Part shown: in pieces, positions 1-64,000 of the stretch | Position numbering within the stretch: position 1 is the stretch's first letter | Layout: every line of letters begins with the position of its first letter | Assembly (NCBI GenBank): GCA_015179025.1 | Contig: WHUX01000127.1 | Location: 93,284-157,283 of the forward strand | Direction: 5' to 3' | Source: Terfezia claveryi | Lineage: Eukaryota; Ascomycota; Pezizomycetes; Pezizales; Pezizaceae | DNA: 64,000 nt | Made by a program: the position numbers and the translations under genes | The notes under the pieces: generated by a model | What the model was told of the DNA's origin: nothing | Seen by the model: the letters and a program-made list of their open reading frames with translations, nothing else | Databases searched by the model: none

Positions 1-1130
1 GAGTACAATTCATGTTCGTCAGCACTGATTTATATTCATCTTCTTTTTTTTCTTTTTCCCCTAAATCCTTTTTTTACCCATTGCTATTTGACCTCCGATG
101 TAACCCCACTAAATTACTACATTTGGTAATCACATTCCCAAGGAGGCCAACTCATAATCTGGCCTCCGGAAGAATTTCATTTTTGCATTCGCGTGCAGGC
201 CAGAACATAGCCAACCCCACGGAGTGATGGCCTGTGAGCAGGCGTGGCAGGGGAGGTGGGGTTATTTCTGTTATTTCTTTGGCTGGGTTTCCGGGTGTCT
301 CCCCATGGTCCCTTACTGGGACCGAACAGGAGTAATTACTTAGTATTAAAGGGAAGGAAAAAAAACAAAAAAAAGTTTTAACAAAAGATTTCTGGGTATG
401 GCTCCCTGGCTCAAACCCTGTATGAGTAATGAGTATCGAAAAAAAAAAAAAAAAACTACCTGAAGGCCTTCTCATCTCCCGATCTGCTGCTAATAACACA
501 TTTCACACCATGGGTCCTCGCTCAACGAGACTCAGAACTGTTAAGGGGGGATTGTGGTAGCCCCGATAAGAGATACTGTATCTACAGTAGACAAGAAATA
601 ATAGTCCCGTAGTATCGGGTTGTGTTAGTTTAGATAGAAGGCTTAGTCAGGCCTAGGAGAAGTGGCAATGAAGGATCTTCAGCTGTAGAGACCTAAGCTT
701 AATCATAGAGAAAAAAAAATCGAAAATCGACATCGATCAACAGAGACACAGCAATAAGAGAACTAGAACTCGCCGTCAAGCAACCTAAGACAAGCCCTAC
801 ATCTTTTGGTGTGTGAGTTTGCAACTTCACAAAACCTTGCACCGTAAGCCATACAGACTGCTATGAAGTTTTACACGTCGGTCATCTTGTATGTGGAAGC
901 TTCACTCACAGGAACTGGATTCGGCTTTTTGAGGTGGTGAAGCCATGATTTCTGGGGCCCCCGGTGTGTACGGAGCCATATGTATGCGGGGGCCCTGTCG
1001 ATTTCATTCCGACCTCCTGATGTCCTACCCTGGTGCTGTCCTTGCCTCGCTCCTGTGCATTTTGGAGCCTTGTCTAATACGCCTTCTTTGACTATTAAGG
1101 GGCGAGAGAGTCGTGACCTAGCGCCTATCA
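1..1130. other. No gene recognised
   Basis: I see no supported gene, RNA or mobile-element boundary here. Open frames on both strands are short, overlap each other and lack family motifs. There are homopolymer A tracts near 358-375, 438-455 and 708-718. AT-rich and neutral sequence alternate, as expected for decayed intergenic or transposon DNA. Confidence 0.6.
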
Positions 1131-1138
1131 GAAAGGTG

Positions 1139-1560
1139 CTAGTTGGTGATTCTCCTGGTTCCTGGGATGCCCACGTGTGAGCCCACCCAGTAAATGGAGG
1201 TATCGAGCCGGTTAGATTCGCGATCGCAGAGGAGGCCGGCCAACTGGGTCTCTATGGCGCTCCTAGGTGGTCGGCCCTGGGAAGGGTCGGCGGTTATGGC
1301 GATGGCTGCGGCCGAGTAGCAAAGTATTGACAGCATTGCTGAGTCGTGGTGTGTTGGGACTGCCAGGACAACTGCCTGGCGCTCTGAGTCTGCGACAGTG
1401 GGGTGTTCCCCTAGATACTGTAGGCAGTCTCTGAGATTGGTGGGTTGCCTTGTCTGTCTTGAGAGTCCATGGCCGAGGCGTGGTGTCCAGAGCGACCCGT
1501 GCCAACCGTATGACATACTCTCCACACCTCATCTAAGATTGCTCCTATCTTGGCGGCCAA
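1139..1560 (-). pseudogene. Possible LINE RNase H remnant
   Basis: The minus-strand reading ends with a segment resembling the C-terminal motif of non-LTR retrotransposon RNase H (WVGSHVGIPG, compare the family pattern W-V-x-G/S-H-x-G-I-x-G-N). Upstream residues match no other domain that I can follow, and neighbouring frames carry similar-looking pieces, so frameshifts are likely. No reverse transcriptase is visible on either side. The call rests on one short motif and could be chance; the nearby Tad-like LINE pieces at 3.3, 13.4 and 25.9 kb make it more plausible. Confidence 0.25.
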
Positions 1561-1649
1561 CCGTCCTTTAAAGCCTGACTGTGGGTTCGAAGGCTGCATG
1601 AGGACTCGCTTCAAACCCGTGAGAAATGCTCTTCTTATTATCCCCAAAG

Positions 1650-3246
1650 CTAGAGAGGTTCTCGGAGTTATCTTCAGCGCCCATAGCTAGCACCTATACC
1701 CGTTGTCGTACCCCACAATATGTCGAGAGATCATAGTATTATGCCGTCCCGCGCCATGACAGTTCCCTATTCCTGTGTCAACTCAGCTTACCGCAGTCTA
1801 TTGTGCTGATCATAGTAAACCTGCTGAAGCTGGGTTGGGGACAGTTAATCTGTATGAATACGGGTAACCATGGGCAGAGGATTGGAGCAGAGTAACTGGG
1901 TGACTAGGTTGACTACTCTGTTGGCCCTGGGTTGTACAGTTCATCATCAATGAGAGGAAGAGCTCCCGAAATAAATAGAAAGCCACATACTGTGCCAACC
2001 AGACTACAACAAACCAAAGGAATTGTAGAACCGATAGCGTCGCTCACATCGGCAGGTAACAACTAGTCTCGGCACCCGATCCTCGAGCTTGGCAACGGTA
2101 ACAACTCCAATCCTCTGCGGACCACACTGCAACCATGAGTATTGATCAAAGTAGGTGCTTAGCACATAGATGAAGTGCTTGGGCGCATCATTTGGAGTAA
2201 GTGACTCTGTGAACGGCAAAACTGGGCCTCGACTGCATCTGTTGTGCCACTCAATATCGAGCTTATCAGAGCACCTCCCGAACGTTTTCCTCGGGTCCGT
2301 TATCTCTGAATGCGTTGTGATCATCCTGATTCGAGTCACATGGCAACATCAAGCCCGACCGGGGAACTTCCTTATCAGCTCTGTCGATCCTCGTGAGCAT
2401 CTCGCGCCTGTGGTATTGATAACATTACCGTCGGCCTTGGTGGAGTTCTTGGCGGGCATCATCCAAACGTATATAAACCCCTTCCCCCCACCTTCTTCAT
2501 TTTCTTCTCTTCTTTCTTCTCCAGCCAAACGTACACAGCCGTCCATGATCTTTTCCCTTTTTGGCCTAGAGCATTGAATAGATCCAGCCGGTGGCTTAAC
2601 CTGACTATGCGGGTTATAGGTTGTGCATTCAGTCCCAGCTGGATGTTGCAAACACATTGGCATAGTTGGTCAGCGTTCCTTGACTTGTTATTGGTTCTTG
2701 GGAGGAAAACTCACTGCACAGACACAAGACGATGCTGCTGGGACACGGACATTATTCCTTCTGTACTAGCTCGTTGGGGATGGCATTGTGTATTCGGAGA
2801 TAAATGATTGATGCTTTGGCTCCTTCCCTTCTTTCTACTTAGGTAGTGCAAGCTCATCAGTGCATTGTTGGTATTGGGGCTTTCCAACAAAGTCTCTGAT
2901 GCTGTAGTGCCCTGATGGGATCACCATGGCTCACTTATTACTAGTGCTCACGTTCCCAATGGCGAGGTGGTACTTGCAAAGGGAATATACCTTTCTGAAT
3001 TTCATTTTTTTTTTGTCTATAACTTCAGAGTCCAACATGAATCTTATCTATCTTCACTTTTGTTCACCTTCATATGTGAAACAGTTATTTGACCATGATA
3101 TTATTTCTAGGGCCGCCGCAAACAGATTTCTGGCCTTAGTCTGGCTGGCACAACCTCCCGTAGGGCCAGCCTGCCCAGGAATAGGTATTCATACGTGGGC
3201 TGGTGGGCACGGCTGGCCTCTCCAGGAATTGGCCCAACACAAGTAT
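1650..3246. other. No gene recognised; TATA plus CT-rich tract at about 2468-2525
   Basis: Open frames up to 135 aa occur on both strands but show no domain and overlap one another. A TATA-like GTATATAAA near 2468 followed by a pyrimidine-rich stretch with runs of CTTCT resembles a fungal core promoter, but only a short frame follows it. A CCAACCAGACTA word at 1995-2006 and a TAGTCTCGGCACCCGATCC word at 2064 belong to families of recurrent words described in the findings. Confidence 0.45.
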
Positions 3247-3261
3247 AGTGTTGCCTCACCG
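3247..3261. repeat. Target-site duplication, left copy (15 bp)
   Basis: AGTGTTGCCTCACCG at 3247-3261 is repeated exactly at 4912-4926, directly after the A-rich tail of the LINE-derived element. Perfect 15-bp direct repeats flanking a poly-A-tailed insertion are the hallmark of target-primed reverse transcription. Confidence 0.9.
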
Positions 3262-4911
3262 CTCCTCATGGCCCCCCTAATGGGGCCGCACAGAGCCGTC
3301 CTTCCGTCCTCTTGACAATTTCAAGGCAACCACCCACCGCCGACACAGGACGAGCGCTTGGTCGGATCTCAACAACCAGAGCACCTACAGACAAGAGGAC
3401 AGCACCGTAGCCCTCGCTGACCACAACAAGAATATCTACACAGAGCTCGGGGGAACAATTATCGTAACCCTTTCCCCCTCGTTCGAAGGCTTTTTCCCCT
3501 CTTCCTCTTTCTTCTTCTTCGTCGCTCTCACAGAAACCCAATCAGGGAATTTGTAACTCCCACACAGTACTAAACATGCCTCAGAGAAAGAGGAAAGACA
3601 ATCCCGGAAAGCGGGACCGAGTACAACCACCACTCAAGACTCGGCTGCCAGTCACCGGGCATCCACAGTCACAGCACCCACAGCCACCTCATCCACAGTC
3701 GGCACATCCACAGTCAGCAACAGCCACTACTCCCACCCAGCCACATCAGTCACCTTCCCTCCCAAAACAGCAAGCCACCGTGGCTGAGTATACCGCCAGT
3801 GATGACGAGGAGTCAATTGGATACCAGGAGAGCGACACCAAGTCAGACACCGACGAGTGCTCCGAAGAAGATCCTGCTATATCCCTTCTATTGGGTGGGG
3901 GGATTTATCGCAGCCAGTCGGAGGGGCAGAAAGAAGAAAGTGACACAACCAGAGCAATTTGGTGCTTACGGGAACTCATGAAGTTCATAAACCTCGATCT
4001 CGAACCTGTCTTTAAGGACGAACCTTTTCGGGTTGCGGCTCAACAGTTTACCAGATTCTTGAATGATAATGGCGCAGCATGGGTTAACGATACCCCACCT
4101 TTTCCATCCACCATTAGTCCCACATCACCACCACCACCGCCAACCTCGGTAACGGATACAAGCACACAGACCATACCTCCAACCCCAGCACAGAAGCCGA
4201 TGACCAACAGTGTCTCCACCAATACGGATCACCCAGTACCCACATACACAGAGGCAGCGACTGGCCAGAAACAATCGGTCAAACCACAAAAGGGCAAAGG
4301 CAAAGGCAAAGAGTCGGCAGGGGCCTCATCTCCACCCCCCCCAGCCTATAGGAAAGTGACGCCACCCCCGAACCCATCTCCCAACCTCAGAAAGACAACA
4401 CAGGCACGAACACAAGCAGTAGTCTTGCATGCTGCCCCAACCAAGTACAAACCCGGTCTGATGCGCAGATGGATCGAGGATGATAATAAAAATGCCCAAA
4501 TTAAGGGGATTCGGTGGTTGTTGCTAGAAGGGAGAAGGGTCGGTAAGGCGGCGTCGTCACTAGTAATCTACTTGGCGGAAGAAATCAACCTCAAGAACGG
4601 GCTCCGCATGGGCAAAAGACTCTTCCGGACCACAGCCTACAACTGGGATGCGTGATGGGACACATTTTGAGCGGGATTTCTTCCTTTTCTACTGGCGAGG
4701 GGTTATTAGGGATAATTTTGTTCTACAAGCGCGCGGTTTTTAAATTTCTTCTACCTGCGAGAGGTTTGTTAGGGTCATTTTCTCTTTCTCACTTGCGCGG
4801 GGCTGTTCATGGCCCCCCTAACGGGGCCGCATAGGTAGTAATTAGTTTTAAAGAAAAAAAAAAATAATGGGCCCGCATAGGAGTAACAAGTATTTAAAGA
4901 AAAAAAAAAAA
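3262..4911 (+). mobile_element. Non-autonomous Tad-like LINE insertion carrying ORF1 only
   Basis: This 1650-bp insertion is bounded by a perfect 15-bp duplication and ends in an A-rich tail. It contains a single gag-like ORF1 and then a short 3' region; the endonuclease/reverse transcriptase ORF2 expected of a Tad LINE is absent. Near each end there is a hairpin of stem GGCCCC/GGGGCC (3270-3287 and 4811-4828) in nearly the same context, TCATGGCCCCCCTAAYGGGG. The 3' end is doubled: two similar blocks end in A tracts (about 4849-4865 and 4899-4911). The intact duplication and intact ORF1 indicate a fairly recent insertion mobilised in trans by a full LINE. Confidence 0.85.
3576..4655 (+). CDS. 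Tad-like LINE ORF1 (gag-like) protein, 359 aa
   Basis: This is an intact 359-residue frame starting with ATG inside the poly-A-tailed element. The N-terminal half is basic, then Pro/His/Gln/Thr-rich and disordered, with an acidic stretch around residues 75-100. A Lys/Gly-rich patch (KGKGKGK) lies near residue 245. The C-terminal 70 residues (KYKPGLMRRWIEDDN, GIRWLLLEGRR, ASSLVIYL, GLRMGKRLFRTT) match the conserved end of ORF1 proteins of ascomycete Tad-type LINEs, as I recall that family. The expected role is RNA binding and ribonucleoprotein assembly for retrotransposition. I see no CCHC knuckle. It is immediately followed by the element's 3' region, so it could encode protein but not mobilise itself. 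Confidence 0.75.
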   Translation: MPQRKRKDNPGKRDRVQPPLKTRLPVTGHPQSQHPQPPHPQSAHPQSATATTPTQPHQSPSLPKQQATVAEYTASDDEESIGYQESDTKSDTDECSEEDPAISLLLGGGIYRSQSEGQKEESDTTRAIWCLRELMKFINLDLEPVFKDEPFRVAAQQFTRFLNDNGAAWVNDTPPFPSTISPTSPPPPPTSVTDTSTQTIPPTPAQKPMTNSVSTNTDHPVPTYTEAATGQKQSVKPQKGKGKGKESAGASSPPPPAYRKVTPPPNPSPNLRKTTQARTQAVVLHAAPTKYKPGLMRRWIEDDNKNAQIKGIRWLLLEGRRVGKAASSLVIYLAEEINLKNGLRMGKRLFRTTAYNWDA

Positions 4912-4926
4912 AGTGTTGCCTCACCG
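4912..4926. repeat. Target-site duplication, right copy (15 bp)
   Basis: Exact repeat of 3247-3261, following the A tail of the LINE-derived element. Confidence 0.9.
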
Positions 4927-4978
4927 GTGGATACATATGACTCTTGTTACTAGCATACCAGATGTAAACATCAATCGA

Positions 4979-5480
4979 CAGTGAACCGTCGTTATAAGCA
5001 ATCCCGTTATAAGAAACTCCTCGATATAAGAAACAGGCTCCGGTCCCGCCAGAATTTGTATGAGTAAAATAAGAAATCCTCGTTACTAGCAGGTTTCTGA
5101 ATTATATGCTTAGGAATATAGTATAAAATTGAGGGTTTCTTATATCGAGGTAGAATAAATTGAGCGGCAGATATTACCCCGCAGTTGCAACCATATCGTG
5201 TGAATTGTTTCTCAACTAGTTTATATCAAGCACCAATACACAAGCACTCATTATGTGCACCCATACTAGGTCTATTGTGATAAACTACTCGAAAAGCGGG
5301 ATATTGGGAGTCTATAAGGCATGTCTCGAAGCACACAGCAACAAGCAATAATCACGGGTTATTTTAGGCCAGCGTCGGAAATTTCCTAGTTTCTTGGTAT
5401 AGAGTTCAATATAAGAAACCCCTCGTTATAAGAAACCCTCGGTTGGTCCTGCAGGGGTTGCTTATAACGCGGGTTCTCTG
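4979..5480. mobile_element. Pogo/Fot-like MITE, about 502 bp
   Basis: The ends form an inverted repeat: CAGTGAACCGTCGTTATAAG at 4979 and the complement of CAGAGAACCCGCGTTATAAG ending at 5480, about 23 of 27 positions matching. The right end is followed by TA, the usual pogo target, while the left is preceded by GA. Internally there are several copies of a TTATAAGAAAC word in both orientations, common in pogo/Tigger-type non-autonomous elements. No transposase frame is present. Confidence 0.6.
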
Positions 5481-6500
5481 TACCTCCCCCCGTCCCATGT
5501 TATGAAATAGGAAGAGTGCATGGTGTAGCTGGGAACTAGTCTCGAACCCGACCGCCCCTAGGTGGGAACCATCCTGGGGAATGCAATTGCGCTCGTATGC
5601 CTTTCCTAACAGCCAAGGAGTACGAGTTTGTCCTAAGGCAATAGGCGCGAGGGCTGGCACCTACTTAGTCTCATGCCACTAGCTGGCACCGGTGGTACCT
5701 GCCTGTGGAGGGGTAGTGCAACCAGACTAGTACCTGCTCTAATATTTCTTGCTTAGTCACCCTGGTAACAAGTGAAGCGCTAAACTACAAGTAGAAGTTT
5801 ATCGATAAGAAACAACAAGCGAGTCAAACCAAGCCAACCAGACTACAAGTCAAGATTCAGGACGCCTGACATTAATCCGGAGATTAATGATAACCCCAAA
5901 GTTGAGAAGGAAATTCTAGAGTACATACCAGTTGTATGTTAGATAACACTGTCACGAGGGATCACGGGAAACGCAGGCAGGACGAAGAAGCATGATTGGG
6001 ACAAATGAACAGAAGCCGGGGCACCTAATCAGGGCAATTGGGCAAGCAGCGGAAAGCATAAAAGAGCCACAAATTACCCACGGAATGAAGGATTTAGATA
6101 GAGAAGACAAGCACTAGAACCGTAGCATTGAGACTATTGTGATATCTAGATCGCTAAGCCGAATATACTACTCTTGTTTACTCCTCCGTTCACAATCTCA
6201 ATTCATACGTTGTAGATCCGGATCTCCGACTTTCTCGCTCTGCATTGTGTCGTGAGAAGTCCCCGTCATAGGAAGCCGCCTCACGTTGCGAGAAGCCAGC
6301 CTGGCTAGCTGATGCTTAACCTGGCATGCATAACCCAGGAGTTCTTGTATGAGATCCCGTTCTTGCATACACTAACAGCGAACTCAGGCCAAGACGACTA
6401 TATAAGTGATAGGTTAGTCAGGTTTTGTAGGTTAAACAAAAAATTTCCAAACCTTGCGAATCAACACGTGTGTGCCAACCAGACTGCTTTTAGCTAAAAC
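5481..6500. other. No gene; recurrent TAGTCT/AGACTA words and a degenerate B-box-like word
   Basis: No supported coding region. The minus strand has a GGGTTCGAGAC word near 5537-5550 that resembles a Pol III B box, but no convincing A box or tRNA fold accompanies it. Words TAGTCTC (5537, 5666) and CAACCAGACTA (5719, 5834) or CCAACCAGACTG (6475) suggest short transposon termini. A 62-bp piece at 5666-5729 begins TAGTCTC and ends AGACTA with loosely similar flanks. Confidence 0.4.
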
Positions 6501-6516
6501 AAATGTCCGATGCACC

Positions 6517-6564
6517 TAGTCTCGTGCCCAGACCCTCTGTTAAGAGGGTCTGGGCACGAGACTA
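6517..6564. mobile_element. 48-bp perfect palindrome with 8-bp duplication (micro-MITE)
   Basis: The sequence is a perfect inverted repeat with 22-bp arms beginning TAGTCTCGTGCCCAGACCC and a 4-base loop GTTA (6539-6542). It is flanked on both sides by GATGCACC (6509-6516 and 6565-6572). An 8-bp direct duplication is what hAT-type transposases generate, so this looks like the smallest possible inverted-repeat insertion of that type. It has no coding capacity. Confidence 0.75.
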
Positions 6565-6803
6565 GATGCACCCCACCCAACTCTTCGCCTCCCGACCTAT
6601 TCCCTCCACTTCCTAGTCTGGCGGGCAACACTATCTCCCTCCTCTCCGATCTCCCATTCATCACTGCTGTTCTATCCTTCCTCACTTCGCTGCTAGCGTG
6701 GTGATATAATGATCCTGTCGTAGATCTCACATCTAGCAACAACTGTAGTAAATCAAGGTAATGAGTTTTTCTCTTTTTTTTTTTTTTTTTTTTTTGAGCC
6801 TAT

Positions 6804-8605
6804 GACCGACGGGTTTCCGATCAAGCAGGGTTTCCGATCACATGAGACATACTAACCTTTTTTGGTAATCCCTGGTGTAGGCAAGCACAGCGTTAAGTAT
6901 TCCTTCCGCCTGAATTAATATCTATGGAAACAATTACGCTCTACAACATGGCTATGCTTACGTCCCGCCAAAACCAACCTAAGATCATTACCCCCTCCGG
7001 CCAATATGACCTCTCTGACATTTTCTACCCACTCCTCCTAACCTCCCACATAGGCTCAATATCAAGCGGACAAGGTTATAAGACCTCGGAGGCCTTTACC
7101 AAGTACCTATATTCATATGAAAATAGGTTTGCTTGCACAAGCCGAAGCTAGGATGCCTTAAACTATAGGGCACTAACCCGCACAAGATTAGAAATTCCAA
7201 AAGCAGTCATTATATGAATTAAATGCTTCTGATTGATGCTACCTGAACCTCCCCCTCATGTCCTTGCAACAGCCTACATCAAAGCATAGTATACAGCTAT
7301 ATAGAGGTCTATAATAGTCATAGGAGTCTTAAATTGCTACCTTTCGGAGTAGCCCCCTGCTCCCCTACTACCCCCCTCCTCTCGCTCTCATACAGGCCAA
7401 ATATTGGATAAGTGTAGCTAACAATTACTAGAAGGGCTCTCAACTATATCTTTAATTAATAGCAAAGAAGAAGTGTATATATACCAAGATAGAAAGGCAC
7501 CAATTTAGACCACTACTTTTCAAAAATCTACAATTCCGAAAACTCAGCGAAACCTACTTTGAACCCCCAGGTAGACTCTCTCCAATCTACTTGACTACAC
7601 CTAAGCCTCTTCTAGCACTCCTACAACACCAATGGAACAATAGGATAACTCTGACAGCCAAGCCTAACGCTTTCAAACCCCATATACTCCTCTCGAGTAC
7701 AGCCACACATTAGATGTCTCAACGACTACGAGCACAGCTGGGACTAGCACAGGCCTTGGGAAGGCGAACTCAATGCTACTCTAAATACTAGGTTAATATA
7801 AAGTTGGATACATACTTTAAATTGATAGGAGATTGAAGGTTAAGGTAGATGCTGGATCAATGGATGGTATCTTAGATATGATACTAGACCTTAGCTTAAA
7901 TACTATATCAAATATTAAATAATCCACTGAATTCGCTTTACAGTATTAAAGTTAGCTAGATTGAGTGCTCGGTTGAACGTAAAGATAATTCTGAGTATAT
8001 AGTGGTTATCAAAGATTTGCAGCATCTCGGCAGTGCGTAGTATTATTTAAAAACAGAAATGTAGAGGGTATAGAAGTCTAAACATCGTGGGGACCTCACT
8101 ATAGAGAATAAGGATGGTCTTGAGGCAGCCCTTAGAAGCATATGGGGGAGGGGTTCAGGTTAGTATAAATAAACGAGTTCAATTCATATAATGACCACTT
8201 TTTGAATTTTGAATTTTCTGCAGCTTAGTGCCCTATAGTTTAAGGTATCCTAGCTTCGGCTTGTACAAGCAAATCTATTTTCATATGAATATAGGTGCTT
8301 GATAAAGGCCTCCGAGGTCTTATAACCTTGTCCGCTTGATATTGAGCCTATGTGGGAGGTTAGGAGGAGCGGGTAGAAAATGTCGGAGAGGTCATATTGG
8401 CCGGAGCAGGTAATGACCTTAGGTTGGTTTTGGCGGGACGTAAGCATAGCCATGTTGTAGAGCGTAATTGTTTCCATAGATATTAATTCAGGCTGAAGGA
8501 ATACTGAACGCTGTGCTTGCCTACACCAAGGGATTACCAAAAAAAGGTTAGTATGTCTCATGTGATCGGAAACCCTGTCTTGATCGGAAACCCCGTCGGT
8601 CACGT
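6804..8605. mobile_element. Inverted-repeat element, about 1.8 kb, with ~380-bp arms
   Basis: The segment from about 6804 to 7178 is repeated in inverted orientation at about 8222-8605; both arms start near GACCGACGGGGTTTCCGATC and end at a TATAGGGCACTAA word. Each arm contains the same open frame of 75 to 120 codons (reading ISMETITLYNMAMLTSRQNQ) that matches no family I know and is probably incidental. The 1 kb between the arms has no ORF. I could not find a convincing target duplication. A T tract (6774-6795) sits at the left edge. Confidence 0.65.
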
Positions 8606-9150
8606 TATACATCTATGGGGCCTTAGTCTTTGAGATGGCCCGTTCCCTCATCTTAAAAGACTCGGTACGCTCACGGAACAACGAGCCAACTAACGAAACT
8701 ACAATTGTGAAAGAGCCGCCACCTGCATAACCTGTATGGGGTTGCGAAATGACAATGAGGGTAAAGGTATAATGATAAGCTATCAAGATAATTAGGAGTA
8801 TTGCGGATGAGAAAGTGCTGCAGAGGCGTCGATGGTTTTTCCAGAGTGCTTTTATTAGGGAGCAGAGAGGTTTTGCACACTTGTAAAATTGACAGTAAAC
8901 TACCGGTACAGCAACCCGACTAGCTAATGCACCTGCCAGGATTGAGCTTAAGACCGACGGGGATAAAACGATGTCAACTTGACATCGCAGAAATCTCTAG
9001 ACGACATCGGAGGATCTTGGCATACAACAAATATCTGAAGCTCGTTAGCCTTTGCATGTTAGTATCAAAATGGCTTACGTGTAACAAATAATTCAAACAT
9101 CACGCATACATATACTTATATATATCATATATACAAATACTACACGTATC
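8606..9150. other. No gene recognised
   Basis: Between the inverted-repeat element and the Myb-like frame I see only short open frames without motifs, a word GACCGACGGGG at about 8962 resembling the tip of the preceding inverted repeat, and an AT-rich leader with TATATA near 9115-9135 that could serve the following gene. Confidence 0.5.
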
Positions 9151-9154
9151 AAAA

Positions 9155-9839
9155 ATGTCGCAAACTTCATTCCCTACCAGAACAGCCTACCCAAGCATCA
9201 AAGCAGCCTATACAAACTTCACCGCAGCCTAGTCAGGCACAGCAGCCCATCTCTATTGCTGAGCAGAGTATACAGGGAGTAGAAGCCAAACCGAAGTGGG
9301 TGCATTACACTCCAGACCTAAAGCTGCTTCTGTTACGCCTGTGTATTAAACACCAATTGCGGTATCTTGAAGAGCCAACCGAATTTACTTTTTGGCAGTT
9401 CATTACTGCACTTTTTAGGGAGAAGGCAGGCCATCAGGGGGCTGACCTTCGGAAGAAGGTCAATGTGATGGTTGGAGACCGAAAGGGGGCTTTGGAAGCT
9501 TGGAAGCTACTTTCTGGAGTAGCTTTACCCCCGACAACAGACTTGGAACAAGCCATCGATTATGGATCGAGACGTGAACGCCGTAATGAATTGCGGGAGA
9601 CAGTGAAGGCTGAAGGCTCTGCTGAGGTGAAAAGAGAAAAGGCGGTTTCAGAAGTACTCAGGGATAACTTGACGAAACGCTTATCCAAAAAGCGAGATTT
9701 TCAAGCAGTTGTGGAAGCTCGAGAGGTAGTTGACCTCACTGCTCCAGGCAATATACATCAGGAAAGGCGTCAGATTCGGGAAAATCTACGTGCAAAAACG
9801 AGCAATAATGAGAGTAAAGAAAAGATGAGAGGACTTTAG
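9155..9839 (+). pseudogene. Myb/SANT-like DNA-binding protein, probably frameshifted
   Basis: From about 9177 to 9839 one frame is open: a Gln/Pro/Ser-rich leader, then a helical domain of about 80 residues (HYTPDLKLLLLRLCIKHQLR, FWQFITALF, DLRKKVNVMVGDRK), then a charged tail rich in Arg, Glu and Lys. The domain has the pattern of fungal Myb/SANT-like DNA-binding modules: a Trp/Tyr-started helix, a Phe-Trp turn and a basic third helix. The frame lacks an ATG; the only suitable ATG (9155) lies one nucleotide out of frame and reaches a stop after 25 codons. A single-base indel near 9160-9180 would join them. So it is a recently damaged gene, an assembly error, or a gene whose first exon I cannot see. 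Confidence 0.45.
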
Positions 9840-10590
9840 CAGACTAACGGATGTATTTATCAATTACATGACCAAACCGTCCAAATGCAGCTGTTCCGGG
9901 TAGGACGCTCCTTGTCATTATTATAACCTTGGCGACTATCGTTGCAACCACCAACCAGACTACCCCTGCACTATGCCTCACCCCAACCAGACTAGCCTCA
10001 TCCCCTCTTAGTTGGTGCCCGTTTCCTCTCGGCGGGCGGATTGTGCCAACCAGACTACGTTTCCTCCGCGGCCCCACCACTGTAGGGCTTGGTGCACGGG
10101 ATTCCTGTTTGGGTCCATTCTGGTTGAAATTGCCTATGATGTCTGCACGAGAGTAATTGACTGATCAACCAGACTATTGACTGATGTGGGTTAAATCAGA
10201 CCCTCGTAGAGGTGAATGCCTCCCCAAAGTGCTAACTTCTAGAAGATACCAATTAGCATTGAAACTGGGACTGATATCAGGGAGATCCACAGGTTCGCTC
10301 ATACCAGTAAATAAGACCCCCAATGACCTCCCTCATGACCGGATTTCACACTAGCTAACTCATCATCTTCACCAAGATCCTTATCTTCGTCAACCAGGGT
10401 TAATGCAAATACCAAATCAGCTCTTGGGGAGATATTTGGGAATAACATGTTCGCTTTTAACTGACATTTTGTGTCCCGGCATCGAGCATACGATAGCACA
10501 ATATCCCGATGATTTGGCTAAGAGCAACATAAGACACCACATTAACCCTCCGCTTAGGTGCTTGTCGACATATAAAAGTCGACAAATTTA
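9840..10590. other. No gene; cluster of CCAACCAGACTA words
   Basis: No supported coding region. Four copies of CAACCAGACTA occur within 230 bp (9951-9962, 9983-9994, 10046-10057, 10166-10176), all on the plus strand, followed by ATCAGACCCTCGTAGAG near 10195, which recurs at about 23906. These look like nested or truncated ends of small transposons. Confidence 0.45.
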
Positions 10591-10599
10591 ATGCTCAGG

Positions 10600-11100
10600 T
10601 CTCATCCCCGAGGGTGCTTTTTTTCTGTTCGGTTCCACAGCAGTGCAGCTTTGTGGATGGATTACTCCGCTCCTTAATTTCTTGTCGGCTCATGAAATTG
10701 AAACACTAATGTCTCATCCTCTCTTCGGCGGGGTTCCCGGCTGCGTAATTGCTGGTCAGTTTATGAAATATAGGCAGATGAAACATTCACGCCTCATCCT
10801 CTCGTCTTCGGAGCACGTTTGCTCTTCGATACCACAGCCGTCAGCTTAGTGGATGGATGTCTCCACTGCTTAATTGTTCGGGGGCTTTTGAAAATATAGG
10901 AAGATGAAACACTAACGCCTCATCCTCTCTTCGTCGGAGCACGTATGCTCTTTGATCCCACAGCAGTTAGCTTAGTGGATGGATGTCTCTACTGCTTAAT
11001 CGTTTCGGGGCTTTTGAAAATATAGGAAGGTGAGACACTAATGCCTCATACTTTCTTCGTCGAAGTGCCTTTTTCCTGTGGTGTGGCTTAGTGGCGAACC
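10600..11100. repeat. Imperfect tandem repeat, unit about 125 bp
   Basis: A word of the form GAAACACTAACGCCTCATCC recurs at about 10706, 10782, 10905 and 11032, and a partner word CACAGCAGTTAGCTTAGTGG recurs at about 10638, 10833 and 10955. The spacing is about 125 bp for the last copies, with a partial unit inserted between the first two. The repeats are diverged and have no conserved ORF. Confidence 0.7.
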
Positions 11101-13350
11101 TAAGGGTCTGATAGGATATCTGGTGTTAGCCATCTTACTGCCTTGTACAGTGTTCGAGGCTGAAAAAATATCTGGAGGTAAAGGATAGACTGCACAAGGG
11201 AAAGGGAATGAACTGGAGACGTGAAGGGTGTGAAATTACTTACAAAGCAAAACGTCTCAGTGTCACAACCGGTAACAGGTCGAGTAGGAACATAGGAAAC
11301 AGAGTGCATGGAGCTCAGCTGGGCTTTAGTGGACATGCAGCTTCTGTAGAGGCTACTGCTGGGGTGAGAAATGGTTCTGAGGAGAAGGCTCCCAGTCTGG
11401 TGCTATGGGGAAGTGGTTGAGCTCGAAATCCTTCAAGACCTGCTCTGCTACCTTCAGGGCCAGCTGTTTTGTATGGTCATCGGTTAATACTTGTCTTCTG
11501 AAAGGTATCTGCAGAAATATGTACCAGAGAGGGAAGGAAGGTAGAAGGAGGGTGGTATCGGAGAGGAAGAGAACGAAGCAGGAGGGTGAAGAGTTTTCAC
11601 AAGAGAAAATGGCTCAGTAAACCCAGTCACAGGTTCAGTGCAAGCACCGAAACGATTTCTAAACCCATAGCAGAGGTATAAGAGGTGGAACTCACTCCAT
11701 GGTGGAGGATGTGAGAGCGGGGAGGTTGAGAGGATGATTGAGGATGTGAGAGGGGAGGAGTTGAGAGGGGCGAAAGTTGAGGAAAGAATAGGTGGGTTGA
11801 TTTAATAAGAACTCAGAATTGCCGAGATTGGTGCCGAGGGTGGTGCACTCGTCTCTCTCTCTTAGATGCTACCATGCTTGCATAATATCACAGGAGTTTG
11901 GCTAGTCTCATGCCTACGTTGTGCCTTTGCCGAAAGTCACCATTTATTCTAAAATGCAATGTATTCTTGGAGCACCAATGGATTCATTCATTCCCAAGAG
12001 CTTCTCTTTTACCAAGCGACTGAATTTTCATTGCAGGCTTCGTTTGCCTGTTTTCCCTCTAATGGCACTGCCACGGACTTTTGGCATATAGCGTATAGAT
12101 CTTTATTGCTCTGTCAAGGTAGGGGCCCTAACCGTTGATGAATAGATTTATTGTCCTCATGGGCATTCGTGTTGATAATATAAGTTATTTTCAGGGTGGA
12201 AGAACGGGGTTTAGTTCACACCAAGGGAATCAAGCCCCTGAGTGGGGCAACTCACGGTATGTCTTTCTGTTTCCACAATACACTAGATACTAAGTATAAC
12301 CATTCATTAAGAACTAAGTTTTCGACCAGGGGATGGTCGGTTTCAAGAACGAATGGTCATGTACAGTCATGTACAGTCTTAATTTTAATATGCCTCTCAA
12401 TCTTTCTGTGTCCTCTCAACAGCATGGTCCTTCTCGAGGATCTAAAGATATCCCTGAACTACCTGATAATATTCCTCCCAGTATCAGGCTAGAAGAAAGC
12501 TCAATTCGGACCAGCGAGCTAACAAGAAGCAACTCTAGTCAAAGCAAGGCCCAACGTAGGAAAACGTGGTTTCCTACATAAACCTAAGGAGGTAAAGACA
12601 CATTTATATGGACAAATCAAGAATACAGAATTGTAAGTGTAAGTTTCTTTAATAACCCTTCGCTATAGATGATAGTGGTAGCCCACGGTATGCCATGCCT
12701 TCAGGCTTGTCTCGAGATTACAATACCGGCACGAGGTTAAAAGGAAACAACGAAGGTTATTGACTAACAGGAAAAGTTTATAGATAGGATTGGGGGCTGC
12801 AAATCCATTGAGATTTTCTCTGCCTGGTGTAAAAACAGACTAGAAATGGTTGGGTATCAATATTGTTCATCGATGTTGTAAAAAAAAAAGGCTAGGAGAT
12901 CAAGAAGATGACGAAAGTGACATGGAAGAGGAGAATAACCAAGTAGGAGGAGAAAGAAGAGACAACTGGAGATATGAAGATGAGCAAGACGAAAAGGAAA
13001 TGAGTAGGATAAAGCGTAGGAGAATGAAGTATAGAGACAAGGGGAAGACAATGATCACGTTGAAGGGAATGAAGAGGAGGAAGACGAAGAGGAGGGGGAG
13101 GAGGATGAATACGTCAACCAGGGTAAATGCAGGGTTAGAAGGCAAGAACCACAACGAAAAGGAACATCCACTTGTCTGTCATAGGAATCATCTGACTGAT
13201 GATGAAATGGGAGCTGAAGGGAAAGATATCTCATGAGAATTCTACTGCTCTCCATTACAACAAAATCGGATTGAGTCAAAGGACGAACTTTATCGGACAA
13301 AAGTCTTTCCCCATTCCTTGCATATGCAGGGCCATGCATGCATGAATAGT
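11101..13350. other. No gene supported; purine-rich low-complexity block 12850-13150
   Basis: Open frames are short. The block 12850-13236 is GA-rich and gives Glu/Arg-rich frames in all three phases, so its 128-codon frame is best read as low-complexity sequence rather than a gene. A TAGTCTCATGCC word lies at 11903. A conserved tract at 13120-13200 could be transposon debris, but I cannot assign it. Confidence 0.45.
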
Positions 13351-13360
13351 TGGCATATGC

Positions 13361-14792
13361 ATGGGGATTCACGCATATTTACTTCATGGTATGGGGGTTT
13401 TATCAATCACCCAAGCTCCACCAACTTCCTCTACAGCCACTCGGATATCATACACACTCGCGTGCTACCAGAGCACACAACAAGTCGACTCCGACAACAC
13501 ACAGCTGGTCCCCGGACTCACAACCTGCATTGTCCGAAAGAGCTCGACGAGAGTGTCAAACATATCAAACTTTCATTCCCAGGGGCCTTCCCCCTCAAGT
13601 TGCCAAGCTCACAATAGAGAGAATATCCTGCAATTCATCCCGGACATGCTCTATTCAGAGCTTGATATGCATCCACTCACGCAAGACAGAATTTCCACAC
13701 CCTCGCCAGAACCTAGATACTTACCACCACCAACAACAACAAATAAAACCCGAGATAACTCCCACACCACTCGACTAGATATGAAAATCACGAGCATTGC
13801 ACTGCCCCACCTCCAATCACCTACACAGCCATAGCGGTGTCTCACGACTATGAAAGTGACAACGGAAGTACGGCAACGGACCCAAGGGTCTTAGTGCGGC
13901 TAGATGAAACCATCTTGATGAATCTGCTTCATCTATACTCCAACTACCATTTTGGTCCGCCTGGAAATTAAGAATGGAGCTACCACGTCGAAGCCATTAT
14001 AGAAATGCTCGCAGCCGCCTGCAACGTAACCCTAAATTGGCCTCTGAGTATCACGGAGGGAACAGCACGACACAAGAGGAACAAAAACAAATAAATAGGC
14101 CAGCACCCGAGAAAGGTTTGGCCGACAAATTGGCAGGGGCGGCGGGTAAGAACAGCAGCTTAGGAAGTAATTTAAAAGCCTTTTTGACAAGATCGACAAG
14201 CAACTCTTGGAGTACGACAAGGTGAGCGATGAGGCAGATAAGCGGTATGATGCGGTGGAAGAGTTGAAAAGGACCCCGGCAAACCACTACGAGCCCTACC
14301 ATAAGTGTCAGACAAACGGACCCAGACCACACCTCCGACGGCGACCCATAACAGCGTTTCGACCAACAACGATCTCCCCTCAACGCACACACATGCGGAG
14401 ACAACGGCTGAGATGCAGGCGACCGACCCCCCTCTAGCACGCACATACGCGGAGGCAGGGATCAATAGAGCCAACCCACAAGAAACCAAGGCAGAAGGGT
14501 TAAGGGAAACGGTTGGCGGAAGCGGCAACACCGACAAAGCCTCCATACTCCCCAAAACATTCACCGAAGACACAAGCACAAACCGTAGTCTATATGCGGC
14601 CCAATGAGATACAAGCCCCCTCTCTTGCACCGTTGGATAGACGAAAACAATGAGAAGGCCCCAACTTTGGGTATTACCTGGTTGGTGCAAGATCGGAAAG
14701 CTGGCTTCGTCGTTGGTTACATATCTACCGGGCGTAAGGGATGGAAATTAGGCACGAACTCCGCTCCGCATCACACAATACAACTGGGATAG
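13361..14792 (+). pseudogene. Degenerate Tad-like LINE ORF1, second copy
   Basis: The 3' portion (from about 14604) reads RYKPPLLHRWIDENNEKAP then GITWLVQDRKAG, the same C-terminal module as ORF1 at 3576-4655, and ends at the same relative point just before a T-rich 3' region. Upstream, Ser/Pro/Thr-rich pieces continue in two or three frames back to about 13361, again like the disordered N-terminal half of ORF1. Several frame changes and stops show it is broken. No ORF2 follows. Confidence 0.6.
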
Positions 14793-15349
14793 TTGATGAT
14801 TCTCATCGGAACAATATGAGATTTGCATTTTCTTCCACTCCAGCGATGCTTCTTTGATTTTCCTTCTGTGGTATGACACATGAGGGGCAGTTTTTCCTAC
14901 TCGAATTTTTGAAGTTCTATCGGCGAGTTTGTACTTGAATTCCCCCTGCGTTTGATTTCTACTCCGGCGACTTTTCTCTAGTTTTGAGACAAGACAGCTG
15001 AGAGGTACGTTTTTCCTACGGGTTTGACATCGGCGGGTCTTCTACTTGGGCTTTTTCTACTCACGACACGTTTCATCACCAGGTCTTTGAGTTTTCCACT
15101 TGCGAGACGCTTCGTTTATATGCCGTGAGGCATTTGAGTTTCCACTTGCTGTTCGGAATTCGGCGCGCCGGATATGACGGATTTATTCGGGTTTCCGTCA
15201 TGGACCCCCTGCCGGGATCGAATTTGAGAGTGATGAGTATTTTAATAGAAAAAAAGTTTAAAATCAAGCACGGAATGCACAGATTTGCAAAAGGAACCAG
15301 ACACAGTGTGGGGCTTATTAGCCCCATAATTATTTAGCTTAGATTAGGA
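14793..15349 (+). other. 3' region of the degenerate LINE copy
   Basis: This T-rich stretch has repeats of the form TTTCTACTCCGGCGA and TTTTTCCTACTCG, which resemble the 3' untranslated segment after ORF1 in the element at 3262-4911 (TTTTCTACTGGCGAGG). I find no clear poly-A tail or target duplication; an A tract is near 15248. No coding region is supported. Confidence 0.45.
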
Positions 15350-15795
15350 GAAAACCTTTAAAATGCCCTCCGGGTAACACGGACTACTGTAAAATGCCCT
15401 CCACTTAGTGGAACATGTCTAAGATACAACACTAAACAACTCTCTCTACTAGACCAACACCTCGCTGCTTGGCATGGCTATATACAAAGGCCCCTTTTTT
15501 ATGCCTGACTAACATGCGCTCATGCAGTTCAGCATACTCTACCTAGCATACCCAGCATACCCAGCATACCTAGTATACCAGCCCAGCATAACTTGTATAA
15601 CTGACATACAGCATACCTGTCCCCATACCTAGTAGCATACTACACTTATACTCAGCAGTATACCATGCCCATACCTAGCATACTCTACAACATACTCAAA
15701 TTACTTATTATATGGTAATATCTTTTAGTGCTTCTATAGTAGGCTTATACTTTGGGAAAGGTCTGCTAATTTGTTCATATATATTACTAATTATA
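15350..15795. repeat. LTR-like direct repeat, copy 1
   Basis: About 440 bp beginning near TTTAAAATGCCCTCC and ending near TTCATATATATTA is repeated at 17286-17792. It contains many CAGCATACC / CTAGCATACC words. It is GC-richer than its partner: where this copy has CCGGGTAACACGGACTACTG, the other has CCAAGTAACATAAACTACTG, so nearly all differences are C-to-T or G-to-A. Confidence 0.7.
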
Positions 15796-17285
15796 AACAA
15801 ACTTAAGACAAAGAGTTTCTTATAATAGCTAAAGGTTATAGTAAAAGTACTTGTCAATAGAAAGTTATTAAGTATACAACTTATACTTTAAGATTTAGAT
15901 ACATATTTAAAGACTTGGTTCCTATTCACCAAAGTCAGTACAATTGAATTGGTTACTCAATTGTGAGGTCCCACATTTTCTAGTAATGTATGACAAACTT
16001 AATAACTTGTGTTGGAAAGGTTGGAGGCCTAACTGAACAGTTATTTATTTATTATGAGGTATCTACAAAATCTTATCAATATAATAACATATATTTAAAC
16101 AACAACTTGTAACAAGGTAAAGCTTTAATTTTTAAGAGTAGGACTCTCTTTTTTGAGGGAGCCATATAAAGAAGTCATATTCTATTTCCCAATAAAATGT
16201 AACTCCCATTACATACCAACTTTTAACCTAGTAGAACTTGAATAACCTATTATCAGGCTACCAGTGTCAGCCAACAAATAATAATAAAAGTATAGTAACT
16301 CATGTATTTCATTATAATAATAAGTATGACTCATGTGAAGACTCACATGCTACTTGCAGTTATATTTCCTAGAAGATTTTAGTAGTTTCTATCATGTTGA
16401 TTTCAAATCATGTAATGGGTCAGATGATGGCACACTACTCTAGTACTGCCCCAGTACTGCCCTAACACTACCCTATTTCAGGCAGTATATAGTCCCCTAA
16501 ATTCCCTTCACTTGGAGGAGTGTTCATGTCAGATAAAATCCAGAGAGAGATGTAATTATATATCAATAATTAAAGTATTGAGCAACTATATTCTGGACCC
16601 TTTATGGGCCTATCTCTCTCTATATTTCAATAACAAGTTATAGGCCCAATGGGCTTACTTTCTACAACTAGAGTAACAATAGAATATATGTGAGTAAGAT
16701 ATACTTAAACAGAAGCTATAGGTTCCATGCACTTATAGTTTGCTATAGTAAACTCTAGTACTGCCACCGGTAGTAGAGAGTTGTTTAAAAAGCATGCTGC
16801 CTTACTTTACAATATACTAAAGGTATTAGAGTCCTATAAAAGAGAGAAAGATTTACAACCTACTTAACTAATAAGCTAAACTCTAAAATAGGAGAAAACA
16901 AAATATAAAGACTTAGTAAGAGCTCTCTATAAGTATAAAAGTTTTATATAGTAATAAAATATAGACTGAACTTATAGTTCCTTATTAATTTAAATAAAAG
17001 TAAAAAGAGTACAAGATTATTAAATGTATCTAGATTCTAGTTATTAAGTAAATTTAGTATCTTGAATAGAGAAAAATATAAAAATAAAGTAGAGAAAAAG
17101 ACTAAAAAATAAAAAATATAATACTTATGTTCCTAGAAATTGGTTGAAATAGAAACAAAGATTCAATCAACTTTGAAATATTAAATAGGTACTACTGTAG
17201 TATGATGATATTCTTATACTTTAAAACATACTAGTTATAAGGCTTTTATAAGTACTAAGGCTCTAAACATGCTGACTAATCTAAG
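15796..17285. mobile_element. AT-rich interior between LTR-like repeats, decayed
   Basis: This interior is very AT-rich and has no ORF of useful length, as expected of a retroelement destroyed by C-to-T mutation. A segment at about 16400-16530 is recognisably the reverse complement of part of the LTR-like region at 33055-33170 (shared words GGTCAGATGATGG, TACTGCCCTA, ATATAGTCC), so at least two elements contribute to the block. Confidence 0.5.
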
Positions 17286-17792
17286 GAAAAAATATTTAAA
17301 ATGCCCTCCAAGTAACATAAACTACTGTAAAATACCCTTTACTTTGTAGAACATGTCTGAGATAAAATACTAAACTACTCTCTCTACTAAACTAATACTC
17401 TTGCTACTTGGTATAACTATATGCAAAGGCCTCTTTTATGCTAGACTAGGTAATATATATTGCTATCATATACTTTACTAGTTTAGTATACTCTACCTAG
17501 CATATCTAGTATACTCAGTATACCTAGCATACTCTATATACCTAGTATATTTAGTATACTTAGCATACCTAGTATACTCAGTATACTCAGCATACCTAGT
17601 ATATTCAGTATACCCAGTATACCTAATATACCCAATATATCTAGCATATCCTCATAGTATACCTATACCCATACCTAGCATACTTTATAGTATACTTAAA
17701 TCACCTAGTACATTGTCATATCTCTCAACTTCTATAGTAGAATTGTACTTTGTAGGAAGTTCTCTAATCTGTTTATATATATTATATGCTCC
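17286..17792. repeat. LTR-like direct repeat, copy 2 (more AT-rich)
   Basis: Partner of 15350-15795, in the same orientation, about 1.94 kb downstream. It carries a longer array of TAGTATACCTAGCATAC-type words and many more TpA dinucleotides than copy 1, consistent with strong RIP-like mutation. Confidence 0.7.
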
Positions 17793-18552
17793 TATAGCTA
17801 TACTAGTATCTAAACTTTATATGCTTTTTCTATAGCTAATATATGATGTATGATTACTCTATATACTCTTATAGGTAGGCATGCTTCAAATTATATACTA
17901 GGATAGCTATTTGTTGGTTAGATGTAGTTTTGTAGTTACAATCAAACTTTAAGGTAATCTTTACTTAAGTCTGTACTTATGGCTCTTGGCATATGACCAG
18001 GCATGTATTGCTAGTAGATAGTTGTATTCTCAATGATAGATTGCCTATTATTGTAGAATATACTCTATATATAGTACCAAAATATATATATGTATATTTA
18101 TAAAATATATAGAGATGATTATTCTAAATCCTTTCATTCTCAACTAAACATTATATATGTACCCTCTATATTAGTAAGTAATAACCAACTTGTACTTCTA
18201 GTGATGTTTATTTAAAGAGTATAGTATTATGGTAAGATCTCACTTTGAAGTTCATTTAATACTGTGTATAGGTTTACTTTGACACCTATACCTACAAACT
18301 ATGCAAAAACATAAACTATAGTAGTTTAGATATATTAAAGATACCAAATGCAATAGAAGTGAGTAAAGAACACCATATTACTCTGAAGCAGGATAGTAAC
18401 TATAAAGTATATCTATCTAACAGATAATTATCACAATATATAATTTAAAGCATACCTGCCTTAAGAGTGTATGGAGTAAAAAAGTAATCATATATAGTAT
18501 ATTAGCTATAGAAAAAGTGCATAAAGTCTAAGTAGTACTAGAATAACTATAG
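17793..18552. other. AT-rich sequence, no gene
   Basis: Continuation of the AT-rich decayed block; I see no ORF, RNA gene or element boundary. Confidence 0.6.
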
Positions 18553-19024
18553 AAGCCTGTACATCAGCAAGAAAAAAGTGGCGTCTGGACGCACCGCCCA
18601 GCATCCGGATGCGAGAGCTTATGTGTGTGCGTCCTGTGCGTCCTGTGCGTCTGGACGCTGGCTGCGTTGCAATACAATCAGGACGCCCAGCTGAGTTGCA
18701 ACACAATCTGGATGCCCGGCTGAGTTGCAATACAATCTGGACGCCCGGCTAGGTTGTAACACAATCTGGACACTATTGGGGCAACCAAAGCTGTCCGGAC
18801 GCTGGTTGGCATATTTCAATCTCTAGATATTAGAGTTCCTTCCCTTGGCATCATCATATTGTTAACGCTATGGTTACAATATACCCGCTTGTATGTACGA
18901 CGCTCTAATACTAGCCAGGTGCATAGCCACTATTGTAGCCATTGAATATTCTTGCAGCAGAAATATCCATTGTATTCGCTATTAATTATATACACAGAAG
19001 TATTTAGTAATAGATATATATATA
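18553..19024 (+). repeat. Dispersed repeat family, copy 1 (variable core)
   Basis: It begins CATCAGCAAGAAA, contains GTGCGTCCTGTGCGTC and AATCAGGACGCC, then a core of about four 29-bp tandem units (18666-18780), and ends with a conserved 3' section (AGCCACTATTG, ATATCCATTGTATTCGCTA, ATATACACAGAAGTATT). The complement of 25008-25535 shares both ends but has a different tandem core. Copy 3 begins near 47895. No long ORF is conserved. Confidence 0.7.
18666..18780. repeat. 29-bp minisatellite inside dispersed repeat
   Basis: Units start at 18666, 18695, 18724 and 18753 with the form GTTGCAAYACAATCTGGACG plus CCCGGCTGA; the last copy is partial. Open frames across it on the minus strand are repeats of the unit, not a gene. 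Confidence 0.75.
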
Positions 19025-19180
19025 TATGTTCTGGTCTGTTCCGGGATTCCAGACCATACCGGTATGGACCGGGCCATTCCAGGATCGCCCAGGCCATACC
19101 GGTATGGGGGGCCATACCGGTATGGATTGGGCCGTTGCGAGATTGCGAGAATACCCAGGCCGTTTCGGGATGGCATAAAT
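19018..19180. repeat. Module with three CCATACCGGTATGG palindromes
   Basis: The 14-bp perfect palindrome CCATACCGGTATGG or its core recurs three times in 160 bp, interleaved with GGGCCATTCC, CCAGGATCGCC and CCGGGATTCCAG words, and is preceded by (TA)n-GTTCTGGTC. Closely related modules lie at 21732-21885 (same orientation) and 22680-22785 (opposite orientation). Function unknown. Confidence 0.7.
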
Positions 19181-19589
19181 ATTCATATCTTCTTATATTT
19201 CCTTACGCACACCCAACTTATTTGGCCTAACCAACGTAAATCATTTGATACCATATTCCTAGATTCATGTCTACCTTAACCTCTACTCTCTACACAGTCA
19301 CCATCCTATTCCAAACTCCAACGCACCATCCCATTCCAAACTCCAACGCAAATGGTCTCCCAGCATAGCTGCGCCTGCACTACTGCACTATTCTTGTAGT
19401 TCACTTGCATTATATGCATTTTGAAATAATTCATTTTATTCTGATGATTATCTAATAAGGCTATCTAACACACTGCGCCCCAAAACCCTCATCTGTACCA
19501 GCCTTCACATCCGCATCCCTAGAATCCTAGATTCGCCATCCATATGAGCCTGCAATTCACTGTCTATATTAGCCTGGATATCCGCTAGA
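19181..19589. other. No gene recognised
   Basis: Short sequence between repeat modules. It contains a duplicated ACCATCCYATTCCAAACTCC word near 19300-19345. No ORF or RNA is supported. Confidence 0.5.
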
Positions 19590-20100
19590 ATTGAGCAAGC
19601 AACTCAGCCTAGAATTGAGCAAGGGAATCAGCCTAAAATTGAGTGAGGAAATCAGCAGAGAACTGAGTAAGGATATTACCAAATTGAGCAAGGAAATCAG
19701 CCTACAATCGAGCGAGCAAATCAGCATACAATCGAGCGAGCAAATCAGCCTAAAATCAAGCAAGCAAATTAGCGAGAAAATGAGCAAGCAAACTAGCATA
19801 TAATCGAGCAAGCAAATCAGCCTAGAATTGAAAAAGGAAATCAGCAGAGAATTGAGCAAGGAAATCACTACGGGCATAGAATCAAGTGAGGAAATCAGCC
19901 TAGAATCGAGTGAGCAAATTAGCATATAATCGAGCGAGCAAATCAGCCTAGAATTGAGCAAGCAAATCAGCATATAATCGAGTGAGCAAATCAACCTAGA
20001 ATTGAGCAAGCAAATCAGCGAGAAAATGAGCGAGCAAATGAGCGAGAAAATGAGCAAGCAAATGAGCGAGAAAATAAGCAAGCAAACTAAGTAGAATTGA
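19590..20100. repeat. 24-bp minisatellite, about 20 units
   Basis: The unit is close to AAATCAGCCTAGAATCGAGC plus GAGC (24 bp, so translation repeats in every frame). It produces a long open frame on each strand: a Ser/Glu/Lys repeat on plus and a Leu/Ile/Cys/Ser repeat on minus that mimics membrane segments. Both are by-products of a unit length divisible by three, so I do not call a gene. Confidence 0.8.
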
Positions 20101-20400
20101 GTGAGTAAAATTATTTGGAAGGAATGAACAAGAGAAAAGCTCTAAGTCCCAGCTGGACACACCTTGGAAATAGGGACTTGCCGTGTCTTGCTGCCAGCCA
20201 TTGGATTGACTGGCATTGTCTTAAAACCAGATTACTTGTCTTACCTACAATCATCCCTCTGTGTCGGTTGGAGCTCCTCCTGCAATTAGCAAAACCTAGC
20301 ACAAAGGAGGAAATACCCATATATGGGAAACGAATGAGAAAACAAATATATAGAAATGATTGCTTTTCGGCTTCTATATATGTATACAATTTATGCTTCT

Positions 20401-20610
20401 GCTGGCTCTAGATATTGGTGTTTTGCATGCTTTTGCTACTAGTAGCTCTAGGTATTAGTGTTTTGTATACTTCCACTAGTGCTATATATTGGTGTTTTGC
20501 ATACTTCCGCTAGTGCTATATATTGGTATTTTTTATGCTTCCGCTAGCTCTGTATATTGGTTTTTTCATGCTTTCACCAGCTCTAGATATTGGTGTTTCA
20601 TGCTAGGAAG
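20401..20610. repeat. Tandem repeat, unit about 43 bp, five copies
   Basis: Units of the form GCTCTAGATATTGGTGTTTT plus GCATGCTTCCGCTA recur at about 20404, 20446, 20489, 20548 and 20580 with drift. No gene. Confidence 0.6.
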
Positions 20611-20684
20611 CATGACGGAAGTGGATGCTACGTGATGCAGACTGAGGCAGATGATTTCTTATATAGACGTGGATATACAGGCTA

Positions 20685-20870
20685 AGAAGGACCCCCGATT
20701 GCAGGCCCCAATTGCAGGCTCATATGGATACAGATATCTAGGCTAAAAAAGAACCCCAATTGCATACTCATATGGATATAGATATTCAGACTAATAGGGA
20801 CCCCTAATCGCAGGCTAATAGGGACCCCTGATCGCAGGCTAATAGGGACCTCCGATTGCAGGCTCAAGGA
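20685..20870. repeat. Short tandem repeat, 24-bp unit AATAGGGACCCCTGATCGCA plus GGCT
   Basis: At least three close copies at about 20789-20870 and diverged ones upstream. Translation of the minus strand gives an apparent repetitive peptide that is a consequence of the unit. Confidence 0.6.
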
Positions 20871-21044
20871 TATAAATGCCAGCTTGGTGAGTTGTCAATA
20901 GTACAAAAACTTGCTCGTTTCGTAGTGCACACTGTAGAAGCGGCGATTCTAGGCAATTAGTATTTTTAGGGAATACAAGAAATCTTCTACTCTGAGCATT
21001 GTGTTAATAAACTAGAATATATACATAAGAAAAGCTCTGCCATC

Positions 21045-21220
21045 TCCCACTTGCTCAATCCTCCACTTGCCCAATCTCCCACTTGCCCAATTCTCTACTT
21101 ACCCAATCCCTCACTTACTCAATCCCCCGCTTGCTTAATCCCCATACCTACTTGCTTAATCCCCCGCTTGCTCAATCTTCAAATCCACTTGCTTAATCCC
21201 TTGCTTGCTTAACATCCTGC
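21045..21220. repeat. Short tandem repeat CCACTTGCTCAATC
   Basis: About nine imperfect units of roughly 18 bp (CCCACTTGCYCAATCTC). No gene. Confidence 0.65.
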
Positions 21221-21275
21221 TAGCTCTTATATTGAATTCGTACATGGGTGTGGCCTTGATCTAGTATGACAATAG

Positions 21276-21440
21276 GCATCTTCGATGTTCTTTGACCAAA
21301 TGTTGCTACAAAATTTCCTTCATATCGGATATGTCCCTATTTAGTACTTTTAATGTCGCTGTGGCTGCTGTGGTGTTGTGGTAAATCCTTGTTGCTATTC
21401 GTAACATTGAACAATTTAATCCCGTAATGGACCAGAACAT
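21276..21440. repeat. 165-bp direct duplication, copy 1
   Basis: GATGTTCTTTGACCAAATGT through AATTTAATCCCGTAATGG is repeated at 22537-22690 with few differences. In both places a palindrome/AT module follows within a few hundred bases, so the duplication belongs to a larger composite repeat. Confidence 0.7.
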
Positions 21441-21740
21441 ATATATACAAGAAACTCATGCTTTTGGAGACTCATATAGATATGTGTAAGAAACTCGTGC
21501 TTTTGGAGACTTATATATATATATGTGAGAAACTCGTGCTTTTGGAAACATAGAGAAATGCATGCATTCACGGGCATATATATATATATGTACGAGAAAC
21601 TCATGCTTTTGGAAACATATATATATAAGCCCGCAAATGCATGGATTTCTTGCATATATATATATATGTCTCCAAAAGCACAAGTTTCTCGCACATATAT
21701 ATATAAGTCTCCAAAAGCACAAGTTTCTCGTATATATATG
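21437..21740. repeat. Inverted array of GAGAAACTCGTGCTTTTGGA units
   Basis: Four units read AGAAACTCGTGCTTTTGGA on the plus strand (21438-21620) and two read its complement (21665-21735), separated by (TA)n tracts and two words resembling GCATGCATTCACGGGC in opposite orientation. The array can fold back on itself. The repetitive tyrosine/isoleucine-rich frames on both strands come from the array. Confidence 0.65.
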
Positions 21741-21885
21741 TTCTGGTCCGTTCCGGGATTCTGGTCCATACCGGTATGGACTGGGCCATTCTGGGATTGC
21801 CCGGGCCATACCGGTATAGCCCCCCATACTGGTATGGACTGGGCTATTGTGAGATTGCTGGGCTGTTCCGGGATAGTATATATCT
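21732..21885. repeat. Palindrome module, copy 2
   Basis: Same order as 19018-19180: (TA)n-GTTCTGGTCCGTTCCGGGA, CCATACCGGTATGG, CCCGGGCCATACCGGTAT, then a decayed third palindrome. Confidence 0.7.
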
Positions 21886-22536
21886 ACACTCTGAGCAATG
21901 AACAAAGCCAAATTGAGTGGAAACCGGATCTATTATATTTTATATATAACAAAAGCTCAAACTTCACTACAAGTAATTTCATGATACCTCTCGTTCATAG
22001 TACTATAGGTCTTGTTCTTTTCTGAATGCAGCAAAGTATCACGATCATGTTACATCATGCTCCAAAGCCACTTGTTTCCCATCATTACTTTCCTTCCATC
22101 GCAGTTATTTGGGTCTCGCAGGTATGCTTTAATTCTGCAATATCTAGGTAGTTCTTGTTAGTCACTATGTACTTGAATTAGATATTAAGGAATTACTTCT
22201 CAAAGGTCACCTGGGATTTACTTTAATAATTGTGCTTCGAAATCAAGTGAAACCTAGGGGGTGAAACTGATTCAAATCAATAGCACCATTATCTTCTGAC
22301 CAACTGACATTATAGTAAAGGCTGGAATGTCATAGTATGTTAGTAATTCTGCGGTGTGCTCTGGTAATGTCAGTGTGCATAATATGTTACGTTGAACAAG
22401 TGTATTGCATTGAAGAAAATTCTCACGAACTAAAGGTTTCAATTCCATAACGGACCAGAATATTTCTCTACATAATAACTTTCATTTCGGGTATACCTCT
22501 ACTGAGTTTTTTTTTGGATAGGTCGCCTATATTATC
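21886..22536. other. No gene recognised
   Basis: AT-rich sequence; short frames without motifs. A word TTCCATAACGGACCAGAATA (22450) echoes the palindrome-module edges. Confidence 0.5.
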
Positions 22537-22690
22537 TCCGATGTTCTTTGACCAAATGTTGCTACAAAATAACCTTCATATCGGATATGTCCCTATTTAG
22601 TAATTTTAATGTCGCTGTAGCCGCTGTGGTATTGTGGTAAATCCTTGTTGCTATCCATGATATTGAACAATTTAATCCCGTAATGGCCTG
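22537..22690. repeat. 165-bp direct duplication, copy 2
   Basis: Partner of 21276-21440. Confidence 0.7.
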
Positions 22691-22860
22691 GTTCGTTACG
22701 ATATCCAGTCCATACTAGTATAGACCGGGCCATACTGGTATGGACCGGATCCCGGAACGGACCAGAACATATATATATATATGCCCGCGAATACATGCAT
22801 TACTCTATGTCTCCAAAAGCACGAGTTTCTCGTATATATATATATATATGCTTGCAAATG
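22680..22860. repeat. Palindrome module, copy 3 (inverted) plus array fragment
   Basis: Reads opposite to the other two modules: CCATACTAGTATAG, then CCATACTGGTATGG, then ATCCCGGAACGGACCAGAAC, then (TA)n. One GTCTCCAAAAGCACGAGTTT unit of the inverted array follows. Confidence 0.6.
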
Positions 22861-23165
22861 CATGAATTCCTATGAAATATATCACAAAGTGTGAACTTTG
22901 CACATATCTCAATACCACAACTACAATTGCCCAATATGACTATTACTAGGCCAGGCATTGAATAGTATGGCACTCGTGGGCGAATGGGGGCTGAGCACCA
23001 TTAGTAACTGTCATGCCACTTCTCTTATTATCCCTTATCTTATTGTCTTCAGAAAGTCTAATTGTCAGCCTTAGCAGTCGGCCTTGGCAACTATGGTTTT
23101 CCTGTATATATACCTCCCTTCCCTATGTATTTTCCCTTCACTCTATATCCCAGCACATTATAGCG
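22861..23165. other. No gene recognised
   Basis: Left flank of the inverted-repeat element. No ORF with motifs. The last bases resemble the first unit of the 12-bp array that continues beyond the element at 24805. Confidence 0.5.
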
Positions 23166-23173
23166 AGTATTAG
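23166..23173. repeat. 8-bp target duplication AGTATTAG, left
   Basis: Repeated exactly at 24805-24812, directly abutting the two ends of the inverted-repeat element. Confidence 0.75.
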
Positions 23174-23687
23174 CACCTGTAGCATACAGGGGTCTTATAA
23201 GCTAAGAATGAGGGGATCATTGCGAATCCCCTATTCTTAACTTATCTGCACCCCAGGGGATCCCTCCACCACAAATTTCCTAGCTAAGCTTGGTATCAAC
23301 TGTAGTCGCTTTTGAAAAATATAGCAAAGAATAATGGGGTTTGTGTACGTTTCTTATATATATGCATATATGTATTCATACCAGCTCATACTGAATTTCC
23401 CACCACTATACTATTATAGATACATTATTGAGACTTCTCGAATTTGCTTCTTTGGTGAAGATGGAAGATAGAATCTGATAACATTCTGCCTATGATAAAG
23501 TCATGTGTGCCGTCTTAAGCTATCGTATCCAACGTCTTAAGTGCCGATTTAAGATGCTATCCATCTAGCCTCTGTAACGAAACTAGCCTCTGTCCTACCC
23601 TAAACCTGTGTGAGCTTGACATTGTGTGGGCTTGGCATTATGTCGCAGCTTAACGGTGAAATAAAGTCTAAAAAAACCCAAAATGAA

Positions 23688-23770
23688 AAATGAAAGGATG
23701 AATCGAACCTCTGACCTGCCAATTATAATAAACTTGAACTAAAAACCCAATCCACTACACCATAAACAAG
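23688..23770 (-). other. tRNA-like Pol III promoter remnant (possible SINE head)
   Basis: On the minus strand TATGGTGTAGTGGATTGGG resembles an A box and AGAGGTTCGATTCATCC contains a perfect B-box core GGTTCGATTC. The spacing is about nine nucleotides longer than in an intronless tRNA, and I cannot fold a full cloverleaf by eye, so this is a decayed tRNA or a tRNA-derived SINE head rather than a working tRNA gene. It lies in the interior of the inverted-repeat element. Confidence 0.35.
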
Positions 23771-24329
23771 TAATAATTATAATACTTAACTAAGCAATAT
23801 AATCTATAAGATATAAACTTGATATAAGCATTATATATTCAATTATTATCAATCATAGTAGGTTGCGGGGGGTTTGTGCTAACAAACTAGTCTAGCATAG
23901 TCTCGATCAGACCCTCGTAGAGTTTAGCAGCAATATAGTCTTATCTACATAGAATATAGGTGCTGTTATTACAAGTTGAGTTTATATTCTAGTTATCTGT
24001 AAGTCTTATTAAATAGACTAGGACCCTACTACCAATATTTTATTTGACTTTTGATCTAGGAACTCCGATGTATAGGAATACAATATGAAATAAGTAGATA
24101 GCTGTTTGTAATTTGTTCATATCTCACGTATCACATCACATTGATTATCCACTTCAATATTATAATTTCGTAATCCTCTTGTTTTCCCAATCTAGTAATT
24201 TTATTTAGTTATGCCAAGCTTACTACAAGTAACAAGCTAGCACAATGCCAAGCCCGCCCAGTGCCAAGCCCGCCAGTGCCAAGCCCGCTCAGTGCCAAGC
24301 CCGCACAGGTTTAGGGTAAGACAGAGGCT

Positions 24330-24495
24330 AGTCTCGTTACAGAGGCTGGATGGATAGCGTCTTAAATTAGCCAGCTTAAGACGCCGCAGAGGCTGGATGC
24401 GATAGCGTCTTAAATCGGCCAGCTTAAGACGCTGCAGAGGCTGGATGCGATAGCGTCTTAAATCAGCCAGCTTAAGACGCTGCAGAGGCTGGATC
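24330..24495. repeat. Tandem repeat of about 50 bp (GCAGAGGCTGGATGCGATAG)
   Basis: Three to four units containing CAGAGGCTGGATGCGATAGC and GTCTTAAATCGGCCAGCTTA lie in the right arm of the inverted-repeat element. The left arm holds about one unit in the opposite orientation (about 23515-23580). Confidence 0.7.
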
Positions 24496-24804
24496 TTATC
24501 AGATTCTATTCTCTATCTTCACTAAAGATGCGAGATTTCGAGAAGTCTCTGATGTATCTATAATAGTATAGTGGTGGGAAATTCAGTATGAGCTGGTATG
24601 AATACATATATGCACATATGTAAGAAACGTACACAAACCCCATTGTTCTTTGCTATTTTTATAAAAAGCGAACTACGGTTGACGCCAAGCTTAGCTAGAA
24701 AATTTGCGGTGGGGGGATCCCCTGGGGTGCAGATAAGCTAAGAATAGGGGATTCGCAACGATCCCCTCATTCTTAGCTAATGTGACCCCTGCATGCCACA
24801 GGTG

Positions 24805-25000
24805 AGTATTAGAGCGAGTATGAGAGCGAGTATTGGAGCGAGTATTAGGGCAAGTCTTAGGGCGAGTATTGGAGCGAGTATTAGAGCGAGAATTGGAGCG
24901 AGTATTAGAGCGAGTATTGGAGCGAGTATTAGAGCGAGAATTGGAGCGAGTATTAGAGTGAGTATTGTAGCAAGTGTTAGAGCGATTGAAGCAGCGAGTG
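24805..25000. repeat. 12-bp minisatellite GAGCGAGTATTA
   Basis: About 16 units of GAGCGAGTATTA/GG continue from the right edge of the inverted-repeat element; its apparent target site lies at the start of this array. Open frames of Arg/Ala/Ser/Ile repeats are by-products. Confidence 0.75.
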
Positions 25001-25007
25001 CATGTTC

Positions 25008-25535
25008 TATATATATTTCTATTACTCAATACTTCTGTGTATATAATTATTAGCGAATACAATGGATATTTCATCTGCGTGCATATTTAATGGCTGCAAT
25101 AGTGGCTACGTACCTGGCTGTCGGGTGTGCATTGTAGAAGAGAGCGATAGTGAGCAATCCGTTGACAACGCCAGCCGTGGAACCTATAGCGTTGGGGACG
25201 AGCAGCCCGTTCCATGTTGCGTCCAAGAGGAGGGAGCATCTGCAAAGCGCATGTGTTGCGTCCCAGGCGTGGGAGCAAACTTGTGTTGCGTTCTAGGAGC
25301 AGAAGCACGATTGTGTGGCGTCCTGGACACGGGAACACCTGCCATAGGCGAGTGTTGCATCCCCGGAGCTGGAGCACAGTGCGTTGCGTCCCAAGCGCGG
25401 GCGCCAGCTGCTAGTGCATCCCGACGCAAGAGGAGCAAGCATTGGCGTCCTGATCTTGAGTTTTCGTCCTGTGCGTCCTGTGCGTCCTGTGCGTCTGGAC
25501 GCACAGGACGTAAACACGATTTCTTGCTGATGTAT
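25008..25535 (-). repeat. Dispersed repeat family, copy 2 (inverted, 48-bp core units)
   Basis: The complement shares both ends with 18553-19024: CATCAGCAAGAAA, CGTCCTGTGCGTCC and AATCAGGACGCC at one end, and AGCCACTATTGCAGCCATT and ATATCCATTGTATTCGCTA at the other. The core differs: it is an array of about six 48-bp units (GTGTTGCGTCCCAGGCGTGG type) instead of 29-bp units. A plus-strand 164-codon ATG frame (25062-25556) spans the copy; it is Cys/Gly/Ala-rich and repetitive, and I regard it as incidental because it is not conserved in copy 1. Confidence 0.7.
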
Positions 25536-25559
25536 CAGAGATTTTATATAGCCTAATTT

Positions 25560-25875
25560 CCTCAATCTTAGCTCTTACTCTATTTTCTTAACAAATAAAC
25601 TTGTCTTATCTTATATCTAATAACCTCTTAGTAGGAATTCCAGTAGTTCTCAATCAGACTTTTATAGTTAGTCTATTTAGTATTATACTAACTATACTAT
25701 CTCATAGTTATAATAAAGGTACAAGAGTCTAATTGAGACTAAATTAGAGACTACTTTTAAAACATATTTATTTAGTAGTCTAGTTATATGATCTCTCGGT
25801 ACTAACTAGACTAGAAGACCTATAGTACTGAATTTGGTAGTCTGGTTGGTACCAATTTGCTATGCATTTCAGCAA
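25560..25875. other. No gene recognised
   Basis: AT-rich spacer. TAGTCTGGTTGG at 25838-25849 is the only minus-orientation copy of the CCAACCAGACTA word family that I found. Confidence 0.5.
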
Positions 25876-25879
25876 GTTA

Positions 25880-26406
25880 CTGACCTTTGCCAAGCTACCA
25901 GGGGTCTAAGTTGGGTAGTGGTTACCAGATTAGGACTTCATTACCTTCCTTTTTTGGTAGCAGCAAGAGTTGCACAGCCACCATGATTCCGTTCCAGAAC
26001 GACCCTTCAACCCACCCTAGCCTTACTGTAAAAACTAAGAAATTACTCCAGACTAGCCTTACTGCCCCTTTTTCCTAAACGCCAGCGTTCTGAAATACAG
26101 AAAACGCAGCTTGAGAGTCGTCAAGATAAGGAGTTTCTACCTCTCGTTAGCTTCCCTTAAGTCTTACTTGATCCCTACTACCTCCCCATCCCACACCGTC
26201 GCCATGCTTCCTATACTAATTTTCCCCTTCACCTTGCCTCCTGTGGAGTACCACCCGCCTGCCACTCGGGCTTCCTTGCTTATGCTTCCATCCATATATA
26301 TTAGCGCCGAATCCTCTCGAGTTTTTTTGGGGGGTGGTTCACATGGTCCCCTTTCTAGGACAGCATATGAATGATGAGTTAAACAAAAATATAATTTGGC
26401 TTTCAT
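25880..26406 (-). pseudogene. Tad-like LINE RNase H fragment
   Basis: The minus strand reads IYMDGSISKEARVAGGWYST, then KISIGSMATVWDGEVVGIK, which is the first half of the RNase H domain of Tad-type LINEs: the D-G-S catalytic motif, the GGW strand and the WDGE(V)xGIK motif with the catalytic Glu. After a stop, a shifted frame continues with DDSQAAFSVFQNAG, corresponding to the next catalytic Asp (usually TDSQAA), and then a decayed region. So the domain is present in order but broken by at least one stop and one frameshift. No reverse transcriptase precedes it on the minus strand. Confidence 0.75.
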
Positions 26407-26409
26407 TGT

Positions 26410-26755
26410 GAGGTACCCATTTACTTCTATTGTTATTCTTATTAAAGAGGAATTTCTGTCAAAACTTGGTTATTCTCCTTGGCACAAAGCACTGGGAAAT
26501 TCTAAAGGGGTCAGTGAATAGCATTCATTCTTTCTAAAAAGGTCTATTAATCGGTATTCAGCCTAGCCTACATATGCCCGGAGTGAATAGGGGTAAATAA
26601 ATGCAAAATTGGAATACATCAATTACAACGGCCTCCGGTTGCTACTAAATGAACAGTTTGACTCTAGACCTGTGGTCTAATCACACCATTCAATCGCGGG
26701 GAGTAGTTGATGAAGGATTGATCGTAGCTTGCGGCAGACAATCATTTCTCCACCC
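26410..26755. other. No gene recognised
   Basis: Spacer between the LINE RNase H fossil and the minus-strand ORF; nothing recognised. Confidence 0.5.
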
Positions 26756-26761
26756 ATGTCA

Positions 26762-27301
26762 TTAAGGATTTTTTTGTTCAGCTTGGCACCATGGTTTATG
26801 GGTGTGGGCATCATTCAAAACATGTTTAGCCTCTAGGTCCGTGTAGGTAACAATGGTCATTCGGAGAGTCTGCTTCAATATTTTTTCAATTGCTTTCAGT
26901 GACGAGTACTCTCCCCAGACCATAGACACCCAAGATCGCCATTCATGTCTGGTACAGGATGCTGGGTGGTCATCCAAGCAAATACGGGGGTTCCGATTCG
27001 TCTCTGCTCCTGAATCTTCATCTGGGTCCGGGTATGGTATTTGTGGCCCAGTAGGTATGTTGAGAGCTGCCAGGAGTGTGTTAACCCGTCTAACACTAGG
27101 CCCCTGTGTCGGTGCTGTCTCAGGTAGTCCTAGAGGCCTCGGAATGCCGAGTGGATCCAAATGGACGCGCAGCTGCGTGATGGCTTGTTCTAGGGCTTGC
27201 CTGTGTGCGGGAATATCCCCTTCCATTGCTTCCCGTGCGAGTAGAAATGCACGACGCATCTGCTTTTCCTCAGCGGTCGGGATAGATCCTTCTGATGACA
27301 T
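26762..27301 (-). CDS. Uncharacterised protein, 179 aa
   Basis: A complete ATG-started frame of 179 codons. The N-terminal 50 residues are predicted helical and charged (EEKQMRRAFLLAREAMEGD). The middle is Pro-rich with an acidic PDPDEDSG patch, and the C-terminal part has Trp-rich and helical segments (EWRSWVSMVWGEYSSLKAIE). I recognise no domain and no signal peptide or membrane segment. Its start faces the plus-strand ORF at 27629 across 327 bp. It could be a real single-exon gene or an ORF of an unrecognised transposon. Confidence 0.45.
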   Translation of the reverse strand: MSSEGSIPTAEEKQMRRAFLLAREAMEGDIPAHRQALEQAITQLRVHLDPLGIPRPLGLPETAPTQGPSVRRVNTLLAALNIPTGPQIPYPDPDEDSGAETNRNPRICLDDHPASCTRHEWRSWVSMVWGEYSSLKAIEKILKQTLRMTIVTYTDLEAKHVLNDAHTHKPWCQAEQKNP

Positions 27302-27628
27302 GTTAGGGTCTTTGAGAGCTGTGAAACTGGGTAGAGGCCGGTCATGCTAATTCGAAAGTGGATTATGCAACATATTACCATAACCGCGCTGGCCATGTTT
27401 ATATTGATCGGCGATTTCTTTTTTTGGAGGGGGTCATTTATCTATACTTAGCCATATATAGCGGCTCTATCGAGACAAGAAAAACGGGTAGTCCCACTTG
27501 ACCGCCCACTTCCACCTTATACATATTCCAGATTAATACATAGTAGTACACACTCACATACTCACTCACTAAAAAAAGTTCCAATTTTCCCGCTAGGTAA
27601 GCCAACAGAAAAAGCAAAAGCAACACTT

Positions 27629-27925
27629 ATGGCAAAACATAGCCCAAACATGAAAACGACAGAACTACTCTACGAATTGGTAGATGATCTCCTTGAGACA
27701 TGTAAAATAATAACGCATAAAAGCTATGTGTACACATGGCACGGACCGAATGGACATACACGGACCATCCCCATCTGGGTCAGGGAGCGTGTTTGCGCAA
27801 ATGTTGTACTCCAGTGGGAAAATCAGGGCGTTACCGATATTAGCAACCTTCCGGAAAATGTGGGGGAAACTGTGCGCAGTTATGTGGACAGTGTATTACT
27901 CCAATGGAGTGCAGAGAGAGCGTAA
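27629..27925 (+). CDS. Uncharacterised protein, 98 aa
   Basis: A short complete ATG frame that begins MAKHSPNMKTTELLYELVDD and ends with LLQWSAERA. It has a helical N-terminus, an aromatic central stretch (SYVYTWHGPNGH) and a Val/Asn-rich C-terminal helix. No family is recognised. It is divergently placed to the 179-aa ORF; the gap contains a CCACTTCCACCTTATACATA stretch that might include a shared promoter, though I see no definite element. Small size keeps confidence low. Confidence 0.35.
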   Translation: MAKHSPNMKTTELLYELVDDLLETCKIITHKSYVYTWHGPNGHTRTIPIWVRERVCANVVLQWENQGVTDISNLPENVGETVRSYVDSVLLQWSAERA

Positions 27926-28217
27926 TTGGGAACCTGGATGTTTAAGTTGAATCATTTCTGCCTTCATTCTAGACTGAACAAAATCTTGGCTATAGGGTTA
28001 GTCTTCACCTTGTAAATACCAATATGAATGCGAATATTTTTTGTTATTAATATTAATTTGGAAAATTTTTAAGAGACTTCAAGAAGGGTGCGGACAGCGA
28101 CAATACCGTGCAGGACGAGCCGAGCCCACTTGGTCCATCTCAACAACCAGGGGCTTCCTGTTAGTGATTGAATGCCGTACATTCATTCATTCCGCCCATG
28201 CCTTGCTATTCTACACG

Positions 28218-28395
28218 CAGCGACCTTCGGCCTGCAGATCTTAAGGCAAGCAACGGCAGCAACCTTCGGCCTACAGATCTTATGGCAAGCAACTGCCTTC
28301 TCAGGCATTGCGTGCTTCGGCCTTCACAGGCATTGCGTGCTCTGGCCTGCAGATCATATGGCAAGCATCGGCCTTCACAGGCATTGCGTGCTACT
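28218..28395. repeat. Tandem repeat CCTTCGGCCTGCAGATCTTA / AGGCATTGCGTGCT
   Basis: Two intermixed words, GGCCTGCAGATCTTATGGCA and CTTCACAGGCATTGCGTGCT, recur three times each in 180 bp. All three frames across them are repetitive, so no gene is called. Confidence 0.7.
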
Positions 28396-28670
28396 CATAT
28401 GTCCTTCTTCTTCTTCACTTTCTTATGTACGTTCATTTATGTATATATATCTCGTTCGTTTCCTGTTGGATAGAGATAGAACAATCACATAACAACACAT
28501 CTCTTCACTTCTATATACTCTTCTCTACGTGACAATCTCACTTCGCTCATTCGTATTATCCTTCAGTGGACTTTTGGATCTCACTGCTGCCTATACCTCC
28601 CTCCTTTATCTCTTAAACTTCCGTCGTCGGAGAAAACAGCGATGTACAGAGCGGAACAAGCAGAGCATGA

Positions 28671-28964
28671 ATATCTATTTTCTTTTCGGGCTCAATTGAA
28701 GTGAGCTACACGATCCCCAAGAGGGTCGAGTTTTGCTACGACGCCGGGCGATTTTTCTACGTTGCAACCGTGTTTACCGGCGGTGAATACAATAGCAAAT
28801 TGGAGGCTCAGGTTTACAGCATAGAGCAGCGCCAATCGCAGCGCAAGACCTTGGGTCACCTTCGGAGTGGGAAGTCAGAATTCTTCGAGGTATTAAACGA
28901 GGCTTTCCAGGAAAGCGCAAGAGTAAGGGTAAGGCTACTGGCTAGACAACAGGCCAAGGTATGA
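28671..28964 (+). CDS. Possible exon of an uncharacterised gene
   Basis: The frame is open from the stop at 28668 to 28964 and reads with coding-like composition (VSYTIPKRVEFCYDAGRFFY, TGGEYNSKLEAQ), ending with an Arg/Ala-rich helix. It has no ATG of its own, so if real it is a 3' exon whose upstream exon I cannot place. No domain is recognised. Confidence 0.25.
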   Translation: MSIFFSGSIEVSYTIPKRVEFCYDAGRFFYVATVFTGGEYNSKLEAQVYSIEQRQSQRKTLGHLRSGKSEFFEVLNEAFQESARVRVRLLARQQAKV

Positions 28965-29175
28965 AATCCCGGATCCTGCGCAACTACCAACACCGTGCCA
29001 TACACCCAGTGCTACACTGCCTACGATCTCCAAGAAAAGATTAGTCTGAAAAGATTAGGTATGTGTAAGGTTCCCTTACATGAGACAGACTAGACTAGAC
29101 CTCGGAGGGTATAGGTCGGACACGTGCGCATAGCCAAATAGGGAACCATGAGAGGACTAGCCTCGAGAACAGAAT

Positions 29176-29290
29176 ATATTTTTTTTTTTTTTTTTTTTTA
29201 AAACTAGTTACTACCTATGCGGCCCCGTTGGGGGGCCATGAGGAGCCACCCGGAAACCCGGGTGGATTGAAGGGGGAGGCAAGTTAATCT
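29176..29290 (-). mobile_element. 3' end of a Tad-like LINE (poly-A tail and hairpin), inverted
   Basis: Read on the minus strand, a GGCCCC/GGGGCC hairpin (29221-29237) is followed by GCATAGGTAGTAACTAGTTT and an A tract (T on plus at 29177-29200). This matches the 3' end of the element at 3262-4911. No ORF precedes it on the minus strand, so it is a 5'-truncated copy or a fragment. I found no target duplication. Confidence 0.7.
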
Positions 29291-30517
29291 GCCGACCCCG
29301 CGCAAACTAAGTACATGGGTGGATGGGAGGCCCTATGCTGTCATTAATAGACTGGCTAAGGACCCGTGGGCCTGACTGAGCCTCCTATCCTGAAAGAAAT
29401 GCCTGAACTAGGAGAACTGGACTAATATATATATAGTGGGGAGGGGAGGAAGCTCCCTGGGAGAGGACGCAACAGAATAGAGCTTTTCTTGATGATAAGT
29501 TGACGTCCCCGGCTCCTATGCCTTACAGTTGGTAGCAACATCTCGTTCTGAACGAGACCTATCTCTAGACACTCTTCACAGAAACCACTGACTCTCTTAC
29601 CACATCTTCCATGAGACAAAAGACAGAAGGAGGATCTCTACTCCCGTCATACTCACGAGCACGAAGCTTCACAGAACACTCGTTCTAAGCTGCTGAAGTC
29701 TCACTCCAAAGCAAGTTTGAAAAATCAAGCTCTCGATACCTACAAGATAAGGAGGCTGGCTGTTCTGACAATGACGTCACGACAGCATGCAAGGAAATCC
29801 TCCTACAAAGATCTCCAGAAACGCCCTGACAAGGGAGGAAGCCCTCGCCTTCAGAGCACAGTCAAGAATCCCCCGAACCCCACACAAAATTACGTCCGAA
29901 TCAGAACCAGAATCTGAATGGTCGAGATAATCAAATAGTGAACATAGCCAGTCCCCTAGACCACGCCGAGGAAAACATTCTAGAATACGCAGGCCAGGGG
30001 AGGACTCCACCCCCACTCCCACAGCACCCAACCAAAGCACTCTGGCAAGGATAATGGCACAAAACCACCGATAGTATTCAACGACACAACACAGTCCAAA
30101 AAGTGCGGATTCGTTCACATCTCAACACACAGAAGGCCCCCGGGCACCAAAACAAGTCCATCAGATAGAGCCCGAGGCCGAGCTCACTATATCCCAATTC
30201 TATATTCCCAAGTCCACATCTTCATATCTTCCCCCGCCGTTCTAGTTCTGAAAACTCACGACATTCTGCAATTCTTCTGGCCCACACTGTATCGTGTGTT
30301 CGCCACGTAGACGGCAGAGTTATATTGATCACATCACCAGGTGCCAATCAGCAAAAAGATAACTCCCACACCGAGCGCGGTCCAATAACGACTCGAAACC
30401 ATACCACGCTAGCGGGGTATAGTTTGGACACGATCGATCACCCCATCGCCACACGCCACCCAGGGTTCACTACGCCACACTGTCACGTCACGTGCTATAC
30501 AACTGCAGGGGACAATC
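29291..30517. other. No gene supported; Ser/Pro-rich frame pieces from 29770
   Basis: From about 29770 to 30500 the plus strand gives Ser/Pro/Thr/Gln-rich readings in changing frames, similar in composition to the disordered first half of LINE ORF1 proteins. They lead into the ORF at 30518. I do not see a continuous gene. Confidence 0.35.
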
Positions 30518-32257
30518 ATGAGCCCAAGATGCATGTTCCATCCGGTCACTCCGGGCTGGAGGGATAGCGGTCGCCTGGTCGTTATCATAGGGGGCGTAGC
30601 TTACAGGACCCTAAACAGCTTTGATGCGTTTAGGGCAATAAAGGTCACACCAGAACGAATGAACACAACAATAGCTAAAGGCCATCAACTACTGGAATTG
30701 AACCTGGATGACCTCCCAGAGTTTACTAGAGAAGGTACATTGGACCAAATCAAAGAGGCCTTAAGAAATCCAACAATGGCAATCCTAGCACTAGACCCCG
30801 TAAACGAACAGATCAAGGACTCAATTACAGTATGCAACCACCCGGGTCTGTTATTCCCTAAGGAAATCGAAATCCCAGACTCACAAGAGTACACCGCCGC
30901 CACCGAAAGCTGGGAGGACTCAGACTCGGACATAGGATCCGATAGCACAACTAAACCCATAACAAAACCAACCTGCAAGACCCCACCACTGACAACAACA
31001 CCTGAGGAGGACGCACTCTCGCTAGGCTTCCTTCCCTATTCGGTAATCCGGGATTTACAGGAGGAAGATGATGCGGCAGCAATTTTCCATGATACAGTGG
31101 ATTCAGATGATACACCTGTCCCGAGCCCAACGTTCCACCAATTCCCTAATAAGGCCCTAGATGACACCGCCTCCGAGGAAAGCAACACTTCGATAGCAGG
31201 ATGGAACAAGTCAGTAATGAATGATTGGGATAGCAAATGGGCCCTAGAAGGTGACTGCATTGACCAACTAGAAGTCCTAATCCAGAAGACAGTCACCGTG
31301 GGTGTAAAACAGATTGTCGAGGCCAGCAGGGTAGAGAAAGAGAGCATGGAGGCACATAGCGTAGTGCTGGTAAATATTGCCAATAATATTACAGGGCAGT
31401 TTGAAGCACAACTTATGGAAATTAAGGGAGCTCTCCAAAATTTAGCTGAGACACAGGAAGAGGCTACCAAACTATACTCTAAGCTCAGAAAGACTTTCAA
31501 TGAACACATGAGGGCCCAGGGCACAGAACTAACTCTTATACAAGATCGATTTATGGCAGGTCTTAACACAGCAATAGCAGTGATTAGGAAGGAGGAAGCA
31601 GCATCCAGAGCAAAGGATTCGGAAGACAAACTCAAGATATACGAGGCAATAGGGGAGCTACATAAAGATGTCAACACCATTAAAAAGATAATCGAAACAT
31701 CCAAGCTATACCCATTTCAGGCTGGCAGGTCATCCTCTTTTTCGTTGGTCTTTGGAAGCTGCTCGACATCACCACCTTCACCACACTATATACTACCACC
31801 ACCCCCCACAAGCACACTACTACCAACTACAGAAGGACTACAGGGTCTAATCTCAACCCTTGTCTATGAAGTTATAGATCTCAGAAGCATCGAAGATACT
31901 TCCAGTCCTTCTCCTCCACTACTAGCCTCCATAGAACTAGGACTACCTCTCCCTACCGGTACCATCTCGGCATCCCCAAAGGAGGATTCATTAATGGCAG
32001 GCAACTCTATTGCCTACAATAAAGAAACCAGGAACCCCACCCTCAACTGTAGCCAGTACGCTCATAATGGCCCCCCATGGGAATGTGGAGGGGCCAAGGC
32101 CCTACCTTTAACCACTCCATTAGGTACCAACAAACCAATAGAGGAAGAGAGGGCCGTCCCTACATCAGAAAAGGCCTCAACGCCGCTCACAAAGGCAGCC
32201 ACCACCTCCAAAACCCCCCAAAAACTGCAAGAGAGAAAAAAGATAAAGGAAAGGTAA
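30518..32257 (+). CDS. 579-aa coiled-coil protein, possibly a LINE ORF1
   Basis: An intact ATG frame of 579 codons. Residues 1-120 are a compact-looking region with Leu/Glu/Ile pattern (HQLLELNLDDLPEFTREGTL). Residues 120-230 are acidic and Ser/Thr-rich. Residues about 235-400 are predicted long helix with heptad-like spacing (QLEVLIQKTVTVGVKQIVEA, GQFEAQLMEIKGALQNLAET, HKDVNTIKKIIETSKL), suggesting a coiled coil. The rest is Pro/Thr/Ser-rich with a Lys-rich end. No CCHC, RT or enzymatic motif is visible. Disordered tails around a coiled coil, and the LINE debris nearby, make a non-LTR ORF1 plausible, but it lacks the conserved C-terminal module of the ORF1 at 3.6 kb. It could be an unrelated host protein. 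Confidence 0.45.
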   Translation: MSPRCMFHPVTPGWRDSGRLVVIIGGVAYRTLNSFDAFRAIKVTPERMNTTIAKGHQLLELNLDDLPEFTREGTLDQIKEALRNPTMAILALDPVNEQIKDSITVCNHPGLLFPKEIEIPDSQEYTAATESWEDSDSDIGSDSTTKPITKPTCKTPPLTTTPEEDALSLGFLPYSVIRDLQEEDDAAAIFHDTVDSDDTPVPSPTFHQFPNKALDDTASEESNTSIAGWNKSVMNDWDSKWALEGDCIDQLEVLIQKTVTVGVKQIVEASRVEKESMEAHSVVLVNIANNITGQFEAQLMEIKGALQNLAETQEEATKLYSKLRKTFNEHMRAQGTELTLIQDRFMAGLNTAIAVIRKEEAASRAKDSEDKLKIYEAIGELHKDVNTIKKIIETSKLYPFQAGRSSSFSLVFGSCSTSPPSPHYILPPPPTSTLLPTTEGLQGLISTLVYEVIDLRSIEDTSSPSPPLLASIELGLPLPTGTISASPKEDSLMAGNSIAYNKETRNPTLNCSQYAHNGPPWECGGAKALPLTTPLGTNKPIEEERAVPTSEKASTPLTKAATTSKTPQKLQERKKIKER

Positions 32258-32785
32258 AAAGGCTCCAAGCAAAAGCTAAAGGCCACCTCACTACTCCCGT
32301 CAGAAGCATCGATACACTCCCAAACCCCGACCCCTTTACCAAGACCATCAGACCCGCCAACCCATGCCCCAAGCCTCTCATCACCACTCCCTTTAGAAAA
32401 TTCGTCACATAACCCCACCCTATCACCAGCAAAGATCTCACCGGAGCCAGGCATGGACACCCCTATGAGAAACAGTGACAAAGCTTGCAAATAATTGATT
32501 TTAATTAAAATTAAAATATATTTGAATGTCATAGAGTAGGGGGCTTCCGTAAGGAGAGGGGACTGAGTATGGCTGTGAAGTATAAAAAAAAGTGAAGAGC
32601 TTAATGCAAACAAAGGAGGGTTTACTCGATTTTTTAAGGATTGAAACAACCAAACATATCAATGAGGTGTTGAAGAGAGATACAGAATATAAAGAGAGGT
32701 ATCAGAGAGCAGAGGCAAAGGTAGAGGCTAAAAAGCAAGGTAAAGAAAAGGACCTGGAGAGTGTCTACTCAAGTAGATGACGTGT
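32258..32785. other. No gene supported
   Basis: Lys/Pro-rich reading continues in a shifted frame to about 32410 and may be the decayed end of the preceding ORF. A 62-codon frame at 32592-32780 (EVLKRDTEYKERYQRAEAKV) is charged and helical, but too short to assign. Confidence 0.4.
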
Positions 32786-33445
32786 AAAGTGTTGTATGGA
32801 GGACTGGACAATCAGATTAGATTAGATAAGGATCTAATCTAATTAGATAAGGATCTAATCTAATTAGATAATCTCAGGCTAGTAATGTATACTACAAAGT
32901 AGATTACTAATAGTGTATTGTTTATTCTCACTATTAAAGTTATTACCAGTAGCATAAGATTACTGTAATAGGTAAAGTAGTATAGGAGTGCCAAAGGTAC
33001 TTAGAAGATTAACCAGTGGAACTTTTATATTGATTGTACTCTAACTATCTTCTGAGTTCTAACTATCTGTCCAACTGAAGGGAAATTCAGAGGACTATAT
33101 GTGTTTCCAACGGGGCAGTGCTAGGGCAGTGCTGAGGCAGTGCACCATCATCTGACCCTTACATGTGATTAAGATCAGTATCATCTAATCCTCTATATAG
33201 TACTTCCAAATACTATCTAGTATAAAATAGGTTAAGTCTTAACTTTGACTTATACATGTGAAAGCATGTGAAAGCATGTGATAACATATGAAAGCATGTG
33301 ATAATATGTGAAAGCATATGAAATATTAGCAAGGCAGACAGTACACAGAATATTGTGTGTTTTGAGATGCTTGCTGAGTAAGAAAATATATAAGAAATAT
33401 ATTTGTGAGGGAGAGGGTTAGTCATAGGGTATGAGTAAGCCACTT
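32786..33445 (-). repeat. Putative 3' LTR region of Gypsy-C
   Basis: This AT-rich stretch lies just beyond the chromodomain end of the broken minus-strand element C, where its 3' LTR should be. It contains palindromic GATAAGGATCTAATCTAATT repeats (32822-32870), a GGGCAGTGCTAGGGCAGTGC block (33110-33140) that recurs inverted near 16400-16530, and an 11-bp array (33253-33325). A pyrimidine-rich stretch follows at 33448. The boundaries are estimates because the partner LTR is missing. Confidence 0.4.
33253..33325. repeat. 11-bp tandem repeat AAGCATGTGAA
   Basis: Six or seven imperfect units of GCATGTGAAA/GCATGTGATAA. The minus-strand frame of His/Met/Phe repeats is incidental. Confidence 0.7.
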
Positions 33446-33650
33446 CCTTACATGCCTCCCTGTTTAGATAAAAACTCCATCTTAGAAAATAAATAGGGGA
33501 GATGGGTTATGTACATTAGTAGTCAACATTCAACCTATAATACCTATTGTTCCTATCCTTATAGGAACTACTACCACTTGCTCCTGTGTCATACCTGACA
33601 TTATTATACCCCTGCTTGAAATCCCTATTAACAGCAATGTCATCAAAATA

Positions 33651-34067
33651 CTAACCAATCACCTCTTGTAGCTGTTTTTCCAAAAAGAAATGTCTAAGTA
33701 TTATTTGGGGTAAATCCATCTCTTTACCTTTGCCTTTATCAATCTTGATTGCATTGGATGAAATGGGGGTAGCAAGGACTTTCTTCCTTTCATTATTAAT
33801 CATTTCCAAGGTTTCTTTCCTTGTTTTATTTTTTCCAAGCTTATCCTCACCAACCTTTCTCTTTTTGTAAGTTGCTTGCTTACTACCAGTCAACCAGAAT
33901 TGTTTTTTCAATAACTCATTAACACCATCAGCATATACCCACTCATTAAACTTATGAGGCCATCCCTTCCATTTCACCTTGTACTGCAACTTTCCTGTTC
34001 TAGGTTGTCACCTAAATTCTAACACTCTTTCTACCTCATACCTGTCTTCCTTAACTGGTCCTGGTTG
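33651..34067 (-). pseudogene. Gypsy-C chromodomain segment
   Basis: The minus strand reads DRYEVERVLEFR, a stop, then QPRTGKLQYKVKWKGWPHK and FNEWVYADGVNEL, which is a chromodomain of the type at the C-terminus of chromovirus integrases (aromatic cage residues Y, W and W in place). A Lys/Glu-rich tail follows. The segment is separated from its own integrase by the insertion of Gypsy-B at 34068: rejoining the flanks across the GGTTG duplication puts the PSRTLEQPGPVKEDRYEVER reading in frame. One TGA stop interrupts the domain. Confidence 0.8.
34063..34067. repeat. 5-bp target duplication GGTTG, left of Gypsy-B
   Basis: Identical to 40514-40518 on the other side of Gypsy-B. Confidence 0.85.
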
Positions 34068-34616
34068 TATTACAGGCGGGCTGTAACTACGAATATACAA
34101 GTCAGCGAAAAGAGTTATTAGTGTCAGGTACAAGTATAAACGCAGTAACAACTCGGGTGTAGAGCGAACTCGATAAGAGTAAAGCTATATAAGACTTAAA
34201 ACACCGCTTGGGTCTTATTTTATTAACTATGTAAAAGCAGTGGGTTATATAGAAGCCCAGATCTGATAATGGATAATCAGATCTGGACGATGCTTCCTAT
34301 AACTGCTTAGTAGTACTGACGTCAGGTTGTTACCTGATTAGGAAACTACAACGCTTTGTAGTCAGGCTGACATACAGGAGATAACTTGAATATATCCAAT
34401 AACGATACATGAATGACATAACAAATAGAACATAATGGATAGAAGAAGAGAAATACATGCATGAGATCTGATGTCAGAGGCTACACACTTCAATACGCCA
34501 ATCTCTTTATCTGCACTACCCTATCTGCATGGTTGTTCAGGCTATATTAGTTAGCATTGTAGTAAAGTATTGGAATTAGCCCTCGAGGAGGTAGGTCTCT
34601 TACCTGAGCCTTAATA
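34068..34616 (-). repeat. Gypsy-B 3' LTR (left)
   Basis: 549 bp, matching 39910-40513 except for a missing ~55-bp piece (present at about 40184-40239) and scattered transitions. Its tips read TATTAC...TTAATA where the partner has TGTTAC...TTAACA; both end changes are transitions. Confidence 0.85.
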
Positions 34617-34912
34617 TTACTCCTCGTTGTAAGGCAGCTGTCCTTAGCTGAACACAAGTCTTTCTGACCCTGGAGAAGACAAGTGTTAGTAATAGCTCAG
34701 GTAACTGCGGTGGCAGATATAATACCATTCTTAGTAAGATACCTCTCTTCCCATGGTATGGGGTACCACAAGACCGGTGTGCCTACACATGCATGCCATG
34801 GCCATTAAAAACCAAACCTCTTGCCAAAAAACCCACAGGGAAAAGGTGACGAGTAGGAGGGTAAAAGGTACCATGTCTTCATCCAGAAAGTAACTCGACG
34901 TAGGTCTGAACC

Positions 34913-35125
34913 TCAGACGTCTCTTTCATCACGTGGCTTATTAGGGAACTTCTCTTGATACTTCTTGAGCTCTTCTGAGCAGTTATCCAACTTGTCAAAG
35001 GTTTCCCAAGTATCTTCCAACTCTGTGTATCCTACCCAATGCACCCTATACTTGACTATTCCTCTATTCTTGTGGGAGTCCACGATGAATTCAACTTCAA
35101 AGATATCTGGTTCATCTTCATCCAT
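34913..35125 (-). pseudogene. Gypsy-B chromodomain
   Basis: The minus strand reads FEVEFIVDSHKNRGIVKYRV, then HWVGYTELEDTWETFDKLDN, a well-preserved chromodomain (Y, W, W cage pattern) at the end of the integrase. In chromoviruses this module binds methylated histone H3 and directs integration to heterochromatin. The preceding integrase is broken, so this piece is no longer expressed as part of Pol. Confidence 0.8.
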
Positions 35126-35129
35126 ATCT

Positions 35130-38085
35130 TATGGCTCATCTCGTTGTCTGAATGGCTTCAGGAGGGAACGGTTATTCCCAGCTCATATCTGTAGGTTCTG
35201 GTGGTCAACCAATACCCAATCATCAATAGCAAACCTGCGTACCTTTTTGAGGTGTATAGCACTTCTTTTGTAGTTGATTTGCTTAAGAGTATCGTGAATT
35301 TGGTTGTGCACAGTTGTCATTCAGTCTAGCCATTCTTCCGCAGCAGGGGAGGAGAATTCATAGTCATCTGAAAGTTGAATGGTGTGAGGGTCGAAGCCGT
35401 ACAAACTTCGGTAAGGGGAGTACTTATTGGTGGAGTGGGCGGCAGTATTATAGGCAAACTCGGCTAAGGGTAGCCATCGTTTCCAACGAGCTTGCCTATC
35501 ATAACAGTAGATGCGGAGGTACTGCTTAAGTGTTTGGACTGCTTGTTCAGCAAGTCCATCAGTCTGGAGGTGATAGGCAGTGGAGAGGCAGAGGGTTATG
35601 TTGAGCTTTTAGTTGAGCTCCTTGAGGAATCTAGAGGCGAATTGTAGACCGCGGTCGGAGGTGATATGTCTAGGAAGGTCATAAAGTCTCTATATCTTGT
35701 TAATATAGGTATCAGCAACATCGGATGCTGTCCATGTAGTCTTTGCCAGAATATAGTGTTGTACTTTCGTAAACCGGTCCGTAGTAATGAGTATTGCATT
35801 GAAACCTTCTGACTCTGGTAGCTCACTAATGAAGTCCATAGCTATTTCCTCAAATGGTCGTTCTCCAGTTGCATCGATACCAACTTCGTTTCCCTACTAT
35901 GCCTATCTGCCTTTGCTTTTTGACACTTAGTACATCCTGCCACGTAGTTCACTATATCTTCCTGCAACTTATCCTACGTAAAGTTCCTTGATACTAGCTC
36001 TTGAGTACGATGTCTTCCCCAATGTCCTGCCACTTGACTATCATGGTGCTGTCTTAGCACTTCCAACTTAAACTCGGAGGGTACCACCCATAGTCCATCC
36101 TTCTTCTGCCATCCAGCCACATCTATTCCTTCCATTTCAACATCTTCGGCATCCTCTTCATCCTCTTCCCCTAATACCATTAGTTATCCATCTTCGAAAA
36201 ATCTAGCATCCATGCCTGATTTCTCTTCCCCTGAACGTCTAGACAGGCCATCAGGCTTACCCATCTTCAAACCGGGTCTGTAGTGAATATTGTAGATAAA
36301 CTCGGACATGCGGAGGTACCAGGTAGCTTGATGGGAGTTGAGCTTCTGCTTGGTATTGAAATATTGTAACCCTTAGTGGTCTATATAAACATTCACTGGA
36401 ACGCCAACTAACCAATCTCGCTACTTCCAGAAGTAATCTACAATTGCAAACAACTCTTTATTGTAGATAGGCCAGTTGCGTTGAGCTGCGGAAATGGTTT
36501 TGGCATGGTATTCAACGGGGTGAAGCTGCTTTCCTCCATTGACAACATGGTATTGAGAGAGGATACCAGCAATAGCTTGGTTACTAGCATCAGTCTCTAT
36601 AATTGTGTTGAGTTGTCTGTCAAACTGTGTAAGGATGGGGGCGGTGAGGAATTGTTCTCGGAGGTCATCAAAGGCTTGCTGTTGTTCATATCCCCAACTG
36701 AAAGGAACATCCTTTGTTAAGTCGATTAAGAGGCATGCTTTTACACTATAGTTAGCAATGAATCGATGGTAGTAATTAGAGAAGCCTAGGAATGCTTGAA
36801 CCTCTTTCTTCTTAGTGGAAATGGCCACTTAGACATGGTTTCGAGCTTGGAGGGGTCCATTTAGACGTGTTGATCATTAATAATATGACCAAGGAATAAG
36901 GTCTCCTGGATATAGAATTCGGACTTCATGAGGTTAATAGCTAACTCATGTTAGATATTGCTGAAGAACTTTTTCGACTATTTGTTGATGTTCTTTCTCT
37001 GTCTCACCTCCATAGATAAGTATGTCATCCAAGTACCAGATACATCCTTCCATATCCTTGAAGATCGTATCTATCATCTTTTGAAATATAGCGGGGACAT
37101 TAGTCAATCTAAATGGCATTACAGTATACTCGAATAGTCCCTTCTTTGTCCTGAATGCTGTCTTCTATTCGTCTCCTGGTGCAATCCTGATGAGGTTATA
37201 CCCATTCTTAAGGTCCAATCGAGTGAACCATTTACCTCCATGAGTTCTATCAAGTAACTCTGAGATGAGAGGGAGTGGGTATTTGTTTAGTACTGTAAGG
37301 CTGTTGAGGGCTCGGTAATCAACACATGGCCTCAAGGATCCATCTTTCTTTCGAACAAATAGGATAGGAGCACCGGCAGAGGAGCGTGAACGTCGGACTC
37401 TGGTAGTAGGAAGGTTCTTATCAAGGTACTTCTGAAGTACTTCGTCTTCCTCCCATGTGGTCTTGTAGATAGCCCTGAATGGTATCTTTATGGTTGGGTC
37501 TTGGAGAGGGATTTAGTAGTCCCACGGCTTGTGTTCAGGGAGTCTAGCTGCCTGTTCTGCGGTAAAGCAATGTGCGTAATGAGAGTATTGTTCGCTTGCG
37601 TCAATAATAAGCACCATCTCGCCATCCTCTAGTGGCTCTTCAACTTCTTGAATGGAAACAGTAGGAATCTATCTAACAGAACACGGAATAATCAAACCTG
37701 TAGAGACCTGTCTCAGGCACCTGTCCTGAGTATCCACTGAAAATCCATTTTCTGTTAACCAAGATAAACTCAAAATAACATCCTTCTTCCCAATATCCAA
37801 AACTTCGGCATCCATCTTGAACTTACCCAAAAAATGAGAAGAGGAATTCAACATATCAAACCTCGTATTAACCACATATTTCCCTCCAGAAATTCGAGAT
37901 CCATCTCCCTGCCTAACTCTAACTTCCCTAGCTCACTTCCAAATTCCCAACTTAACTGCCAATCTTTTCCCAACAACTGGAGCACTAGCTCCACAGTCTA
38001 CCACTGCTTCAACTTCTTCCCTAGCGATGAGAATTCGGACCGTCAAAAGAGGAGAGTGTCTAGGAGTATGTCCGACGGTAGGTGA
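35130..38085 (-). pseudogene. Gypsy-B pol remnant (protease, RT, RNase H, integrase)
   Basis: Reading the minus strand from 38085: a protease motif VVDCGASAPVVGKRLA; RT with SAGAPILFVRKKDGSLRPCV, FTRLDLKNGYNLIRIA and the catalytic YLDDILIY; RNase H with LNTIIETDASNQAIAGILSQ and YNKELFAIV; the zinc-binding integrase N-terminus HHDSQVAGHWGRHRTQELV followed by CxKCQ; then a decayed integrase core and C-terminus. Numerous stops interrupt it (for example after GDE in RT, before RDWLV in RNase H, after DH in DHxGLQYF), nearly all explained by single C-to-T or G-to-A changes from Trp or Gln codons. Confidence 0.85.
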
Positions 38086-38093
38086 TGTACTCC

Positions 38094-39845
38094 TTACTCG
38101 TTTCCTGACTGTTCTTCTTCTTCAGAGCCCAGCTCTGTAATTCTTAATTGTTCCTTATCCGTTTGTACTTTCTTATTAGCGGGTACTAGTGCCTGACTAG
38201 TAGTACGAGTAGTAGAGGCATTAAATGGAGGGGGGGTTTTAGCGGTTCTTTGGCTTCTATACTCGTAATATTTATGAGTACTTCTTCTACAGTTAGTGCA
38301 CCTCCCTTCTTTTTGTCGTTTATTAAAGATGGGGCTTGGGAGGCATTCTGTTCTTGATGAGCCATTAGTAGTTGTAGTAGAGTTTCTTCCTGGAAATTGT
38401 ACTTGATCGTCAAATGTTCGTTTCTTTAATACTGGTTGAGATGGAGCAGTATGGTGGCTACGACTTTGGAACTCAGTATTAATGATATCCATTTCGACAA
38501 GTTTTTGTCTCCATTGGTGAGGAAAGGTACAGAGGTTTTCATAATGAGCTATTGATTTGCAGAGGTCATGGGGGAGGTTGGAGATGATAATATTAATGAC
38601 TTGCATCTCAGATAATTTAGCATAATTGTTGAGCCTATCTACCTCCGTTAGGTAGTCTAAAACAGAACCAGTCTTTTTTAGTCCTGCTAAGTTATGGTAT
38701 GCTCGGTCTGCCTGGTAGTGATCCCCGTAATATAGTTCCATGGCTTCCTTAACTTCCTTCCACATGTGATACTAAACCCGGTTAGCCTTCCACCAATTTA
38801 ATGCCTTTCCATCCATTGACAACCCAACATATGCCAGCTTCTGGTCTTCATTTTGAGTGAGGGTAATAAGAAAATAATCATCCATTTGAAGGATCCAGCC
38901 TTCGAGATGCGTTCGATCTCTCTTGAATTTATTCGGGGGTGGTGCTTTGCCTGCTATCTACTTATCTTCAAAGATTCCAAGTCCTACTGGAGGTGGAAGT
39001 GGAGGAGTGGGATCTCTGGGTCGTCTTTATTCGACTGGTGGTGGAGGGGGTGGTAGTATACCTCCTGCTGCTTGTTCTAGTCTTTGTGCTGTATTCGCTG
39101 GAGGGTATATAGGCTGAGGAGCTTGTACCCAATATTCTACCCTTTCAAGTCAGTCTTGAAAGTTAGTGAATTGTCCTTTCATACTACTGATCTATCCTTC
39201 AATACTAGCAAACTGTTGCTGGTATTGATCATTGTAGAAGTCGGCTTGTCCCTTGAGATATTGAAGGTTGTAGTGTATTGTCTGGAATTCTTTTGTCTGG
39301 TTTGTTTGTCCTAAAATAATAAGATTCTGGATTTGTGTGAGTGCACTTTGTGTATCATTCGATAGTTGTGCATGTTTGTTGGCAGCAGCATTAGCTGTAT
39401 TCTGGATATCTGCTATACTTCACTGAATAAACTCGGTATGTGCTGTCTATGTCTGTTGAAGCTGTTGTACCTGTGTGAGTGCAGCTTGCTTTTCTGCCTC
39501 TAAATGCTGAACTTGTGCCTTCATGGCAGTGTATCCAGGATCAACGGGAGTCTGGTGGCAAGCTGCTGGTCGCTTGCCCTTAGTGGAGGGTCCTGGATTA
39601 TTAGATGGAGCTACTGATAGGGCAACTGATTGTATGATAGGTTCAGGAGAGGAGGAGGATATTGATCCGAGTCCTATATGTTGATGGGGGGTGCCCCAAC
39701 GTTCCTGAAATTGTGGAATCTGAGAAGAGGGAGCATAGTATTGCTCGATGAATTGTTCAGCTCGTTGCTGTACCTGGACAACACTATTATTGTCAGTGTC
39801 AGCCATAGGCTCATCAGAGGCTTCACCAAGTAATCCTCTCAACAT
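38094..39845 (-). pseudogene. Gypsy-B gag remnant
   Basis: The N-terminal piece (39845-39447) is Gln/Ser/Pro-rich and ends in a Gln/Ala coiled-coil-like stretch; the frame then breaks. The C-terminal piece (38765-38094) carries the capsid-like helical region (AYHNLAGLKKTGSVLDYLTE, LPHDLCKSIAHYENL) and a damaged CCHC knuckle, CTNCRRSTHKYYEY, whose last Cys is Tyr, a change explained by one G-to-A. It ends in an acidic tail (GSEEEEQSGNE). Confidence 0.75.
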
Positions 39846-39909
39846 TGATATAGTTGTAGGGGATTGTAGGGTGTTGGTGTCTATAGAGGTAAATAGACAA
39901 GCAGTGTAA

Positions 39910-40513
39910 TGTTACAGGTGGGCTGTAACTATGAATATACAAGTCAGTGAAAGGAGTTATTAGTGTCAGGTACAAGTATAAATGCAGTAACAACTCGGGT
40001 GTAGAGCGGACTTGATAAGAGTAAAGCTATATGAGACTTAGAACACCGCTTGGGTCTTATTTTATTAACTATGTAAAAGCGGTGGGTTATATAGAAGCCC
40101 AGATCTGATAACGGATAATCAGATCTAGACGATGCTTCCTATAATGGCTTAGTAGTACTGACGTCAGGTTGTTACCTGATTAGGAAGACACTTCCCAACT
40201 AGGAACGTTGCAGTCTGACATACATTGATTAGGCAACCCGAACTACAACGCTTTGCAGTCAGGCTGACATACAGGAGATAACTTGAATATATCCAATAAT
40301 ATTACATGAATGATATAACAAATAGAACATGATGGATACAAGAAGAGAAATACATGCATGTGATCTGATGTCAGAGGCTACACACTTCAATATGCTAATC
40401 TCTTTATCTGCACTACCCTATCTACATGGTTGATCAGGCCATATCAGTTAGCGTTGTAGTAGAGTATTGGAATTAGCCCTCGAGGAGGTAGGTCTCTTAC
40501 CTGAGCCTTAACA
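39910..40513 (-). repeat. Gypsy-B 5' LTR (right)
   Basis: 604 bp with ends TGTTAC...TAACA. Partner of 34068-34616. It contains repeated AGATCTGAT/CAGATCT palindromic words and a TATA-like TATATAGAAG on the plus strand. Confidence 0.85.
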
Positions 40514-40518
40514 GGTTG
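40514..40518. repeat. 5-bp target duplication GGTTG, right of Gypsy-B
   Basis: Identical to 34063-34067. Confidence 0.85.
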
Positions 40519-41619
40519 TTCCAGAGTCCTGGAAGGGAACAGTTGTATTGGATTAGGGAAGAAGGGTTTCAAAAGTGAGGTGTGGAAGGAATTGTTGATG
40601 TTATTGAGGTCAGGGAAGTCAGTAAAGTCAAGTTTAGCATTTTGACTCTATGGTGAATATTTGGTAATGGTGAAGGGGCCTATCTATTTAGGGGATAGTT
40701 TGGAGGAGTGGTACCTTGCTGGGAGGTTCTTTGTTGATAGTATCACCTGATCATTAACTTGGAAATTAGGGGAGGCTCTTCTGTGTTTGTTGGCTTGCTG
40801 AATTTGGTTCTTTTTTGCTTTAGTAAGGTTTTCAGCAACCTGGTAAAATCTGGTTGTAGGGTTTGAATAGGTAGAAATTGGGTGAGGTAGGATAGGTAGT
40901 GACAAATTAGGCTGGTATCCTAGCTTGGTAACAAAGGGGGAAAGTCCTCTTGTAGTACTAACTCTTGCATTCACCTCTGTTTGAAAAGAATGTATGGCTT
41001 GTACCTAATTCATTCTCTACTCTAGCTTTTTAGCTGCAAACATAGGAATAATTGTCCTATTCTTTCTTTCACTTATCCCATCAGTCTGGGGGTGATATGT
41101 GGAAGATGCTTTATGCATAATTCCATTTTTCTGCATTCAATCTTGAAATGTAGTAGACATAAACAAAGGGTCTTAGTCAGAAACAATTTAATAAGGAAAT
41201 CCCACATTAGGCTTAATGAATCTTTCAAAGATATCAATAACCTCTAATGTATCAACATTGTCTGCAACAGGTAATAATAATATGAAATTAGAATGCCTGT
41301 CAGTCATGACTAATAACTTATGAAATAATAACATGTAAGGCTTATTATCAACAGGAGTTCTATAACCAAGAGTAAATTCAGTATATGAAATCATAACAAG
41401 TTCCATACTAAGAAAATCCATAGCCATGCTTCCCCATGGCCTGGTTGGTACATTGAGAGGAGTAAGAAATCCAGGGGGTTTCTGTGTGAATCCCTTGGTG
41501 ATTTGGCAGTTCTCACAACTCCTCACAAATTCTTCAACCTGCTTACAAAAATCCTGAAAGATGTACTTGTTGGTAAGCTCTTCTGCTGTTTTTGCAAGGC
41601 CTCCATGTCCAGTGGTAAC
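40519..41619 (-). pseudogene. Gypsy-C integrase (core and C-terminal part)
   Basis: The minus strand from 41619 continues the integrase zinc module: TTGHGGLAKTAEELTNKYIF, KQVEEFVRSCENCQITKGF (HHCC), then the catalytic core PWGSMAMDFLS (first Asp) and VMTDRHSNFILLLPVADNVD. After a frame break the region 40974-40684 gives MNARVSTTRGLSPFVTKLGY and FQVNDQVILSTKNLPARYHS, the end of the core and the C-terminal domain. The middle, with the second Asp and the Glu, reads in shifted frames. Gypsy-A is inserted within the zinc module at 41620. Confidence 0.8.
41615..41619. repeat. 5-bp target duplication GTAAC, left of Gypsy-A
   Basis: Identical to 47738-47742. Confidence 0.9.
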
Positions 41620-42138
41620 TGTAACAACCGTGTGTTCAGTTGTCATCACCTGCGATCGCAGGTGACGGGTCATTGCCATTATTGTCTTTGTCTTTGTCAT
41701 CACCTGCGATCGCAGGTGATGGGTTATCGTTATCGTTACCTTTTCCTTGGCTTCCGAGATAGGGAAGCTTATTCCCCCCATTGCCCTGACCGAGTTATGT
41801 ATATATAGAGCCTGTCCCTCGTACTATCGTTGGATCCCCATCCAACGTCTTGTATATCCAATACAGGGCCTTGCTTCTCTCCACGTTAGTGCATCTCACT
41901 TGTGCACCTCCTTATCTCGCCTTGTCTCTGCAGCCCAGCTGCCTCCCTTGACATACGCGGCAACTGCTTCCGCGTGTCTCGTGTCCCTTGCCCTCTGCCC
42001 CTCTTGCCTCTTGCCCTTGCCCCCCGTCCCAGCATTCCCCTAGTCACACACGTAGCATTCCTACGTGTGTCTTGCCCTAGCCTCTGCCTTCTCCCTGGCA
42101 TACCCCTTGGTCGCCTTGTTCCCAGAGCCCACGTTACA
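41620..42138 (+). repeat. Gypsy-A 5' LTR
   Basis: 519 bp with ends TGTAAC...GTTACA. It contains two palindromes on TCACCTGCGATCGCAGGTGA (41646-41665; the second extends to 24 bp at 41698-41721) and a TATA box (41800-41808). Confidence 0.95.
41800..41808 (+). promoter_or_regulatory. TATA box of Gypsy-A LTR
   Basis: TATATATAG sits about 180 bp into the LTR, in the position expected for the U3 promoter, 80-150 bp after the twin palindromes. The same box is present in the 3' LTR near 47399-47407. Confidence 0.6.
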
Positions 42139-42174
42139 CTACGTTGGATCACTCTGATCAACCGGTACGCTCAA

Positions 42175-43380
42175 TGGCTGCCCAAGACACCACCCCCGCG
42201 CTCGCAGCCAGATTTCGAGCCTGGCAAGCTCTACCCATTCCCATGAACCAGGACGATTTTGGCAGCTATCATTAGACCATTATCAATATATACCTGGTGG
42301 CGGATGCCTTAGGCCAACGACTGGAATTAGCCATACATGAAGGCCAACAAAAACAGACCAGAACTAATGACGAGGTCACAATACTCACCGAAGACCTCCT
42401 CTCCTGCCAGGCTGACCTCGCAACCGCCCAGAATGACTTGATCAATGAAAGAAGGACCATCCAGAGCCTGAATAGAGCCCTGGACACAATCCAAGCAGCC
42501 CCAGCACTCCAAGCACTACAGGCACCCAAGACCCAGGATCTCCCTACCCCACCAAAGTTCAATGGCGACAGGACTTGCCTGAAAGCCTGGAAAAATTCCA
42601 TCAAAATCAAACTAACTGGGATGCTGCAAAATTCCCTACCGTTCAGCACCGATTAGCTTATGTATATGGCCTATTGGAGGGCAGAGCTTTGGACCAGGTA
42701 CAACCCTATGTGCTCGATGACTGCTTCAACCTCCCTGATGTTGCTGCTCTGCTCATAATCCTCGACCGTGCCTTCGGAGACCCAGACCCCGTAGGTACGG
42801 CAACTTGCGCTCTCTGAGCACTAAAACAGAAGGGCCATGACCTCTCAACATACATGGCAGAATTCTCAAGGTTGGCAGCAGAGGTGGAGTGGAACGATCG
42901 GGTGAAGCTGGAACAGTTCGAGGAAGGCCTCAATATTGAACTCAAACAGGCCCTCCTCCAATCTCCAGATATTAAAACCCTGGATGAATTCATTGATCAG
43001 GCATTCAAGATGGAGCAAAAGATGGCTAGGTTGAGAGTCCAGGTCAGCGCCCCCAGTACCTATCGGCCTCCTGTGAAATCCAGCACCCCCAGCAACAAAC
43101 TCGACCCTAGAACCCTAGCCCTCAGACCCAAGCTACAGCCAATAAGCCAGCCCACCCATCTTTGGTGGCGGGCGGCACCACCCCCATGGATTTATTATCA
43201 GGAAGGCCCCGCCTGACACAAGAAGATAGGGAACGTCGCCGCAACAATGGGTTGTGCATTGCCTGTGGGAAAGGGGACCACTTCATCGCGGCCTGTCCCC
43301 TCCGCAAAAACCGCTCCTTGGCCGTACATGCGATATCCGAGACCCTGGAAGAGTCGGGAAAAGTGGAGTCCCTTGCCTAG
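42175..43380 (+). pseudogene. Gypsy-A gag, broken
   Basis: Gag likely starts at the ATG at 42175 (MAAQDTTPALAARFRAWQAL). It is then interrupted by a stop/frame change near 42270, a frameshift near 42605 (between SIKIKL and NWDAAKFPTVQHR) and a TGA at 42815 (Arg to stop by one transition). Recognisable parts are a coiled-coil leader, the capsid helices (LAYVYGLLEGRALDQVQPYV, YMAEFSRLAAEVEWNDRVK) and a CCHC knuckle CIACGKGDHFIAAC at about 43249-43290. Pol follows in the -1 frame relative to this last piece. Confidence 0.8.
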
Positions 43381-45491
43381 TTACAGACACTAGCAAGGGA
43401 CCTATCCTGGGTCATTTGTCTTTGTCGTCTTTCTCTGTTCCTGCATCTATGTCTGTTGACGTATCTCGCTTGTTTGGCGAGCATTTTGTAGTACCAATAA
43501 CTGTTAAATTCAATGGTAAAACAGTGGTAACATCAGCTCTCATAGATTGTGGTGCTTCAGGAATAGCCTTCATTGATCAGACCTTTGTCAGTAAAAATTC
43601 GATACCAACAGCCAAGCTAAAGACCCCCCGCCTTCTTGATGTCATTGATGGCCGACCTATCTTTTCCGGGGCTATTACCGACCTCGCATGCCTACTTAGT
43701 GCCATTGGAGACCATTCTGAAAGCCTCCCTATGTTTGTAACCAAGCTCAAATACCCCATTGTCCTGGGGATCCCCTGGCTCCGAATACATGATGTCTCCG
43801 TTAACTTTGGCTCTTACACCTTGAACTTTAACAGCGGGTATTGCGAGAAGCACTGCGGTGCCCCACAGACTGCCGTTAAAGGATTATTTGCCCTACCACC
43901 CCCGATAGAGGATCCTAGCCAGGTGATGGCAGAAACCCCCCCACTAAAACCCCTCGATATCAACTTCATTGGAGCAGGGGCCTTTGCTTACCTTACCAGA
44001 AGGCACAAGCTGAAAGCCCATACTCTATCAATCTGCGAAGTTAACCTGGAAATCAATAAGCTGCAGTCCAAGGAAGAATGGAAGTCCATGGTGCCGGGTG
44101 AATACCACGAATTTATTGACTTGTTCTCTGAGAAAGCCATGGAGAAGCTGGCACCACATCAACCTTATGATCATACAATCCCCCTGGTGGAAGGAAAGAC
44201 GCCCCCATGTGGCCCGCTCTATGAAATGTCTCGGCTGCAACTGGAGGCTCTGAAGAAGTACTTGGAGGAGAATCTCAATAAGAGCTTCATTCGGCACAGC
44301 TCTTCCCCGGCAGGTGCCCCTGTGCTGTTCATCAAGAAATCGGATGGCTCCCTCCGGTTATGTGTTGATTATCGTGGCCTGAACGAGATAACAGTCAAGA
44401 ACAGGTATCCCTTGCCTCTAATTCAGGAGACATTAGCCAGGCTTTCCAAGGCGAAATGGTTCACCAAATTGGATCTCAGAGAGGCATACAACCTGGTACG
44501 GATTGCTGAGGGGGAGGAGTGGAAAACCGCCTTCCGGACACGATATGGCCATTTCGAGTACAATGTCATGCCCTTCGGCTTAACCAACGCCCCTGCCTCT
44601 TTCCAACACTTCATTAATGACACCCTGCGAGACTTCTTGGATGTGTTCTGCACAGCTTACTTCGACGATATCTTGATTTATTCGGATACCCTAGCAGAAC
44701 ACAAGATTCATGTCCGGCAGGTATTGGAAAAACTGGAGCAAGCCGGATTGTACCTCAAGCCCGAGAAATGCGAGTTTCATGTGCAGGAGGTCAAGTATCT
44801 GGGACTGATCATCACCACGGAGGGCCTCAGAATGGACCCTGCTAAGGTTACCGCTGTCCAGGAATAGCAAATCCCAGCAAATCTCAAGGATGTCTAAGCC
44901 TTTCTGGGATTCGCTAACTTCTACCGATGGTTCATTCTAGGGTATTCGAAGATCGTAGCCCCCCTCACCGCCCTGACCAAAAAAGACCGGCGCTTCAACT
45001 GGAATCCAGAAGCCCAATCCGACTTCCAGAACCTCAAGGAAGGCTTCTGCTCAGCACCGATCCTGGCACATTTCGACCCTGACCAGGAATGTGTCGTTGA
45101 AACCGATGCCTCCGACTATGTCTCCGCTGGAATCCTGTCCCAGTATATCGATGGAGTCCTCCACCCAGTGGCCTATTTCTCCAAAAAGCACTCCCCGGCG
45201 GAGTGTAATTACGAAATCTATGATAAAGAGTTAATGGCCATTGTGCGAGTATTCGAGGAATGGAGACCACACCTGGAATCGGCAAAGGGGGTTATCGAGG
45301 TCCTCTCTGACCATAAGAACCCAGAGTACTTCACAACCACCAAATTGCTAAATCGCCGACAGGCTAAGTGGTCGGAATTCCTCTCTCGGTTTAACTTCAA
45401 GATAAGGTATCGGCCGGGAAAGGCTGGGGGTAAGCCGGATACACTAACCAGGAGATCAGGAGATCTCCCTAAAGGGGGGATGAAAGGCTGA
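43254..45491 (+). pseudogene. Gypsy-A protease, reverse transcriptase and RNase H
   Basis: One frame runs from 43254 to 45491 with two stops. The protease shows ALIDCGASGIAFID; RT shows SPAGAPVLFIKKSDGSLRLC, FTKLDLREAYNLVRIAEGEE and the catalytic YFDDILIYSD; RNase H shows [27 protein letters not shown] and [10 protein letters not shown]. The stops at 44865 and 44895 fall in the RT-RNase H connection, at positions where the family has Trp and Gln (TGG to TAG, CAA to TAA), and FYRRFI has become FYRWFI by one C-to-T. Otherwise the catalytic residues are intact. The frame breaks at a G run (45473-45478), where one extra G would restore reading into integrase. Confidence 0.9.
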
Positions 45492-45505
45492 AGTACCAGA
45501 ATCAG

Positions 45506-46912
45506 GTGGTACTGAAACCTGAAAATCTTGACCTGGCGGCCAATACCCTTGCGGAAGCTGAGGCTGAGGCTGATACGGAAGCTGAAGCTGAGGCTGAGGC
45601 TGATGCAGAAGCTGAGGCTGACCTCCGACAACTAGTGAGACAGGCATATGAGGATGACCCCCTGACTAAGGAAATTATCACCACAGTGGATTCTGGCCAG
45701 CGCCGCCACCACAAGATCTCCCTAGCCGAGTGTACCGTCCAGGAAGGCCTCCTCTACCACCTCGAACGGCTGTATATGCCAGAGGGAGAGCTGCGCCTTC
45801 GATTGATCAAGGAACACCATGACAGCCTGGTAGCAGGTCACCCTGGAGTGGCCAAAACGTTAGAGCTTCTGGCCAGGGAATACACATGGATTGATCAGTG
45901 GAAGGAAGTGGAGTGGTACATACGGAACTGCCATGTTTGCAAGTGTGCTAAGCCTGTCCGCCACGCCCCATATGGCACTCTGAAGCCCCTGGATATCCCA
46001 GATCGGCCGTGGCTGCATCTGCCCATGGATTTCGTGACAGGATTGCCAGAAGACTCGGGATTCAACGCTATCTTGATGGTGGTAGATCGGTTGACAAAAA
46101 TGAGGCACGTTATACCTTGCCGGGATACCTGCTCTGCCCTAGAGTTAGCCAATCTCTACCTTAATAATGTATTCCGATACCATGGCCTCCCTGAATCGAT
46201 CATATCCGACCGTGGCCCCCAGTTTACCTCCGAATTCTGGCAAGCCTTCTGCGAACTTCTGGAGATTAAAGTGCGGCTGTCAACGGCATATCACCCCCAG
46301 ACGGACAGCCAATCAGAGAGGATGAACGCCATTATGGAGCAATATCTGCGGGCCTTTGTCAACTATCAGCAGGATAACTGGGTTTCGCTGCTGGCCACCT
46401 GCGAATTCACCGCGAACAACCAGTTCTCGGAATCCTCCAAAACCTCCCCTTTCCTAGCTAATTACGGCTGGCACCCCCGGTTCGTGGATGCCCTGGCGCC
46501 TCTGCAAAAAGCCTACCCCCCAGCTAAGGAGTTCGCGGTTGGAATCGCTGAACTCCACCGTACCCTGAAAGCCGAGCTGGGATATGCACAAGCCCGGCAA
46601 GCTGAGTATGCCAATGGATCACGGTTGCCAGCCCCCAGATATCAGCCAGGAGACAAGGTGTGGCTCTCCAGCAGGCACTTCCGAACGGAACGGCCATCTC
46701 GCAAGCTGGATCACAAGTTCCTAGGCCCCTATGAGGTGTTAGCAGCTGTGGGCACTCATGCTTATCGGCTGAGGTTTCCCAAGGATATCAAGCGCCATCC
46801 GGTCATTCATGTCTCGGAAATCGAGCCAGCCGCCGACGATCCCCTTCCCGGGCTAAAAGCACCCCCCACCTCCTCCAGTGGTGATCGCAGGCGAAGAGGA
46901 GTGGGAGGTTGA
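45506..46912 (+). pseudogene. Gypsy-A integrase
   Basis: An open frame of 468 codons contiguous with pol after the G-run shift. After a short leader there is an expanded Glu/Ala/Asp repeat (residues about 14-41), then the HHCC zinc module (HHDSLVAGHPGVAKTLELLA, NCHVCKCAK) and the core PMDFVTGLPEDSGFNAILMV, ESIISDRGPQFTSEFWQAFC and YHPQTDSQSERMNAIMEQYL, giving the D, D, E triad. The GPY-like C-terminal region HKFLGPYEVLAAVG follows. It ends in a shifted Arg-rich tail; the chromodomain lies in the next frame. Confidence 0.9.
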
Positions 46913-47078
46913 GGAGGTACTGGACTCAAGGAAACGCTACGGACGAGTTCAGTATAAGGTCAAGTGGTTAGGGGATGAGGAGACTACCTGGCAACCTGCG
47001 GAGGACTTGGAGAATGCGCAGGATTTGGTCACCCTGTTCCACCAACGATACCCGAGGAAGCCTCGCCCAGTTGAATGA
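46872..47078 (+). pseudogene. Gypsy-A chromodomain
   Basis: The frame reads EEEWEVEEVLDSRKRYGRVQ, YKVKWLGDEETTWQPAEDLE, a typical chromodomain ending the integrase. One C in the run at about 46861-46868 separates its frame from integrase. Chromodomains of this class guide integration to H3K9-methylated chromatin, fitting the nested insertions here. Confidence 0.85.
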
Positions 47079-47205
47079 TGTCAGACCTTTTGCATTCTTG
47101 TTGTTGTTTGGAGTTGGGGTTCTTGTTTCTACTATTGTTGTTGTCTTCTGTGTTAATTTTGCTGGTTATCATGCCTAGGCCTCCTAGTCGCTGGAGCTCC
47201 AGCCT

Positions 47206-47218
47206 AAAGGGGGGATAG
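47206..47218 (+). other. Polypurine tract of Gypsy-A
   Basis: AAAGGGGGGATAG directly precedes the 3' LTR, as required for plus-strand priming. Confidence 0.8.
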
Positions 47219-47737
47219 TGTAACAACCGTGTGTTCAGTTGTCATCACCTGCGATCGCAGGTGACGGGTCATTGCCATTATTGTCTTTGTCTTTGTCATC
47301 ACCTGCGATCGCAGGTGATGGGTTATCATTATCGTTACCTTTTCCTTGGCTTCCGAGATAGGGAAGCTTATTCCCCCCATTACCCTGACTGAGTTATGTA
47401 TATATAGAGCCTGTCCCTCGTACTGTCATTGGATCCCCATCCAACGTCTTGTATATCCAATACAGGGCCTTGCTTCTCTCCACGTTGGTGCATCTCCCTT
47501 GTGCACCTCCTTGTCTCGCCTTGTCTCTGCAGCCCAGCTGCCTCCCTTGACACACGCGGCAACTGCTTCCGCGTGTCTCATGTTCCTTGCCCTCTGCCCC
47601 TCTTGCCTCTTGCCCTTGCCCCCCATCCCAGCCTTCCCCTAGTCACACACGTAGCGTTCCTACGTGTGTCTTGCCCTAGCCTCTGCCTTCTCCCTGGCGT
47701 ACCCCTTGGTCACCTTGTTCCCAGAGCCTACGTTACA
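47219..47737 (+). repeat. Gypsy-A 3' LTR
   Basis: 519 bp, the same length as the 5' LTR, with the same two palindromes (47245-47264 and 47297-47320). Confidence 0.95.
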
Positions 47738-47742
47738 GTAAC
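47738..47742. repeat. 5-bp target duplication GTAAC, right of Gypsy-A
   Basis: Identical to 41615-41619. Confidence 0.9.
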
Positions 47743-47892
47743 ATGTGCTTGTTGGATAAGGGCTTCAGAGGCAGGGTTACCTTTAACTTGTAGTCCTTTA
47801 GGAATAACCATCCTCCAAGTAAAATTCTTTAACAGATACATAAACCCATCTTGTACCTTTACTGTAACTACTTGTTCTCCTTTTTTCACTCT
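47738..47892 (-). pseudogene. Gypsy-C integrase, N-terminal edge
   Basis: The minus strand reads LLKNFTWRMVIPKGLQVKGN then PASEALIQQAHV, which joins across the Gypsy-A insertion to TTGHGGLAKT and supplies the first His of the zinc module. Upstream of 47892 the element stops abruptly at the start of a dispersed repeat, so Gypsy-C has lost gag, protease, RT, RNase H and its 5' LTR. Confidence 0.8.
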
Positions 47893-48190
47893 TAAGCATC
47901 AGCAAAAAAAATATTCGTGTCATGTGTCTTCCTGTACGTCCGACGCATAGGACACATGGGACAGAACCTTACAATCAGGACGCCAACCGTTTGGTGGGCT
48001 AGTGTCGGGATGCATTCGGATGGTGGTCCCACGCCTGGGACGCTGGACTTACTCTTGGCAGGCACGCCTGCGCCCTGGATGCAAGGCTTATCTTTGGCTG
48101 GTGCCCCTTGTGTCTCGGACGTAAGGCTAATGCAACGTTCCTCCCGACGCATTTGGTCTGTGGACTCACGTCCTTGAAGTATTTGTCGAT
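47893..48190 (+). repeat. Dispersed repeat family, copy 3 (partial)
   Basis: It begins GCATCAGCAAAAAAA, followed by TTCCTGTACGTCCGACGCA and AATCAGGACGCC, as in copies at 18553 and 25535, then a different GC-rich core (CGGGATGCATTCGGATGGTG, CACGCCTGGGACGCTGGAC). The conserved far end seen in the other two copies is not found, so it is truncated or replaced. It abuts the broken Gypsy-C. Confidence 0.6.
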
Positions 48191-48700
48191 TGTACGTGCA
48201 TCACCGACAGCTTTCTGAATTGGAGCAGCGTCTATGATGCTGTCGCACTCACTACTTTCATCCCCAACGAAGTAAGTTTATTGACTACTCTTCCTCAACA
48301 TTTACGCAAATGAGTGCTCTTCCTCAACTCTGGCCTGCTCCGATCTGACGTCTACAACGCGGGCTTCCCAACATTGTACGTCGGCAATGCAAGCGGGTGA
48401 ACCTTGGATCTATTTTACTTGAAATTGGAATTATTTCATATTTGAATTCTAGCTTGCTAATCCATGCCTAAAAAAAATCGTATTTATCGAAAAAAAAAAT
48501 TCACCAAATAAAAAAATATAGCAAAAAAAAAATAGCAAAAGACATAATAAGCCCTAGTACTGCTACCTCATAACTTCCATCATATTCTTCCACTTATCTG
48601 TCAAGGTTATTTATCTTCATCGTCGGTCTCGTAATCATCGTCGCATTCTTGATCTACCCCATCCAAGATAGTTAGCCTTGTCTGAATGGTTATAAGCGTA
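48191..48700. other. No gene recognised
   Basis: Duplicated words (GAGTGCTCTTCCTCAAC, ACTACTCTTCCTCAAC) around 48285-48330 and A-rich tracts at 48470-48535; no coding region until the end of the minus-strand gene near 48.7 kb. Confidence 0.5.
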
Positions 48701-48714
48701 GAAAGACGTAAAAC

Positions 48715-50189
48715 TTACCAACGGAGGTAGTTTCATCTTCAACCGCATTATTCTTGTGCTGAAGTACGTCGAGAATCCATTGTCGGCTGAGGTGTTTTGA
48801 TTTTGCAAGCTCGGCAAGTTCTTGAACAAGCTCAGCTTCAAAGACCGAGGTATTGCTGATTCGCAGGGGTTGGTCTGATTCCAGTAAACCGTTTTGCTAT
48901 ATGGCGGCCAAACGTGCGCCTACATCTGCCTTGATTGCAGCCAAGAGGAGCACACATACTTTCCGGGGGTGGGTATTCCAGGTAGCTATGAACCATTTGT
49001 AGGTTGCTATACACGTCAGAAAGTATGCTCCCTTTGTCGGGTGAGAAATACTTACTGACGGTGGTATCGTATCTAAAATTCCCTGTACTTGGGGGTTCAA
49101 CATACACCCTGGTTGTCCATGCCTTCAGGCAATGACGCATGGCAGAGGTGACTAGGCAGATGAACACTTCATTGATCGAATCAAAGAAGGTATCATCCGA
49201 TTTCCCACGCATTTTCATATTTGAGAAATATTTACAGAAGATGATCTCCGTGATTTCGTTAGCACGGAAATACCTCTGGTGGGCCTGTATAAGTGTTAGT
49301 CATGTCAGACCTCTGACACCAGAAGGAAGGCTTACCTCCCGGCCATCTTCTCTGCAAATGAACCGATCCTGAAATAACAGGTACTTCACCCGCTCAGCTA
49401 TCTCGTATTGAGGTAGGTGGTTCAAGGCGAAAAGCTCGACAATACTATGTTTACATTCGTAAACAAGGTGTGCTCGAGTTCGCAAATGTATACTATGCAG
49501 CTGTGATAGTTTAGAATAGCATCCGACGTCGCAGACAGGGAAGAGTACATACATAGGCATTTGCCGTTTTCATGCGTTTCAGTTTTTCTCTAGTTTCTTC
49601 TTGAGCTTTGAGCCAGGCTACTGATAACAATTGTTGGATTTCCTCCGCATTTAGCATTGGATTTCCGAATAAAGTATAAAAGCGCACATGCTCGGCCGCT
49701 CGCGAGGTGAGTTCCTTGTACTCGTCTGGGATAGCAAAAAACGACCTGGATCGCGGCCCGACGTGAGAGGGCTTGTTGACCGTCAGGTCGATCTGTTGTT
49801 CCTGGGGTGTCTCGAAGTCAAAGTTAAACCTATCACTGGGCAGATTACTCACACTGGACTCAGTGTGAGTATGAAGCCGCCTTCTGCTAGCAGGGGGTGC
49901 CAGTGGGGAGGACTATGTACATTGGAGTTAGCTGGACTCATGGATCTAGATGTGAGGTGGTACTTACTTGCAGCCTGGAACTCGAAGTCTGTGAAGAAGC
50001 GTATTGGATACACAGTTTCCTCGCAGGGCGTGTCCCATCCGACGCCGTACGTCGTTTTGAGGATAGTGCTATATGAGGAGGCTGAAGAACAGTCTCCTCA
50101 TCTTCGTCCTCTTCGTCCTCCGCATCATATGAAGGAATTGTTTGCTGTCGTGTAACACCCTGTGAACTTTCGCCCGGGCATTGTGACAT
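48715..50189 (-). CDS. DUF6532-like multi-exon gene
   Basis: A minus-strand gene starts with ATG at 50189. Exon 1 (50189-49968) is acidic and disordered (AEDEEDEDEETV). Exon 2 runs from about 49860 to 49553, exon 3 49500-49336, exon 4 from 49284. Introns 49552-49501 and 49335-49285 have GTATGT / GTAAGC donors, CTAAAC / ACTAAC branch words and CACAG / TACAG acceptors, and keep phase 0. The protein shows HVRFYTLFGNPMLNAEEIQQ, YLLFQDRFICREDGRE, HQRYFRANEITEIIFCKYFS, DSINEVFICLVTSAMRHCLK. This order and pattern recall DUF6532, a fungal domain of unknown function; this is from memory, not a search. Further introns are needed near 49045 and 48955. The 3' end (KSKHLSRQWILDVLQ) is approximate. Confidence 0.55.
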
Positions 50190-50715
50190 TATGGAAAGTT
50201 GATGTGAATAGGGATGGGGTTGTGCAGAGTGAACAGAAATGTGCAGAGGGAAGGGAATGTGCAGAGGGATGGGAATGTGCAGAGGGATGGGTTGATGACA
50301 AGTGGGGGGATATTGAGGGTGAGGAGAAGACGTGAGGAGTCGGAAATTTGGGCTACAGGGGACAATGAAAGCGGATCCAAATGGTACTTATTAACTTCCG
50401 AGTCTGCTTTGCTATCTTGAAAACAGTTCCATCTATCTAGAAAAACTCCCGACTCTACCAGAATAAAACCCGACTAACCCCAAAAGAGCCCGACTACCTA
50501 TAAAAATCCCGAGTAACTCTAGAAATCCCGAAAATGCTAGAAAATCTATGCCAACTAGACTAGAAAACCCCAACTAACACCCAACTAAACAGAATGATAC
50601 CGACGTCCCCAAACTGTCTACCTACATCCAAAGTCATGTAAAAAGATCTTCTTAGGCATTTATCGTCTCCCAATAGTATTGGGCTGCGTTCAACCCGTGA
50701 ACTTTGCTCACCACC
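50190..50715. other. Intergenic; two short repeats
   Basis: Upstream of the DUF6532-like gene there is a GTGCAGAGGGATGGGAAT repeat (50235-50295) and an array of CCCGACTAACCC/CCCGACTACC words (50445-50580). No other gene is evident. Confidence 0.5.
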
Positions 50716-51835
50716 CGTCGAACGCACAAGAGTCGGTTCAATCAAGTAGCCTGACGCCCTACGGCTACCACCTGACGTGCCTTAACAAGTTGCGGACCAG
50801 AGTTAATTTTTGGCCGTTTGAGGTATCGAATGTAGCAGTAATCCTCATCATCGGAATCGATGATGCCTGCATTGGGGAAGAGGCACTTGTGCTCCTTCTT
50901 GATATTGCTCAGGGTTTCCTGCTAGTGGTCCACTCTTCCACGGAGTTCATACTTGCGTTGTTCGAAAGTATGGTCTCTTGTAGGCATCCGATGCCGACGG
51001 ACCCCAGCGACATTGCATACGTTCGCATCAGAATCCTCGGCAAAATCTTCATATTCGTTCCGGGGGATAAACTTCTCAAGTTCGAAGTAAGGATGGGCTC
51101 GGGGGGAGTATTGGCTCTTGGGGGTACAGAATGGAGTAACACCATTAGGCGTACTGGGTCACTTTTAGACATTCGGAAAAATGCCTTCACCACCGTGTCA
51201 GAATGGAAACCAGTATAGTTGGCAGGAAAGCTGAGGTTAGGAGGGTTCGGGTCCTTGAATGCGCCCAAAATTTCTCGAACCTTTCTATCGGCAGGAACAT
51301 GAGCTTTGACCATGTCCCAAATCCCGTCTAGAGTCTTTATCTGAATAACCACTAAATTCCTTCTATCCAGTTCATCCCAGATCCACCCGTTGATATCCCT
51401 ATGCTCTCCTATCTCAGGATCATATACCCTGAATGCCACCGCGGTCCCTACAGCTTTACCGGCGTCGGAGATGTCTTCTTCTTCGTCGGAGTTCTCGTGA
51501 GCATGTGCCCTCTTTCGAGCACGTTTGATAGCCAGGTTTTTTGATGTCTCAGAACGTTTCTTTAGGCAATCTTGTAGCAGTGCCTCCAGTGCCTTTTGGT
51601 GGGACTCGTACCCACCGGCCAGTCAATTCCTCATAGAAGTCCTAAATCCAGTTAGGCTGCGAGCAGTAATGATAAGAGCATCTTTCTTATTTTGGCTTGC
51701 TGAGGCCCAACTTCGGATTGAATGTTGGGCACAATAGTCCTTGACAGCATTGCGCCATGATGTGTAGTCGGCATCTCGTGTGTCCCACCCCAAGTCGGTC
51801 TTCGAGTTCTGAATTAGGTTCTTAGGAGTAACCAT
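50716..51835 (-). pseudogene. Uncharacterised gene, about 370 codons, with stops
   Basis: It starts with ATG at 51835 (MVTPKNLIQNSKTDLGWDTR) and stays in one frame to about 51160 apart from a TGA near 51618, giving KALEALLQDCLKKRSETSKN, a basic RARKRAHAHENSDEEED patch, and ELDRRNLVVIQIKTLDGIWD. Around 51150 the coherent reading moves to another frame (HPYFELEKFIPRNEYEDFAE, HTFEQRKYELRGRVDH, ETLSNIKKEHKCLFPNAGII, DSDDEDYCYIRYLKRPK) with one TAG at about 50930, where CAG to TAG is a CpA-to-TpA change. It could be a gene with unrecognised introns or a RIP-damaged one. No domain recognised. It may be functionally linked to the following DUF6532-like gene on the same strand, but only position suggests that. 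Confidence 0.45.
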
Positions 51836-52430
51836 TTTGGTGTTGAATGTGGGTCGTGTTAGTCTAGTCTAGGTTAGTCGGGTTGTCTTCCTTATGCGTC
51901 GGGTGTGAGTTTGGGTAAATAGAGGATCACCTTATAGGGAAATGTACCTAAATAAGTTGAATATCTTGGTGTTTGCGGTCAACGCAAAGGTCATTATAGT
52001 CTAGTTAGGTAGCTGAGTTTCTGTAGATACTGTACGTAGGAATGATGGAACTACAATACAGGCTATGTCGGGTCTTTTTATACTACATCAGCGATGGCCT
52101 TCGTTTGAAATTGACGGTTAGTGGTCAAACTTCAAAACGTAGACAAAGTAATGTAAGTACCAGGTCATGTCCAAACTCAACGGCACTAGACCAACCCAGG
52201 ATTAGTGTGCGCCCCGAGGCGAGTCGAGGCGAGTTTTACAACTATTTTTCCGACTCGGTACCGACTCGCACTGGCCACATTTCTAGCGAAGCCACCTCGC
52301 ACCGACTCGCTGAGTACTCGGTGATTAACCGAGTCCTCGCCAAGAATTACTGACCGATATTTCACTGTGTACTTCGTTTCTGACGTCACTAAATTATTCT
52401 CTTGGCAGAGAAATTTGCCCGAGTTAGCTT
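51836..52430. other. Intergenic; CGAGTCG-rich possible transposon terminus
   Basis: At 52198-52330 there is a cluster of GGCGAGTCGAGGCGAG, CCGACTCGGTACCGACTCG and CACCGACTCGCTGAGTACTC words. CGAGTCG-rich termini with a TAGTGTGCGCC start are reminiscent of some hAT elements, and this lies 0.9 kb beyond the end of the hAT transposase. I found no matching inverted copy, so it remains a suggestion. Confidence 0.3.
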
Positions 52431-52434
52431 TAAA

Positions 52435-52705
52435 CAATTCTGTGACAAGTTGAATTCCATGACAACTTGAGAGAATTCCGTGACAAGGAGCAATCCGTGA
52501 CACCTAAGGAATCCGTGACAACTTGAGTTGATTCCGTAACAACTTGAGTTGATTCTGTGACAACTTTAGACAATTCCGTGACAACTACGGGACCGTGAGA
52601 AATGGCGACAATTCCATGACAGTGCAAGCAATCCATAACAGTAGAGGCAATCCGTGACGTGCAAGAAATCCGTGACGTGCAAGAAATCCGTGACAGTGAC
52701 GGTGT
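52435..52705 (+). repeat. Cluster of TCCGTGACA motifs, left of hAT gene
   Basis: About a dozen copies of TCCGTGACA or one-mismatch variants (TCCATGACA, TCCGTAACA), all on the plus strand, spaced 12-30 bp, often as ATTCCGTGACAACTTGA. The same motif recurs inside hAT introns and at 57.7, 59.6-59.8 and 61.6 kb. Confidence 0.8.
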
Positions 52706-53160
52706 GCTAAGTTAAATTTGACCCGAATTATATACAGTATGTATAAGAACTCGTCCGCCGGCAGCATATAGCCGAGTTGGAGCATTGTAAAATAACCCCG
52801 CAAAAATTCGATCCTGATATATTCCACATAAAACAAAGCAAACCTAACTCAAAAGACAATCCCAAGACACAAAAGAAACATTTTTTATCATAGCAAAATA
52901 TGCCTGAATGCTAATTCGCTAACAAAACACCAAATCAAACCTAACACCACCTAAAAAAAAAAACCCTAAATCCAAAAATATTCCCATCACACAAGAGAAA
53001 CATTCCCTATCAAACACCAATACTTAAACTGCAACATCCCTAGACACTCCTGATTACTGAGCCGGCAGTAATAATTACCATCCCGCATGCCCTACATATC
53101 ATCAAACCCCACATAACATACACTACTTACTCAGACTTTGTAGTTCCTACGCTGAGCAGG
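52706..53160. other. 3' flank of hAT transposase, no gene
   Basis: A-rich sequence with CACAAAAGAAACATT words repeated near 52867 and 52990; no coding region. Confidence 0.5.
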
Positions 53161-56099
53161 TCATAGTTTCTTCTGAAACCTGGTTGCCATTGATGGCGTC
53201 AGGCTCACGGATGGTGATGCGCGGCGCTTCACGCTCCGACGTGGAGTTGAGGGGGATGGTGTTGCTTCTTGCTCGCAAAATACAGTTCGACGGAATGAGT
53301 TCAACAAGCCTGGCGTAGAATGTTCCGTCAGACTATGCGATAGGCTTGTATTATCCAATGCTGAGTCTGCCAGGTCATTTTCCAGGTAATCCTCCATTAG
53401 ACCGCTCGCACCTGCATCCATATCACAATCCGTATCTGAATCCAAGTCCGTCATTCCCTCTGCGGGATCTAGGGATTGTGGTACCATGCGGCGGAGGAAG
53501 TCTGCGTCATAACTGAGAGCCTCGTTCTCCAGTATTACCTCACCTTCATCCAGATCGGCTATCCCTTCTTCCACATGTGCTGGTGTAATTTGTCCCTCTG
53601 GGGCTCCGTATTTCGCGTGTACGGTTGCCCACGATTTGGTTAGCATCAGCGCAGTTATCATCTTGTGACCCATTCTGTTCCGTCTGTAAGGCAAAATATC
53701 TCTAGCACTACTGAATATTCGCTCCACTGGCACAGATGTCAGTGGAATACTCAATATGTCCCTTGCCATTCGTGCCAGCACCGGAAATTCACTAGCATAG
53801 ACTTTCCACCAGGAGAGGGGGCATTTCCCATTCAGTGTTGTTACCGGAATCGAAAGGTATCTTTTGATCTCGGGTACATCCTCCGATTGCACTGTTGTAC
53901 GCTCTTGCAGTCGATGCATGATATAGGATTGTTCTCCATCATCGACTTGTGTGTTATGAACCGGAGGTTCTGGTGCGTACTTGGCATAATTATGATCAAA
54001 ATAATCTTCGAACTGAACTCTGAGCACGGAATTTTGTAAGAATTGTCTTTCTGTATGTCACGGAGGGTCTCATGTTACAGAAAATCTCGTGTCACAGAAA
54101 ATCTCATGTCACGGAAAATCTGGTGTCACGGAAAACACATTGGGCAACATAGGGAGGGGCGGAGTGAATTCAAACGTACTTGTAATACTCCGCGTATACA
54201 ATAGAGTCACTGTTCTCCTGCGTCCCACTTGGATTTTGGACGGTGAGATTTCCCCAGTCCATGTACAAGGATAATTTCTTGGATGGATCAAGGATGGTGG
54301 CAAGGTTGTAGATGAGAGATTGTTTTTCAGTCCTAGAATAATACTTCTGAAACATCTGCTGACACGCTTTTGTCACGGAGAGAAACCCTGAAGCCCAGGT
54401 AGGATTACCGGGAAGTTTGCGTATACGTTTCCGCTGTTTTTCTATGTGGTCGAAGATGTCATTGTAGATGAAGAACGCATTGTGTATGGTCGCATGCTGT
54501 CCTGTGGAGATAGCGTGAGTGTAATCCGACAAAGGTTTGAGGAAAATAGTAGCCTCCTGAACTTGGGTCCACTCCTCCTGACTCAACCACAACTCGGAGT
54601 ACTTGTTCTCTGTCGTAGCTAGAGCAATCCATTGCTCAATGTAGCACTGGAGCCTCAATGCTCGTGTAAGCATTTCAAACGTTGAGTTCCAGCGCGTTTT
54701 GACGTCCTGGATGAGGCCCATGGGTGCTCGGGTGTCAGTTTGGAGTTCCTTGAATTGTGCCAGGCATTGTGGGCTGGCAACTATAGCCTTACAGAGCTCT
54801 CGAACCTGCATAAATTTTAGCAATAGGTTCCGTGACTCGTATTGGCCTTCCGTGACATGTCTGCCATTCTGTGACATGTTTGCCTTTTATGATCCACCTT
54901 TGTTTATTGAGCAGCATGGAAAATGACTTACTTTGCAAACAAATCGCGCGAAAGTACCTACCGCATAGTTCTGCAGCGCTCTTATTGACGACTCGATTGG
55001 AGGTGTGGACCAGCTAGGATCTTCATTATCTGGGTTGGACTTGAGTGCTTTCATAAACTCGTTGCTGACCAAAGCAATCACATGTGCTTGGCAGGGAAGT
55101 CGGTATTGCAGTGGGTCCCATTTAGCACTGAAAACATTGGCTTGTAAATGCTTAGCCAACGCCGTGTTAACACTTGCGTTATCTGAAACAACAGCCAAAA
55201 CTCGGTTCGTGATGCCATATTCCCGTATTAATTTACTTAGATTGTTACCCAAGTGAATAGCGCTATGAGCTTCCCCACCTAGGTACTGGAATCCGATTGT
55301 ATATTGGCGCAGCTGCCAGTCCTGGTCAATATAATGAATTGTTGTCCCCATGAATGCTAACTTATTTGGAGAAGTCCAACAGTCTGTAGCCAGGTGTAGG
55401 AATGTATCTCTCGGGAGACTTTTTTCAACTTTCACTTGAACTTCAGCTGCATAATTATGTACACCCCTGCGAAGTGTAGTGGGAGAGGGGATATCAATTC
55501 CAGATCTAAGCAATTTCAGGAGATTCTGGAACTGCGGATGTTGGATAGTTCGGAAAGATAAGTTGGCGGCTATTACAGTTTTCATGAGTTCATGTTTGAA
55601 GGCATCATTACTAAATTGCACTTGCGGGGATTGTGCGGCGGGAGGTGTTGCCTAGATGTAACGTAAGCTTGTCTCCTCAATTATTGCAGGGTAGGTATGG
55701 ATTATATAATTACCTTCCCAAACAGGGTTGAAATGTCTTGATCCTTTCGCCCACTAGCTGACCGACATCTCCCTGAGGTGAGGTGACCTCTCATGTGTGT
55801 GGTGCCCACATTGAACGCACTAGGGTGTTGCAAGGTACCCTTGCAAGATAAACAAAATATGAAAGGCTCCCCGCTCTGGATCTTTGCGCCTTGTCCAAAA
55901 TGGGCCCAGTGTGCGCCGTTCGAAGTTTAGAATCCCATCGGGGTGGATTCATATTGTTACTTCGCATCTCTTTGGCCAGATTTTCATGGAGCTTGCCTGC
56001 CCAGTCGGTAGTTTCCCACCATTCATCAAAAGGCGCAGATTGCTCTGCTTCCCACTGGAAAGCAGTTCCGCCTAATATTCTGGTGAGAGTGGAAACCAT
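53161..56099 (-). CDS. hAT-family transposase with BED zinc finger, multi-exon
   Basis: On the minus strand: a BED-like finger (AHWAHFGQGAKIQSG, CLSCKGTLQHP, THMRGHL) near 55.9-55.8 kb; then the RNase-H-like core with LATDCWTSPNKLAFMG (first Asp) and VVSDNASVNTALAKHL (second Asp), RLPCQAHVIALV, and the hAT C-terminal dimerisation domain (WWKVYASEFPVLARMARDIL, SVPVERIFSSARDILPYRRN). Introns with exact phase are 55714-55652, 54931-54806 and 54179-54020, each with GTAATT/GTAAGT/GTACGT donors and AG acceptors. The three exons downstream of the finger are free of stops. The 5' end is unclear: ATG at 56099 opens a frame that does not join the finger without a shift near 55910. It is probably a nearly intact cut-and-paste transposase. 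Flanking inverted ends were not found. Confidence 0.85.
54020..54179 (-). other. hAT intron 3 carrying five TCCGTGACA-type motifs
   Basis: Donor GTACGT at 54179 and acceptor CTCAG at 54020; splicing joins codons in phase (YYK then VQFEDYF). Within it the motif appears five times (54057-54132) as TTTTCCGTGACA or TTTTCTGTGACA on the minus strand. Confidence 0.75.
54806..54931 (-). other. hAT intron 2 carrying three motif copies
   Basis: Donor GTAAGT at 54931, acceptor ATGCAG at 54806, phase 0 (FVCK then VRELCK). It holds TCCGTGACT, TCCGTGACATG and TCTGTGACATG on the plus strand (54830-54880). Confidence 0.75.
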
Positions 56100-56370
56100 T
56101 GAGCTAGAATGAGGTACCTATGTGTACACTTGTAGATCGAGATACGTTCGAGTATGGGGCAAGATCGTCTGGCTATTGTATTCCTGGAAGTTGGCAATAG
56201 GTTGGGAAAGGCATTAGGGAAGAGATGATTATTTATTCACATTCTGCGACCAGTTGGCACATGTACGGATAACGCGTGCTTGTCACGGATTCTGTGGAAG
56301 ACATTCCATTGGTACCTGAGATGCGTTCCATAATAACGCAAATTTATATACTTCAATAAACACGGTCAAT
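56100..56370. other. Intergenic, upstream of hAT transposase
   Basis: This short stretch upstream of the transposase start shows no coding signal. Confidence 0.5.
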
Positions 56371-56374
56371 CATG

Positions 56375-57020
56375 CTGTAGCGCATCTACAGCGCGCCAAA
56401 CCCAATCCCAATCCAACCGCGCGACCGTCCAATCATTCCAAAAAGGGTCCCCGATGTCTTCGTGGTCATCATGTGAGTCGTCATCATTGTCATCACCTGA
56501 ATCCTCTGAGCTGTGGGATGACCCAAGAGCTCAGTTGTACAGTCAGAGCTTTCGCTGCAGGAAGACGATGAATCGCTATAACCAGAATCGCAGTCGACAT
56601 TGTCCTCCATCATGTCGTCTTCAGAGTCATTCCCGATTTCGGACTCAGTCGGGCTAGCGTTATCAATTGGTCCGGGGCTGTCGTCGACATCACTTTCTGG
56701 TAGCTCTGATATATCATCGGGGATATTGGTCAAATCCAGTTGGAGTATGCTGCATCTCAATGGCCAATCGGACTGGCTGTAAGTTCCATAATCTCTCGAG
56801 GTCTAGACATAGTTAGCCCGACGCTCTGTCTAACCAGACTACGCTCTGTCTATGTGCAAGGATTAGAAATACACCTTCTTGAAGGCCGAAGCCAGAACTC
56901 TTGCCCACAACATAATACTGTTATTCTAGGTGGGGGATGCCATTGCGGCGATATATACACTGGACGCCGAATGATTGCCCCATCAGGATCCGGTGGGTCT
57001 GGGAGAGTATCTAGCATGTA
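56375..57020 (-). CDS. Exons of an uncharacterised acidic protein
   Basis: The minus strand from 57018 reads MLDTLPDPPDPDGAIIRRPV, YISPQWHPPPRITVLCCGQE, FWLRPSRR; after a break near 56830 it continues YGTYSQSDWPLRCSILQLDL, DDISELPESDVDDSPGPIDN, an Asp/Ser/Glu-rich tract and finally DPFWNDWTVARLDWDWVWRA. The pieces lie in different frames and need one intron near 56800-56850 and a frame change near 56530. The composition is clearly protein-like, but I recognise no family. It ends about 270 bp upstream of the hAT transposase start, on the same strand. Confidence 0.35.
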
Positions 57021-57700
57021 GTGAGTCGAGACCTCAATGTTTTAGCGCAGAGTTAACTTACCGATGGGAATCGACAATCTTGGCATAAACCCCATGATTG
57101 TTGGCTGCCACTCAGGTAATGGTGGAAAAGGGTAACCCATAACAAATCATAGAGAGTATAGTCATCCAGGTAAAAGATTTGTGCACTACTATGCAAGCTC
57201 ATGGGAATACTAGATCACACCCATCAAACCAAATCCTCTCTAGAAGCTCCATGGCTACCGCTCGGGAGGTAATCCTGTTGGGGTCAATCAGTCCATAACC
57301 AACTGGGTGGACTGGGACGTTACCAATTCCGTAACCTGTAGACTAAGGATGCGTTGTAGTCCTGCGGTATCTCTCCATGGCTGCCGGAACTCTTCGAAAG
57401 CGAATTCATCTTTGGATTGTAGTATTCGGGCATATTGTGAGGTAGGGTTCTTGGCATAATGCTCGTTGTAATATGGTCAGTGAGAATTACAGCCCTGACG
57501 AACTATATATAAGCAAAACTCCAGTTGACAGTTCTAGAAAGAATCCCTAAATGGTAATGTCCTCTTTTGGTAGATTGTCTACCTCTAATTCTGACGTAGA
57601 ATGGGAGGACAAAAGTAGACTAGTCTGCAGCTAATAATAATTGTATCCAAAGGACCTGGCTAGCATTAGTCGTGGGAAAGACCTGCATGGCCCATCTGGG
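57021..57700. other. No gene recognised
   Basis: This spacer contains only short frames. Part may be introns of a longer minus-strand gene that includes the exons at 56.4-57.0 and 58.0-58.6 kb. Confidence 0.4.
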
Positions 57701-57711
57701 ACAAGGCATAA

Positions 57712-57845
57712 GATCCGTGACAACACATCCGTGACAAGACATCCGTGACAAGACATCCGTGACAAGACATCCGTGACAAGACATCCGTGACAAAATAACC
57801 CGTCCGTGACAAAGAAAATATCCGTAACAAGAAAAAATATCTATG
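57712..57845 (+). repeat. TCCGTGACAAGACA tandem array
   Basis: The motif is here a direct 14-bp tandem (CATCCGTGACAAGA) with five to six tight units followed by looser ones (CCCGTCCGTGACAAAG, TATCCGTAACAAG). Confidence 0.85.
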
Positions 57846-57989
57846 ACCACATAAGTAAAGCACAAGATACCACCAAATGGAAGTACCATCCTGATCCACT
57901 CCAACCTGGTGTAGAACTGCCATAATGGTTCACAATAGTACCTCATCTACGAAAGTGATGAGTCGATGGCGATGAGTCGATTGCATAAT

Positions 57990-58650
57990 CTATACCATAA
58001 GAGTTGGTTTAGCCGGTGGGAGGTAGGCTGGCAGGTGAAGCGTTCTCTGTCTCATGTGGTAATGGTCAATGCATCTTCTGAATAGCACGGTTAATCCTGA
58101 TATAGCTAGTTGTTCACAACGCATCGACCGATCAATTGCTGTACAGGCAATAATGTCATTCATCACTTGCCGAGGTATAGTTCCAGGCAACGCAGGCAAG
58201 TTATTGTGCCAGTTCCGAAACAGGTAGTACATGCCTAGGTCTGAAGGAAATGACCAGAGACATTGCTTGGGCCAGCGTCTGCTGGTGCCAGATAAATTCG
58301 TCGTGTCCCCACTCTACCACTCTATTCACTTCCTGTCCTCCATTATCTGCATCTCCCTACCCTTTTGTCATTCCGCACCAAGCCACCTCCGATCCATTAT
58401 TACTTCACCACAACAAAATATGTCGTCAAGGTATGACTTCCATACTTTTTTGCTTGCCCCATATGAGGTTGCGTACATATCCCGTGTTATTTGAGTAAGT
58501 GCGATAGTCATGTGGGCTTGTCCCATTTTGCGCGGTTCCACTGAACAGATGACGATGATCGTATTTTCCTGTTACCTTGAGCGGGTCATGTTTGAAGCGC
58601 CTGGCAACCACACGTACTGCAAGGTCGAGTGGTTTGTGGTGCTGGAAACT
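57990..58650 (-). CDS. Exons of an uncharacterised gene
   Basis: Two coding-like blocks lie on the minus strand. One (58640-58430) reads HHKPLDLAVRVVARRFKHDP, LKVTGKYDHRHLFSGTAQNG, TSPHDYRTYS. The other (58232-57990), which starts with ATG, reads MYYLFRNWHNNLPALPGTIP, RQVMNDIIACTAIDRSMRCE and ends near a possible GTATAG donor. A further piece at about 58790-58740 reads DFAHGIGFDNHWKFGVK. These probably belong to one intron-containing gene. No domain is recognised. Confidence 0.35.
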
Positions 58651-58785
58651 GATCTGCGGTGAGGAACAGGAAAATGGCGTATAGCGGTATTGTGTGGTAA
58701 CTCACTTGATTTGACACAACCTTATTTTCGGCTTGCAGCTAATCTTTAACCCCAAACTTCCAGTGATTATCAAACCCAATACCGT

Positions 58786-59318
58786 GTGCGAAATCAATCA
58801 CGATGTCCAATACTAGAAGTACCTGCCATACCTAGCAAAGCCGACACTGACAGTGATCATGTCAGAGATGGTAGAAGGGTTTTGCAGGAAATAGAGGTGG
58901 AGATGCAGGAGGGCAATCCTGGGGTTGATAAAGAGAATGAGGAGCCACTCGACGAAACTTCAAGGCAACCCCCATACACCCAATATGAACATTCCCAACC
59001 TGTACAACTTTCCCCGTCATTTGCCACCCCCCCATTATTGATGTCTCACGTGCTCCTCGTCAGCAGCAGAATTCCATAAATCAGCCCCTAAATCTTTCTT
59101 TGCCTGCAGTTGGGACTATTAACCCAAGAAGGACAAGGTGGTCCAAAGACCGGTCAACCCGGCGACGCCAGGTTCGCAAACAAAAGCGATGGCAAAGGCA
59201 GCAGGAAGCACAAGTCATCGAGGAGGCCGCTGTGGGGGGAAGTCTTAGTATTGAGATTGGGCCGGGCTCTTCTGATTTTCATTTTGGCCCAATATCCTTC
59301 TATGTCAACCAAAATTAA
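58786..59318 (+). CDS. Uncharacterised basic/acidic protein, frame broken at a C run
   Basis: The plus strand reads SKADTDSDHVRDGRRVLQEI, EVEMQEGNPGVDKENEEPLD and QYEHSQPVQLSPSFATPP; one base at the C run 59027-59033 separates this from the continuing frame IIDVSRAPRQQQNSINQPLN, RRTRWSKDRSTRRRQVRKQK and DFHFGPISFYVNQN, ending at 59318. The Arg/Lys-rich centre looks like a nuclear localisation or nucleic-acid-binding patch. No ATG in frame is visible at the start, so an upstream exon is likely. Unknown family. Its start overlaps a possible exon on the minus strand near 58.75-58.79 kb. Confidence 0.4.
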
Positions 59319-59856
59319 ACATGGACCCATTTATTCATATGTAGACTTGAGTGCAGGTGAAATTCATAATGTAAGCACTTATGTGCACGCCTCGTGGTGA
59401 CGCTAGTCGCGTGGCCGTGTTCGGTTAATGGCATCCAGGTTTGCTTGTAAACAAAGAATTCATTTATTTGCACGAAAAAAGGGTTTTGGTGGTTATCTTC
59501 CATTTATCTACCAGGTCCAAGGAATCGTCAGCACTTGTACGGTGATTTGCATCTATATAATCTGCTGTGAAGATAACGAAGGGGTATGTGCAAAGCCATG
59601 TCATGGATGCTGTCACGGAGGATGTCACAGAGGCTGTGACGGAGGTCGTGTCAGGAAATCTGAAGTTAGCTTATTCACTAACTATCAGTTATCTCAATCA
59701 CAGATATTCTCGTCTGAATAACTAGCAGCTGTGAAGATAACGAAGGGGTATGTATTGCAAAGTCATGTCACGGAGGCTGTCACGGAGGTCGTGTGAAGTG
59801 GAATGACGTTGAGTCCAAAGTGGAAAGACTGACGAAGTTTGTGTTTAAGATCCACA
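59319..59856. repeat. Spacer with TGTCACGGA motifs (59605-59790)
   Basis: Contains two similar sub-blocks (GTGAAGATAACGAAGGGGTA at 59567 and 59730), each followed by copies of the motif in both orientations, such as GTCACGGAGGATGTCACAGA and GTCACGGAGGCTGTCACGGA. No gene is supported between the flanking plus-strand frames. Confidence 0.65.
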
Positions 59857-61533
59857 ATGCCAGACCGTCCTCAGAAGAAAAGTAAGACAACTGGTAAAGC
59901 GCCAGCCAGCCCGGCACCAGAGTCTGCCATGCAGAAAAAAAAGTCAACTCGAGAAGGACCAGCTAGCTCGGCGGGGAAGAGGCCGGAGCTTATTCAGAAA
60001 GAAGGCATGACAACTCGCAAAGCGCCGGCAGCACAGACAACAGAGCATGTTCCGAAAAAAAGGAAGACAAGAGCAGAATTATCACCCTCAATTGAGGATG
60101 TTACAAGAAGAAGGAGGACAAGAGCCGAACTAGCCCTAGTCCCCCCCCAGTTGAAGATGTTCCAACAAGAAGAAGGACAAGAGCTGAACTAGCCTTCTAC
60201 CCACCCCCAATTGCGGATGTTCCAAGAACAAGGACAGCCGAACTAACTGAGGATGTTCCTAAAAAAAGAAACACAAGTGCGGGATTAGCCATCCCATCCC
60301 CAAGGAATCTTTACGCCAAATATGCCAACTTCCCATGGGGCTCGCGGGAGTTCAATCCAGATACCGAATTTAGCGGGGGGAGGAATGCATGGAGCACTTC
60401 CACAAATCCCCACACGAAAAAAATTCGAGAGACCCACAAGAAACTGCTTGGCCCCCCTTTGTCGTGGGAGCATGCCAAGGACTGGAAAAGACAAAAAGTC
60501 AACAGGGTACTCAAAGCAGGGATTAAGGAGGCGGAACACGCTACGATAACTGGAAGGGCAATCGGCACTCGGAGAAACCAGTTAAACGATATTGAACTAG
60601 GAAACTTCGAAAGAGTTGTCCAAAGGACGTGGGACCTGATGTTCATCCGCAAAAGGGCATATATTCTCTACCAGTGGTATCAACTCTCGGATGACCAGAA
60701 GAGATTATACTTGGAATTGGAGGAGTAACAAGAGCTCCCCGATTTCCAAATTCCAAATGGGGAATTGGAAGCAATAGGGGTCAAGCCAGTACAGCAGTTC
60801 GCAGTCGTCATTAACGTTGTGCCGATAAACCGCTGAGCCTATGCCCGATTCCAAGAGCCAACTCCACTAGTCTCGACACCCGACCCTGGAGCTACACGTG
60901 ACACAGGTGCCAACATAACTAGTGACACAGGTGCCAACAAAACTAGTGACAAAGGCCCTAACGTACCCGAGGGTCGGATGCTGACCATTCAAGAGGAATT
61001 AGCCGAGGGGGGTGCCGACGATTGCTTAAGTGATGAGGACATTGGGACGGATATTGAAGAGGTAGGTGCATCCTCACGCTTGATCCATCTCGTGCTTGAT
61101 GTAAAGAACTTTACTCACCAGTGGATAGGATTACGATGACAAACCCAACAAGCAAGATGATGACGAAGATACAGGACTATGGGGCAGATGGGAAGCTTCG
61201 GAGGGTTCTACCGAAGAAGAAGAAGCTCAACTAACTGAATCTGACTCCAGCAAATGGGGAAAGGGGTTGTTGGTACCTGGCGGAGATAGGCCCACCAAAT
61301 TTCTTCCAAGCGGCATGGAAGATGAGGATTATAGTGACTCCACCGAGGAGGACGATACCGAGGTCAATAAACGAGTATATCGGCGGATTTTGCATCGAGG
61401 TACTACAATGACAACCACCGACAACAATCAAGAGGACAAAGGCGAGAAGCAAGTCGCAGGCGATAATGGGGGGAAAGATGAGCGAGAAGATGCAGATGAG
61501 GAAGAGGGTGAGGATGAGGACAAAGCTGACTAG
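59857..61533 (+). pseudogene. Uncharacterised nuclear-type protein gene, damaged
   Basis: ATG at 59857 opens a Lys/Arg/Ala/Pro-rich frame with repeats of the form KKRKTRAELSPSIEDV and TRRRRTRAELA. At a C8 run (60141-60148) the coherent reading shifts by one base and continues to 60728 with AIPSPRNLYAKYANFPWGSR, SWEHAKDWKRQKVNRVLKAG and RKRAYILYQWYQLSDDQKRL. TAA at 60726 and TGA near 60836 then interrupt a reading that goes on as ELPDFQIPNGELEAIG and GRMLTIQEELAEGGADD. A 67-bp intron (61062-61128, GTAGGT...GATAG) in phase 0 leads to an acidic last exon (YDDKPNKQDDDEDTG ... EEEGEDEDKAD). The first stop fits CAA to TAA. Without the lesions it would encode about 540 residues. No known domain; the centre vaguely resembles an HMG-type helix end. 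Confidence 0.45.
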
Positions 61534-61574
61534 GGAGCAAGGAGCAAAATGGGAAATATTTTGGATTTGTTTTT

Positions 61575-61630
61575 ACTGTCACGGATGAAGGACTTGTCAC
61601 GGATGGCAAACTTGTCACGGATGCCGTGAA
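61575..61630 (-). repeat. TCCGTGACA cluster in inverted orientation
   Basis: Three spaced copies of GTCACGGAT (61577, 61594, 61614), opposite in orientation to the clusters at 52.4 and 57.7 kb. Confidence 0.75.
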
Positions 61631-62170
61631 TAGTCATTATCAACTTTCTGAGGTGTAATTGTACTACTATTTTTGTGTCTTTGATTGTATATTTTATTGT
61701 GTCTTTTGTTGTTTATGTGTTGGATGTCTACGGGCTGATGCAAGTTTTTTTTTTGGGTGTTTACGGGGTGGGGTGATGCAATAGTTTTTATCTTTGTATA
61801 TTTTTTTGATGTCTACTCCGGACTGATGGTATTTTCTTGGTATGTTTTTTTGATGTCTACAGGCTTTGTTTTGGGCTCATGCTAGAGGTATTTTGTTTCT
61901 GTTTTTGTTTTGTCCAATGCTAGTGTTTGTTCTGTCTGAAACATTAGAAGGTACGTTTTTTTATTCCTCCCTTTGTTACTAGTGAGCTAACTGATGACGG
62001 CCAACACAAATTAGTGAGGATAGAGAGAAACAATGAATTATATTTTGTTCTAGAGCTCATTGGTCTATTTGTGGTCCACTGCGTACCCTTGGAACATACA
62101 TATACAAGCAAACTTACTATCCCAAATCTCAGATTCTTCGAACCTCCGACTTCTGCAACCTTAGGTTTGG
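61631..62170. other. Intergenic T-rich sequence
   Basis: Contains three related units (TGATGTCTACGGGCTGATG at about 61727, GATGTCTACTCCGGACTGATG at 61809, TGATGTCTACAGGC at 61850). No gene is supported. It is the upstream region of the H3-like gene; a plus-strand ATG frame from 62014 has no motif. Confidence 0.5.
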
Positions 62171-62172
62171 AA

Positions 62173-62240
62173 ATAACACTTACCCCAGATACAGATAACA
62201 CTTACCCCCAGATACAGATAACACTTACCCCCAGATACAG
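62173..62240 (+). repeat. Three 23-bp units directly upstream of the H3 ATG
   Basis: ATAACACTTACCCCCAGATA plus CAG occurs three times head to tail (first copy 22 bp), ending five bases before the ATG at 62246. The array forms the presumptive 5' leader or promoter-proximal region of the H3-like gene. Confidence 0.8.
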
Positions 62241-62245
62241 ATATA

Positions 62246-63207
62246 ATGGCGCGAACAAAACAGAAACCCAGAAATATCAAGACCGTAGTGCCCCCAGCGA
62301 CGGTCCCACCCCCCCAGGTGCCCCCGCCCCAAGTGGCCGCACCCTAAGTGGCCGCACCCGAAGTGGCCCCGGCGATAGTCCCCCCTCCCCAAGTGGCCCC
62401 TGCCATAGGCTCACAGGCTAGAGCAGTTCCCAGAAGAAGAAGGGTCAATCGAGGACGTAAGAACTCCTAAGCTCAATGCCAGTTCAATTTGACCTTGGAA
62501 TGCTAAGTGTGCTGTTAGTGGCCATTGTCAGACAGATACGGAGACAACAGGGCAGCGCAAAGCTGATAATACCGAAGACTGCGTTCCGACGGTTGTGCAG
62601 AGAAATTGTACAAGACGTGAACAATGAATACAACGCTATGCCGAGGATTCTCGGGGGACGGACCGATGTTGAAAGAATTGTAATTCTCGCGACAAATGCT
62701 CTCCAAGAGTCTACGGAGGCATATATGCATGAATTTTTTACAGGTAATAAGGTATAGATGGTGAGTAGAAAATTGTCAGAATAATACTAACATGGCTGAT
62801 GCAATAGCGATCAACCTTTTGGCAACCCAGAGTGGGGAGCGAAACCCACCACGCCAAACAATTCTTCGCAGGGATGTGAGGTTGTGGCGTCAAGTGGAAG
62901 AGAATCGGCTATCCGGAGATAATGTGACCCACATACACGCACCGTTTTTCCACCCACTACCAGCAACACCAGAACCAGCAGACGCACAAGAACAAGCACC
63001 AGCACCAGCACCAGAACCAGCACCGGCACTAGCACAAGCACAAGCACCAGAACCAGCACCAGAACCAGCACCAGAACCAGCACCAGCACTAGCACAAGCA
63101 CAGCACCAGCACCAGAACACAGCAGAGCACAAGAACAAGCACCAGCACCAGCACCAGAACCAGCACCAGAACCAGCACCAGCACCAGAACCAGCACCAGC
63201 ACCAGCA

Positions 63208-63239
<32 letters not shown>

Positions 63240-63337
63240 CTGCACAAGCACGAGCACGAGCCTCGAGCACCAGCGCCAGCACCAGAACCAGGACCAGCAG
63301 CTCCTATTGGGGCGGATACTTCTTTGTCATCGTCTAG
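62246..63337 (+). CDS. Divergent histone H3 variant (CenH3-like candidate)
   Basis: ATG at 62246 gives MARTKQKPRNIKT, matching the H3 tail through Gln5. Exon 1 continues to ARAVPRRRRVNRG at 62456. Intron 62457-62518 (GTAAGA, GCTAAG, TTAG) joins in phase to exon 2 (62519-62743): LAIVRQIRRQQGSAKLIIPK, TAFRRLCREIVQDV, then ALQESTEAYMHEFFT. Intron 62744-62807 (GTAATA, TACTAAC, ATAG) joins in phase to INLLATQSGERNPP, RQTILRRDVRLWRQV. These align with the H3 alphaN, alpha1, alpha2 and alpha3 segments in order. Loop 1 is about 14 residues and loop 2 about 5 residues longer than in H3. A long extension rich in PEPAPA follows. A TAA at about 62342 lies in a Pro-rich tract that a third intron (62285-62416, 132 bp) would remove. 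With that removed the exons sum to 278 codons including the stop. Confidence 0.75.
62985..63290. repeat. Hexanucleotide-type array CCAGCA/CCAGAA in the H3 C-terminal extension
   Basis: Dozens of CCAGCACCAGAACCAGCA-type repeats change frame by indels along the array, giving Pro/Ala/Glu repeats at first, then His/Gln/Asn, then Arg/Ala. A different frame downstream reads SSSRRSIRTRTLSSSSSSSS and DKEGEQWRNGDDKEKNNR to about 63441, so the true C-terminus is uncertain. Minus-strand Leu/Val or Cys/Ala frames are by-products. Confidence 0.8.
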
Positions 63338-63441
63338 AAGAAGTATTAGAACAAGAACCTTGTCATCGTCTTCTTCCTCATCTTCTGACAAGGAAGGAGA
63401 ACAATGGAGGAACGGGGACGACAAGGAGAAGAACAACAGGT

Positions 63442-64000
63442 AATTGAAGGATCACCTCGAACACAAGATTCCATATTACAGCCCCAGGAAGATCATCGAA
63501 GATGTTTTATTAATTGAGCTTTGCTGTTTTTTGTGCCCCGGGTTGATTGGGGGTAATGAATGATCTGTTAAGGGTAGGAACAAGGTTACAGAAACTAATT
63601 CGTTTGTATGTAGGCTTGAGAATAGCTCATGTTATTTGGATCGATATGGGACTGAACATGCAGACACGCAAGGAAGAGGAAGGAGGTAGAAAGGGAAGAG
63701 TGAAAAGGGTAGAGTTATCGGTGGTATTATGTTTTGGCTTGTATTATATTTTAGGGAAAAGAGTGTAGGCTTGTTGGTAGCGTTTTTTTTTTAGTTGTGT
63801 TTTCTGTTATTTTTTAATTGTGTTATCAATTGGGGAAGAAGGAAGTTGGAATGAAGGAAGTTGGAATAGGATTCATTTGTATTTTTAATGTAGTTGTTTT
63901 ATGAGTTGTAATTGGGTCATAGGATTTTCAGAAGCAAAGGGAGTTCGTGAATGAGGTTATGATTAGGAATGGCTGATGGCATGAAGAACTATTACAATTT
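63442..64000. other. No gene recognised
   Basis: Right end of the window. A 73-codon frame at 63547 has no motif. There is a duplicated GGAAGTTGGAATGAAGGAAG word near 63840. A gene could extend in from outside, but I see no sign. Confidence 0.5.

Follow-up and report, generated by a model that had tools for sequence, protein, structure and literature searches.

The window, the whole stretch of 64,000 nucleotides that was analysed, corresponds to positions 93284-157283 of contig C32 in a genome of 72.6 Mb and 794 contigs. Its right-hand part (52203..64000) is a hAT transposon that carries a gene related to histone H3, here called H3L. The left end of the element is present, and the right end is lost where the contig stops: C32 ends at 157283, which is window position 64000, leaving the element ~550 bases short of its right end as judged from the copy on C45. 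The left terminal inverted repeat starts with TAGTG (52203..52223, + strand; TAGTGTGCGCC) and pairs inversely with the right end of C45 over 21 bp at 95%, with only 12 bp matched in C23; similar ends were found in C23, C226 and C131. Terminal inverted repeats of hAT elements typically begin TAGNG. The left edge at 52203 is sharp, since the DNA matches of other copies begin there. TAGTGTG... was found at the left of seven further copies, and ...ACTA at the right of all four right ends found.

These right ends were located in four of the eight copies examined (C45, C23, C226 and C131); within the stretches fetched around each copy, none was found for C350, C390, C66 or C219. Among the four copies read at both ends, 8-bp target duplications were observed in C131 (8/8 bases), C226 (7/8) and C45 (7/8), and no duplication was seen in C23 (2/8 bases match). 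The end-to-end size was 12.2 kb in C23, 12.5 kb in C226 and 12.8 kb in C131. It was also observed that C45 and C23 are 99% identical over 5.9 kb across and beyond the right end of the element, yet differ on their left sides; recombination between copies and an assembly artefact are both candidate explanations for the shared flank.

Pieces of a hAT transposase lie on the minus strand at 53161..55651 (53161-54057, 54170-54886 and 54887-55651), identified by Pfam and with approximate gene limits. The Dimer_Tnp_hAT domain (PF05699) scored 74.5 bits against a cut-off of 21.4, and the matches to hAT-like_RNase-H and DUF659 fell below their cut-offs. Window segments 52203-57000 and 57000-61000 are repeated in several copies in common, for example C45, C23, C226, C350 and C131. 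H3L is thus almost certainly a transposon-borne gene.

The central gene

Between the transposase and H3L lies a further gene (59857..61533, + strand), delimited by open reading frames and codon-phased divergence. Its product begins with a basic region containing KKRKT-like repeats, continues with a conserved helical domain (~60300-60725) and is acidic at its end. The window copy has a frame shift before 60200 and a stop at 60726, and the frames of the C45 and C355 copies are open for longer. The gene has 118 matches in the genome. Searches with the central protein returned no Pfam match over the cut-off, no PDB sequence match and no fold match at E ≤ 0.001, and a chaperone fold was not detected in the acidic protein by the fold and profile searches.

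Structure of the H3-like gene

H3L is read on the plus strand. Exon 1 (62246..62456) encodes the N-terminal tail and begins, as the sequence-only reading had stated, with an ATG at 62246 opening MARTKQKPRNIKT. Predicted intron 1 (62457..62518, GTAAGA...TTAG) has GT-AG borders and joins the exons in frame at phase 1. Exon 2 (62519..62743), placed by Pfam and PDB matches, holds alpha N, alpha 1, a long loop 1 and alpha 2. Predicted intron 2 (62744..62807, GTAATA...ATAG) is likewise GT-AG, with a different codon phase on either side, and the conserved part of exon 3 (62808..62923) aligns to H3 over the end of alpha 2, loop 2 and alpha 3 (INLLATQ...TILRRDVRLW...). The claim of two introns with the phase kept agrees with these joins. 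Intron 2 is further backed by the divergence between subfamily A, to which the window copy belongs, and subfamily B: an excess of third-position changes was seen in one codon phase over 62600-62799 and in another over 62800-62999. When the predicted exon borders were used, exons 2 and 3 each changed most at third positions (0.42 and 0.31 per site versus B).

The profile search that the sequence-only reading had proposed gave a histone match above the cut-off: exons 2 and 3 joined scored 32.6 bits with Pfam Histone (PF00125, cut-off 26.4). The same joined exons matched PDB H3 chains at 33.9 bits (E 2e-7), and among the best 60 of 171 PDB matches all were H3 or histone-domain chains. The alignment to H3 is colinear, with the H3 motifs in the order originally read and with loops 1 and 2 both long, a feature found throughout subfamilies A-D. 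In a predicted model of exon 2 from a B copy, helices occupied residues 2-16, 22-42 and 52-76, with a mean pLDDT of only 66. At positions that we take to correspond to H3 residues R63, R69, R72, R83 and H113, the equivalents of R69 and R72 are retained in representatives of A-E and that of R83 in A, B, D and E. R63 is replaced by Pro, and H113 by Gln or Tyr, so the contacts of the predicted H3L protein with DNA and its H3-H3 contacts may differ from those of H3.

Two parts of the original description did not hold. The exons stand, but an in-frame TAA in the tail exon (62345-62347, codon 34) was overlooked; the window copy of H3L is therefore broken. The supposed C-terminal tail (>120 residues) comes from reading through a minisatellite with a 12-bp unit (62953..63311, + strand), which is not conserved and which sister copies read in differing frames, as in L013 versus L014 of subfamily B and L055 versus L057 of subfamily C. 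In two copies of subfamily D (L028 and L073) a stop closes the frame shortly beyond alpha 3.

Copies, gene order and subfamilies

A search of the genome with exon 2 gave at least 113 six-frame matches, which represent ~101 H3L loci after pieces were merged and two host genes removed. Neighbouring genes were counted using 92 of the 118 central-gene matches and 103 of the 150 transposase matches, and the following counts refer to the matches entered. The central gene lay within 4 kb upstream on the same strand at 59 of the 101 H3L loci, on the opposite strand at one, and downstream at none. The transposase was found 3-25 kb upstream on the opposite strand at 44/101. Either the central gene (within 12 kb) or the transposase accompanied H3L at 71 loci, and neither did at 30. 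The order of transposase, central gene and H3L recurs down to 33-38% identity (C27, with the transposase at 38%).

The copies were assigned to subfamilies A (the window), B, C and D, a deep subfamily E (C27, C245 and others) and F (C143). A-type copies are 87-97% alike across their flanks. Identity to A was 84% (B), 76% (D), 61% (C) and 30% (E) for H3L, 85, 66, 69 and 34% in the same sequence of subfamilies for the central gene, and 77, 81, 60-69 and 38% for the transposase, the B-like transposase being that of C280, which was assigned to B by similarity. The three genes thus diverge roughly in parallel; E is the most distant throughout, and whether C or D stands closer to A depends on the gene. 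Many H3L copies contain in-frame stops.

Several copies of subfamily C (L054/L099/L101 and L057/L094) are nearly identical, with frames that are open in exon 2 of H3L, in the central domain and in some pieces of the transposase. This near-identity of open copies suggests recent movement of subfamily C.

Host H3 genes and the relation to CenH3

The sequence-only reading had described H3L as a specialised, diverged H3, possibly CenH3 or a paralogue of recent origin, and had called for the other H3 genes of the genome to be counted. The divergence and the expanded loop 1 were borne out; the placement among host genes was not. A canonical H3 with a MARTKQTAR start is encoded separately on C153 (L002, 137 bits to PF00125), and a second gene on C773 (L001, 130 bits) has a longer loop 1 with LRWQS, from which we infer that it is CenH3-like. 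The host H3 sequence, like the C-to-T damage described below, is in keeping with a filamentous ascomycete. With ~101 loci and another CenH3-like gene on C773, H3L does not fit the role of the single centromere H3 of the genome.

The copies might still be ordinary duplicates of a host CenH3 or H3 variant family that merely lie beside transposons. Two observations are in keeping with such an origin. The word TGRKTIVG is common to the tail of the host CenH3-like gene (L001) and the E tails (L091/L086), and none of 2000 shuffles gave a word that long; the fold scores to the host CenH3-like and H3 proteins are also close (A 119 v 120, B 101 v 113, C 132 v 112, D 109 v 103, E 118 v 113). Taken whole, however, the E tail scores equally against the CenH3-like and H3 tails (49 each). 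H3L sits between hAT ends in all four copies with both ends, three of which have target duplications, its spacing and orientation relative to the transposase and the central gene are kept, and the host has its separate H3 and CenH3-like genes. A family of host duplicates is accordingly very improbable. H3L may nevertheless have been derived from a CenH3 gene or have exchanged sequence with one.

Selection on H3L

In ten chosen copies, exon 2 changes between A and B were distributed over the codon positions as ~10:7:30. The dN/dS ratios for these copies, whose absolute values are not to be relied on, were 0.08-0.10 (NG86) and 0.12-0.21 (YN00) for A-B, 0.085-0.093 (NG86) and 0.06-0.11 (YN00) for A-D, and 0.13-0.18 (NG86, where defined) for A-C. 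Over all tested pairs, the third-position share between subfamilies was 0.54 for A-B and A-D and 0.46 for A-C and B-C, versus 0.32 within A, 0.35 within B, 0.26 within D and 0.42 within C, the subfamily with near-identical copies. Synonymous divergence was saturated, leaving dS undefined, in many pairs (for example 212/288 of B-C). The selection test suggested by the sequence-only reading thus gave dN/dS of ~0.1-0.2 between subfamilies, not near 1, a result that applies to the transposon lineage and not to the broken window copy.

The other two genes of the element gave NG86 values of 0.115 for A-B and 0.17-0.18 for A-D and B-D (central domain), and 0.18-0.29 between groups (transposase). Because its NG86 dN/dS is lower or equal, H3L looks at least as constrained as the transposase. 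In a scan of A versus B over 58400-62930, the central gene and the exons of H3L were the sole regions with clear three-base periodicity. Divergence per site between A and B was 0.42 at H3L third positions, 0.32 at central gene third positions, 0.26 in intron 2 and 0.12-0.16 in non-coding element DNA; in exon 2, positions 1 and 2 diverged by 0.114 and 0.086. Set against the non-coding DNA, these two positions look only mildly constrained.

It was also observed that versus B third positions (60300-60725 and 62533-62915) outpace non-coding DNA two to three times, and that the transposase dS is lower than the H3L dS. A possible source of this excess synonymous divergence is that the genes are older than the surrounding DNA through cassette exchange between subfamilies, or it may have another cause. 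The codon bias holds.

These data bear on the possibility that H3L is a transduplicated passenger, an H3 captured once by the hAT element and still showing constraint left over from the time when it was a host gene. Published cases have been read in this way (PMC6710886), and drift is suggested in the report on Pyrenophora (PMC3538342), as far as these accounts go. The in-frame stops, the seemingly mild constraint relative to non-coding DNA and the pattern of change within A and B, where decay is even over codon positions, fit a passenger. The A copies have been damaged chiefly by C-to-T changes, at 0.265 in CpG and 0.151 in CpA versus 0.054 in CpC and 0.027 in CpT. On the other hand, A-D share derived features missing from the host H3 and CenH3-like genes (the long loops, R63P and the absence of A-R-K-S). 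The subfamilies consequently split after capture, yet the third-position bias persists on that divergence. The central gene has a matching codon-position pattern, and the three-gene order is still seen at 33-38% identity at C27. We consider a pure passenger unlikely, and H3L has probably been maintained for the benefit of the element.

The tail and the context of K9

The canonical H3 tail, ARTKQTARKSTGG, is not kept in H3L: in A-D, K4 is present and the K9 context is replaced. The first 48 tail bases were aligned for each group without conditions on residues, and 47 of 50 tails were readable (A 10/10, B 17/19, C 17/18, D 3/3). K4 was kept in all 47. Position 9 was N in 30/30 tails of A, B and D, mostly in the form T-K-Q/T-x-x-R-N-I/V-K. 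The C tails read K-K-N in 16/17 and K-N-N in 1/17, with lysine at position 9 in 16 of the 17. In E, five of six loci read K-Q-T-G-R-K-T-I-V-G and so keep a K9-like context; the A-R-K-S setting of K9 is absent from A-D and not from E, and loss of K9 is therefore not general. The R-N-I/V-K motif of A and B places a lysine two residues beyond position 9, which may be a displaced counterpart of K9.

A histone-like protein on an element could also serve transposition directly, packing or bending the element ends or binding the transposase while histone marks stay unchanged. Its retained DNA-contact arginines and basic tails would suit such a role, and since the K9 context is kept in E and changed in A-D, marks may be secondary. 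Nothing was found that points to contact with the transposase, and K4, which none of the readable A-D tails has lost, hints at a part played by proteins that read or write tail marks. A direct role of this kind seems improbable.

A proposed chromatin role for H3L

The best overall explanation, to which we give a probability of roughly 0.55, is that the hAT element carries a set of genes including an H3 variant that weakens the silencing of its own chromatin. H3L would be expressed when the element is active, would pair with host H4 and would enter nucleosomes on or near the element, with the acidic central protein perhaps acting as its chaperone. Because the tail keeps K4 but has R-N-I/V-K (A, B and most of D) or K-K-N (C) in place of the K9 context, nucleosomes of this kind would serve poorly as substrates of H3K9 methylation and HP1, and the element would be kept open for transcription and transposition. 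The parts of this explanation differ in strength. Judged from its sequence, H3L has about an even chance of acting as a nucleosomal or tail-mimic chromatin protein; that it would act specifically by escaping H3K9 methylation is doubtful. More demanding still is a transposon lineage with its own chromatin kit, in which an H3 variant that is not normally K9-methylatable and a matching acidic chaperone would build silencing-resistant nucleosomes on the element; we think this rather unlikely. Matches in the host genome to Pre-SET (one), to chromoshadow (one) and to cytosine methylases (on three contigs) make it plausible that a silencing pathway to be evaded is present.

Comparison with known systems

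The sequence-only reading knew of no described H3 with this layout, and such elements are in fact on record: hAT elements with H3-like genes are described in Pyrenophora (PMC3538342) and in Pseudocercospora, Cercospora and Sphaerulina (PMC6710886). H3-carrying hAT elements as a kind are thus already known. The element of Pyrenophora tritici-repentis is 5.6 kb long, is present in 26 nearly identical, recent copies, and combines a transposase, a central ORF and an H3-like gene that is reported to be neither H3 nor CenH3 and for which ESTs exist (Manning et al. 2013, PMC3538342). Compared by description, the present element has the same three components, and differs in its size (12.2-12.8 kb), its ~101 loci, which have diverged into five or more subfamilies, its two predicted introns and its measured codon-level constraint.

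H3-bearing hAT elements are described from six Mycosphaerellaceae genomes (Pseudocercospora, Cercospora and Sphaerulina), that of P. fijiensis being ~9.5 kb (Dhillon et al. 2019, PMC6710886). According to that account there are hundreds of H3-like copies, damaged by C-to-T changes and with all extra copies dead; the H3 is read as an intronless captured housekeeping transcript, and in elements with two H3 copies one has a 16-residue insertion. The 8-bp duplications and the many H3-like copies with C-to-T damage are shared with the elements studied here, whereas, again compared by description, the predicted introns, the central gene and the copies with open frames are not.

Other DNA transposons are described as carrying a chromatin-related gene besides the transposase, including TET/JBP in fungal DNA transposons, VANDAL proteins and SET in Harbinger/MuDR (PMC12730594); as described, these encode enzymes or sequence-specific regulators, and here the gene is a histone. 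Histones are also encoded by viruses, for example bracovirus H4 (PMC5423620, PMC9145170). In both cases a parasitic or mobile genome supplies a histone, and the tail of the viral histone is described as altering host chromatin. Unlike H3L, which is an H3 in a resident transposon and is known from sequence, the viral H4 acts on another host.

What looks new here is a diversified lineage in which the element seems to retain H3L and its central partner as genes of its own and the K9 context is rewritten in four subfamilies. The 2013 report asked whether captured genes are under selective pressure, and why (PMC3538342). The present genome alone holds enough diverged subfamilies to address the first part, with a constraint on H3L that looks about as strong as that on the transposase. 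If H3L works in chromatin, it would mean that transposons evolved their own histone variant for handling silencing by the host, and nucleosome research would gain from the subfamilies a set of natural H3 variants in which loop 1 is long and the K9 region altered.

Other repeats in the window

Many copies of TCCGTGACA-like repeats lie near the left end of the element (52430-52690) and inside it (57699-57830); from their sequence and placement they are possible candidates for transposase-binding sites. A separate dispersed repeat occupies 48000-52209, is 94-96% alike in several copies and has matches that overrun the left end of the hAT element by 6-7 bases. Its open reading frame at 50912-51622 (- strand) had no Pfam match. 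Farther to the left, window positions 43233-46909 contain polyprotein pieces with reverse transcriptase, RNase H and integrase, which we labelled as Ty3/Gypsy-type.
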